This document shows positions 1 to 38,426 of a stretch of DNA of 38,426 nt, in pieces. The DNA lies in IMG/VR virus record IMGVR_UViG_3300049810_002155, positions 1-38,426 of that record; one strand, given 5' to 3'. The position numbers and the translations under genes were made by a program. This stretch comes from a virus. The notes beneath the pieces were generated by a model. That model was not told where the DNA came from and did not search any database. It saw nothing but the letters and a program-made list of their open reading frames with translations. Within the stretch, counting starts at the first letter, position 1, and every line of letters starts with the position of its first letter.

Positions 1-1534
1 TCTCAGTTTCGCTCAACCCACCAGAATCTTTAATTGTAATATTCTGTGCAACACCAGTAGTAGCCTCTTTTGCAGACACATTTAGAATACCGTTTGCGTC
101 GATATCAAATTTTACCTCAATCTGCGGTACACCTCTGGGTGCGGGTGGTATACCATCCAGGTTAAACTTACCTAAAACTTTATTATCCTTAACAAATTCC
201 CGTTCCCCCTGCGCAACCTGAATAGTTACTGCTGATTGATTATTTTCAGCAGTGCTAAAAGTCTGTGATTTTGCAGTGGGTATGGTTGTGTTTTTTTCTA
301 TCAACTTTGTCATGATGCCGCCCTGGGTCTCCAAACCCAGTGAGAGTGGAGTAACATCCAAAAGCAATACATCGTTGGTGTCGCCTGACAGTACCGAACC
401 CTGTATAGCAGCACCAGCGGCCACGGCTTCGTCTGGATTGATATCCTTTCTGGGGGCTTTTCCAAAAAATTCTTCTACAGCAGTTTGTACTGCTGGCATG
501 CGCGTTTGCCCACCCACTAAAATAACTTCATCGATATCACTTACGCTTAGACCGGCGTCACCCACGGCAAGCTTACATGGAGCTATGGATCTTTTAATTA
601 ATCCCGCAACCATGGATTCAAATTTGGACTGAGTAATTTTTAGATTGAGATGTTTGGGACCAGTTGCATCAGCTGTGATATATGGAAGATTAATATCAGT
701 TTGGCCAGAAGTCGATAGTTCCACCTTGGCTTTTTCTGCGGCCTCTTTTAATCGTTGCAATGCTATCTTATCATTTGTGATATCTATGCCATTTTCCTTG
801 TTAAACTCACTAACTAGGAAATTAATTATTTCATTATCAAAATCTTCCCCACCCAGGGAGGTGTCTCCATTTGTGGATAATACTTCTATTTGTGTTTCAC
901 CGTCCACGTTTGCAATCTCAATAATAGAGATATCAAATGTCCCGCCACCCAAATCATAAACAGCAACCTTCTTATCTGTGCTACTGTTTTTATCCACACC
1001 ATATGCCAAAGCGGCCGCGGTGGGCTCATTGATAATTCTCATTACTTCTAGTCCGGCAATTTTACCTGCATCTTTGGTTGCCTGACGCTGGGAGTCATTA
1101 AAGTAGGCCGGTACAGTAATCACAGCCTTTGTTACATTCTCGCCTAAATATGATTCGGCATATTCCTTAATTTTACGCAAAATTTCAGCAGATACTTGCT
1201 GTGGCGCTAATTCCTGATCGTTAACATTTACCCAAGCGTCACCATTGGTAGCTTTTATAATTTTATAGGGCAAATTGTTTAAATCCTTCTGGATATGTTC
1301 ATCGGAAAATTTTCTACCAATTAATCTTTTTATAGCATACAAAGTATTTGTGGGATTCGTCACAGATTGTCTTTTTGCTGACGTGCCCACTAATACTTCA
1401 TCTTCGGTGTATGCAACAATGCTTGGGGTAGTTCTGGAACCGTCAGCATTCTCAATTATTTTGTAGGAATTGTTTTCCACCACTGATAGGCAGGAATTTG
1501 TAGTTCCCAAGTCGATACCGATAATTTTACTCAT
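1..1534 (-). CDS. dnaK: Hsp70 chaperone DnaK (C-terminus cut by window edge)
   Basis: ATP-dependent cytoplasmic chaperone of the Hsp70 family. The visible 511 residues cover the whole nucleotide-binding domain and most of the substrate-binding beta domain; a bacterial DnaK has about 635 residues, so roughly the last 120 (end of the beta domain plus lid) lie outside the window. Signatures seen: [10 protein letters not shown] near residue 5, VPAYFND near 140, [12 protein letters not shown] near 170, the phosphate-2 motif DLGGGTFD near 195, VGGQTRMP near 340, and [11 protein letters not shown] near 393 opening the peptide-binding domain. No frameshift is seen. The start has a good ribosome site (GGAG seven bases upstream). 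It is last in a short operon behind RNase H and a 70-residue ORF. No DnaJ or GrpE is visible, so it presumably uses host co-chaperones. DnaK on a phage is unusual. Family assignment is certain; its role in infection is inference. Confidence 0.96.
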
Positions 1535-1556
1535 AGTTTGTTCTCCATAATGTGTG

Positions 1557-1769
1557 TCATTGTTCAGTCTCTTTTGAGCTCCGAACTAATTCTCTTTGTG
1601 TTGACATCCAGGGCGGTAGTGATGCTTCTGGATGCGGCATGGGCTTGCGATAAATTTTATCTCCATCACGTTCGTAAATCCATACGTATCTGGGAGTCCC
1701 ATTTTCGAGTATCCACTGAGCCTTATCGGCCTCAGTGTATTCTGCGTGTATATTACTTATACTTTGCAT
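1557..1769 (-). CDS. Small hypothetical protein, 70 aa
   Basis: I do not recognise a family. The protein is soluble, rich in charged and aromatic residues, with a segment reading [18 protein letters not shown] that looks like a beta hairpin. It overlaps the 3' end of the RNase H gene by 17 bases and ends 22 bases before the dnaK start, so it is probably translated from the same mRNA as both. No signal peptide or membrane segment. Coding status is supported by its fit in the operon rather than by any recognised motif. Confidence 0.6.
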
Positions 1770-2742
1770 TCAAGAATCTCGCAAAATCGTCAGGATATTC
1801 TGCAATTCTGGGCAAATTCCATGTGCTACAGAATTTAAGGAAGTGTATGCCTACCTGTGACACTGCTTCTGAGTCTGTGGCAGAGTCAACTGTCTCAAAC
1901 ATTTTAACACGAATATCCTCAGGTTGTGCCGTAAGATCAATCAGTGTGCGATTACGCTCATAGTCATCTTTGACACGGTGCTCCTGTTCCTCATGGTCAA
2001 CCCATCGCTGTAGCATAAAGTTATTATAGTCATAGCCGCCGGTGTTGCGATCGTCATATGCTTCACGGATGCCTGTCTTGTTTTTAGTGCCTTTTAGTCT
2101 TGCGCCTGGGTAAGCACTAAAAACATTGTCAGCACTGTCGCCTCTGACACACTTCTCGAATAGTATCCAATCTGGCTCGGGTGCTGATTTGACTTGTTTT
2201 GTTTTGTTGTCTATCTTAGCCTTGCCCTTGATATCAAAGAAGCCTTCAGTGCTAACAATAGTGTCTGTAACGCCATTGTATTGTTTAACATTGGATGCAA
2301 TAAGCTGATAGAAGTCAGAGTCTGTGCTAATGATGGTATGGTTATCATCGGGGTGGGACTGTATCCAACCAGCAATCAAGTCATCTGCTTCCAGCTCAGG
2401 ATGCTGTATTACAGTACAGTTGGATTTATCACGCAAAAATGTAATTAAGTGGTCATAGGACTCAAAGAAGATTTCGTCATCTTCTACTTCCCTGGCACTA
2501 CGCTTTGCAGCAGTTACTTTGCGGTTAGCCTTGTAGGGCGTATAAAAGTCCTTGCGCCATGAGCGCCCCTCTAAACAGAATACTACGTGATCGCCATTGA
2601 ATTCATTGTACATTTTCTTAACACTGTTAAACATAATATTTAGAGCCATGCCGACCTTGAGGTCAATATCTTTAGCGCGGCCGGCCGCGTGTTTAGCACG
2701 AAAGAATAAGTTAAATGTATCAACAATAATGTAGTTAGACAT
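1753..2742 (-). CDS. rnh: RNase H / 5'-3' exonuclease (T4 Rnh-like, FEN family)
   Basis: Flap endonuclease-family nuclease that removes RNA primers and 5' flaps from lagging-strand fragments at the phage fork. Acidic metal-binding motifs of the family are present in order: VDTFNLFF near residue 5 (first Asp), FCLEGRSWRKDFYTPYKANR near 60 (catalytic Arg/Lys region), ELEADDLIAGW near 117 (Glu and Asp pair), STDSDFYQLI near 140, and the helix-three-turn-helix DNA-binding motif RGDSADNVF near 205. At 329 residues it matches T4 Rnh (305). I chose the ATG at 2742; a GTG three codons upstream in frame is possible. A sigma70-like promoter lies just upstream at 2770-2798, suggesting early transcription with the 70-residue ORF and dnaK. 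Confidence 0.93.
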   Translation of the reverse strand: MSNYIIVDTFNLFFRAKHAAGRAKDIDLKVGMALNIMFNSVKKMYNEFNGDHVVFCLEGRSWRKDFYTPYKANRKVTAAKRSAREVEDDEIFFESYDHLITFLRDKSNCTVIQHPELEADDLIAGWIQSHPDDNHTIISTDSDFYQLIASNVKQYNGVTDTIVSTEGFFDIKGKAKIDNKTKQVKSAPEPDWILFEKCVRGDSADNVFSAYPGARLKGTKNKTGIREAYDDRNTGGYDYNNFMLQRWVDHEEQEHRVKDDYERNRTLIDLTAQPEDIRVKMFETVDSATDSEAVSQVGIHFLKFCSTWNLPRIAEYPDDFARFLNAKYK

Positions 2743-2769
2743 ATGTATCACTCTGCTAGTATATCAAAC

Positions 2770-2798
2770 ATTGTAACACGATTTAAAAAGACTGTCAA
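2770..2798 (-). promoter_or_regulatory. Sigma70-like promoter for rnh-dnaK operon
   Basis: Read on the minus strand: -35 TTGACA (2793-2798), 17-base spacer, -10 TACAAT (2770-2775) preceded by TG at the extended -10 position. The predicted start of transcription is about 20 bases before the rnh ATG. The -35 box abuts the stop codon of the upstream gene. Confidence 0.72.
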
Positions 2799-3116
2799 TC
2801 AGTTTGCAGAAATAATATTGATTACCAATGGTATGGCCTGATTATTTATAACTGTGACGCGCTCCCCACGATTTAAAGCAACTTTGTTAAACAAATTTAG
2901 ATCAAATGTTTCAGATCCAGATACTATGGTTCCAGTCCCCACGTAGGTTTGAGCAATACCTGATCGTGAGGTAAATGTATACTCCTGCATACCATGTACA
3001 GTAATTGTTGTAGTGCTTAGATCGTCTGTGAGCTTTAATTGTTCAATCTTTACTTGCTCATTATCAGCAAGGATATTGCTATTTGTTTGAACGAAAGTGT
3101 TTTCCAATAATTTCAT
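2799..3116 (-). CDS. Hypothetical protein, beta-rich, 105 aa
   Basis: No family recognised. The sequence alternates hydrophobic and Thr/Ser residues (for example TTTITVHGMQEYTF), suggesting a small all-beta fold, and has no signal peptide or membrane helix. Its ATG overlaps the stop of the upstream gene in an ATGA junction, pointing to translational coupling. It is the last gene before the promoter of the rnh operon. Its composition resembles small virion or decoration proteins, but nothing in the sequence proves that. Confidence 0.7.
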   Translation of the reverse strand: MKLLENTFVQTNSNILADNEQVKIEQLKLTDDLSTTTITVHGMQEYTFTSRSGIAQTYVGTGTIVSGSETFDLNLFNKVALNRGERVTVINNQAIPLVINIISAN

Positions 3117-3331
3117 GTGTTGAATAAATCGTCAAATTTACTTGTATTAATAGACTTATTTTTAGAGTTTTCCAGGTCTCGTTTGAGATCAATCCTTAAA
3201 AATTCTGGTATTTTATCCAGCATATAGCGAACTTCTTCTCCCGTCATATCAGAAACATGCTGATCAATCACAGGTTGAATATCATTCATCAGTTTGGCTA
3301 GCTTCTGCTTGGCCTGGATCTCTACGGACAT
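3113..3331 (-). CDS. Hypothetical protein, helical, 72 aa
   Basis: Small charged protein predicted to be mostly helical, with no recognised family. The start at 3331 has GGAAG nine bases upstream but lies 50 bases inside the preceding gene; an alternative ATG at 3289 would shorten that overlap to 8 bases. The stop overlaps the next ATG. Coding status is supported by its place in a fully packed operon and an open frame spanning the gap between two genes. Confidence 0.65.
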   Translation of the reverse strand: MSVEIQAKQKLAKLMNDIQPVIDQHVSDMTGEEVRYMLDKIPEFLRIDLKRDLENSKNKSINTSKFDDLFNT

Positions 3332-3815
3332 ACTCTACATCTTCCACAAATAAGTTTTCGGTTGTCTCCTGTAAACCATAATCTAGATCTGCTCCTTCCT
3401 GCGCTACAATAGTTCTACAGATACGATTGAACCAAATGTTAACTATCTCCTCATCTGACTTACCCACAATGCCATGCTCTGTTAACATCTTAACAAACAA
3501 GTCATTGTAATCCAACTCAAAATATCCATTGGCCACGTTGTCAGGATCAATGCCCATGTCCAATACATTTACAAAAGGTTCGTCTCTGGCGTTAGCACAT
3601 TCCTTTTCATATTCTGGGTGTGTAATTTCCCCTGCCTTGAGTTTAGCAGATAAGACATTGAGTACGGATTGAACCGGATCGCCATCAGCATCGATCTCTG
3701 CTAGTTTAGCAGTAAGTTCCTCGCCCTCATACAAATACTCTGCTTCTGCTACTGCTCGAGTTTTGCCTCTGAGTCCCCAGGATCCTGGCATCATTCTAAA
3801 AGGTAGTTTAGCCAT
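3282..3815 (-). CDS. Conserved phage hypothetical protein, 177 aa
   Basis: Acidic soluble protein beginning MAKLPFRMMPGSWGLRGKTR. From memory, similar openings occur in uncharacterised proteins of marine T4-like phages; I cannot verify this by search. After a basic N-terminal segment it is mostly helical and rich in Asp/Glu. It starts 8 bases inside the upstream zinc-ribbon gene, so the two are probably translationally coupled. No enzymatic motif is visible and I assign no function. Confidence 0.8.
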   Translation of the reverse strand: MAKLPFRMMPGSWGLRGKTRAVAEAEYLYEGEELTAKLAEIDADGDPVQSVLNVLSAKLKAGEITHPEYEKECANARDEPFVNVLDMGIDPDNVANGYFELDYNDLFVKMLTEHGIVGKSDEEIVNIWFNRICRTIVAQEGADLDYGLQETTENLFVEDVEYVRRDPGQAEASQTDE

Positions 3816-4005
3816 TTAATATATTACCTGAAATATTTGATTCGTCGTCACCTACTATCTCATTGAGAGTTTTAGGACCATTGTTTATGTAGGTGCACAT
3901 GCCATTACAATCAGGTTGATTACAGGGTACTCTGACTTCAGATATATGTACTTCTGGGATTTGTTCCATGAGTAGTGCGGCACCACATTTATTACATCTC
4001 ATCAT
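3808..4005 (-). CDS. Small zinc-ribbon-like protein, 65 aa
   Basis: Carries an N-terminal CNKC pair (residues 4-7) and a second CNQPDC pair (28-33) with another Cys at 37, consistent with a single zinc ribbon. The remainder is acidic and probably flexible. Two ATG codons lie in tandem at the start; I used the first. It begins 4 bases after the methyltransferase stop codon and overlaps the next gene by 8 bases. A nucleic-acid or protein adaptor role is plausible but not shown. Confidence 0.72.
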   Translation of the reverse strand: MMRCNKCGAALLMEQIPEVHISEVRVPCNQPDCNGMCTYINNGPKTLNEIVGDDESNISGNILNG

Positions 4006-4009
4006 AATT

Positions 4010-4702
4010 TTAGTTATCCATAATTTCTAGCAAGGGTTGTATTTTCGGAGAGTAGCTATCAAGTACTCTTGCGCTGTATCCTAGTTTGTTTATTTCTGTT
4101 ATTAGCCACGTGGAATTATATATAGTAAGTAAAAAATTAATCTCCTCAGGAATATTTTCATTCAGATCAAGTATAATATCATTATTGACAAAGTATAACC
4201 CAGTATCGATATTATTGAATACATTAAAATCCACTGCCGAACCATAATCTTTAATACGCTTTGAGTGTAATAACTTTATAACTGACAAATTAAGTATGCT
4301 AGAGTACACTACACCCCTACTTACTCTAACCATTTCAGAAATATCAAACACATAATCTTCCCACGAGCTGTGAGTATTTACACTAAAGGAATACACAATA
4401 TCGAATGTGTTGTCTGCAAAGGGAAATTTTAATAATTTTTCCCCCTGGGGATTATAAATCTGATTGTATCGATTATAATGAACTGTGTTGGCCGCAGAGC
4501 AGTGGCTCTGGATATATTTTAGTGCCTCTAGATCAACATCCATACTGGTATAATTTTCTGGTAATATTTCACCAGTTTCTATTCCATCTTCCAGTAAATT
4601 ACCACGATTCCCACCATAGTCTAGTATTGATTTATTTTTAATATCAACGTTGGAATGTTTAAGTGTTTCCAGTCGGTTATCTCTGGGAAATATATGTCCC
4701 AC
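4010..4702 (-). CDS. Class I SAM-dependent methyltransferase
   Basis: Methyltransferase with a Rossmann-like fold. Motif I reads ILDYGGNRGNLLEDG (near residue 27), an acidic residue for the SAM ribose follows in SMDVDLEAL (near 54), and the post-motif segment FPFADNTFDIVYSFS (near 98) matches the usual FADNSFDxV motif of small-molecule and lipid or sugar methyltransferases. No DNA-methylase DPPY or NPPY motif is seen, so a nucleobase target is not indicated. At 230 residues it is normal length. It starts 2 bases after queE ends, in the same operon as folE and queE. A role in tailoring the modified base, a sugar or a cap is possible but unproven. Confidence 0.82.
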   Translation of the reverse strand: MGHIFPRDNRLETLKHSNVDIKNKSILDYGGNRGNLLEDGIETGEILPENYTSMDVDLEALKYIQSHCSAANTVHYNRYNQIYNPQGEKLLKFPFADNTFDIVYSFSVNTHSSWEDYVFDISEMVRVSRGVVYSSILNLSVIKLLHSKRIKDYGSAVDFNVFNNIDTGLYFVNNDIILDLNENIPEEINFLLTIYNSTWLITEINKLGYSARVLDSYSPKIQPLLEIMDN

Positions 4703-4704
4703 TA

Positions 4705-5592
4705 TTATTTTCCTATTGCATTACCGTAAATGTGAACGTGTGCCCTAGTAGTGTAGTTATACCCACGTTGTATGGCTTCGTCAGCAATCGACGCTTCGGT
4801 TTCAGTGAGACCTTCGTATGTACCACCTATGCCCATGATCCATACTGGGAAATCACATCCTGCATTACGAAATAATTTAGTGTTGTGCTCAACTTCACGC
4901 CAACTTGCCTCTGTGCCATTAACCACATACTTTAGTTGACCGCGTTTGGACACCTCTGCATACTTGCCAATCACTTCTGGCTGTATGGCTTTCTTGGGTT
5001 GCTCACCGGCAGTATTCCATAACTTAGGACTGATGCTCCACATCCACTCCCCGCCCCAGTAATGCTGAAAATCTTCTATATACTTCGCTAGCTCTGGGGT
5101 AATAGGCTTGGTGCCATTGGTTTCCACTGTGACGTTTTTAGGCATGTTTCCTCTGCGATAAAATTCACGCAACACACTAATCATGCCAGGTTGTGTGTTT
5201 TTAAGCATGGGTTCCCCACCTGTAAACACCATGTGAGTATGTTGCTTGCTTACAGGATGACAGAACTGGCCGTGTGGTAACAATGCTGTGAGTTCATCCA
5301 CTGCTTCTGTTACTGTACGGTCTGTCATCAAATGCCTGTAGCGTTTTGACCAGGTGTATGAACTATCACAGCCTTTGTCAAACACTGGCAGTTGCATCAC
5401 ATCAGTAATGTCGGCCAGGTCGAGCTTTTCATACGGTAGTTCATAGGTGTCAGGGTCTGTGGGATCGGCCTGCCCAAATCCGTCGCACTGAAGGTTACAC
5501 AGAAAAAAACGCATCCACAAACTAGGTATGCCCGTATACTGACCCTCACCCTGAGCTGAATAAAATGTTTCCGAATACTTAAGATTGGTCAT
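4705..5592 (-). CDS. queE: 7-carboxy-7-deazaguanine synthase QueE (radical SAM)
   Basis: Converts 6-carboxy-tetrahydropterin to 7-carboxy-7-deazaguanine, step three of the preQ0 pathway. The family opening is clear: SETFYSAQGEGQYTGIPSLW at residues 7-26. The radical-SAM cysteines appear as C32-x3-C36, but the third, in GCDSSYTW, is at residue 75, giving C-x3-C-x38-C instead of the compact C-x3-C-x2-C. The inserted segment is rich in Pro and Asp. The SAM-binding TGGEP follows at 124-128. I chose the ATG at 5592 because the QueE core begins there; upstream codons overlap the previous gene and show no family match. Neighbouring folE, a QueD-fold gene and a dpdA-like gene support use in DNA modification rather than tRNA queuosine. 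Confidence 0.92.
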   Translation of the reverse strand: MTNLKYSETFYSAQGEGQYTGIPSLWMRFFLCNLQCDGFGQADPTDPDTYELPYEKLDLADITDVMQLPVFDKGCDSSYTWSKRYRHLMTDRTVTEAVDELTALLPHGQFCHPVSKQHTHMVFTGGEPMLKNTQPGMISVLREFYRRGNMPKNVTVETNGTKPITPELAKYIEDFQHYWGGEWMWSISPKLWNTAGEQPKKAIQPEVIGKYAEVSKRGQLKYVVNGTEASWREVEHNTKLFRNAGCDFPVWIMGIGGTYEGLTETEASIADEAIQRGYNYTTRAHVHIYGNAIGK

Positions 5593-6154
5593 TCTGTCCA
5601 ACCCTGTCCTCGAAGTTCGACTCCAGATATTCATATATCAGTTGCATATCATCCACAAAGTCGCCACTGTAAGCATTTACAAAGCTATCAAAAACAATGT
5701 TGTGAAGATCACTTGAGTCCATGACATTACTAGAATTATACAAATAATCCTCACAAATTTCTTTGATAATTACGTATAACCCGTCAGTAAATAGCGTGTC
5801 CAGATCACCGTCATTTTGATGTAAAAATTCACCCATGGCGTGCTTGTGATGTGAATAGTTTAAAATTCCTAAAAACACCATTTCTGAAATCTGTGATACA
5901 ACTACATCTGCGTCAGGCAGATAAGCTTTGTGAATATCCTCTAGCACAAGAATGCTGTCGTCTCTGGGCCAACGTGCATTATCCACATAGACTTCCATTG
6001 CCTCAAACACTTCGTCATATGTAATAGGATATCGTGCTGTGACTCTATCGAAATTTTTTGTTTCGATAACTTCATCTATCACATCTTTCAGAGGAACCAG
6101 ACTAGGAATAAAGCATAGGGTATTCCTGGGACCACGGGGTTCAATACGTTGCAT
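5579..6154 (-). CDS. Hypothetical acidic protein, 191 aa
   Basis: No family recognised. It is strongly acidic, rich in Asp and Tyr, predicted mainly helical, with no signal or membrane segment. A clear ribosome site (AGAGG) stands just upstream of the ATG, 3 bases after the folE stop. Its 3' end overlaps queE by 14 bases, so it is embedded between two deazaguanine pathway genes and is presumably co-expressed with them. Whether it takes part in that pathway cannot be told from sequence. Confidence 0.75.
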   Translation of the reverse strand: MQRIEPRGPRNTLCFIPSLVPLKDVIDEVIETKNFDRVTARYPITYDEVFEAMEVYVDNARWPRDDSILVLEDIHKAYLPDADVVVSQISEMVFLGILNYSHHKHAMGEFLHQNDGDLDTLFTDGLYVIIKEICEDYLYNSSNVMDSSDLHNIVFDSFVNAYSGDFVDDMQLIYEYLESNFEDRVGQNDQS

Positions 6155-6157
6155 TTT

Positions 6158-6832
6158 TTACCTCTTGTTTACAATGTTCATGAATTCGGAACGAGCCTGA
6201 TGGTCCTCCTTGAAGCAACCACCTAACTTACTTGTTACTGTGCTAGATCCTACATCCTCCACACCTCTGCTCTTTACGCAATAGTGTTGAGCATCTACAA
6301 CCACAGCTATATTATCTGTTTCCAGAATATATTGCAAAGCATAGTAAACTTGTTCAGTAAGACGTTCCTGGATCTGTGGACGTTTAGCAAAGTACTCAAC
6401 AACTCTGTTTAGTTTGCTCAGGCCCAGTACCTTCTCATTGGGAATGTAACCAACTGTAGCCACACCATCAATTACAACAAAGTGATGTTCGCAGTTGGAC
6501 TGAACGTTGATGTTGCGCTCTACGACCATCTCATCATAGTTCATTTTGTTTTGTACTGCTGTGCACTTGGGGAATGCTTCATAATCCAAGCCCCAGAAGA
6601 TCTCATTCACATACATCTTAGCCACACGCTTGGGTGTGTCCTGTAGACTGTCATCACTGAGATCCAGTCCCATGACATTCATGATATTTGTGAAGTGTTC
6701 CTCGATAAGATCAATTTTATCTGTGCGAGTGAACCCATTGTCTGCTACTGGTGTTTCAACGCCCATCTTTACTAGGTGTTCATGAACTTTGCGACCCAGA
6801 TCTGGGTCAGTTTTGGTCTTATTATAAGCCAT
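6158..6832 (-). CDS. folE: GTP cyclohydrolase I FolE
   Basis: Hydrolyses GTP to 7,8-dihydroneopterin triphosphate, the first step toward both folate and 7-deazaguanines. Family signatures are intact: DTPKRVAKMY near residue 65, zinc ligands in NCEHHF (C114, H117) and HYCVKSRG (C185), and the core GLSKLNRVVEYFAKRPQIQE at 137-156. The length of 224 residues is typical of the bacterial enzyme. It has one of the strongest ribosome sites in the window (AAGGAG before the ATG). An upstream sigma70-like promoter at 7107-7135 and a late-type motif at 6897-6905 could both feed it. With queE, a QueD-fold gene and dpdA in the same region, the likely product use is a modified DNA base. Confidence 0.96.
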   Translation of the reverse strand: MAYNKTKTDPDLGRKVHEHLVKMGVETPVADNGFTRTDKIDLIEEHFTNIMNVMGLDLSDDSLQDTPKRVAKMYVNEIFWGLDYEAFPKCTAVQNKMNYDEMVVERNINVQSNCEHHFVVIDGVATVGYIPNEKVLGLSKLNRVVEYFAKRPQIQERLTEQVYYALQYILETDNIAVVVDAQHYCVKSRGVEDVGSSTVTSKLGGCFKEDHQARSEFMNIVNKR

Positions 6833-6896
6833 TTGTATCTCCTTCCTTACGCGGATTTATAGTTTGAATTGTATTTGTTACCTTTGTGTAACATTA

Positions 6897-6905
6897 TTAT
6901 TTATC
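6897..6905 (-). promoter_or_regulatory. Late-type promoter motif upstream of folE
   Basis: GATAAATAA on the minus strand, one base from the GATAAATA[C/G] motif found before virion genes here. It lies in the 93-base gap between folE and the 74-residue ORF. The same gap holds a small GTTAC/GTAAC hairpin. Function is uncertain because folE looks like an early or middle gene. Confidence 0.4.
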
Positions 6906-6925
6906 TGAGTCTATGTTTAAAATTA

Positions 6926-7150
6926 CTAAATTATAATTCTGGATACCCAGTTTGATGCAGTATCTTCTGCAAAGTGAATGCTATGTCCTTTTAAAGTTCT
7001 GACTTCCACTAAATTTCCTTCTTCCCAAAGTTCGCATAGTAAATCCTGATTTGAATCTTTATAAATGAGTGCTCTGCGACTTCCATTAGCTTCAAAGTGC
7101 CCGTTTATAATAGCATGACCAGACTGACTTGTCAAATGTTTGTTATCCAT
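6926..7150 (-). CDS. Hypothetical protein, 74 aa
   Basis: Small beta-rich protein of unknown family. I place the start at 7150, where a TAATG junction overlaps the stop of the phosphoribosyltransferase gene; an upstream in-frame ATG at 7177 would lie deep in that gene. There is no membrane segment. An excellent sigma70-like promoter sits inside its 5' part, so the region has a double use: coding this peptide and driving folE. Confidence 0.62.
   Translation of the reverse strand: MDNKHLTSQSGHAIINGHFEANGSRRALIYKDSNQDLLCELWEEGNLVEVRTLKGHSIHFAEDTASNWVSRIII
7107..7135 (-). promoter_or_regulatory. Internal sigma70-like promoter driving folE-queE
   Basis: Minus strand: -35 TTGACA (7130-7135), 17-base spacer, -10 TATTAT (7107-7112) with an extended -10 TGC in front. 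It lies inside the coding sequence of the 74-residue ORF, about 270 bases upstream of folE. Near-consensus boxes at ideal spacing make chance less likely, though a coding-constrained coincidence cannot be excluded. Confidence 0.6.
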
Positions 7151-7617
7151 TATTGCTCCCAGGGAAATACAATCCACTCTGGATCCAGGTCTTTGTTGAT
7201 CTTTTCCGCACTGTAATCCAGATCCTTAAAAATACTAGAGGCATTGTCCATGAGACACGCATATTTGACTTGCTTCTCTGCCTCCAAACTGTATTCTCGA
7301 ATCTTATTCTGTATCCAGATAAGTGTTTCGCCACTATCGTTGATGTCGTCCACAAATAGTGTTTTAAAGTTTGGTTGTGATATCTTCTTTAGCAATGTAA
7401 GGCTCAGCACAGGATGCTTTACTGCATCATCTCTGAAACTTACCTTAGCCATTTCACAGGGTATTCCTGTTATGTTTGACATCCAAACTGTGGGTATTGC
7501 ACCGCCTCTGACTACTCCCACAATAAGATCAGGTTCAAAGCTATCATTTTTAAATGCTGTTATTACTTTTCCGACCTGATGGTCTATGGTAGTCCAAGTT
7601 ACATATCGTTTGTTCAT
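7150..7617 (-). CDS. Phosphoribosyltransferase (type I PRTase)
   Basis: Nucleobase phosphoribosyltransferase fold. The PRPP-binding motif LFVDDINDSGET is at residues 89-100, and an earlier VGVVRGGAIP loop near 33 matches the pyrophosphate loop of the xanthine/hypoxanthine-guanine group. At 155 residues it is a normal compact enzyme. The usual reaction joins a purine base to PRPP to make a nucleotide; whether the substrate here is guanine, xanthine or a deazapurine cannot be read from sequence. Its start overlaps the galE stop, and its own stop overlaps the next start. Base salvage during infection is the simplest role. Confidence 0.86.
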   Translation of the reverse strand: MNKRYVTWTTIDHQVGKVITAFKNDSFEPDLIVGVVRGGAIPTVWMSNITGIPCEMAKVSFRDDAVKHPVLSLTLLKKISQPNFKTLFVDDINDSGETLIWIQNKIREYSLEAEKQVKYACLMDNASSIFKDLDYSAEKINKDLDPEWIVFPWEQ

Positions 7618-8600
7618 TTCTTTTTACTAGTCTCCCATGCCCAGGCGTCAGCAATAATTGTGTCTAGATTTCTGGTAGGCTGCCAGTCTAGAATATGTTG
7701 TGCCTTGATGTTGTTAGCAAATGTAATGTTAACATCTCCTGGCCGCTTGTTACCTACTTTATAATCCACAGTTTTTCCCGTGACTGCCCCAAAGCGTTCG
7801 ATAACTTCTAGTATGGTATGGGTATGCCCCGCACCTATATTGAATACATCTGTGTTACCACCTGCGTTCAGATACTCCAGAGCCTTGACATGACCCTCTA
7901 CAATATCCATGACGTGAGTGTAGTCTCTGGAAGTTGTGCCGTCTTTTGTGGCATGGGTATCACCAAACACAGTAAAGGTTTCTGATTCGTTTACTGCTTT
8001 ACAAAGCACAGGAATCAAGTGAGTGGGTAATTCATCCTTAGCTGTTACATAGCCTATACCATTTTTAGTGTCTGATCCTGCGGCATTAAAGTATCTGAGG
8101 CTCACGCTCTGAAGATTATGGGCTGTGGCGTAATCCCATAAAATATCTTCAACAATGCTTTTGGATTTAGCATAAGGACTTACTGGCGTCTTAATAGTAT
8201 GATCTTCTTCAGCACCCACCTGAGCAGACTTCATGTTATCGCCATATACACTACTGCTAGATGAAAACACAAACTTCTTGACGCCTGCTTCCACAGCATG
8301 GTTAAGCAGACTCACAGTGTTTGCTACATTGTTCCAGTAGTATGTACCTGGATCAGTAACACTACCCTCTACTGTGTGCGACGCTGCTAGATGTATAATA
8401 GCATCCGGCTGTAGTAATTTAATTAGTCCCCTGACCTGATGATTATCTAATTCAAAGGGATATTGCGTAACACCAGGAAGTTCTCGCTTCACTCTATCAA
8501 TGTTTACTACATTGTATCCCTCTTCAACAAGTCTTAGGCATGTACTAGCACCAATAAATCCACTGCCGCCTGTGACTAGGATTGTTTTTTCTTCATCCAT
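7614..8600 (-). CDS. galE: NAD-dependent epimerase, UDP-glucose 4-epimerase type
   Basis: Short-chain dehydrogenase/epimerase that interconverts UDP-glucose and UDP-galactose (or related UDP-sugars). Seen: nucleotide-binding ILVTGGSGFIGAS at residues 7-19, catalytic Ser run SSSSSVYGD near 118, the YxxxK pair in SPYAKSK near 145, and the family strand SLRYFNAAG near 170. The length of 328 residues is normal. I chose the ATG at 8600 because AAGGTG sits six bases upstream; a TTG six codons earlier is less likely. It follows a glycosyltransferase gene with a short overlap, so it probably supplies that enzyme's donor sugar. Confidence 0.92.
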   Translation of the reverse strand: MDEEKTILVTGGSGFIGASTCLRLVEEGYNVVNIDRVKRELPGVTQYPFELDNHQVRGLIKLLQPDAIIHLAASHTVEGSVTDPGTYYWNNVANTVSLLNHAVEAGVKKFVFSSSSSVYGDNMKSAQVGAEEDHTIKTPVSPYAKSKSIVEDILWDYATAHNLQSVSLRYFNAAGSDTKNGIGYVTAKDELPTHLIPVLCKAVNESETFTVFGDTHATKDGTTSRDYTHVMDIVEGHVKALEYLNAGGNTDVFNIGAGHTHTILEVIERFGAVTGKTVDYKVGNKRPGDVNITFANNIKAQHILDWQPTRNLDTIIADAWAWETSKKK

Positions 8601-9582
8601 TTTTTTCACCTTGACCAAACCAGGTCTCTAAAGGATCACAGTTTAGTTCAACCTGATCCTGATACTGCTGTTGTAAGGCATCACACACCATGATGACACT
8701 TTCTTCGTGTGTATCGAACAAGTACTTTTCATCATACAGTTCTGGATACACTAACCTATTGGGTAATACTGGTGTACATCCCAACACTGCGGCTTCAGCA
8801 ATGCCAAATCCGAAATTCTCTTGCAGAGCATAACTAACCACACACTTACTCTGAGCTAACAATTGATAATACTGATCTTTACTTAGATCCAAGTCCTGAG
8901 TTTTGACAAATTCTATGTCATCTCTGTCCAAGACTTCTTTCACTCTTAGTTCTAACTTGTCAAACAAATGAGGTTGCTTTTCATCGCAAATCCTGCCGTT
9001 GAATATAACTATGTCAGATTTATTTGAGGTATCATACTTGCTAATATTTTCATAGTCAACTGGCAATCCTGACACCACAAACTTACTGGGGTCTACCATA
9101 CGCTTTTTAATAATATCATCTCTGATAAAGTTACTTGCGCAGTAAATGGTTTCGGAAATATCAAAAATAATGTCTTCAAAATTCTTAGCCCAGCGTTCCA
9201 TGTCCCTCACAAAGTCAGTATCTGTGAAACTACCCGCATGTATAACACCAGTTATTTTAGCATCTTTTTTATGAAAATAGTTCATGTAAGCGATGCTTTC
9301 AATACCTGGAAACCAAATATCCGAAAAGAAAAATCTATCGTCGTCCCTGATCAAATCCTGCTCATATAGGTCTGCAATCATCATTAGCTGATTAGCTTTA
9401 AATTTACTTGTAAAAGCAGCGTTTAGAAAGCATCCCTCTGGGAGCGGAGCCGCTTCCAATTTGGGCATGATTTTAATAAATTCCATATTGTTAGTCACAA
9501 AGTGATTAGTGATATCACGGTCCATGTGGACCGTGTACCTACCATCAATATGCTCCAGGGGCACGTAGATTATTCTACTCAT
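8593..9582 (-). CDS. Glycosyltransferase, GT4-like (GT-B fold)
   Basis: The C-terminal half carries the features of retaining GT-B enzymes: VIFNGRICDEKQPHL near residue 195 (donor-side glycine loop) and the E-x7-E motif in ENFGFGIAEAAVLGCTPV near 260. The N-terminal acceptor half is divergent. At 329 residues it is complete. It is coupled to galE downstream and overlaps the Hc1-like gene upstream by an ATGA junction. Acceptors could be modified phage DNA, a virion protein or host surface glycan; the sequence does not decide. Position inside the deazaguanine gene cluster makes DNA worth testing. Confidence 0.8.
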   Translation of the reverse strand: MSRIIYVPLEHIDGRYTVHMDRDITNHFVTNNMEFIKIMPKLEAAPLPEGCFLNAAFTSKFKANQLMMIADLYEQDLIRDDDRFFFSDIWFPGIESIAYMNYFHKKDAKITGVIHAGSFTDTDFVRDMERWAKNFEDIIFDISETIYCASNFIRDDIIKKRMVDPSKFVVSGLPVDYENISKYDTSNKSDIVIFNGRICDEKQPHLFDKLELRVKEVLDRDDIEFVKTQDLDLSKDQYYQLLAQSKCVVSYALQENFGFGIAEAAVLGCTPVLPNRLVYPELYDEKYLFDTHEESVIMVCDALQQQYQDQVELNCDPLETWFGQGEKNG

Positions 9583-9758
9583 AGCGAGTTCTTTTTATCC
9601 TGAATCTCTGCTCTGCGTGTTTTGGATAGTTTGCCCATCTCGCCCAGTGCTTTGCGGGCCCTTGCCGCCGCCGCCTTGACACCCTTGGTTTCAAATGCTT
9701 CATTTTCCACCAGATATGCTTCGTACATTGCTTTAATTTGTAAATGAGTCTCAGTCAT
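9579..9758 (-). CDS. Histone H1-like (Hc1-type) small DNA-binding protein
   Basis: 59 residues with an acidic-aromatic first half and a Lys/Arg/Ala-rich second half (KGVKAAAARARKALGEMGKL). The pattern, a helix ending FETKG followed by the Ala-Arg stretch and an RAEIQDKKNS tail, recalls the Hc1 histone H1-like family known from Chlamydiae and Bacteroidetes and seen in marine phages. The ATG at 9758 is preceded by AAAGGAG. It ends with an ATGA overlap into the glycosyltransferase gene. DNA binding or compaction is inferred from family; I could not search to confirm. Confidence 0.62.
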   Translation of the reverse strand: MTETHLQIKAMYEAYLVENEAFETKGVKAAAARARKALGEMGKLSKTRRAEIQDKKNSL

Positions 9759-9759
9759 G

Positions 9760-10134
9760 TTATTCTCCTTTTTGATACTCGATTTCGCAACCGTTTTCAT
9801 TGTCTTCGGCTACGCTTATTTTCAGCCAACGATTAGGAAATTTATTCCGTATCGTATTTGCTAAATCATCTGCGATCATCTCGCAAGATTTGTAGTCCAG
9901 TTGTAGTTCTGTATTACCATACAGTCGCTCCAACCATCTTTTGAATTGTATAAATTCAATATCTCTGTCATTGTGAAATACTTCAATCCACACTTTGAAG
10001 TGAAATATGTGTCTGTGTGGGAAACCCAGAAAGGACACATCATCCCAACTACCTGTTGCTAACTTGGGATCAGTGTCCGCACCTGGATACTTGTGTATGC
10101 CTTCTTTGGTAAATGTTACCCAAATACTACGCAT
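9760..10134 (-). CDS. queD: QueD-fold (6-carboxy-tetrahydropterin synthase-like) protein
   Basis: Probably supplies 6-carboxy-tetrahydropterin to QueE. The 124 residues follow the T-fold layout of QueD/PTPS: a first zinc His at H14 (EGIHKYPG), the H-x-H zinc pair at H40/H42 (GFPHRHIFHF), a strand-helix IEFIQFKRWLERLY near 60, an SCEMIADDLANTI helix near 84 matching the PTSENLA helix of QueD, and a C-terminal acidic strand SVAEDNENGCEIEY. The catalytic Cys four residues before the H-x-H pair is absent (Leu), and the LDHR Asp-His pair is not evident. It could therefore be a divergent synthase or a QueD paralogue with altered activity. Context (folE, queE, dpdA) supports the pathway assignment. 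Confidence 0.62.
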   Translation of the reverse strand: MRSIWVTFTKEGIHKYPGADTDPKLATGSWDDVSFLGFPHRHIFHFKVWIEVFHNDRDIEFIQFKRWLERLYGNTELQLDYKSCEMIADDLANTIRNKFPNRWLKISVAEDNENGCEIEYQKGE

Positions 10135-10297
10135 TTAAATTACGCTCGAGAATTTCTATTTCTGCATCTTTTCTGGCCTGCCAATCTTCTGATGTTCTGG
10201 CTACGCCTTTGGCGTTGGATTTCTCAGTGAATACGGAATTCTTAAGGCGCTGTAATGCCCCCATTCTGCGGTTGTATGAATTTTTTTTGTGTATCAT
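10127..10297 (-). CDS. Small basic hypothetical protein, 56 aa
   Basis: Found by reading the gap upstream of the QueD-like gene: an ATG at 10297 opens a 56-codon frame ending TAG at 10127-10129. The peptide is basic at the N-terminus (MIHKKNSYNRRMGALQRLKN) and ends in a charged helix. Its ATG overlaps the stop of the upstream membrane peptide (ATGA) and its end overlaps the queD start by 8 bases, the junction style used throughout this operon. No family recognised. Confidence 0.6.
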   Translation of the reverse strand: MIHKKNSYNRRMGALQRLKNSVFTEKSNAKGVARTSEDWQARKDAEIEILERNLNA

Positions 10298-10434
10298 GTG
10301 TTGTCCCCGTCATTATATTTAACATCTGTTTTATCAAAACGCTTAGTTCCTGAAGTTTTAAATGCATTTGTAATCGCACCCACACCAAAACCTATCATTA
10401 AAAGTATGATTATTACTATTCCAAATACTTCCAT
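10294..10434 (-). CDS. Single-span membrane peptide, 46 aa
   Basis: Begins MEVFGIVIIILLMIGFGVGA, one clear N-terminal transmembrane helix, followed by a hydrophilic charged tail of about 26 residues. The frame runs from the ATG at 10432-10434 to TGA at 10294-10296 and is joined to both neighbours by TAATG and ATGA overlaps. Too short to assign a family. Likely an inner-membrane phage peptide. Confidence 0.62.
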   Translation of the reverse strand: MEVFGIVIIILLMIGFGVGAITNAFKTSGTKRFDKTDVKYNDGDNT

Positions 10435-10610
10435 TATAGTTCCTCAGCGATGCCTACCAATTCTGCTATTAGTAATCCACCTGATAAAACTTGTATGGAC
10501 AAATCATACGAGCATAAAAAGGCAAACACACAAGCGCCCATGCGCAACACACTTTTCACTAAGCTCAGATAAAAATGTCTTTTACCTGGGTCCTTCGTCG
10601 CGACTGTCAT
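10434..10610 (-). CDS. Small hydrophobic protein, 58 aa
   Basis: I place the start at 10610 (MTVATKDPGKRHFYL) because GAGGGTG lies immediately upstream; in-frame ATGs at 10622 and 10658 are further inside the preceding gene. A basic stretch is followed by two hydrophobic segments (residues 24-34 and 39-53), compatible with a short membrane hairpin. It overlaps the DUF805-like gene upstream by about 29 bases and meets the next gene at a TAATG. No known family. Confidence 0.55.
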   Translation of the reverse strand: MTVATKDPGKRHFYLSLVKSVLRMGACVFAFLCSYDLSIQVLSGGLLIAELVGIAEEL

Positions 10611-10998
10611 TGTCACCCTCATCAATAAGTATTGCTGGATCTTCCGTAGGCTTAACACAACAATAAATAAATGTTAAACATCCTAAAAATGTAATAATAA
10701 AGCTTATGGCAATTACTGCAATCCTGTAACCTTCTGAGCTTAGGCCGCCATCTCTTAGTCTGTTGTTAGTCCAAACTATGGTAATTAAAAATGTATATAG
10801 CAACATTAATACACATCCCACTGCTATAGCTGTTAAAATACTTTCCATATGAATGGCCGCATCAAATTTCATGTGAAAAATGCCGCCCACCAACCATAAC
10901 AGTGTTAGTGCGATATTATTAAAAATATAGTCCCCACGGGTCATGGGAGCATTCCAAGCCGGCAAAAAATGCCAGTTAATGCTATTCATCATTTTCAT
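10582..10998 (-). CDS. DUF805-like inner-membrane protein
   Basis: About 138 residues with three to four hydrophobic segments (about 26-42, 53-76 and 91-113). Two features recall the DUF805 family: an early PMTRGDYIF stretch, like the SRxEYW segment, and NNRLRDGGLSSEGYR, like the RRLHDxGxSGWW motif. Function of that family is unknown. In-frame ATGs at 10998, 10992 and 10989 all fit; the one at 10992 has the best spacing from a GGA, but I give the longest form. It overlaps the small acidic ORF upstream. Confidence 0.62.
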   Translation of the reverse strand: MKMMNSINWHFLPAWNAPMTRGDYIFNNIALTLLWLVGGIFHMKFDAAIHMESILTAIAVGCVLMLLYTFLITIVWTNNRLRDGGLSSEGYRIAVIAISFIITFLGCLTFIYCCVKPTEDPAILIDEGDNDSRDEGPR

Positions 10999-11089
10999 AT
11001 TCCTGTATATCCTTGATGACTTCCAGCAACTCTGTCAGAGCATCCTGATCTTCATCCGCATCAAGCTCTATTGTGATTTTTACTTTCAT
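10982..11089 (-). CDS. Small acidic peptide, 35 aa (putative)
   Basis: Frame MKVKITIELDADEDQDALTE followed by a short acidic helix, ending TAG at 10982. It starts only 5 bases downstream of a perfect -10 box, so the mRNA would begin at or inside its ATG; it would have to be read leaderless or from another transcript. The beta-strand plus acidic-helix composition looks like real protein, not random sequence. Low certainty. Confidence 0.45.
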   Translation of the reverse strand: MKVKITIELDADEDQDALTELLEVIKDIQEYENDE

Positions 11090-11094
11090 AATGT

Positions 11095-11123
11095 ATTATA
11101 CACTTTTGTTTACTATATGTCAA
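11095..11123 (-). promoter_or_regulatory. Consensus sigma70 promoter
   Basis: Minus strand: -35 TTGACA (11118-11123), 17-base spacer, -10 TATAAT (11095-11100). Both boxes are perfect matches. It lies in the 30-base gap after dpdA, with the -35 overlapping the dpdA stop codon, and would drive the small membrane-protein and queD/galE operon. Confidence 0.78.
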
Positions 11124-12673
11124 CCTTCAAAGTCTCCGGTCATGATGTCATGATTCATGAGTTCTTCTCTAGTCTGTTCTGACTCTTCGAATGTATCAGG
11201 TTCATCAAAGAACATACTACGAGCGCCAGCATGATTGTCCATGTTGCCTTGTCCAAAGCTCACATCATCTAACAAGGTGTAACGATACTGTTCGATCAGT
11301 TCATATGGATTAGGGCAAGCTGGGTCCAACACATCACGGACAAAACTGTCGATCATTTCAATGTGATAGGGGACATAGGGACTAAACTCATTGGTATTTT
11401 TAGTCTTTTTGTCATTCACATAATCAGTGTAGTGGATATTACCTCTGAATCGCTCAATGTCAGCCAACCTGTTAGCCTCTTGTACAGCGGTCAAATGATT
11501 ATATACACTGTGAGCCATGTAGTAAAGATAACTGCTAGTATCCCAGGATGTGCTGTCAGGGCCCTTGGCTTTGCCGTTCTTGTCCAGATCGCCTTCTGCC
11601 ATATAACAGATATCACCAGCAGTGAGTCTTTCCATGATGGGACTGTGAGCAAATGGCATGGGCATTGTGCTACCCTTGAGTTCCTGGCTGTCAATAGCAC
11701 CTTCCATGAAGTAGCCAAATCGCTTGGGACTAAAGTAGTTATAAGAGTATGTGCTACCATATGCTGTGTTAACAAAGGGCGAAGCCGCATCAAAGCTCAC
11801 ACAAATCTCTGGACTATCATGCTTTCTGAGCATTCGTTGTATGCTAGTTAAGTAGCAGGCCCAGTTTAATTTGCCTGTGCCCAGGAAGTGTATCCAACCC
11901 TTGCCTTCAAGTAATCCATCCTTGCGTAAATCCAGGATGCGCTTGAGTGCCAGATACATGGTGCTCTTGTTGTTACCAGCGAAAGCGAAGCCTTCCAAGG
12001 CTAGATCAGGATTGCCATACTTCTTACCTACCCACTTAGGATCTGAATACATCTTAACACTTTCATACCAATGGTCTGACGATGCTTCGTCGTTACCTGA
12101 TAAGATGTTCATAAACTTACATGCACCAGGAGTACGATGCTTCATGTAGTAATCCAGATTGAGTAGGGTAATATCCACAGCATCCTGAAAGTCAGTGAGT
12201 CCAGTACGCTTGTTCATGGGGGGGATACATGCCACAGAAGGCACATCCAATGTCATTGCCCAGTCACACTGATCTTCTTCCCAGGCTAATATGGTCTCAC
12301 ATAGTTTCTCTCGAGCAGGATCGCCTGGATTTTTTGCTGTGTCCCATTCCATTTTGATAACACCAGTAGCTACCTGGAAACCACCCGAGTCCCCCACTAA
12401 TACAGTCTTTGACCTGTCACGGTCATCGATCATGGGCTCTTTGCCCTTCTTGTTAAGGTCTAACTGGGCGTGTCCTGCCGAGTATAATCCATAGGGATAA
12501 TGATAGTACGAGTCCTCTGACTTTAGAAAGTCTAAACCCTCGTTGCCTAGTTCAAAGCCCTCTGGAACTCTGCCATCCTGCTCTGCCAGAGTATACAGTT
12601 GCTTTACATAGAAACTGGATATTGCTGGCAGAAAGATTGCATAGTCTGATTGTGTCTTACCTAAATCCTTCAT
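11120..12673 (-). CDS. dpdA: DNA 7-deazaguanine transglycosylase, DpdA/TGT-like
   Basis: tRNA-guanine transglycosylase-fold enzyme, best explained as a DpdA that swaps guanine in DNA for a 7-deazaguanine. TGT landmarks appear in order: VLVGDSGGFQ at 91-100 (the catalytic-pocket Asp), MTLDVPS near 140-146, EGFAFAG near 227-233 (the GG-LAVG loop), LGTGK near 264-268, and SFDAASPF at 293-300, whose Asp295 sits where TGT has its nucleophile. The C-terminal CxCxxC...H zinc site of tRNA TGTs is not present. At 517 residues it is longer than bacterial TGT (about 375). Its ATG follows the sliding-clamp stop directly, so it is co-expressed with the replication machinery. The nearby folE, queD-like and queE genes would make its substrate. 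Confidence 0.85.
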   Translation of the reverse strand: MKDLGKTQSDYAIFLPAISSFYVKQLYTLAEQDGRVPEGFELGNEGLDFLKSEDSYYHYPYGLYSAGHAQLDLNKKGKEPMIDDRDRSKTVLVGDSGGFQVATGVIKMEWDTAKNPGDPAREKLCETILAWEEDQCDWAMTLDVPSVACIPPMNKRTGLTDFQDAVDITLLNLDYYMKHRTPGACKFMNILSGNDEASSDHWYESVKMYSDPKWVGKKYGNPDLALEGFAFAGNNKSTMYLALKRILDLRKDGLLEGKGWIHFLGTGKLNWACYLTSIQRMLRKHDSPEICVSFDAASPFVNTAYGSTYSYNYFSPKRFGYFMEGAIDSQELKGSTMPMPFAHSPIMERLTAGDICYMAEGDLDKNGKAKGPDSTSWDTSSYLYYMAHSVYNHLTAVQEANRLADIERFRGNIHYTDYVNDKKTKNTNEFSPYVPYHIEMIDSFVRDVLDPACPNPYELIEQYRYTLLDDVSFGQGNMDNHAGARSMFFDEPDTFEESEQTREELMNHDIMTGDFEG

Positions 12674-13423
12674 TTACTTACTCGCTGGTAGTAGGTATGT
12701 GTATTCCCCAACGCCTGAGTCTACCACAATTTGTAGCAAGCCCTTCTGGTTAAAGCTCATGGTTACATTGGCATTTTCTGCCAAACGGCAAATCTTTAGT
12801 ACAATGCCAAGTGGCCACTGAAAGTCATGTGTCATATCACCAGTTACTGCCTCTGCTACTCTTACCCTTGTGCGATCACTTCCTGAATCACCAATCAGGA
12901 AGTACAAGTTACCATCTTCTGTTTTGGGCGTAAATGTATCTTCCAAGTCCAGGGCACTTGAGAAGAAGTTTAAGTCCTTGAGCATCTTAGCACTGGGATT
13001 GATTTCTACATCATAACTAGCACCCTTAAAGTTAATAGCCTTGAGTTGCTGGTTTACAATTTCTGCGGCCATGAACCTATAGTTTGCTGTGGCATCTGGA
13101 CAATCAAACTTTACCTCGGCCGGCACATCTTCGTCGTTGCGTTTCTGTGTTGTAATCTCCACTGTGGCAGTGTCTTCTGAGTATCCGGGATACTCTAGGA
13201 AGCGAGCCAGTGTGGCCATACGGCTCAGGCCCACTGTGTTGCCTACAAAGTCAGGCACGGGGTTCTTTAGTTTGCCCTTCAAGATCACAGTCTTATCTGC
13301 ATCCACAGTTTCAATCTCTGTGGACTCCATTGTGCCACTTACTTTGACCATCTCATAGATACCCAAGGCATGAGTATGTCTAAGGACATCTTTGAGTGTG
13401 TCAGTAATATAGTTGTTAGCCAT
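12674..13423 (-). CDS. 45: DNA polymerase sliding clamp (T4 gp45-like)
   Basis: Trimeric processivity clamp for the phage polymerase; in T4 it also activates late transcription. The 249-residue length is close to gp45 (228). Family-like features: an N-terminal TLKDVLRHTHALGIYEMVKV helix-strand, the internal SRMATLARFLEYP segment near 67, and the C-terminal GLLQIVVDSGVGEYTYLLPA strand pair. Expressed from a sigma70-like promoter at 13456-13485 with a GGAG ribosome site. dpdA follows without a gap. Clamp-loader genes (gp44/gp62) are not in this window. Confidence 0.88.
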   Translation of the reverse strand: MANNYITDTLKDVLRHTHALGIYEMVKVSGTMESTEIETVDADKTVILKGKLKNPVPDFVGNTVGLSRMATLARFLEYPGYSEDTATVEITTQKRNDEDVPAEVKFDCPDATANYRFMAAEIVNQQLKAINFKGASYDVEINPSAKMLKDLNFFSSALDLEDTFTPKTEDGNLYFLIGDSGSDRTRVRVAEAVTGDMTHDFQWPLGIVLKICRLAENANVTMSFNQKGLLQIVVDSGVGEYTYLLPASK

Positions 13424-13728
13424 TATTGTTTGTCTCCAGTTAGATTAGTTTTACTATTATAGCATGTAGTATTTAGGTCTGTCAAGTTTAGATTCTGCTT
13501 TTTATTGTTCTTTCTCTCAAAATGGACTCTGATAATGGTTTTGCGTGTTAAAGCAAACACAGTAAAAAATAACGTGAGCATCAAACTTGTATAGAAAGCT
13601 CCTAGACCAATTTCAAATGCAAATGCTACCAGAACAAAATTCAGAGGAACATTAATACAGAAAGCAATACCTGTATCGGCCAATGCTTCTTTAAATGCTC
13701 TAAAATAAGGTCTCTCTTCTATATCCAT
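13423..13728 (-). CDS. Two-span membrane protein, DUF7220-like
   Basis: 101 residues: a short N-terminal amphipathic stretch (ERPYFRAFKEALADTG), two transmembrane helices (about 19-39 and 41-59), a basic RKTIIRVHFERKN junction and a hydrophilic tail. The layout, with a FTVFALTRKTIIR end to helix two, is like the small DUF7220-type membrane proteins common in marine phages. The tail DNA also carries the promoter for the clamp gene. Stop and clamp start overlap (TAATG). Role unknown. Confidence 0.72.
   Translation of the reverse strand: MDIEERPYFRAFKEALADTGIAFCINVPLNFVLVAFAFEIGLGAFYTSLMLTLFFTVFALTRKTIIRVHFERKNNKKQNLNLTDLNTTCYNSKTNLTGDKQ
13456..13485 (-). promoter_or_regulatory. Sigma70-like promoter for clamp-dpdA
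   Basis: Minus strand: -35 TTGACA (13480-13485), 18-base spacer, -10 TATAAT (13456-13461) preceded by TGC (extended -10). The sequence TATAATAGTAA at the -10 closely matches TATTATAGTAA at the 21342 promoter. It lies within the 3' end of the upstream membrane-protein gene. Confidence 0.75.
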
Positions 13729-13752
13729 TACCTAGTAAATTAGACTTTGCAT

Positions 13753-14205
13753 CTAATCCTCCCCACATCCTGCCTTAAAATATCTTTCTATAGCTAGTTT
13801 ACAACTATAAAATACTAAGTAGAATCCTGCTATAAAACTTGCTATTAAAAATGTAAACAACCAGTTTATGGGATCTGCTAACATCATAAACATATTGACA
13901 TATACTGCGGCATCAGATTGTTCAGATGCTGTGTTATAGTATGGGTTCTCGTCACTTTCCCATTTAGCGTCGGCATCTGCCTTCCACATTTCTGCTTCTT
14001 CTTGATACTCCTCAGTGATGGTAATTAGTTCTTCCCATTCTTCACCACCGACTTCGCCTGTGTATTCATATACATTTATACAGCCATCTATTAAGCATGA
14101 TTCCTTAACTTCTTCATATGTTACCCTGTAGGTTACGGCATTCACAATAAAGCCTACAAACAATGTGTAAACTATACCTGCTAGTATGTAATACCTAGTC
14201 TTCAT
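13753..14205 (-). CDS. Two-span membrane protein, 150 aa
   Basis: Hydrophobic helix at residues 5-25 (YYILAGIVYTLFVGFIVNAV), a long acidic loop (about 26-100) rich in Glu and Tyr with a CLIDGC Cys pair, then a second helix at about 113-134 and a short basic tail with a further Cys. The Glu-rich loop probably faces the periplasm, and the Cys pair could form a disulfide. No family recognised. It overlaps the upstream gene by 11 bases. Confidence 0.72.
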   Translation of the reverse strand: MKTRYYILAGIVYTLFVGFIVNAVTYRVTYEEVKESCLIDGCINVYEYTGEVGGEEWEELITITEEYQEEAEMWKADADAKWESDENPYYNTASEQSDAAVYVNMFMMLADPINWLFTFLIASFIAGFYLVFYSCKLAIERYFKAGCGED

Positions 14206-14491
14206 AAAATTTAATTTCCTGTTGAAGCATAGTATGCTTTTTTCTGGCTAACCTAAGATACTTTATCAAACCATATAAACTCAGGGAGAACCAAAATACT
14301 TCTATTACCATGCTTGCCAAATTAAAATTATATATCAAACTAATAGTAATCAATATTGCTACAATCATGTTGTTAAAACTGTACCAAAATCCCTTGGGAT
14401 CTATGCCGTCAAATTGCAGTAGTCCATATGTACTGATAAGCAATGACACGCCCATGAGCCCTATGATATCAGAAAAGCCTATTGCTATCAT
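14195..14491 (-). CDS. CBU_0592-type small membrane protein
   Basis: 98 residues with three membrane helices (about 7-24, 39-56 and 59-76) and a charged tail. The pattern LLQFDGIDPKGFWYSFNN, then helix, SLIYNFNLASMVIEVFW and SLYGLIKYLR matches the CBU_0592-like membrane domain found in many bacteria, whose function is unknown. It overlaps the polymerase gene by 4 bases, and the next gene starts inside it. Probably co-transcribed with polymerase. Confidence 0.74.
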   Translation of the reverse strand: MIAIGFSDIIGLMGVSLLISTYGLLQFDGIDPKGFWYSFNNMIVAILITISLIYNFNLASMVIEVFWFSLSLYGLIKYLRLARKKHTMLQQEIKFYED

Positions 14492-17193
14492 CCGAAATCA
14501 AAAAACTCTTGTAGAGCCTCTGCCTCTGTGGCTCGGTCTAAATTAAAATTCATAGCACCCAACACGTTTTGTATCTTCTTTTCTAACACGCTCTCTAGCA
14601 TACCCTCGTCATCAAAAGGCAGTTCCCTGAACCAGTCAGGTAAGTTTTGCTCGTCTGTGGGATATGCGATGTTTGTATAGCCCATGGCATTGTTTTTAAG
14701 TTTGCACACTATGACCTTCATGCCATCAGTAATGCTTTGACTATAATTGTCTGACATTGCACTCTTATACTCGTTCCAGTTAATGCTAGCTCTGACGTGT
14801 CCAGGGATCATGTTGTTCTCTTTGACTACACCCTGATATCTGGCAATCTTCATGACATCCTTGCCGCGCATCTTTGCTAATTTCTCTCCATAGGTTGTGA
14901 GATTGTTCACACGCTTGGGCATGCCTTTACGCCAGGGCTCCATGTTTTTAAAAACTTCACGAAACTCTTTGATCTCAGCAATAATTTGCTCTTCTGTGTG
15001 TCCACTCAGAGCATGATCCAACAATCCTTCTAAAAAGTCCTGCACAAACTCTGGAGTATCTGAACGCTTGATATCCATGCCCATGATCTTGAGCTTGCCG
15101 CCTTCGGGCTGATATCCTTCTATGTCCAAACACTTAATGGCATAGCGTTTCTTTGTAATAAACACCCCTGATCTGCCCACTACCTCACGGCCCGCCTTCA
15201 TGACCTGACCTGCTTGTAAGGGCACGTTGAACTCTTTCTTTAGGAAGCCTGGGAACGTACTGCTCACGTCATCTGAAATTTTGTCATAGAGTGCGATAGC
15301 ACTATCCATATCAAGTTCCTGACCTGCCTCAAGTGCTGGTTGTGCGCTGAAGTATACACTATCTGTATCGCCATACACTACTGTAGCACCTTCATGATCG
15401 TACTCGCCAGTAAGCATGCGATTTGTCTCTGCACCCATGTGACGTGTGATCATACGTCCAGTAAGTGTGGTAGATTGTCCTATGCGTTTATCATAAAATC
15501 TACATCCAGGGTTTAGAATTGCACCATAAAGTGAGTTTAGGTTAATCTTCTTGACTAACTGTCGCTTATCCCAAAACGCAATTTGCTCTGGTGTTGTCGC
15601 CTCTTTCTTTTTGGCCTGTAGTTCCTTGCGTTCAGCATACCAACGTTCAAGCAATCCAGGCACAATACCCAGGAAGTCTGTTTTAAATATTGTGCCATTC
15701 GCGCTTATGTTCCAGGGTTGGTTACTGTTAAACACCAGATGATAGATATCACCGCCAGTTACCTCCATGACTTCGCCAGTTTCCATGCGAAGTTGTAGTG
15801 GTACCTGACTGTCCTTCTTCATTATAAGCTCATATTCATTGCTTGCAAACTTATTGTTCCAGGCATCACTAAAGCTCATGGCTTTGCGAATCTTTCCGTT
15901 ACCGTTGGCCCAAGTGCCAGACATCTTCTGTTCTATTTCAGTTTCAGTGAGATCTAGACTTACCTGTGCTACAATAGTTTCTGGTGCCATGTTCAGAGCC
16001 CTAAACACACTGGGATACAGAGAGTTTATGTCCATGCTGCCTATCCATTCATGATAACCCTTCTTGGGATGTGCTACATAGGCTCCTGCGGCCCTGTCCC
16101 TCTCTGCTCTTTCTCTGGGTCTGTCTGGTACGACATAACCTCGTCTGTGAGCTTCGTTAATAATTGCTTGTTCAGTTGTGGCGACGGCGCCCGAGGTTGT
16201 CGCCAGAAGCACAGTATTATCATGAGCAATAGTATTTGCCAAATCAATAAACTGTAATTTAAGATCCAGCTTATGCAATAGCATAACGTCCTGTATGTTG
16301 TATTCCAAAAATTTTTCATAGTCGTATTTGTATAGTTTATCCAAACTACCCTCGTAAGCTACCTTCTTTTCTCCGACCTCCATCTCACCAATATAATCCA
16401 GCCTATAGCTATGACGCTCCTCATAATTATATTTTCGGTATAAATCCAGGTAGTCTAAGTGAACTCTGCCACATATGGTATAGCCGTGCTGTTCCTTGCC
16501 AAATCGCTCATATACTTTTTCCCTGGGCAATTGATCCCACAGGCATATTCTGCGAGTCTCTTGTTTTCCCATGACTTTCTTGATACGGTTAATGGTATAG
16601 GGAATGTCATATCCGTCTGAGTTCCAACCACTGAGAATATCAGCATCCCCAATGAGGACCAAAAACATGTCAAGCATTTCCTTTTCTGTTTTGCACAGTA
16701 TCACTTCTGGTAGTTTTTCTGCGATATTTGTCGCCTGTTCCCAGTTGAGTGTTTTTGGCGGAACGCTTAGGCATATCATGGCATTCTGCCACTGAAGATA
16801 TACTCCAATAGCAGTAATAGACGAAAAGGCCTCCTCAGGGGATGCATAACCTAGCACAGGGTCAAAGTCAACCTCTATGTCAAAAAATGCAGTGTTTAGT
16901 TTAGGGGACTCTGCATTGCTGTAATGCTTACTAAGTGTTTTAAAAACGGGCTTGATATCACTTTCATATGTCTTATTATTGTTCATGATAGCTTGGTTTT
17001 TGCGGAACTCCTTGAGATTTCTGCATTTGACCTGACTAACTGCTTCACCATATATGCTGTGATATCTGCCCTTGGGATCCTCTACATAAAAGTCATACTC
17101 TGGTTTGTGGTCAACTAATATTCGATCACCGTCCACGCGCTCAACAACTCGCACCAGATCAGATTTTTTATCGTAAATCGCATCTATATACAT
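14488..17193 (-). CDS. 43: DNA polymerase, family B (T4 gp43-like)
   Basis: Replicative polymerase with proofreading. Exonuclease motifs: FDIEVDFD (D105, E107), NSDGYDIPY near 205, and YNIQDVMLL near 304. Polymerase motifs: DINSLYPS near 388 (motif A), KKINLNSLYGA near 550 (motif B), YGDTDSVYF near 611 (motif C), then the thumb KKRYAIKCLD near 680. All catalytic acids are present, and 901 residues matches gp43 (898). No intein or split is seen. A sigma70-like promoter has its -10 box only 6 bases before the ATG and there is no ribosome site, so the transcript may be leaderless. Confidence 0.98.
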   Translation of the reverse strand: MYIDAIYDKKSDLVRVVERVDGDRILVDHKPEYDFYVEDPKGRYHSIYGEAVSQVKCRNLKEFRKNQAIMNNNKTYESDIKPVFKTLSKHYSNAESPKLNTAFFDIEVDFDPVLGYASPEEAFSSITAIGVYLQWQNAMICLSVPPKTLNWEQATNIAEKLPEVILCKTEKEMLDMFLVLIGDADILSGWNSDGYDIPYTINRIKKVMGKQETRRICLWDQLPREKVYERFGKEQHGYTICGRVHLDYLDLYRKYNYEERHSYRLDYIGEMEVGEKKVAYEGSLDKLYKYDYEKFLEYNIQDVMLLHKLDLKLQFIDLANTIAHDNTVLLATTSGAVATTEQAIINEAHRRGYVVPDRPRERAERDRAAGAYVAHPKKGYHEWIGSMDINSLYPSVFRALNMAPETIVAQVSLDLTETEIEQKMSGTWANGNGKIRKAMSFSDAWNNKFASNEYELIMKKDSQVPLQLRMETGEVMEVTGGDIYHLVFNSNQPWNISANGTIFKTDFLGIVPGLLERWYAERKELQAKKKEATTPEQIAFWDKRQLVKKINLNSLYGAILNPGCRFYDKRIGQSTTLTGRMITRHMGAETNRMLTGEYDHEGATVVYGDTDSVYFSAQPALEAGQELDMDSAIALYDKISDDVSSTFPGFLKKEFNVPLQAGQVMKAGREVVGRSGVFITKKRYAIKCLDIEGYQPEGGKLKIMGMDIKRSDTPEFVQDFLEGLLDHALSGHTEEQIIAEIKEFREVFKNMEPWRKGMPKRVNNLTTYGEKLAKMRGKDVMKIARYQGVVKENNMIPGHVRASINWNEYKSAMSDNYSQSITDGMKVIVCKLKNNAMGYTNIAYPTDEQNLPDWFRELPFDDEGMLESVLEKKIQNVLGAMNFNLDRATEAEALQEFFDFG

Positions 17194-17199
17194 AAGTTA

Positions 17200-17228
17200 A
17201 TTATACTATACCTTTGTGGGATCGTCAA
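17200..17228 (-). promoter_or_regulatory. Sigma70-like promoter for DNA polymerase
   Basis: Minus strand: -35 TTGACG (17223-17228), 17-base spacer, -10 TATAAT (17200-17205). The polymerase ATG begins 6 bases after the -10, which places the expected transcription start at the ATG itself. Confidence 0.7.
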
Positions 17229-17532
17229 ATACTCCACTTATTAATATCACTGAGTATGCTTCTGGTGTGAATCTGAATTCTACATCATTATAGTGGCCTG
17301 GGGAAAATCCAGGGCGCGCTCTGCCATAGCTGGGTTTTTCAATCATGAACTCAGTAGATTCTATGCCAACTTGATCATAAAGCCACCGAGTACAATTATG
17401 AATTGTGATACCGTATGATGTAGATCTACCCATAACAAAAGCCAGATTGGATTTACTTATCTTGATGCTTCTGCTTTTGTTTGTTTCCCAAAATTCCTTT
17501 TCAGATGTTTTTGAAAAGTAGGTTTGGGTCAC
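17206..17532 (-). CDS. Hypothetical protein, 108 aa
   Basis: No family recognised. A basic N-terminal region (KSRSIKISKSN) is followed by a compact region rich in Gly, Tyr and Phe (GRARPGFSPGHYNDVEF). No signal or membrane segment. It overlaps the dsbA stop by 4 bases and its 3' end holds the -35 region of the polymerase promoter. Probably an early cytoplasmic protein. Confidence 0.7.
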   Translation of the reverse strand: MTQTYFSKTSEKEFWETNKSRSIKISKSNLAFVMGRSTSYGITIHNCTRWLYDQVGIESTEFMIEKPSYGRARPGFSPGHYNDVEFRFTPEAYSVILISGVFDDPTKV

Positions 17533-17792
17533 AGAGTGCGGCCAACAGTCTCCAGGATAGTTTCCAGCTCATCATATTTGTCCTGTTCGTCAGTCCAAGC
17601 AGCTTTGTGAGCAATTCTGATTGCCTTGTTTAGAACTCCTGGTTTGAGATCCATCTCCTCAGCCACAGCCTTTACAGTGTCTCTGAGACCCTCCTTGAGT
17701 GTGTCTATCTCATAGGATACCTGACACCCCTCGTCAATCAATCGCTTGAGTCTAGCTTGTTCTTCTCCGTTAAAACTTCTGTTAAATGCCAT
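17529..17792 (-). CDS. dsbA: DsbA-like double-stranded DNA-binding protein
   Basis: 87 helical residues similar in length and layout to T4 DsbA (89), which binds double-stranded DNA near late promoters. Typical pattern: EEQARLKRLIDEGCQVSYEI at residues 10-29, then IDTLKEGLRD near 29-38, and DLKPGVLNKAIRIAHK near 48-63 followed by an acidic helix ending in ELETILETVG. The name has nothing to do with the disulfide oxidoreductase of the same symbol; there is no thioredoxin CxxC. It overlaps both neighbours. A role in late transcription here is inferred from T4. Confidence 0.78.
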   Translation of the reverse strand: MAFNRSFNGEEQARLKRLIDEGCQVSYEIDTLKEGLRDTVKAVAEEMDLKPGVLNKAIRIAHKAAWTDEQDKYDELETILETVGRTL

Positions 17793-18012
17793 GTTTGTTT
17801 TCCTGTGTGTCTATAGTGATATTTATATCCTGTATGGATTTTACACTATCTGAACTGGTTTTGTCAACCTCCAGCTGTACAAAAAATGGCTTGCCTGGCC
17901 ATGATCTGAAGGCAATTTGGTTAAGTAATTTGGGATCTGTGATGGCTTGCTGAGTATCAGGATCTATGAGTAAAAACAGGCCACGCTCAAGCACAACCTG
18001 AAAGTTTTTCAT
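17782..18012 (-). CDS. Hypothetical protein, 76 aa
   Basis: Small protein beginning MKNFQVVLERGLFLLIDPDT, with alternating hydrophobic residues suggesting a beta fold, and a hydrophilic Ser/Asp/Thr tail. It overlaps dsbA by 11 bases, and its start overlaps the stop of the gene before. No family recognised. A weak promoter-like sequence for dsbA lies inside its 3' half. Confidence 0.68.
   Translation of the reverse strand: MKNFQVVLERGLFLLIDPDTQQAITDPKLLNQIAFRSWPGKPFFVQLEVDKTSSDSVKSIQDINITIDTQENKHGI
17838..17867 (-). promoter_or_regulatory. Possible sigma70-like promoter before dsbA
   Basis: Minus strand: TTGACA (17862-17867), 18-base spacer, TAAAAT (17838-17843). It lies within a coding sequence 46 bases upstream of dsbA. 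The -10 box is one base off consensus; tentative. Confidence 0.4.
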
Positions 18013-18314
18013 TAGGTTGTGACGTAACCAGGCTCGATTACTTTGGGTTCCGAGCCACGAGTATGAAGTGTTACAGGTTCTGGACCAGTATAATGAAAAA
18101 CTACTTTGTGATCTTCTGGATCGTTGTGATTACCAATTTCATAATCCTTTTTAGCAAAACCCAGATCAATAAGATCGCTCCAAGAGTATCCACGGCTAGT
18201 CCATCCTGCATTGTTAATACTGGGGCGCTTGCCTGCTTTGATGTCAGCTTCTAACTCACGAAGTCTGTCGGCATCCTTCTCTATTAGGTTGTGAAAAATT
18301 TCTGCAATCTTCAT
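18012..18314 (-). CDS. Hypothetical protein, 100 aa
   Basis: Soluble protein with an N-terminal charged helix (KIAEIFHNLIEKDADRLREL) and a Gly/His-rich second half ending in a strand-rich tail. No motif recognised. It shares one base with each neighbour, so it is part of the tightly coupled run from 18613 down to the polymerase. No signs of transfer or damage. Confidence 0.7.
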   Translation of the reverse strand: MKIAEIFHNLIEKDADRLRELEADIKAGKRPSINNAGWTSRGYSWSDLIDLGFAKKDYEIGNHNDPEDHKVVFHYTGPEPVTLHTRGSEPKVIEPGYVTT

Positions 18315-18613
18315 TATATCTCCATACTACTTTCTACGTCATAGTCAAAGTCGAATTCTTCAGCAAGGTCAGAGGCAATAGATTCTCCCTCTTGTTCTGC
18401 TATTTGTTCCTGTGTGATTATCTCATATATGTTGCGACCATCAGCCGCATCATAGTGTGTTACTTGTACAGCTACAACTTCTTGGTCATCTGTAAAAGCA
18501 CTTGCTAGTTTGGTTGGCACATGAGTCTGAACGATGTCAAAAAACTCTATGACATCTTCGTCCTCCAGTTGCTCTGGGGTAATCAATCTAACAAAGTGCT
18601 TTACAAATGGCAT
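18314..18613 (-). CDS. Hypothetical acidic protein, 99 aa
   Basis: Acidic protein with a TPEQLEDEDVIEFFDIVQTH helix and an Asp/Glu-rich C-terminus (AEEFDFDYDVESSMEI). No recognised family. It starts 2 bases after the propeller gene stops, without a visible promoter of its own. Acidic tails of this kind are common in small phage regulators and DNA mimics, but I have no evidence that it is one. Confidence 0.7.
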   Translation of the reverse strand: MPFVKHFVRLITPEQLEDEDVIEFFDIVQTHVPTKLASAFTDDQEVVAVQVTHYDAADGRNIYEIITQEQIAEQEGESIASDLAEEFDFDYDVESSMEI

Positions 18614-18615
18614 AA

Positions 18616-19587
18616 TTAGTATTGTTGTCCTGCAGTCAAGAATCTGGCCATGGTCAAATTACCAACATCAGTGGCATTGCCGTCTGATGCAAATGGGAAC
18701 TTATCGATTGTGTTTACAACGGATACAGCATTACCACCTGATGTATAACCACTTGCAGTTGATGATTGACCTGCTGGCTTGGTTCTGCTCTCAGTCAAAT
18801 CACCCACATCTGTGGCATTGGCATCTGATGCAAATGGGAACTTATCAATTGTGTTGACATTGTTACCAGGCATGTAGCCACCAGATGTATAACCACTTAC
18901 ATCTGATGATTGCCCTGCTCCTTCACGTCTACCCTGAAACAAATCACCCACATCAGTAGCATTACTATCTGATACAAACGGAAACTTTTGGATTGTGTTT
19001 ACAACGGTTCCAGTATTACCACCTGATGTATAACCATGTGTTGTGCTCGATTGACCTGCTAGTGTACGGTTACCTGCAAGCAAATCCCCCACATCAGTGG
19101 CATTGCCATCTGACGCAAATGGAAACTTGTCTATAGTATCTTTATAGCTCGGGGAACCAGTTGGAACATTACCGCCTGATGTATAACCGCTGGAACTACT
19201 GGATTGGCCTGCCGGAGCCCATCTAGCAAGTGTTACATCACCCACATCTGTGGCATTGGCATCTGATGCAAATGGTAATTTCTCAATCACATTGGTGACA
19301 TCACCATCCCAACCTGCAGAAGTATAACCACTTGTGGTTGATGATTGCCCTGTTACGCCTTGTTTTGCCACCGTCAAATCTCCCACATCAGTGGCATCTG
19401 TATCACTTGTAAAGCTAAACTTGTCTATGACATCCCTGACATTTGAATCATCAGTTGACCCGCCTGTTGTGTAACCATAGTTACTACCTTGAAAAACATA
19501 AGGGGCTGGTGTTGGAGAGGGCGCACCACCTGTGCCCATATTTGCTCCACCTGTGAGTGTTGCTCCGCCTGTGATTGTTATTGCCAT
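18616..19587 (-). CDS. Six-repeat beta-propeller (kelch-like) virion protein, paralogue 1
   Basis: 323 residues of six repeats, each holding a KFPFASDxNATDVGDL strand followed by AGQSSxxxGYTSGG. The last repeat stops at TAGQQY, lacking the GYTSGG strand, while the N-terminus supplies an isolated SNYGYTTGG, so the ring is probably closed by strand exchange between the two ends. The N-terminal leader is Gly/Thr-rich (MAITITGGATLTGGAN), as in two paralogues at 36253 and 37340. Such Gly/Ser/Asn-rich propellers fit surface-exposed fiber or decoration proteins that bind glycans. A good ribosome site (GGGAG) precedes the ATG, and a late-like GTAAATAA lies at 19611-19618. Function inferred. Confidence 0.82.
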   Translation of the reverse strand: MAITITGGATLTGGANMGTGGAPSPTPAPYVFQGSNYGYTTGGSTDDSNVRDVIDKFSFTSDTDATDVGDLTVAKQGVTGQSSTTSGYTSAGWDGDVTNVIEKLPFASDANATDVGDVTLARWAPAGQSSSSSGYTSGGNVPTGSPSYKDTIDKFPFASDGNATDVGDLLAGNRTLAGQSSTTHGYTSGGNTGTVVNTIQKFPFVSDSNATDVGDLFQGRREGAGQSSDVSGYTSGGYMPGNNVNTIDKFPFASDANATDVGDLTESRTKPAGQSSTASGYTSGGNAVSVVNTIDKFPFASDGNATDVGNLTMARFLTAGQQY

Positions 19588-19610
19588 TTTTAATCTCCCA
19601 GTTAATTAAT

Positions 19611-20045
19611 TTATTTACCTTTGCTCCAAGCCTGCGCGCCAAAGAATGCGGCCACAATGCCTGCTACAGCTACAAAGTAAGTAGGCGCCATATCACCCAA
19701 AGTCTTTTGTGCTTCTCCCAATCCTGCTAAACTGGCAGCCACCACAGCAAATGGATAAAGCAACATTCCAAACAATGAAAACCATGCCATTTTCCTCTGG
19801 GCATCCCTCATTGCATCAGCATCCTCTAGTTCCTTTCGTTTGAACTCCAGATGCATGTCCATTTCCTGCCTGCTAATATGCCCGTCACCATTTAAGTCAA
19901 CATCCTCCATGCCTTCCACAGTTTTAAAACCACGATCATCATATTGTGGCCCTGTGGCTGCAGGTGCTGGCTCTGCTGACGCTTTGGCCTTTAAGGCATC
20001 ATATTCAGCACGACTCATGCTAACTTCATTTGCAGATTCTGCCAT
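19611..20045 (-). CDS. EF-hand membrane protein, holin-like
   Basis: 144 residues: an Ala/Pro-rich N-terminus, one canonical EF-hand loop DLNGDGHISRQE at 50-61 (Asp, Asn, Asp, Gly, Ile and Glu all in register), a charged helix, and two transmembrane helices (about 87-109 and 120-138) with a short SKGK tail. The two-span membrane region and small size suit a holin or membrane effector; the calcium loop would give it a sensor. The start at 20045 has GGGGAGAG upstream, and a late promoter GATAAATAG sits at 20075-20083, so it is probably a late gene. Holin function is inference. Confidence 0.75.
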   Translation of the reverse strand: MAESANEVSMSRAEYDALKAKASAEPAPAATGPQYDDRGFKTVEGMEDVDLNGDGHISRQEMDMHLEFKRKELEDADAMRDAQRKMAWFSLFGMLLYPFAVVAASLAGLGEAQKTLGDMAPTYFVAVAGIVAAFFGAQAWSKGK

Positions 20046-20074
20046 AGTTCTCTCCCCTACTGTCCTATGTAACA

Positions 20075-20083
20075 CTATTTATC
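20075..20083 (-). promoter_or_regulatory. T4-type late promoter
   Basis: GATAAATAG on the minus strand, 29 bases before the EF-hand protein start and just after a hairpin terminator. It matches the motif seen before the fiber genes. Confidence 0.7.
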
Positions 20084-20092
20084 CAGAAACAA

Positions 20093-20116
20093 AAAAAGGG
20101 CCATATGGCCCTTTTT
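20093..20116 (-). terminator. Hairpin terminator, bidirectional sequence
   Basis: Perfect 24-base palindrome AAAAAGGGCCATATGGCCCTTTTT. On the minus strand it lies 17 bases after the stop of the 20133 gene and ends in a run of T. It separates that early-type operon from the late EF-hand gene. Confidence 0.88.
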
Positions 20117-20132
20117 AATCATGGGGATAAAC

Positions 20133-20855
20133 CTACAAAAAATTAATTCTTTTTAACATGGTTTCTTTTCCACCATGATAATTGCTAACCTCATGTTTTT
20201 TAATCCATCCAGTTAATTTTATGCTATCACCCTCTTTGATATTGCCAATATTAGTTTCGGGAATAAAAAACTTTACAATATTTTTATGAGATTCTGACGC
20301 ACAAATCAGATAGCTTTTAGTTCTGCTAAGATAACGAATATTTTCTATTACTATATCAAAATGTGATTTACAATGTAGCTCCCCCACATAGTCACTGGTT
20401 TTAGCTAGCCGAGACTCACGTTCCTCCCAGATTTCCTGACTGACTTTCCTTTCATAGACATTGGGAAAACTGGCAACTCTGCCAAGTTCCTTGTGTGAAA
20501 TACTAGTTCTACCAACTATATCCAAAACAGATAGCTCAAAATTTGTCAAAGATCTTTCAATAGCTATGAAACCAAAACCTCTGAGTAACTCTAAAATGTT
20601 TTCTGCTTTTTCATAATGATACTCTGATACATCTATTTTTTCACGGTCTTCTGGATCGACTTTTTGTGAGGGGAATAACTGTCTGTACAATCTGGCGCTA
20701 TTTGTAATAGGATTACCTTTGCCATCTATATTGCTTATTTTTTCAGACGTCATTGTAGTGTAATCTGTCGTGGCTTTGCTTTGAAAACCATATTTTTCGT
20801 GAATTGCTACGCTGAGTACCAATGCTTGTATTAGCGGAATATTGTGTCTATCCAT
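20133..20855 (-). CDS. Hypothetical protein, 240 aa
   Basis: No family recognised with confidence. The N-terminal two thirds is helical and charged. The last 60 residues (for example NIGNIKEGDSIKLTGWIKKH and a closing ETMLKRINFL) look like a small beta barrel of OB type, which often binds nucleic acid; this is a fold guess only. It is co-transcribed with the 148-residue gene upstream, 2 bases away, from the promoter at 21342-21369, and ends at a strong terminator. Probably an early two-gene operon. Confidence 0.75.
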   Translation of the reverse strand: MDRHNIPLIQALVLSVAIHEKYGFQSKATTDYTTMTSEKISNIDGKGNPITNSARLYRQLFPSQKVDPEDREKIDVSEYHYEKAENILELLRGFGFIAIERSLTNFELSVLDIVGRTSISHKELGRVASFPNVYERKVSQEIWEERESRLAKTSDYVGELHCKSHFDIVIENIRYLSRTKSYLICASESHKNIVKFFIPETNIGNIKEGDSIKLTGWIKKHEVSNYHGGKETMLKRINFL

Positions 20856-20857
20856 TA

Positions 20858-21304
20858 TTATGCTACTGCTCCTAAACGATTCCAGGCAATAGCATTGTCC
20901 GCCGACTGATCATAGTTAGTGCTACCCTTGAGCTTGCGGGGATCAGTCTTGACGTAGGGCTTACCCCAACGTCCCATTTCAACATCCAGGTAAAATGCAG
21001 TGTCGAAATAGTCAGTCATGGCGTCTGAGCGATCATACCACTGTCGTTCCGAACCAAACTTGATAACCTTTATCACTGCCTCAAGCAAGGGGATAACATG
21101 AGGCTCATAGTGCATACCAACGTGATACTGGTTAACAGTTCTACCGCCCTTGGGGCTGTCAAAGTCCAGGGGGCCTGACATGATACTAACATTGATACTA
21201 GTACTACCGGCATGACTTTTGCGAACCATAAATTTAAAGTCTGGAAAAGCTATCTTAAGAGCTTCGCGAGTCTGCTTAATTTGTTGTGATGTAACGTATG
21301 CCAT
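20858..21304 (-). CDS. LPD29-like domain protein
   Basis: 148 residues. The opening TREALKIAFPDFKFMVRKSH followed by STSINVSIMSGP and a long aromatic-rich second half resembles the LPD29 domain seen in large polyvalent proteins of phages and mobile elements (REALKxxFPxxKFSVR...SINVSWxDGP). The function of that domain is unknown. It is the first gene after the sigma70-like promoter at 21342-21369, with AGGAA as ribosome site. Likely expressed early. Confidence 0.7.
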   Translation of the reverse strand: MAYVTSQQIKQTREALKIAFPDFKFMVRKSHAGSTSINVSIMSGPLDFDSPKGGRTVNQYHVGMHYEPHVIPLLEAVIKVIKFGSERQWYDRSDAMTDYFDTAFYLDVEMGRWGKPYVKTDPRKLKGSTNYDQSADNAIAWNRLGAVA

Positions 21305-21341
21305 GGGCTAATTCCTTGTATATTTACTTAACTATCTTACT

Positions 21342-21369
21342 ATAATAGCACAAATCTCAGATTTGTCAA
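21342..21369 (-). promoter_or_regulatory. Sigma70-like promoter with palindrome in spacer
   Basis: Minus strand: -35 TTGACA (21364-21369), 16-base spacer, -10 TATTAT (21342-21347) with extended TGC. The spacer is almost wholly an inverted repeat (ACAAATC, 3 bases, GATTTGT at 21350-21366), a good candidate operator for a repressor. Confidence 0.72.
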
Positions 21370-21382
21370 GCGGTAAATGCTT

Positions 21383-21414
21383 GATTTCCTTGATAAAATA
21401 TCATCAAGGAAATC
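21383..21414. repeat. 12-base inverted repeat between operons
   Basis: Arms GATTTCCTTGAT and ATCAAGGAAATC around an 8-base loop, lying 10 bases after the metalloprotease stop. It has no T run on the minus strand, so it could be a weak terminator, an mRNA-stabilising stem or a protein site. The adjacent upstream promoter sits 14 bases away. Confidence 0.6.
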
Positions 21415-21423
21415 AATAACTTA

Positions 21424-23340
21424 TCAATTACTAGCAGATACTTGCCTGATGTTTGTAATTGCATATCCCCTGGGCACTTGACATTCTACCGCAAAAGAAC
21501 TACTATAGGGATCAGTCACTGCCACAGGTTCAAAAACGTGGGTGCTTTCGCCAGTGTTTGTATTACTAGGGTCAATACTAAGACTGATTGTATCTTCTAC
21601 GTTGCCCTCATATACTTCCACTAAGTCACATCTGATATTATAATTTCCTACCCCGTTAGTAATGGGTAAAATAGTAACTTCGGCCGCAACCATGCTCGAC
21701 CCGCTAGCTCTGTTTATGGGACACAATGCCCATACACTACCAGTGTTGGAGTTGTTCTGAAATCCTCTGAAATTTATCTGATAATCGTGCTGTACACTTC
21801 TGGACCTTGTGCAAAGACCCCCGTGCGAACTCATATCAAGGGAATCAGTAATACTTGGCACAATTGGCGGCTGAGTTATACCAGCACCGTTAGGAGTATC
21901 GTCACAGGAATTACCCACACCATCTTTATCAGAATCTATTTGGCTTGGATTGTATATGTTTGGGCAATTATCTGAATTGTTAGAAAAGCCATCACCATCG
22001 GTATCAGGATTGCCACCACTGCTACTGCCACCACTGCTACTGCCACCACTGCTACTGCCACCTGAATTAACTGCACAACCCTCTGAATCCACTTCTGTTC
22101 CATAGGGAGTGTTGGGACAGACATCATAATAATCGTCTACGCCGTCGTTGTCAGAATCTTTGGGGGCGTTGTCATCTGAGCCGCCTTGGCTTGACCCATC
22201 CTGTGGACCGTTGTATGCTGCTACCCAGTTTCTGGTTTCGTTAAGACTGCGAGCATTGTCTGCCTGTTCCTCTAGTCCGCAGGGTTGATTATTGCAATAG
22301 ATGTCTGGATTACTAAATGTTCCGGTCTCAGCATCACCATAGCTCATTACTGTGCTTGTAACATCCCAACCCTGCTGATTGCGGGTATTGTAACCCATGC
22401 TGTACCAAAAATGGAAACCCTGACCTGCATTTGAATTGTCATGATCACTGCCAAAGTTATGAGCTATTTCATGAGCAAATGTCTCCCCACCATGGCAAAC
22501 TGTGACTCCATATCCATCGCGCCAATCCCAGCGACCCTTGTATCCTCCAATGTAACTTACGCCACACATACCTCTGCGGGTATCGATGCTTACAAACGCA
22601 TGAACTAAATCAGCACCAGTTTCTTTTTGTTTTTGAACAATATTTCTAAACTGACTAGTTCTATTGCCCATTTTATTTAAGGTGTTAGTAGCCTTTTCTA
22701 CACCTATGTTGATGCTTTCATAACCTACTAGGTTTAGTCTGATGTAAACTTTACTGCGAGAAAAAATATTATTTGCAAAAGCTATTTCAGCATCTAAAAA
22801 CGCGCGATGGTTTGGTATTGTATCGTCTACATAGGCATACAGATCAATATATGTAATCGTACGATCGGCCTCGCCTGTGTACCATTTACCGTAATTGTTA
22901 CCATGAATATCCCAGATCATATTTTTCCAACCAGGATTGTGCCAACGATCGCTGATATTGGAATCCTGCGCGGTTAGTCTGTCCTCACCGTATAATTTCC
23001 TAACTATGACGTCGTTTTTTTTAACTCTGCCAGCACGTTCCAATTCACCATTGGGCTTAACTCTGAAATTTTTGCCATCCATGCGAACGTTGCCAGCAAA
23101 CTCGCCATTGTCAGCCTGAACAATAGTCATGCTATCCCCGTCAGTGTTGTGACCAGATACTACACTATTTCCAAGTTTTCCACGTCCCACACGCTTAACA
23201 CGAAAATTTCTTTCACCTATCTCCATGAATGTGTCAATTTCTGGCTCTGCCCAATTTCCTATCCTGAGATTATCACCTCCGGCATGGGAATTATACGACC
23301 ACACAGATACCATAATTGCAAGTATTAAAAATTTGTACAT
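21424..23340 (-). CDS. Secreted zinc metalloprotease with thrombospondin type-3 repeats
   Basis: 638 residues in order: signal peptide 1-20 (hydrophobic core, cleavage after SHA); a propeptide-like region to about 150; a metzincin catalytic domain with FAHEIAHNFGSDHD (zinc ligands H290, H294, H300; base E291) and Met-turn TVMSYGD at M332; Ca-binding type-3 repeats DSDNDGVDDYYDVCP (395-409) and DTDGDGFSNNSDNCP (446-460); a GGSSS linker between them; and a beta-rich C-terminal domain with paired Cys. The motif and the mix of reprolysin-like (M12B-type) domain with type-3 repeats are typical of secreted bacterial or eukaryotic proteases, not phage particles. It has its own sigma70-like promoter. 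The target (host surface, neighbours, matrix) is unknown; the fold is near certain. Confidence 0.93.
   Translation of the reverse strand: MYKFLILAIMVSVWSYNSHAGGDNLRIGNWAEPEIDTFMEIGERNFRVKRVGRGKLGNSVVSGHNTDGDSMTIVQADNGEFAGNVRMDGKNFRVKPNGELERAGRVKKNDVIVRKLYGEDRLTAQDSNISDRWHNPGWKNMIWDIHGNNYGKWYTGEADRTITYIDLYAYVDDTIPNHRAFLDAEIAFANNIFSRSKVYIRLNLVGYESINIGVEKATNTLNKMGNRTSQFRNIVQKQKETGADLVHAFVSIDTRRGMCGVSYIGGYKGRWDWRDGYGVTVCHGGETFAHEIAHNFGSDHDNSNAGQGFHFWYSMGYNTRNQQGWDVTSTVMSYGDAETGTFSNPDIYCNNQPCGLEEQADNARSLNETRNWVAAYNGPQDGSSQGGSDDNAPKDSDNDGVDDYYDVCPNTPYGTEVDSEGCAVNSGGSSSGGSSSGGSSSGGNPDTDGDGFSNNSDNCPNIYNPSQIDSDKDGVGNSCDDTPNGAGITQPPIVPSITDSLDMSSHGGLCTRSRSVQHDYQINFRGFQNNSNTGSVWALCPINRASGSSMVAAEVTILPITNGVGNYNIRCDLVEVYEGNVEDTISLSIDPSNTNTGESTHVFEPVAVTDPYSSSFAVECQVPRGYAITNIRQVSASN
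22011..22062 (-). repeat. 15-bp tandem repeat encoding Gly-Ser linker
   Basis: TGCCACCACTGCTAC repeated 3.4 times without mismatch on the plus strand; it encodes (GGSSS)n between two type-3 repeat blocks of the metalloprotease. Slippage could change linker length. Confidence 0.9.
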
Positions 23341-23371
23341 CTGACTATTCCTGAGTAATGATTGTTAAAAC

Positions 23372-23400
23372 ATTATATAATATGATCGTATAAAAGTCAA
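23372..23400 (-). promoter_or_regulatory. Sigma70-like promoter for metalloprotease
   Basis: Minus strand: -35 TTGACT (23395-23400), 17-base spacer, -10 TATAAT (23372-23377). The leader to the ATG is about 25 bases. Confidence 0.75.
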
Positions 23401-23437
23401 GTAAATCTTAAAAAACGGTCGCATAATTTTAAGATAG

Positions 23438-23459
23438 AAAAGGGGGTCTGTGACCCCCT
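23438..23459 (-). terminator. Hairpin terminator after porin gene
   Basis: 8-bp perfect stem AGGGGGTC/GACCCCCT with a 3-base loop, followed on the minus strand by TTTTC. It lies 27 bases after the porin stop and before the metalloprotease promoter, isolating the two genes. Confidence 0.88.
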
Positions 23460-23486
23460 CATGTATGTATGTAGTAGATAGATTGT

Positions 23487-24107
23487 TTAGAAGTTTATTT
23501 TATATGATACCCAAATTGTATCATCATCTTCCATGATTGATGCATCGTCAGCGTCGAACCAGGTCCAGCCCAGATTGATGTCGCCACCAAAATGATTACC
23601 CAGTGATGTGCTAACACCAAAGTTTGCACCACGATCTTCCCAATCTCCATAGGAAATATTCAGGTATTTTAGTGCATCTGTGCTAACTTCCCAATAATCA
23701 GGAGCATCCTCTAAACCAGTGTGATATGCAGCTTCAAACATTTCATGTTTTACTTTGACTGCAACTTCCTGGAAGTCTTCGAGTTTGTTATCCCAATCGT
23801 CACGGAACGAATAATCATGATACTCAACAGAAGTATGAAAACCTTCTATTACTTCCTTACCATAACCGGCAAGCATTTTTGCCATCATTTTCGCATCACC
23901 ATTTTGATCGTTCTGATGAACATCTAGTTCAGCATATGCGCCTTTCCAGTCTGCTTGTACTTTGCCATGAGCAGCAAGTCCACTATTCATAGTCATACCA
24001 CGCATGAGATGATCGCTCTTAAGACCAACATGACCACTAATTTCTGGCTTAGCCATAACACTAGTGCTTACTGCGAGTCCAACCATAATTGCTAATAATT
24101 TTTTCAT
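23487..24107 (-). CDS. TorF-like outer-membrane porin family protein
   Basis: 206 residues with a signal peptide (MKKLLAIMVGLAVSTSVMA, cleavage near 19) and a mature part made of alternating strands ending in WVSYKINF, the C-terminal Phe signal used by the BAM machinery. The start of the mature region, ISGHVGLKSDHLMRGMTMNS, matches the TorF/Gcw_chp family (proteobacterial proteins beginning with LTxNVxxxSDYxFRG). Predicted beta barrel in the host outer membrane. It has an AGGAG ribosome site, a late-like motif upstream and its own terminator. A phage-encoded porin could alter nutrient uptake or block superinfecting phage; both are inference. Confidence 0.82.
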   Translation of the reverse strand: MKKLLAIMVGLAVSTSVMAKPEISGHVGLKSDHLMRGMTMNSGLAAHGKVQADWKGAYAELDVHQNDQNGDAKMMAKMLAGYGKEVIEGFHTSVEYHDYSFRDDWDNKLEDFQEVAVKVKHEMFEAAYHTGLEDAPDYWEVSTDALKYLNISYGDWEDRGANFGVSTSLGNHFGGDINLGWTWFDADDASIMEDDDTIWVSYKINF

Positions 24108-24124
24108 AAAATACTCCTTTAGTT

Positions 24125-24152
24125 GGAAGTTCTACTTCCTGAAAGTATTTAC
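24125..24152 (-). promoter_or_regulatory. Late-like promoter motif and leader hairpin of porin gene
   Basis: Minus strand: GTAAATAC (24145-24152), one base from the GATAAATAC late motif, followed by a 6-bp hairpin GGAAGT-aga-ACTTCC (24125-24139) just before the ribosome site. The hairpin may affect translation. The remaining gap to 24222 shows nothing else clear. Confidence 0.42.
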
Positions 24153-24222
24153 AAGAAAAAACCACAAGATATAGTGTCTATTCAAGGCACTAATTACAAT
24201 CAGGCTGATTCAGGGTATATCG

Positions 24223-24501
24223 TTATGCTTGGTTTTCGTCGGGATTTTTAAAATTACTGGTTGGAGGCTCTGATAATTGCTGAAACATTTCATTGACATG
24301 CATGCAGATAAATATTTCGTCCCCAAAAGTTAACCAATTTCTTTCAATGCAATCCAGTTCTATTCCTATAATTATTTCCTGTTGTATTTGCAATAAATCA
24401 TTCTGCTGCAGCATGATATCATAGTCCTGATCTAGCATGTATTTATACCCCACAGTACAAACTAAAGCGCTTGACAAAAACCCCAATAAAAATTTAAACA
24501 T
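24223..24501 (-). CDS. Small membrane-anchored protein, 92 aa
   Basis: Begins MFKFLLGFLSSALVCTVGYK: a hydrophobic N-terminus with a Cys at 15 that could be a membrane anchor or, less surely, a lipoprotein signal (LVC rather than LAGC). The rest is hydrophilic, Gln-rich and helical (MLQQNDLLQIQQEIIIGIE) with two more Cys residues. I chose the ATG at 24501 because GGGGAGAAA stands upstream and a late motif CATAAATAT is 19 bases away; the longer frame lacks support. A spanin-like role (small, anchored, Gln-rich helix, Pro at the end) is conceivable but unproven. Confidence 0.62.
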   Translation of the reverse strand: MFKFLLGFLSSALVCTVGYKYMLDQDYDIMLQQNDLLQIQQEIIIGIELDCIERNWLTFGDEIFICMHVNEMFQQLSEPPTSNFKNPDENQA

Positions 24502-24519
24502 ACTTTTCTCCCCACACAT

Positions 24520-24528
24520 ATATTTATG
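24520..24528 (-). promoter_or_regulatory. Late-type promoter, leftward half of divergent pair
   Basis: CATAAATAT on the minus strand, 19 bases before the 92-residue gene. It is adjacent to a plus-strand motif at 24530-24538. Confidence 0.6.
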
Positions 24529-24529
24529 C

Positions 24530-24538
24530 GATAAATAC
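24530..24538 (+). promoter_or_regulatory. Late-type promoter, rightward half of divergent pair
   Basis: GATAAATAC on the plus strand, identical to the motif before several virion genes. It ends only 4 bases before the ATG of the lone plus-strand gene, so its mRNA may have almost no leader. Confidence 0.62.
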
Positions 24539-24542
24539 ATAT

Positions 24543-25154
24543 ATGAAAATAGACACTTCAGCAAGTTTTATCAAAGAAGCGGTTTTTCCAAAACATACAT
24601 TTTCAGGTTCCATAGAACTCGAAGCAGGTCACATCAAATCTATAGTGGATGAAATACAATCCATGAAACTATACAATTATAACTGGGGCAAGTCAGCATG
24701 GAATTCTGACCCCAACGAAACCTGGAATATCACTGATAAAATTTCTAAAGTTGTTCCATTGATTAACAAACAACTTTTTGATATCGTAACCAATCATTAT
24801 GGATATAAGACTGTTCAAAATAATTTTATTGTGGATAATAACAAATTTTTTCTGGAGTGCAGAAGATGTTTTCCAGTAATATTATATCCAGGTCATGATT
24901 TTCCATTGCAACATACCATGGGATATTTTTCTTGTATTACCATGCTAAGTTGCAGTGGGAAAAGTCATAAGCCTTATATTCAAAACATGGATAGTAGTCC
25001 CTATGCAGATGACAAAATAAGATTTTGGTATCCAAAAGAAAAACAACAAATTTTTATACCCGGTGGAACGCCCTGGGGCATAAGTTGTGGCAGTGATGAA
25101 ACATATACCATAGCACTTGTGTCACATATTCTCAGAAAAAGACCCAGATCATAA
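24543..25154 (+). CDS. Plus-strand hypothetical protein, possible jelly-roll fold, 203 aa
   Basis: The only plus-strand gene in the window. No family is certain. The second half (FWYPKEKQQIFIPGGTPWGI near 159-178, followed by ETYTIALVSHILR) follows the layout of a double-stranded beta-helix such as 2OG-Fe(II) oxygenases of marine phages. However, the H-x-D...H iron triad is not evident and a Trp stands where the distal His would be, so it may be a non-catalytic or unrelated jelly-roll. It is framed by a divergent late promoter and a two-way terminator, a self-contained cargo cassette. Expressed late if the promoter call is right. Confidence 0.7.
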   Translation: MKIDTSASFIKEAVFPKHTFSGSIELEAGHIKSIVDEIQSMKLYNYNWGKSAWNSDPNETWNITDKISKVVPLINKQLFDIVTNHYGYKTVQNNFIVDNNKFFLECRRCFPVILYPGHDFPLQHTMGYFSCITMLSCSGKSHKPYIQNMDSSPYADDKIRFWYPKEKQQIFIPGGTPWGISCGSDETYTIALVSHILRKRPRS

Positions 25155-25174
25155 CTACAGAAATTTTATCCAAA

Positions 25175-25198
25175 AAAAGGGGGCCTAAACCCCCTTTT
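25175..25198. terminator. Bidirectional hairpin terminator
   Basis: Stem AAAAGGGGG/CCCCCTTTT (9 bp) with a CCTAAA loop, ending in T runs on both strands. It sits between the converging ends of the plus-strand gene (25154) and the minus-strand fiber gene (25220), serving both. Confidence 0.9.
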
Positions 25199-25219
25199 CC
25201 TATTTACTATTTTGAGCTA

Positions 25220-28200
25220 TTATACCCAACCGTAGTAAACAGCAACACTCGCCGCACCTGCTGTTGGTGCAACCAAGTTGTTACTAGCATCACGGAAAGC
25301 AAGATCGATATCTTGACCTGCTGTCAGTGTTGTAGCACCATCACTTTCAATGATGTAAGTTCCTGTAGAGATATCAGCATCTGCATTTGCAACAAGTACT
25401 GAACCTGAACCATTATTTTCTGCAACAGTAATATGATCTACACTGCTTCCAGAGAATGCAACAGTAACTTTAACCACAACCTTCTCTACATAATATGTTC
25501 TACCAGCAGTGCTTGGAGCAGCAGCAATTGTTACTGTGCTTGAGCCTGTGCCTACAGAACCATTTCTGAGTAGGTTACCATCACCAGCGTTGTTATCGAC
25601 ATAGTCTTTAACTGCCGCTGAAGTTGGGATTGTAGTATCATTGTCATTGCTTGTGATACCATCCGCTTCGTCAACAAACTTAGTGACTGAGATAGACTCT
25701 CCTGAGTCAGTCAGTGTACCAAACGATACGTCACCAGTTAATGTTGCACTGGCACCATTAAAGTCACCACCAGTAAAGGTAGTAGCATTTACAGTAGCAG
25801 CACGTACTTCTTGCAGTACGCCATTTTCATCGCGGAATACAAAGTAATCAGTTCCTTCCAACCACTTGATTTCAACATTTGCGCTGGAACCACGGTTAAA
25901 TTCAAAACCCACGTCCTGTGATGGAGCTTGCGTACCTGGGAGGTCAGCATTCATCACAATCACAGCATCGCCTGAAGTAATAGTGTTGGAATTAATGATT
26001 GTTGTGTTACCATTAACAGTTAAGTTACCAGTCATTACTGTATCACCAGTAACTGTCATGTCACCACTAATAGCAACAGTTGCTGCTGTGATGTCATCTG
26101 ACAACAATGTGCCAGTAATTGTGGCATTGCCAGCAATTGTGACGTCGTCTGGTAAACCTATTGTTAATGTTTTGGTTGAATTGTCGTAACTTGTTTCAAC
26201 TTCATTTGCAGTACCTGCAATGTCCAGCGTATCACTAGCAAAGGCAATGTTACCTGAGCCAGCGTCACCTTGGATTAGCATTGTAGTTGAAAGTGCACTT
26301 ACTTCTGTATCCACATAGGCTTTGATGCTCTGTTGAGTAGCCAATGCTGTATCGCTGTCAGAAGCCATGTTGTCTTCGTCCAGGATCGCTGACATTGTAA
26401 GTGTGCCATCACTCAACTCATTGAATGTCAATGTATTTGTTGAAGTGATGTTGGCACCTGAAATAGTATCAGCACCAGCAATTGTACCGCCTGTGCCGCC
26501 ACCCATAACGATAGCATCAGTTACATTTACATTACCTACGTCAATGTTACCTGCTGTAAGTAAATCAACACCTGAAATTGTACCAGTGCCTGCATTACCA
26601 ACAGTAAGTGATTCAGCAAGATTCAAGTTACCTGCGTCAATATTACCAGAAACATTAGCACTAGCGATTGTGATATCACTATCAAGATTGATAGTTAATG
26701 TATCAGTTGCACTAGCTACTGTTGTGATGTTTGTACCACCAGTAAATGTTGCTGTATCACCGCCACTGACTGTCTCACTGCCACTATCACCGGCCATGGT
26801 CCAGGAAGTATTGATTGATGCATTGGATGCCGCAGTTACCTGACCCTGTGCATTAACAGTAAGAACTGGAATTTCTGTTGAACTACCATAAGTTTTGGCA
26901 GTTACACCAGTTGCATCCATGTTTACTGTGAGTGTTTGACCACTTGCAACTGAAGTAAGTCCAGTACCACCGTCGATTGTTAAGCTTTGGCTATCTAAGT
27001 CAACTGCACCGGTGCCGCTGTTACCAGCAAAATCCAGATCCTGTGCTGTTACTTGTGAATCGACATATGCTTTAACACTTTCTGATGTTGAAAGCGTAGT
27101 AGCACTAGCAGTACCCATGGTATCGTCATCAATGATACCATCCACCAGGAAGCCATTGACAGTAAGATTTGCACTTGCTGTAAGCGAACTTGCTGAAATA
27201 GTATCTGCACCTGTGATAGAACCACCTGAGCCAGCACCCATGACAATAGCATCAGTAACATTAACGTTACCAGCATTTACATTACCCGCTGTGAGTACAT
27301 CAACACCTGAGATTGTACCAGTACCACCAGTACCAACTGTTAGTGAGTTAGTTAGGTTCATGTTTCCTGCGTCTACATTACCAGAAACATTAGCGCTATC
27401 AATTGTAATATCACTATTAAGATTGATAGTCAGTGTATCAGTAGCTGATGCCGCTGTTGTAATGTTTGTGCCGCCTGTGAACGTTGCAGTATCACCACCA
27501 CTGACGGTCTCACTGCCACTATCACCTGCCAGCGTCCAAGCTGTGGAAATAGTTGCATTAGAAACTGCTGTGAGTTGACCCTGTGCATTTACAGTTAAAA
27601 CTGGAATTTCTGTTGTACTACCATATGTTTTGGCAGTTACACCAGTGGCATCCAAATTCATTGTAATAGTTTGACCACTTGCTGTTGAAGTAAGCCCAGT
27701 TCCACCGTCGATTGTGAGGCTTTGGCTATCTAAGTCAACTGCACCGGTGCCGCTGTTACCTGCGATGTCCAAATCTTGCGCAGTTACTTGCGAATCAACA
27801 TAAGCCTTTACGCTTTCTGAAGTTGAAAGCGTAGTAGCACTTGCATTAGCCATGGTATCGTCATCAATGATACCATCCACCAGGAAGCCATTAATTGTAA
27901 GATTTGCACTAGCTGTTACTCCATTTGCAGAGAATGTCTCTAGTCCGGTAAGTGAACCACCTGAACCTGTGCCAAATGTTACAGAACCTGAAAACTCACC
28001 ATTTACTGCTGAAATATCACCTGTAGCATTTACATTACCTACATCAACGTTGCCTACTGTAAGTAAATCAACGCCTGAAATTGTACCAGCACCGCCAGTA
28101 CCTACTGCTAACGAACCAGTAAGGTTTACATTACCAGCATCAACATTACCTGAAACATTAGCACTATCAATCGTGATATCACTATCCAATGCAATAGAAA

Positions 28201-28597
28201 CATTTGCACCAGAACCTGTTGTTGTGATATTGTTACCACCTACAACACCTAATGTTCCACTGTCAAGATTGACAGTAAATGTTCCACTATCACCTGTACC
28301 GCTGAGATCCAGCGCACCTGTGGTTGTGTCTACATAAGCCTTGATAGATTGTTGAGTAGCAATTGCTGTAGAGCTATCGCTAGCCATGTTATCTTCATCG
28401 AGGATGTTGGAGATAGATACAGCACCTGTACCTACTAGCGAAGTAAAGTTTACTTCTGCAGCTTCCAAGTTAGCCAGGGTGGTTCCATCTGAAGTAGATA
28501 CAAACTTATCTGTATCCCACTTAATTGAACCGCCAGCCTTGCCATACTGGACTGCGCCGCCTACACCTACGATGCCGAAGTTTTTAATATCGGCCAT
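25220..28597 (-). CDS. Large modular tail-fiber-like protein, 1125 aa
   Basis: Virion fiber protein. After a short N-terminal part (MADIKNFGIVGVGGAVQYGK) it is built of repeating beta modules: NILDEDNMASDSSTAIATQQ and SIKAYVDT segments, SANVSGNVDAGNVNLTGSL strands and GSETVSGGDTATFTGGTNIT strands. A unit of 245 residues (735 bp) occurs about twice with small changes, flanked by related partial units. The C-terminal region carries a final DDNDTTIPTSAAVKDYVDNN segment and a compact beta domain. Such Ser/Thr/Asp/Gly-rich beta-helical proteins form trimeric fibers. It has a late promoter at 28682-28690 and a terminator downstream. The host receptor is not deducible. Confidence 0.85.
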   Translation of the reverse strand: MADIKNFGIVGVGGAVQYGKAGGSIKWDTDKFVSTSDGTTLANLEAAEVNFTSLVGTGAVSISNILDEDNMASDSSTAIATQQSIKAYVDTTTGALDLSGTGDSGTFTVNLDSGTLGVVGGNNITTTGSGANVSIALDSDITIDSANVSGNVDAGNVNLTGSLAVGTGGAGTISGVDLLTVGNVDVGNVNATGDISAVNGEFSGSVTFGTGSGGSLTGLETFSANGVTASANLTINGFLVDGIIDDDTMANASATTLSTSESVKAYVDSQVTAQDLDIAGNSGTGAVDLDSQSLTIDGGTGLTSTASGQTITMNLDATGVTAKTYGSTTEIPVLTVNAQGQLTAVSNATISTAWTLAGDSGSETVSGGDTATFTGGTNITTAASATDTLTINLNSDITIDSANVSGNVDAGNMNLTNSLTVGTGGTGTISGVDVLTAGNVNAGNVNVTDAIVMGAGSGGSITGADTISASSLTASANLTVNGFLVDGIIDDDTMGTASATTLSTSESVKAYVDSQVTAQDLDFAGNSGTGAVDLDSQSLTIDGGTGLTSVASGQTLTVNMDATGVTAKTYGSSTEIPVLTVNAQGQVTAASNASINTSWTMAGDSGSETVSGGDTATFTGGTNITTVASATDTLTINLDSDITIASANVSGNIDAGNLNLAESLTVGNAGTGTISGVDLLTAGNIDVGNVNVTDAIVMGGGTGGTIAGADTISGANITSTNTLTFNELSDGTLTMSAILDEDNMASDSDTALATQQSIKAYVDTEVSALSTTMLIQGDAGSGNIAFASDTLDIAGTANEVETSYDNSTKTLTIGLPDDVTIAGNATITGTLLSDDITAATVAISGDMTVTGDTVMTGNLTVNGNTTIINSNTITSGDAVIVMNADLPGTQAPSQDVGFEFNRGSSANVEIKWLEGTDYFVFRDENGVLQEVRAATVNATTFTGGDFNGASATLTGDVSFGTLTDSGESISVTKFVDEADGITSNDNDTTIPTSAAVKDYVDNNAGDGNLLRNGSVGTGSSTVTIAAAPSTAGRTYYVEKVVVKVTVAFSGSSVDHITVAENNGSGSVLVANADADISTGTYIIESDGATTLTAGQDIDLAFRDASNNLVAPTAGAASVAVYYGWV
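26406..27875 (-). repeat. 735-bp imperfect tandem modules in fiber gene
   Basis: The landmark TCCACCAGGAAGCCATT (plus strand) recurs at 27141 and 27876, exactly 735 bp apart, and both following blocks encode the same order of segments (fiber strand, SVKAYVDSQVTAQDLD, GTGAVDLDSQSLTIDGGTGL, AKTYGSxTEIPVLTVNAQGQ). Approximate span of two modules; edges are not sharp. Confidence 0.75.
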
Positions 28598-28634
28598 CTT
28601 TTTCTCCTATTTAAAATTTACGATTTCTCGCTTA

Positions 28635-28650
28635 GTCATTCATGAATGAC
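28635..28650. repeat. 16-bp perfect palindrome in fiber leader
   Basis: GTCATTCATGAATGAC, in the leader between the late promoter (28682-28690) and the fiber start (28597). Next to it is a second, weaker stem CGATAA/TTATCG (28653-28672). It could be a translational control stem or a protein-binding site. Confidence 0.6.
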
Positions 28651-28681
28651 AACGATAAACCTAAGCTTATCGCGGTCATAT

Positions 28682-28690
28682 GTATTTATC
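28682..28690 (-). promoter_or_regulatory. T4-type late promoter for fiber gene
   Basis: GATAAATAC on the minus strand, 85 bases before the fiber ATG, giving an unusually long leader that holds the palindrome at 28635-28650. Confidence 0.7.
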
Positions 28691-28706
28691 TAATCTTAGA
28701 GATTTT

Positions 28707-30716
28707 TTATATGTACGTTATTTTTACAGTTACATTTCCAACTGTAGCCGTTTGAGGATCGATAGTAACATAAAATTGTTCATCCTGTCCTGTTAGATCC
28801 GTGACGTAATATTCAGGTTTTACTAGATACGTTGATAATTGATCTAAATCTGCACTATCGTTCTGGAAAAGTAGATCTGGATCGGCAGTAGTCCCTAATA
28901 TAATGTTTGCATTGGCATCATCAAATGCAACAGTAACTTCAGCAGTCACAGTTTCAATTTTTCTGTCAACACTTACATTACCTAATAGGATGGTTGTGGC
29001 ATCCCCTATGGAATAATTTACTTCATAACTTCTGGCATCCACATATGCACTTTCTTCTGTGGCTAACTGTGCCCAAACACTGCCGTCCCAAATGTAAAGA
29101 GCATAGCTTCCTGTGCCATCATTAATAACATAGGCCATGTCACCTACCCCAGGGGACAGTGCATCTCTGGCTGTTATGGTAGCAACTATTTGAGTAGAGG
29201 AAGTTCCTAAACCTTCATATACATATGCAGCTACAACTGGTTTACCAGTCTGACCAGATGCTATACCCAGTGTATTCTCAAAGTATAATGATGAATCTTT
29301 AATGTCAATGGGTCCACCGTTGTCTCTTACTAATTGCAATCTAGTGGAAACTTTGGCAGTATTAGTTAACGGAATTCCGGTTGCGCTACTGGCGCCGGCA
29401 AATCCCACACCTGCTCCACCAGTACCAGTGTTATCTGTACTAGTGTTAACAATTGTAATTGCATTGCCATTTAATTCTGTTAGTGTTAAAGTGCCATCTC
29501 CGGGCGCCCACACTTCCAGATTGGGAATATTACCAGCGTCTATTGCTATTTTCATGTCCTCAGGACCAGCCACTGGAGCACCAAATCTAAGATTGCCATA
29601 AAAATCACTGGTAAAGTTAATTGTTACGCCATTTATAGACGCACTAAATGGTACAAAGCCGCCAACTAATCCATATGCTAGACTAAGTGTGCTACTAGTT
29701 GCAATATTTTTTTCTACTGGGGAACTAGCAATTACTTCTGTATTGGATGTAACAGAATTAATTTTAGACACTATCTGTGAAAGATTTTCATTGCCAGCAA
29801 AGGATATTGTCTGATTGTTGATGTCCACATCAAATGCACCAGTAGCAAAAACAGGATCATTGACTGAACCGGTTAATATAGTAGGCTGAGCTTCTTGCAC
29901 TATAATAAAAGCAGGAACATTAGTGGAATTAACTGAGCTTGTGGTTAAATCACCACTGTTAGAAACATAAATACTCTGACCTATATTTCCTGTGGGTATT
30001 GTTAGATCATAATCTACAAATTTTGTTTTAGGTTCCAAACTAATATAATCAGGACCAGGTCCTGACATACTCACAATACCTACCATGTTCTGTGCTTTGG
30101 AATTATTATCAGCAAGAACTAAATTGCCATTAAATGCAGCAATCACATCCCCCTTGGTTAAACCATGATTTTCCAGATAAAGTTCATAATTATCTCTGAT
30201 ATTTTGTCTAGTAAATCGTGATTTAATATTATTAATAAATTTAACTCCAGGTCCTGTGGGCAATGGATCTATTTGTGGTAAGCCAGATTCCTGACATTCA
30301 AAAATCACAACACTTGAACCCCCGCCCAGTGGGTTTCCAGAACTACTTTTAAAAGTATTATATCTCTGATAATCTTCTGCAATAACAGTTACTGATGTAT
30401 TAGTTTTGGACAAAACGCTTACAATTTTAAGTGCAACACCGTCACTGGTGTAACTCATCCAATCGCCAACCTTTACATCCATGCCATTAAAAATATAGGG
30501 AACTCTGGTTAAATTACTACCATGTGCCTGTGGAGTTAAAGTTATAGAAATTTCGTATTGAAAACCCCTGGGGTTGGACCCCAGAGACCACCATTGCTCG
30601 TCAGATTGATTTGGGTATAACCAATACTGATAAACTGAACTAGATGATATCACACCCGCTAATACTTTGGGCGGAATATTGAGCTTTGCTTCATTAGTTC
30701 TAAAAGATAAATTCAT
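28707..30716 (-). CDS. Fiber or baseplate-associated virion protein, 669 aa
   Basis: Beta-rich protein without a recognised domain name. The N-terminal 150 residues contain WWSLGSNPRGFQYEISITLT and MDVKVGDWMSYTSDGVALKI, strand-rich segments suggesting a small attachment domain. The middle is Ser/Thr/Asn-rich with ELNGNAITIVNTSTDNTGTG; the end has a short carbohydrate-module-like stretch (YALYIWDGSVWAQLATEESA). Position between two large fiber genes and similar composition suggest a fiber or connector of the same tail structure. It starts 17 bases after the collagen-like fiber stop, where a late-like AATAAATAA overlaps the stop codon. Confidence 0.75.
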   Translation of the reverse strand: MNLSFRTNEAKLNIPPKVLAGVISSSSVYQYWLYPNQSDEQWWSLGSNPRGFQYEISITLTPQAHGSNLTRVPYIFNGMDVKVGDWMSYTSDGVALKIVSVLSKTNTSVTVIAEDYQRYNTFKSSSGNPLGGGSSVVIFECQESGLPQIDPLPTGPGVKFINNIKSRFTRQNIRDNYELYLENHGLTKGDVIAAFNGNLVLADNNSKAQNMVGIVSMSGPGPDYISLEPKTKFVDYDLTIPTGNIGQSIYVSNSGDLTTSSVNSTNVPAFIIVQEAQPTILTGSVNDPVFATGAFDVDINNQTISFAGNENLSQIVSKINSVTSNTEVIASSPVEKNIATSSTLSLAYGLVGGFVPFSASINGVTINFTSDFYGNLRFGAPVAGPEDMKIAIDAGNIPNLEVWAPGDGTLTLTELNGNAITIVNTSTDNTGTGGAGVGFAGASSATGIPLTNTAKVSTRLQLVRDNGGPIDIKDSSLYFENTLGIASGQTGKPVVAAYVYEGLGTSSTQIVATITARDALSPGVGDMAYVINDGTGSYALYIWDGSVWAQLATEESAYVDARSYEVNYSIGDATTILLGNVSVDRKIETVTAEVTVAFDDANANIILGTTADPDLLFQNDSADLDQLSTYLVKPEYYVTDLTGQDEQFYVTIDPQTATVGNVTVKITYI

Positions 30717-30733
30717 ATACCAACCTTATTTAT

Positions 30734-33700
30734 TTAAACTGATGAACAAACTAATTGTATATAAGCATGAGTTATTTGTCCAAAGTTTGCACTTGCTTTA
30801 GTAGCTGCTTTGTCAGCTAACAAATCCATTACAACCGTGCCACCACCAAAAATTGTCCCAGAATTACCATCGATAAATCTTGTGGTAATGGTATCCTGTA
30901 AACTTGTCACAGTATACCTATCGTTTGGCTGGTCATATCCAAAGTATGTTACAGCTGCCATGGGAATTGTATATGCAGTGTTATCTAAAGTAATTTCTAT
31001 CAAACCATTGCCCGCATCTGTAATACTAACACTTAAACCAGATGTACTGTCTGATATACTAGTAATAGATCCACCAGCATCATAATTTATCTTAAATCTT
31101 TCCACTGTGGTTGTGCCACCACCTGCTAATGCTACTTCAGTTACACTGGTTACTTGACCCTGAGCATTAATAGAAACCTGTGCAACATTGCCAGCATCGC
31201 CATATGTGCCTGCTGTAACAGAAGTATTTGCAATATTTACCTCACGTTCTGTACCATTGCTAACTACGCTGATTCCTGTGCCAGCAGTAACATTGGACAC
31301 ATATGCCAAGTCATCTATAGTATCTAATGCTAACTGCAAATTTGTATCACTAGCACTTAAAATACCATCAAAACTAGTGGTATCAGTTATGACATCACTA
31401 GCAGCTGGAGTAACTGCTACTACACTTACTGCAACTGGGAAAAGTGTTCTGATCGGTGATGTTCCACCAAACTGAAACTCGTAACTGGGATCTGAACCAC
31501 CCGCCACTCGTTCACCATAGAATTTAACAACAACTAAATCTGTTACAACAAAGTCTGTGGGATTAATCACAGCATCTGCGAAAAATTCCTGGTATGTTGC
31601 ACTGTCAATTGCCGGAGTTAAACTACTTGTCCCCAACAGTGACTCTGTGCCAACATTATCCCTTTTGTAAACCTCAAAGTAAAACTGTGCTGTCCCTGAA
31701 CCTGATCCAGCTGCTTTCCTGATATTACCCAATGTTGTGATATTAATTCTACCTGTGGAACCCACAAGCGTACCTGCATCACTGGCTAAACTTGAAATAA
31801 GCTGATTGCTTCCAGTTATGACCCCCGTGGGTATATCCACGGCTGGATCATCGTAATCACTATCCAGTGGCGTAGTAACCATACTGCTATAGGTTGCTAC
31901 ATTGCTCGAAGCTGATGTAGCATAAAATATTAAACTCGAAGTTATTGCAGAAACATCCAACTTATCTGCATCCAACTCGTCAATCGCTGCTTGGACATTA
32001 TTTGCATTTAATGTGCTGGAAGTATTACTATATGTAACATTTGCGGCGTCATCGGGAGCCGGATTACCCTGACTACCAGTAAAGCCTGTGGTTCCTTGTG
32101 TACCAGTATCTCCCTGACTTCCAGTAAATCCAGTGGGACCAGCTACAGTGCTTGCACTACCAGTAAATCCAGTATCACCTTTGCTACCAGTAAATCCAGT
32201 GGGACCAGCTACAGTGCTTGCACTACCAGTGAAACCTGTGTTACCCTGCGTCCCCTGATCTCCTTGTGATCCAGTAAAGCCTGTAGGACCAGCTACAGTA
32301 CTTGCACTGCCTGTGAATCCAGTATCACCTTTGCTACCAGTAAAGCCAGTAGGACCAGCTACAGTGCTTGCACTGCCTGTGAATCCAGTATCACCTTTGC
32401 TACCAGTAAATCCAGTGTCGCCTTGTGTACCAGTATCACCCTGGCTACCAGTAAAACCGATTGTACCTTGTGTGCCAGTGGTTCCAGCGCTACCTGTGAA
32501 ACCTACACTACCATTAAAACCAGCAAGCCCCTGGCTACCAGTAAATCCAGTGTTTCCCTGTATACCCACATTGCCTGTGCTACCAGTAAATCCATTATCA
32601 CCTTTGCTACCACTAAAGCCAGTGTTGCCTTGAATTCCTTGATCGCCTTTGCTTCCAGTAAAGCCTACGTTTCCTGTTAAACCAGTGTCACCTTTGCTAC
32701 CACTAAAGCCAGTGTTGCCTTGAATTCCTTGATCGCCTTTGCTTCCAGTAAAGCCTACGTTTCCTGTTAAACCAGTGTCACCTTTGCTACCACTAAAGCC
32801 AATGATGCCTTGCGCGCCAGCACTACCAGTAAATCCTATTAATCCCCTGGATCCTGTGAAACCTTGATCGCCTTGTGATCCTGTGTAGCCCACAAACTGA
32901 CCCACATTGTCCCATGATGCGCCGTCCCATACCCAAAGGTTTCCAGTGTCCTGTACAACATAGCCGTCACCGATATCGCCACTGTATGGGTTTGGTAAAT
33001 TAGCGCTTGTGGCCACACTGCCTACTATTGTAACACTTGAACCGTCTGCACCATTGTCACCTTTGCTTCCTGTAAATCCCTGACTGCCTGTGAAACCAGT
33101 GTCACCTTTGCTACCTGTGAATCCAGTATCACCTTTGCTACCAGTAAATCCTATGCTACCAGTAAAACCTGCTACACCTGTAGCACCCACGTTGCCAGCT
33201 ATGCCCTGCGCGCCAGCACTGCCAGTAAAGCCTACACTGCCTGTGAATCCAGTATCACCTTTGCTACCAGTAAAGCCTGTTGTGCCTTGGGTACCAGCAC
33301 TGCCAGTAAAACCTGCATTTCCTGTTAAACCACTGCTACCTGTAAAACCCACATTGCCTTCTGAACCACTACTACCAGTATAACCAGTTAAACCCTGAAC
33401 ACCCAATGAGCCAGTAAATCCTATTAGACCCTGATCGCCCTGTATGCCAGCACTGCCAGTGAAACCTACATTACCCTGCGCGCCAGATGTTCCAGCACTA
33501 CCAGTAAAGCCCAAATTACCTGCAGGGCCTTGTGCACCTGCACTTCCAGTAAATCCAGCACCAGTGCTTCCTGTGAAGCCTACATTACCTGCAGGGCCTT
33601 GTGCACCTGCACTTCCAGTAAATCCAGCACCAGTGCTTCCTGTGAAGCCTGTGGAGCCTGCGCTTCCTGCAAAACCTGTGGCGCCTTGGCTACCAGTATA

Positions 33701-35587
33701 GCCTGAGCCAATAACTGCTTTTGGTATCCAGTTTGCATTTCCATTATCCCAAACCAGAGACTGTCCGTCCAACGGTACAGCACTGCTTACGTCACCCAAG
33801 TCTGACAGTACATTTGAACTTAGATTAGGAGCATTTGTAGCAACTAACGCATTTACTTCTGACTTATTGTAAGTTTCTGATTTAGTATAGTAATTAGATA
33901 AATCTATGTTTGCAGCCGCAACAATAGCATCTGGTTCTGCACTTTTGAATGTAAACACCCCATTGTCATCATAGGTTAATGTGCTTGTGCTTCCTGCTGG
34001 ACTTTGTGACACAACTGCAAGATTTGAAGCTGCTATAATATCGTCGGGATCTGCACTCTTGTATGTAAACCCACCAGTGCCATCATATGTTAAGGAACCC
34101 GTGCTTCCTGCTGGAGTTTGTGAAGTAACTGCAATATTGGCAGATGCAACTATAGCATCTGGTTCAGCACTCTTAAATGTAAACGCACCATTGCTATCAT
34201 ATGTTAAGGTGGTTGTGCTTCCTGCTGGAGTTTGTGAAGTAACTGCAAGGTTAGAAGCTGCGACAACGTCATCGGGGTCAGCACTTGTAAAGGTAAATAT
34301 ACCCACATTGCTGGACACACCATATGACAGGGTACTTATTGCTCCTGACGCGTTTGCATTTTCTGCCTGAATATTGTTAAGAACTTCTGTAAAATCTCCG
34401 TTGAAAATAATGGAGTCCAGGGCTGCATTTGTTGTGATGTTTACGCCTGGTCCACTTATAAAATCCAATACGTCTTCTGTTTGATCTGCAATAACATTTT
34501 GTTGTAGTGAACCTGTTTGAACTCTGAATGTTCTCCAGGAGGGGTGTGCGCTACCTGTGTATCCTAAAAAGCCTCTGCTACCTGTAAAACCCGTAGGGCC
34601 CTGTGGTCCAAGCAATCCCTGGGTGCCTTGTGACCCAGTAAAACCCTTGGATCCTGTGTAGCCTAGTACGCCCCTGCTTCCAGTAAAACCTGCGCTGCCT
34701 TGGAAACCTGCACTACCCTGGAAACCTGCACTACCACTAAATCCTGTGATGCCAATCTGTCCAACGCTACCAGTAAAACCAACGTTACCAGCGATGCCTG
34801 CGTTGCCCGCTGTGCCCTGTGAGCCAGTAAATCCAGTTAAACCCACACTACCAGTGAAGCCGTTGCTACCAGCAAAACCCTTGCTTCCTGAAAAACCTTT
34901 GCTTCCAGAAAAGCCTGTGGCGCCTTGATCGCCCAGGCTACCAGTAAAGCCTGCGCTACCAGTAAAACCTCGGCTACCTGTGAAACCTTTGATACCAGTA
35001 TCACCTGTGCTACCTGTGAAACCCACATTGCCTGCAAGTCCCGTGCTGCCTGTAAAACCACGGCTACCTGTGAAACCTTTGATACCTGCACTTCCTGAGT
35101 AACCCAGGCTTCCTGTGAATCCCTGACTACCTGTGTAACCTTGTAAACCACGGCTACCAGTGTATCCCTGAGGTCCTGCGCTGCCATTGAAACCCACATT
35201 GCCTGTGAGTCCCTGAGTACCCTGTGATCCAGTGTAGCCAGTAACACCACTAACACTCCAGGTTATGGTGTCTGAAGCTTCTGAAAAAGTTAAGTCTATG
35301 CCAGATCCGCCAAGGAAGGTAATAACATCCTCTGGTTGGTCGGCCATGATGTTTGCGCCAGGAGTTCTGAATGTTCTCCAGTAATTTGATGCGGCACTGC
35401 CATTGGATCCGGTGTAACCAATGTTGCCTTGCGCGCCTTGTGATCCTGTAAAACCAGTTAATGTACTCTTGGGTAATGCAGACACACTTAAACCGTCATT
35501 GGCCACAACGACCACTTGTCCAGCTACATTAGCAAGGTTATTAATGGATACATCGTTCAGGGTTACGAATGTATTTGAAAAAGCCAT
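30734..35587 (-). CDS. Giant collagen-like tail fiber, 1617 aa
   Basis: Fiber with two long Gly-X-Y blocks, built from GFTGSxGxxG units, at about residues 47-345 and 640-1165, interrupted by a beta region with four 38-residue repeats (SNLAVTSQTPAGS units, about 420-560) and a coiled-coil-like YYTKSETYNKSEVNALVA near 573. A short WVWDGASWDNVGQF module interrupts the second block. After the collagen part, a C-terminal beta domain of about 400 residues probably binds the receptor or trimerises the fiber. Collagen-like fibers are known in phages, but this is an extended example. It has a late promoter at 35612-35620. Near-identical nucleotide repeats inside make it prone to length change. Confidence 0.93.
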   Translation of the reverse strand: MAFSNTFVTLNDVSINNLANVAGQVVVVANDGLSVSALPKSTLTGFTGSQGAQGNIGYTGSNGSAASNYWRTFRTPGANIMADQPEDVITFLGGSGIDLTFSEASDTITWSVSGVTGYTGSQGTQGLTGNVGFNGSAGPQGYTGSRGLQGYTGSQGFTGSLGYSGSAGIKGFTGSRGFTGSTGLAGNVGFTGSTGDTGIKGFTGSRGFTGSAGFTGSLGDQGATGFSGSKGFSGSKGFAGSNGFTGSVGLTGFTGSQGTAGNAGIAGNVGFTGSVGQIGITGFSGSAGFQGSAGFQGSAGFTGSRGVLGYTGSKGFTGSQGTQGLLGPQGPTGFTGSRGFLGYTGSAHPSWRTFRVQTGSLQQNVIADQTEDVLDFISGPGVNITTNAALDSIIFNGDFTEVLNNIQAENANASGAISTLSYGVSSNVGIFTFTSADPDDVVAASNLAVTSQTPAGSTTTLTYDSNGAFTFKSAEPDAIVASANIAVTSQTPAGSTGSLTYDGTGGFTYKSADPDDIIAASNLAVVSQSPAGSTSTLTYDDNGVFTFKSAEPDAIVAAANIDLSNYYTKSETYNKSEVNALVATNAPNLSSNVLSDLGDVSSAVPLDGQSLVWDNGNANWIPKAVIGSGYTGSQGATGFAGSAGSTGFTGSTGAGFTGSAGAQGPAGNVGFTGSTGAGFTGSAGAQGPAGNLGFTGSAGTSGAQGNVGFTGSAGIQGDQGLIGFTGSLGVQGLTGYTGSSGSEGNVGFTGSSGLTGNAGFTGSAGTQGTTGFTGSKGDTGFTGSVGFTGSAGAQGIAGNVGATGVAGFTGSIGFTGSKGDTGFTGSKGDTGFTGSQGFTGSKGDNGADGSSVTIVGSVATSANLPNPYSGDIGDGYVVQDTGNLWVWDGASWDNVGQFVGYTGSQGDQGFTGSRGLIGFTGSAGAQGIIGFSGSKGDTGLTGNVGFTGSKGDQGIQGNTGFSGSKGDTGLTGNVGFTGSKGDQGIQGNTGFSGSKGDNGFTGSTGNVGIQGNTGFTGSQGLAGFNGSVGFTGSAGTTGTQGTIGFTGSQGDTGTQGDTGFTGSKGDTGFTGSASTVAGPTGFTGSKGDTGFTGSASTVAGPTGFTGSQGDQGTQGNTGFTGSASTVAGPTGFTGSKGDTGFTGSASTVAGPTGFTGSQGDTGTQGTTGFTGSQGNPAPDDAANVTYSNTSSTLNANNVQAAIDELDADKLDVSAITSSLIFYATSASSNVATYSSMVTTPLDSDYDDPAVDIPTGVITGSNQLISSLASDAGTLVGSTGRINITTLGNIRKAAGSGSGTAQFYFEVYKRDNVGTESLLGTSSLTPAIDSATYQEFFADAVINPTDFVVTDLVVVKFYGERVAGGSDPSYEFQFGGTSPIRTLFPVAVSVVAVTPAASDVITDTTSFDGILSASDTNLQLALDTIDDLAYVSNVTAGTGISVVSNGTEREVNIANTSVTAGTYGDAGNVAQVSINAQGQVTSVTEVALAGGGTTTVERFKINYDAGGSITSISDSTSGLSVSITDAGNGLIEITLDNTAYTIPMAAVTYFGYDQPNDRYTVTSLQDTITTRFIDGNSGTIFGGGTVVMDLLADKAATKASANFGQITHAYIQLVCSSV
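32135..32400 (-). repeat. 66-bp-period repeats in collagen fiber
   Basis: Several copies of a 66-bp unit (start marker GGGACC at 32135 and 32201) coding GPTGFTGSKGDTGFTGSA plus STVA. The STVA tail breaks the Gly-X-Y rule once per unit, so these are regular kinks rather than pure triple helix. Boundaries are approximate. Confidence 0.7.
32601..32780 (-). repeat. Exact 90-bp tandem duplication in collagen fiber
   Basis: Two identical 90-bp units (32601-32690 and 32691-32780), followed by about 20 bases of a third. Each codes 10 Gly-X-Y triplets and has the same silent positions, so the duplication is recent. Confidence 0.93.
33521..33658 (-). repeat. 69-bp near-exact tandem repeat in collagen fiber
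   Basis: A unit beginning TGCAGGGCCTTGTGCACC recurs 69 bp apart (33521 and 33590), coding 23 residues that include GAGF, a phase shift in the Gly-X-Y pattern. Confidence 0.75.
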
Positions 35588-35611
35588 AGTTCAATCCTCT
35601 ACTCGATAGAA

Positions 35612-35620
35612 CTATTTATC
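35612..35620 (-). promoter_or_regulatory. T4-type late promoter for collagen fiber
   Basis: GATAAATAG on the minus strand, 24 bases before the fiber ATG, with an AGAGGATTG ribosome site between. Confidence 0.72.
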
Positions 35621-35623
35621 CGA

Positions 35624-35995
35624 TTACGTTGATAAAATTACTCTGGTGACTTGTCCGTATGTGGGATCATATGTGGTGCCATCGCCAGTTGCTGATCTAT
35701 CCAATCTGGCTCTGATGTAAGTAAAGTTTCCCTGTATGTTGTATGAGTTACTGCCTGTGTGTTCTGAAGTATAATTTTCACTCTGGGTGACGGTGAACCA
35801 GTCCCAAGCCATGGGTTCCATGCTCAGAGTTGCTTCAAAAACCATCTGCCCCTGAAAACCATTGTATGTTACCATTATGGTTCCAAAACCATCTGTATAT
35901 CCATACCAACTGTCGTAACGAACTTTATGACCAGTTACATTCATGGATGTTCCGGTGCTACTAAGAATATTTATGCTACGTTCATTTGCTGGCAT
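35624..35995 (-). CDS. Small virion-type protein, 123 aa
   Basis: Beta-rich soluble protein rich in Tyr, Thr and Gly, for example VRYDSWYGYTDGFGTIMVTY and FEATLSMEPMAWDWFTVTQS. No family recognised. The alternating pattern and the lack of Cys fit a small structural or fiber-tip protein. It starts 3 bases after the 55-residue gene ends and is followed by the collagen fiber's own late promoter, so it belongs to the late transcript that begins at 36188-36196. Confidence 0.7.
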   Translation of the reverse strand: MPANERSINILSSTGTSMNVTGHKVRYDSWYGYTDGFGTIMVTYNGFQGQMVFEATLSMEPMAWDWFTVTQSENYTSEHTGSNSYNIQGNFTYIRARLDRSATGDGTTYDPTYGQVTRVILST

Positions 35996-35998
35996 ATA

Positions 35999-36166
35999 TC
36001 ACTCTGTTGTTTTAACTTCTACCACAGTGCCTTCGCCAACCAATTGCTCCACGACTTGTTGCAATGTTGCTGCCATTTCTTCATTTACTATGGTAGCAAG
36101 ACTTTCGTCGTCTCTGGCAATGCGGCTGATTTCAATCACCACTGCGTCACTAACTATTTTAGCCAT
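35999..36166 (-). CDS. Small hypothetical protein, 55 aa
   Basis: Frame MAKIVSDAVVIEISRIARDD followed by a helical region ending in EGTVVEVKTTE; stop TGA at 35999-36001. A good ribosome site (AGGAG) and a late promoter (36188-36196) stand upstream, the best initiation context for any short ORF in this window. It may be a small assembly or chaperone-type factor for the fiber genes that follow; no family recognised. Confidence 0.72.
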   Translation of the reverse strand: MAKIVSDAVVIEISRIARDDESLATIVNEEMAATLQQVVEQLVGEGTVVEVKTTE

Positions 36167-36187
36167 TGTGAATCTCCTGTGTGTATA

Positions 36188-36196
36188 GTATTTATC
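36188..36196 (-). promoter_or_regulatory. T4-type late promoter
   Basis: GATAAATAC on the minus strand, 22 bases before the 55-residue gene, directly after the terminator of propeller paralogue 2. The promoter-terminator layout is copied almost exactly at 37275-37321. Confidence 0.75.
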
Positions 36197-36212
36197 AGAT
36201 TTTTATCACAAA

Positions 36213-36234
36213 AAAGCCCTCTAGTGAGGGCTTT
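36213..36234 (-). terminator. Hairpin terminator after propeller paralogue 2
   Basis: 9-bp stem AAAGCCCTC/GAGGGCTTT with loop TAGT, then a T run on the minus strand. It lies 18 bases after the stop codon. Confidence 0.88.
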
Positions 36235-36252
36235 GATGGATTTGTATAAAAA

Positions 36253-37248
36253 TTAGTATTGTTGGCCAGTGTTGTTCCAAACACCTGAAAACAAGTCAGC
36301 CACATCAGTGCCATCAGCATCACTGGCAAATGGGAATTTTTCTATGGTGTTGGTAGCATTATAACTATCATTGATATTACCACCTGATGCATATCCTGAA
36401 GTTGTGCTGGATTGCCCAGAACCCGAAGCCTGTGTTACAGTCAAATTACCAATATTGGATGCGTTGCCATCTGAAGTAAACGAAAACTTTTGAATTGTGC
36501 TCTGATGAGTTGGACCAACTATACCGCCAGTAGCATAACCATGTGTGGTACTAGACTGACCACTACCCATGCTGTATCCGAGTTGGGTAAGATCGCCCAC
36601 ATCAGTGGCATTGGCATCACTTGCAAAGGGAAATTTTTCAATTGTATCAGAAAAGCTGGGATTACCGGGCCAAATCGAGGTAGTGTATCCATGATCTGAA
36701 CTGCTTTGGCTTGATCCATTACCACCTTGTGATATTAAATCTCCCACATCAGTTGAATTACCATCTGATGCAGTGGGAAATTTTTGTATTACATTACTAG
36801 GGGTCGGGTAATTACTACCAGACACATAACCGCTAGTACTGCTACTTTGACCACAACTTGCCGTAACTATCGATAATAAATCTCCCACGTCAGTGGCATT
36901 ACCGTCAGTGCTGAATGCAAATTTTTGTATGATATTAAAACCTGTGCCACTATTCACTACTCCCCCACCTGAGGTATAGCCATTGGTAGAACTACTTTGA
37001 CCACTAAGGTCAGCTACTGCCGTAGCCAAATCACCCACATCAGTGCCGTTTTGGTCACTAGCAAAGCTAAATTTTTGTATTATATCACTAGTTCTATCAC
37101 CACTGGTTGGGTGGTTGTCACCGCCTGATGAATATCCATAGTTACTGCCCTGGAATGAATAAGCTCCGCCTGGTGTGGGACCAGAACCTCCAGGAATTAG
37201 ATTGACACCACCTGTCATTATGACTCCACCACTTAATTGAATTGGCAT
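36253..37248 (-). CDS. Six-repeat beta-propeller virion protein, paralogue 2
   Basis: 331 residues with six FxSDxNxTDVGDL repeats and the same ends as the other two propellers: N-terminal MPIQLSGGVIMTGG leader and SNYGYSSGG strand, C-terminal NTGQQY without its final strand. Loops between repeats are Gly/Ser/Pro-rich and differ from those of the paralogues, which suggests variable outer faces on a fixed scaffold. It lies between two terminators and has its own late promoter (37275-37283), so it forms a single-gene late unit. Likely a receptor-contacting or decoration protein; exact location in the particle unknown. Confidence 0.82.
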   Translation of the reverse strand: MPIQLSGGVIMTGGVNLIPGGSGPTPGGAYSFQGSNYGYSSGGDNHPTSGDRTSDIIQKFSFASDQNGTDVGDLATAVADLSGQSSSTNGYTSGGGVVNSGTGFNIIQKFAFSTDGNATDVGDLLSIVTASCGQSSSTSGYVSGSNYPTPSNVIQKFPTASDGNSTDVGDLISQGGNGSSQSSSDHGYTTSIWPGNPSFSDTIEKFPFASDANATDVGDLTQLGYSMGSGQSSTTHGYATGGIVGPTHQSTIQKFSFTSDGNASNIGNLTVTQASGSGQSSTTSGYASGGNINDSYNATNTIEKFPFASDADGTDVADLFSGVWNNTGQQY

Positions 37249-37274
37249 TTTGTATCTCCTTGTTTAAGTTATAT

Positions 37275-37283
37275 GTATTTATC
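37275..37283 (-). promoter_or_regulatory. T4-type late promoter for propeller paralogue 2
   Basis: GATAAATAC on the minus strand, 27 bases upstream of the start, with an AGGAG ribosome site between. Confidence 0.75.
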
Positions 37284-37299
37284 AGATTTTTATCACAAA

Positions 37300-37321
37300 A
37301 AAGTCCTCTAGTGAGGACTTT
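37300..37321 (-). terminator. Hairpin terminator after propeller paralogue 3
   Basis: 9-bp stem AAAGTCCTC/GAGGACTTT with loop TAGT and a T run on the minus strand. Compared with the stem at 36213-36234 one base pair differs on both arms (C-G to T-A), preserving pairing. Confidence 0.9.
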
Positions 37322-37339
37322 GACAGATTTGTATAAAAA

Positions 37340-38275
37340 TTAGTATTGTTGTCCAGCTGGGGCATATCTTGCAACAGTCAGATCTCCCACGTCAGTGGCA
37401 TTACCGTCTGATGCAAATGGGAACTTGTCAATTGTGTTGACATAGGGTGGAGCAAAACCACCTGACGTATAACCACTATCTGTTGAGGATGTACCGGTAC
37501 AGTACATTCTATCTATAGTTAAATCTCCCACTGAGGTGCCATCGCCGTCGGAACTGAATGAAAATTTCTCATAACCTCCTAGGTTTGCTGTTCCAGCGTT
37601 GCCGCTAGTGTATCCGCTGGATGATGAGGACTGACCAGCTGGAGCAAATCTATCTCTTACCAAGTCACCCACATATGTCGCATTAGCATCACTGGCAAAA
37701 GTAAATTTTTCGATAGCGTAGATAGGGGATGACACATATCCATTATCTGACGATGAGTGTCCTGCGGCGCTTTCTCTTCTTTGCACCAAATCACCTACGT
37801 CAGTAGCATCAGCATCAGTACTAAATGGAAATTTATCAATAATATATGAACTACCCACACTAACTTGTTGACCACCAGATGTATACCCACTTACAGTGGA
37901 GGATTGTCCTGCTGTATTACCTCTAGATACACTGAGACTTCCTACAGATGTAGCATTGCCATTAGTAGAAAATGAAAACTTATCGATTGTACTATCAGGC
38001 CCACTTGGATTACCACCACCGGATCTATAGCCGCTCACTGTACTAGATTGACCTGCCGCCCCCGTAATAACCTCTGTGAGATCCCCCACATCTGTAGCAT
38101 TGCCATCACTTGTAAATGAGAACTTATCTATTGTACTTAGTCTGTCAGCGCCGTATCCACCGGATGCATATCCATAGTTGCTACCCTGAAAACCACCGCC
38201 ACCTGGTGAGGGTGATGATCCACCAGGCACTAAATTTATACCACCACTAAGTTGTACTCCACCTGAAATTTGCAT
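37340..38275 (-). CDS. Six-repeat beta-propeller virion protein, paralogue 3
   Basis: 311 residues, six repeats of the FxSDGNATDVGDL type with the same leader (MQISGGVQLSGGINLVPGG), N-terminal SNYGYASGG strand and AGQQY end. It is closest in arrangement to paralogue 2, whose 3' region, terminator and late promoter it repeats nearly exactly. It is preceded by a late promoter (38300-38308) and an AAGGAG site. The three paralogues differ mostly in inter-repeat loops. Likely a surface-exposed virion protein. Confidence 0.82.
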   Translation of the reverse strand: MQISGGVQLSGGINLVPGGSSPSPGGGGFQGSNYGYASGGYGADRLSTIDKFSFTSDGNATDVGDLTEVITGAAGQSSTVSGYRSGGGNPSGPDSTIDKFSFSTNGNATSVGSLSVSRGNTAGQSSTVSGYTSGGQQVSVGSSYIIDKFPFSTDADATDVGDLVQRRESAAGHSSSDNGYVSSPIYAIEKFTFASDANATYVGDLVRDRFAPAGQSSSSSGYTSGNAGTANLGGYEKFSFSSDGDGTSVGDLTIDRMYCTGTSSTDSGYTSGGFAPPYVNTIDKFPFASDGNATDVGDLTVARYAPAGQQY

Positions 38276-38299
38276 TTTTACTCCTTGTTAAAGTTATTA

Positions 38300-38308
38300 A
38301 TATTTATC
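38300..38308 (-). promoter_or_regulatory. T4-type late promoter for propeller paralogue 3
   Basis: GATAAATAT on the minus strand, 25 bases before the ATG, starting just after the stop codon of the zinc-ribbon gene at the window edge. Confidence 0.7.
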
Positions 38309-38310
38309 TG

Positions 38311-38426
38311 CTACCATTTACCTGCGGGACATTTGGCCTGAGGTATTTTGGTTTTTGCTATCATGAAACATCCACATAACTTACACCTGGGAGCATCATA
38401 GTGCGGACAAGTGTTGCAAATCTTCA
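38311..38426 (-). CDS. Zinc-ribbon-like small protein (N-terminus cut by window edge)
   Basis: The last 38 codons of a minus-strand gene, ending TAG at 38311-38313. The visible peptide has a dense Cys pattern: CNTCPHYDAPRCKLCGC, then a Cys in KCPAGKW at the end, consistent with one zinc site. Short proteins ending in this way (FxIAKTxIPxxKCPxGKW) are, from memory, common in marine T4-like phages. The start lies outside the window. Function unknown. Confidence 0.72.
   Translation of the reverse strand, partial: KICNTCPHYDAPRCKLCGCFMIAKTKIPQAKCPAGKW

Follow-up and report, generated by a model that had tools for sequence, protein, structure and literature searches.

The window analysed here is the whole 38,426-base record IMGVR_UViG_3300049810_002155, a linear viral fragment. 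A first-pass annotation had described in it a near-complete 7-deazaguanine DNA-modification pathway beside the phage replisome, with folE, queE-like, QueD-fold and DpdA/TGT-like genes on one strand. All four were found again at the same positions, on the minus strand, and dpdA does directly follow the sliding-clamp gene, which was recognized by homology. The features of the region are as follows.

14488..17193, minus strand: family B DNA polymerase, upstream and transcribed in the same direction (Pfam DNA_pol_B, 1e-36)
12674..13423, minus strand: sliding clamp, abutting dpdA (homologous to a Phosso gene annotated as sliding clamp)
11120..12673, minus strand: putative DpdA/TGT-like DNA guanine transglycosylase (motifs, PA5oct homologue, DpdA2 profile match)
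10582..10998, minus strand: small DUF805-like membrane protein, not conserved in relatives
9760..10134, minus strand: QueD-fold (T-fold) zinc-site paralog, a DpdL candidate (AF2 model, invariant residues, co-occurrence)
9579..9800, minus strand: small lysine-rich Hc1-like ORF, overlapping both neighbours (Pfam Hc1, 5.9e-10)
8593..9582, minus strand: GT4-type (GT-B) glycosyltransferase, GT (Pfam in family members, AF2 fold, conserved residues)
7614..8618, minus strand: GalE-type UDP-sugar 4-epimerase, overlapping the GT gene (NCBIfam galE, 315 bits against a cut-off of 262)
7150..7617, minus strand: purine-type phosphoribosyltransferase, PRT (Pfam Pribosyltran, 1e-10)
6158..6832, minus strand: FolE, GTP cyclohydrolase I (Pfam, NCBIfam)
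5579..6154, minus strand: protein of 191 aa, kept upstream of queE among close relatives (15 loci)
4705..5634, minus strand: QueE-like 7-carboxy-7-deazaguanine synthase, probable start 5592 (PHROG match, cluster cysteines)
4010..4702, minus strand: SAM methyltransferase-like protein (Pfam Methyltransf_11, 3.5e-5)

The GT (8593-9582), GalE (7614-8618) and PRT (7150-7617) genes lie between those named in the first-pass annotation, which had left them out. In most relatives the slot of the DUF805-like gene (10582..10998) is held by an unknown protein of ~170 aa. For the methyltransferase-like gene (4010..4702) no homolog was found in related loci, and its place in the module is uncertain. A defence-system library search matched nothing meaningful, and phage records yielded no megablast match to the module.

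The order clamp-DpdA-QueD paralog-GT-(sugar genes)-PRT-FolE-QueE is repeated across dozens of viral contigs and, because of this recurrence, the grouping of these genes cannot be attributed to chance, with the qualification that related contigs are not independent samples. The sliding clamp was present in all 58 non-redundant contigs that extended far enough upstream, and 58 to 62 contigs show dpdA linked to clamp and polymerase. Where enough flanking sequence was available, the GT was found in 56 of 60 contigs and the PRT in 35 of 41 relatives. A sugar-nucleotide-type gene accompanies the module in 43 of 49 relatives, and an SDR/GalE cluster in 36 of the 49 that have a GT and 5 kb or more of downstream sequence. 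In most relatives QueE and DpdA belong to the core of the operon, and the operon as a whole is found in a large number of uncultured viruses as well as in some giant phages that have been cultured.

FolE matches Pfam GTP_cyclohydroI at 6e-63 and scores 324 bits with NCBIfam, over the curated cut-off of 202. The QueE-like protein matches the PHROG QueE-like radical SAM family (5.5e-51) and falls under the NCBIfam QueE cut-offs (at best 37 bits against 240). It carries the radical SAM cluster cysteines (C46 and C50 in 46 of 46 sequences, C89 in 44 of 46), the GGEP motif as TGGEP at 138-142 and a long insertion; judged by its sequence, it is a divergent phage subfamily. Its ORF extends from 4705 to 5634, and the ATG at 5592, the start chosen in the first-pass annotation, is the better one. 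The PRT conserves the PRPP loop, DDxxD[ST]GxT, and we propose for it a role in guanine recycling.

The DpdA-like protein (11120-12673) had no match in any HMM library and its profile retrieved nothing in a PDB sequence search; as a single sequence it gave no pattern match among viral contigs, and its homologs were later found beside the QueD paralog. It is 48% identical to EST35_0316 of PA5oct. Among 68 DpdA-like sequences, D95-S-G-G, D143 and D295 are invariant. The motif D95-S-G-G-[FY]-Q100, of the DSGG[FL]Q type with its general-base Asp, is present in all 68, as is D295 within SFD[AC]ASPF, an FDxxxP-like nucleophilic-Asp motif that hhalign pairs with FDCVMPTR of E. coli TGT. With hhalign the profile matched a single TGT sequence weakly (prob 18) and matched DpdA2 proteins, including YP_008125322 of phage nt-1, with prob 92 and E 6.6e-7. 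The latter is the DpdA2 of a phage whose genome contains dPreQ0 (PMC6884629). These features point to a putative DNA guanine transglycosylase of the DpdA type.

The product of 9760-10134 has the fold that the first-pass annotation gave it, although it is, to judge from its residues, not a QueD. Its AlphaFold (AF2) model (pLDDT 92) has E. coli QueD as best Foldseek match in the PDB (3.4e-4), with VIA Z scores of 10.5 against QueD and 11.4 against a PTPS; a PDB sequence search with the paralog profile returned marginal matches only. In 92 sequences H14, L36, H40, H42, S83, C84, E85 and E110 are invariant, so that the zinc site with its three histidines and the glutamate that binds the base are kept. 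The catalytic Cys of CxxxHGH is missing, Leu36 occupying the position of QueD Cys27 in 92 of 92 sequences, and the 124-aa protein is without any Asp-His, the catalytic pair that stands in 'RLDHHYLN' of E. coli QueD and in 'FDH' of phage QueDs. The phage QueD family, which also occurs in QueC phages, keeps both the Cys and the Asp-His. A single scan located the paralog gene in at least 599 places of the viral contig collection; it was also sought in PhiXhv-12, with no match. The family corresponds to PHROG 17812, which is unannotated.

A search of the 38,426-base record found neither QueC nor a true QueD. That queC is missing from the window had been reported before and is borne out, and the module itself is well supported beside the replisome; with no true QueD in the window, however, less of the pathway is present here than had been claimed. 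As the record is a fragment, QueC or QueD may be encoded beyond its ends. A full-length QueC is lacking in all 11 complete phage genomes that were searched and carry the QueD paralog. Nine of them encode a PTPS/QueD that passes the family cut-off, a further one (Ahp1) has a marginal, doubtful QueD, and D479 has sub-threshold QueD matches only. In 33 related contigs there were only partial or weak QueC-like matches; these, and those in X1 and D479, were short or weak and were not accepted as QueC. The absence of QueC from this type of pathway looks real. That the paralog replaces QueD was rejected on two grounds: both are encoded in most complete relatives, and the residues of the paralog are identical whether or not a QueD was detected in the genome. 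Lacking the QueD catalytic residues and coexisting with a separate QueD, the paralog would therefore probably process the 7-carboxy base further. We think it rather likely that it acts on 7-carboxy-7-deazaguanine (CDG) or the product thereof; it probably acts on CDG in place of QueC, and is perhaps the published DpdL decarboxylase, for which it is a candidate.

The GT of the window scores under the Pfam Glycos_transf_1 gathering score (18.1 bits against 26.4), a model matched by 16 of 21 members of its family, some reaching 5.6e-8. A PDB sequence search with the GT profile gave marginal matches only. Its AF2 model (pLDDT 83) matches GT-B enzymes (Foldseek 4e-12, VIA Z about 20-23), and the E-x7-E motif with its Arg/Lys is conserved (R197 and K202 in 74 of 74 sequences, E263 in 73 of 74, E/D255). 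Like the tRNA-queuosine mannosyltransferase QTMAN, it is a GT-B enzyme proposed to act on a 7-deazaguanine, and its C-terminal motif may resemble that of QTMAN. The 21 GT members gave no hmmscan match to the Pfam domain QTMAN_N, and for this reason we do not claim the identity that the motif had led us to suspect; a genome search with QTMAN_N gave no signal in any control genome.

The distribution of the GT family links it to the deazaguanine genes. It occurs in 20 of 50,697 phage records, 16 of them with the QueD paralog and the other four with a phage QueD; one of these four was examined for QueE, which is present. In five phage lineages GT and paralog are no more than about two genes apart, in both gene orders and with two DpdA types. 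Several phages (phiST, RHph_I1_18, Bakedbeans, Ahp1, D479 and MA9V-3) have the paralog without a detected GT, which would therefore be an optional step. We propose that the GT glycosylates the modified base, and put the chance of a sugar on the base at about even. That viral DNA carries a 7-deazaguanine, as the first-pass annotation had supposed, is in our judgement very probable and well supported by the gene set. The further suggestion that the final base is CDG is weakened by the conserved GT4 and sugar-nucleotide enzymes, which would be superfluous for a plain carboxy base.

From the genes present and their conserved order, from folds or motifs, from the residue swap and from the complete relatives in which no full-length QueC was found, we infer the catalytic steps and their order as follows. 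FolE would start the pterin, and QueD, encoded elsewhere in the phage genome or supplied by the host, would make carboxytetrahydropterin, from which the pathway would proceed to CDG, made by QueE. The paralog would act on CDG at the step where QueC acts in the preQ0 pathway; most likely it is a zinc enzyme and strips off or changes the carboxylate. DpdA would then put the base so made in the place of guanine once the DNA is replicated, near clamp and polymerase, so that the modification would be post-replicative; the freed guanine would be recycled by the PRT. Finally, the GT4 would decorate the inserted base, with the donor sugar supplied by GalE. If the paralog only decarboxylates, the product is a 7-deazaguanine without an obvious acceptor for an O-glycosyltransferase, and the chemistry of this scheme is incomplete. 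Taken as a whole, the best reading of the operon, a QueC-independent 7-deazaguanine DNA modification that is probably glycosylated, seems to us as apt to prove right as wrong. Its fully specified form, in which the DNA base is a glycosylated 7-deazaguanine, QueC-independent, tailored by a zinc T-fold enzyme and GT4-decorated with its own UDP-sugar supply, is offered more tentatively, at somewhat under even chances.

Several alternatives bear on these steps. It is possible, if unlikely, that the base is an unsubstituted 7-deazaguanine (dDG), with the paralog a DpdL-type CDG decarboxylase and the GT acting elsewhere, on a virion protein or host glycan. Cui et al. 2023 reportedly describe dDG and a predicted CDG decarboxylase, DpdL; this precedent favours dDG, as does a paralog without a detected GT, for example in phiST, whereas in the phage collection GT-family members were confined to phages that encode 7-deazaguanine pathway genes and mostly lay next to the paralog, which argues against a target elsewhere. 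We regard as decidedly unlikely that DpdA inserts the QueE product directly as plain 7-carboxy-7-deazaguanine (dCDG), the QueD-fold gene being an ordinary QueD. FolE, QueE and DpdA are present, and the lack of QueC in the window and of full-length QueC in complete relatives fits this proposal. However, the QueD-fold protein is without the catalytic Cys and in most complete relatives stands beside a separate QueD, so that another step should follow or precede, and GT, GalE and PRT are left unexplained. A preQ0-type or archaeosine-type base, with QueC from the host or encoded beyond the fragment, is improbable. Most hosts make preQ0 and the window is a linear fragment, but the 11 complete paralog genomes without full-length QueC, together with the partial or weak matches in the 33 contigs, stand against it.

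Three further proposals leave the 7-deazaguanine or the DNA aside. The GT might glycosylate a pyrimidine hydroxymethylated by a thymidylate-synthase-like enzyme, as in T4 and independently of the deazaguanine genes, and PA5oct and Phosso do have a thymidylate synthase family gene; this is very improbable, since ACP17, X1 and BUCT-ZZ01 have the GT and no such gene in the whole genome, and the GT is tightly linked to DpdA and paralog. FolE, a PTPS-like protein and a GT could also form a pterin glycoside pathway unrelated to DNA, comparable to that of the cyanobacterial tetrahydrobiopterin glucosyltransferase, and the GT does have a tetrahydrobiopterin glucosyltransferase among its structural matches, but many other GT4 enzymes match equally well and QueE and DpdA are core to the same operon in most relatives, which leaves this proposal scarcely credible. 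Equally slight is the chance that the TGT-like protein, for all its TGT-family landmarks, modifies tRNA, given the linkage of dpdA to clamp and polymerase and that its closest characterised relatives are of the DpdA2 type, from phages with modified DNA.

Returning to the glycosylated, QueC-independent modification that we prefer, it may be compared with known systems. In phages such as 9g, CAjan and nt-1, preQ0/archaeosine DNA modification employs FolE-QueD-QueE-QueC with DpdA or DpdA2 (PMC6884629). The present operon and its relatives share with these phages FolE, QueE, a DpdA-type transglycosylase and the phage QueD family. They differ in that no full-length QueC was found and in adding the QueD paralog, GT4, GalE and PRT, and the DpdA of the window belongs to a subfamily unmatched by the HMM libraries used. 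With dDG/dCDG phages that have a predicted DpdL, the operon would share a 7-deazaguanine made without a QueC product, and the paralog may itself be DpdL; we know of no glycosylation step in the dDG/dCDG phages of Cui et al. 2023. The preferred reading suggests how phages proceed beyond QueE when QueC is lacking, assigns a proposed role to the PHROG 17812 family, and offers a possible reason for a PRT travelling with DNA transglycosylases, namely to recycle released guanine. If it is true, a new class of sugar-bearing modified guanine would be added to known DNA chemistry, a hypermodified purine counterpart of glucosyl-hydroxymethylcytosine.

A further parallel in gene content is with the PA5oct-type Pseudomonas jumbo phages (Arenbergviridae: PA5oct, Paride, Callisto and others), which carry a clamp-DpdA-GT-QueD paralog-PRT-QueE cluster; the literature searched held no description of the module in these phages. 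In them FolE and QueD are located elsewhere in the genome, the order of GT and paralog is reversed relative to the window, and DpdA and paralog are 48% and 60% identical, respectively, to those described here. Phages in culture on laboratory Pseudomonas and on Acidovorax (ACP17) carry the same genes, and in them the prediction can be tested.

The module lies in a linear-class viral record of 38,426 bases, probably a fragment, and a megablast search with it matched none of 50,697 phage records. Its genes all occupy the minus strand, in a reading order that runs from a family B DNA polymerase and the sliding clamp through DpdA to QueE:

11120-12673, minus: DpdA/TGT-like protein
9760-10134, minus: QueD-fold (T-fold) protein, with its relatives called the paralog
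8593-9582, minus: GT4-type glycosyltransferase (GT)
7614-8618, minus: GalE-type epimerase
7150-7617, minus: phosphoribosyltransferase (PRT)
6158-6832, minus: FolE
4705-5634, minus: QueE

The first-pass annotation overlooked the GT, epimerase and PRT genes, which lie between DpdA and FolE. The epimerase scores over its curated cut-off and the PRPP loop of the PRT is intact. The folE assigned at that stage is certain, and QueE is of a divergent phage type, in which a long insertion separates cluster cysteines 2 and 3. The TGT-like protein had no match in the HMM libraries. All 68 sequences compared keep its D95-SGG-[FY]-Q motif, D143 and D295. A PA5oct protein shares 48% identity with it, and by profile comparison it matches DpdA2, among them YP_008125322 of nt-1, which is a DpdA2 according to PMC6884629. 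DpdA2 itself matches E. coli TGT; compared directly with one TGT, the window's protein gave a weak match in which the nucleophile motif was nevertheless aligned.

Gene content and homology lend good support to a QueC-independent 7-deazaguanine modification of phage DNA. The structure of the window's paralog is predicted with a pLDDT of 92, the top PDB matches by Foldseek are QueD chains, and VIA-align of the model gave Z scores of 10.5 with QueD and 11.4 with a PTPS, dihydroneopterin aldolases being nearly as high. Because these families score so closely, the predicted T-fold is secure but does not by itself decide the nearest function. By hhalign, H14, H40 and H42 align with the histidines that bind zinc in E. 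coli QueD, E110 with the base-binding glutamate and L36 with the catalytic Cys27, roles that are established for QueD/PTPS enzymes. This match, against a single sequence, is weak (hhalign prob 0.7), so that the register rests on the fold and the conserved residues; all 92 sequences compared share these five positions and S83-C84-E85.

Eleven complete phage genomes that carry the paralog were searched. PTPS/QueD exceeded the family cut-off in nine (PA5oct, phiST, Phosso, RHph_I1_18, ACP17, X1, Bakedbeans, BUCT-ZZ01 and MA9V-3), was marginal in Ahp1 and gave only sub-threshold matches in D479. Full-length QueC was found in none of the 11, with short partial PP-loop matches in D479 and X1. The fold read in the first-pass annotation stands, with QueD its best PDB match, but its placement as the QueD of a FolE-QueD-QueE-DpdA pathway does not, given the leucine at Cys27 and the separate QueD of most complete relatives. 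The residue swap, the separate QueD and the lack of full-length QueC in these genomes together mark the paralog as an enzyme of the 7-deazaguanine branch that is distinct from QueD. The reading that best fits the sequences is that the paralog would act on 7-carboxy-7-deazaguanine (CDG), the QueE product, at QueC's position; decarboxylation, as predicted for DpdL, is one option.

Most of the separate phage QueDs retain Cys and Asp-His; their family occurs in 105 phage records, QueC-bearing phages among them. In the separate QueD of phiST, ACP17, BUCT-ZZ01, RHph_I1_18, Phosso, X1 and MA9V-3, HGY replaces HGH; the first zinc-position histidine is mostly missing and Cys and Asp-His are kept, a mirror image of the paralog. 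No QueD was found in the large contigs G011, G014 and G030, for which one has to suppose either that the host supplies it or that the contig is incomplete; a gene missing from a fragment is no proof of its absence. Short or weak QueC/PP-loop-like matches occur in five related records (G014:52672-52893, G021:47003-47194, G012:9482-10120, L015 and L016); such genes could encode a divergent ligase working on the carboxylate.

The paralog was found in at least 80 viral contigs, with 76 distinct sequences among the matches listed. Among these, in contigs with enough flank, the neighbours were GT (56/60), DpdA (62/63), clamp (58/58), PRT (35/41), FolE (40/41) and QueE (34/40), and the median paralog-to-GT gap was 240 bases. 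Of the 49 listed contigs that have the GT and extend 5 kb or more downstream, 36 have a GalE-like gene and 43 any sugar-nucleotide-type gene (also UDP-glucose dehydrogenase, cytidylyltransferase-like, Gfo/Idh, alcohol dehydrogenase-like or DegT aminotransferase). Since the contigs are related to one another, these figures show how far the arrangement is conserved but cannot serve as independent tests. A protein of about 170 residues lies between DpdA and the paralog in most of the 67 loci carrying it (e.g. L065:9322-9888, a related record) and occurs in PA5oct and ACP17; it matched nothing in Pfam or PHROG and was not found in the window.

The conserved linkage leads us to infer glycosylation of the base. 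The GT family occurs in 20 records of the phage collection, 16 with the paralog (eleven PA5oct-type, two ACP17, X1, Phosso and BUCT-ZZ01); across five lineages the two genes are neighbours or almost neighbours, in either order, and the pairing occurs with two DpdA types, DpdA2-like genes being present in ACP17, X1 and BUCT-ZZ01. In the genomes of these three no gene of the thymidylate-synthase family was found, which makes a hydroxymethylpyrimidine less likely as the substrate in them. The phages phiST, RHph_I1_18, Bakedbeans, Ahp1, D479 and MA9V-3 carry the paralog with no GT detected, so that glycosylation would be added to the core and not be part of it. Neither CDG, which offers a carboxylate, nor 7-deazaguanine, with its nucleophilic C7, is known as a usual GT4 acceptor. 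The literature searched, whose coverage did not include the key 2023 paper, yielded no description of glycosylated 7-deazaguanine in DNA. Eleven phage records were found to contain the PRT family; most are of the Cellulophaga phiST type or the Flavobacterium immuto type, or are BUCT-ZZ01.

The remaining four GT records, PhiXhv-12, -15, -16 and Ep032, are distant matches (23%), and all four have a phage QueD. PhiXhv-12, the one examined for QueE, has it; its GT matches the family by profile with a probability of 99.7, and the paralog had no match there. In this Xanthomonas phage (L109:7861-11095) the GT adjoins genes that resemble those for GlmS and N-acetylglucosaminyl-malate deacetylase, which may point to an amino-sugar form of the modification.

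Elsewhere in the window, a 1617-residue protein (30734-35587, minus) has 13 collagen triple-helix stretches with dense Gly-X-Y repeats and a baseplate-like protein nearby, and a phage-encoded reprolysin-like metallopeptidase (21424-23340, minus) bears a thrombospondin type 3 repeat. Three proteins (18616-19587, 36253-37248 and 37340-38275), with related DUF4907 or PHROG 19111 matches, are made of a common repeat of about 145 bases across 18 kb. A duplicated 82-base intergenic stretch (36188-36269 and 37275-37356; 94% identity) contains a terminator-like inverted repeat, and each copy adjoins one of two repeat-protein genes.
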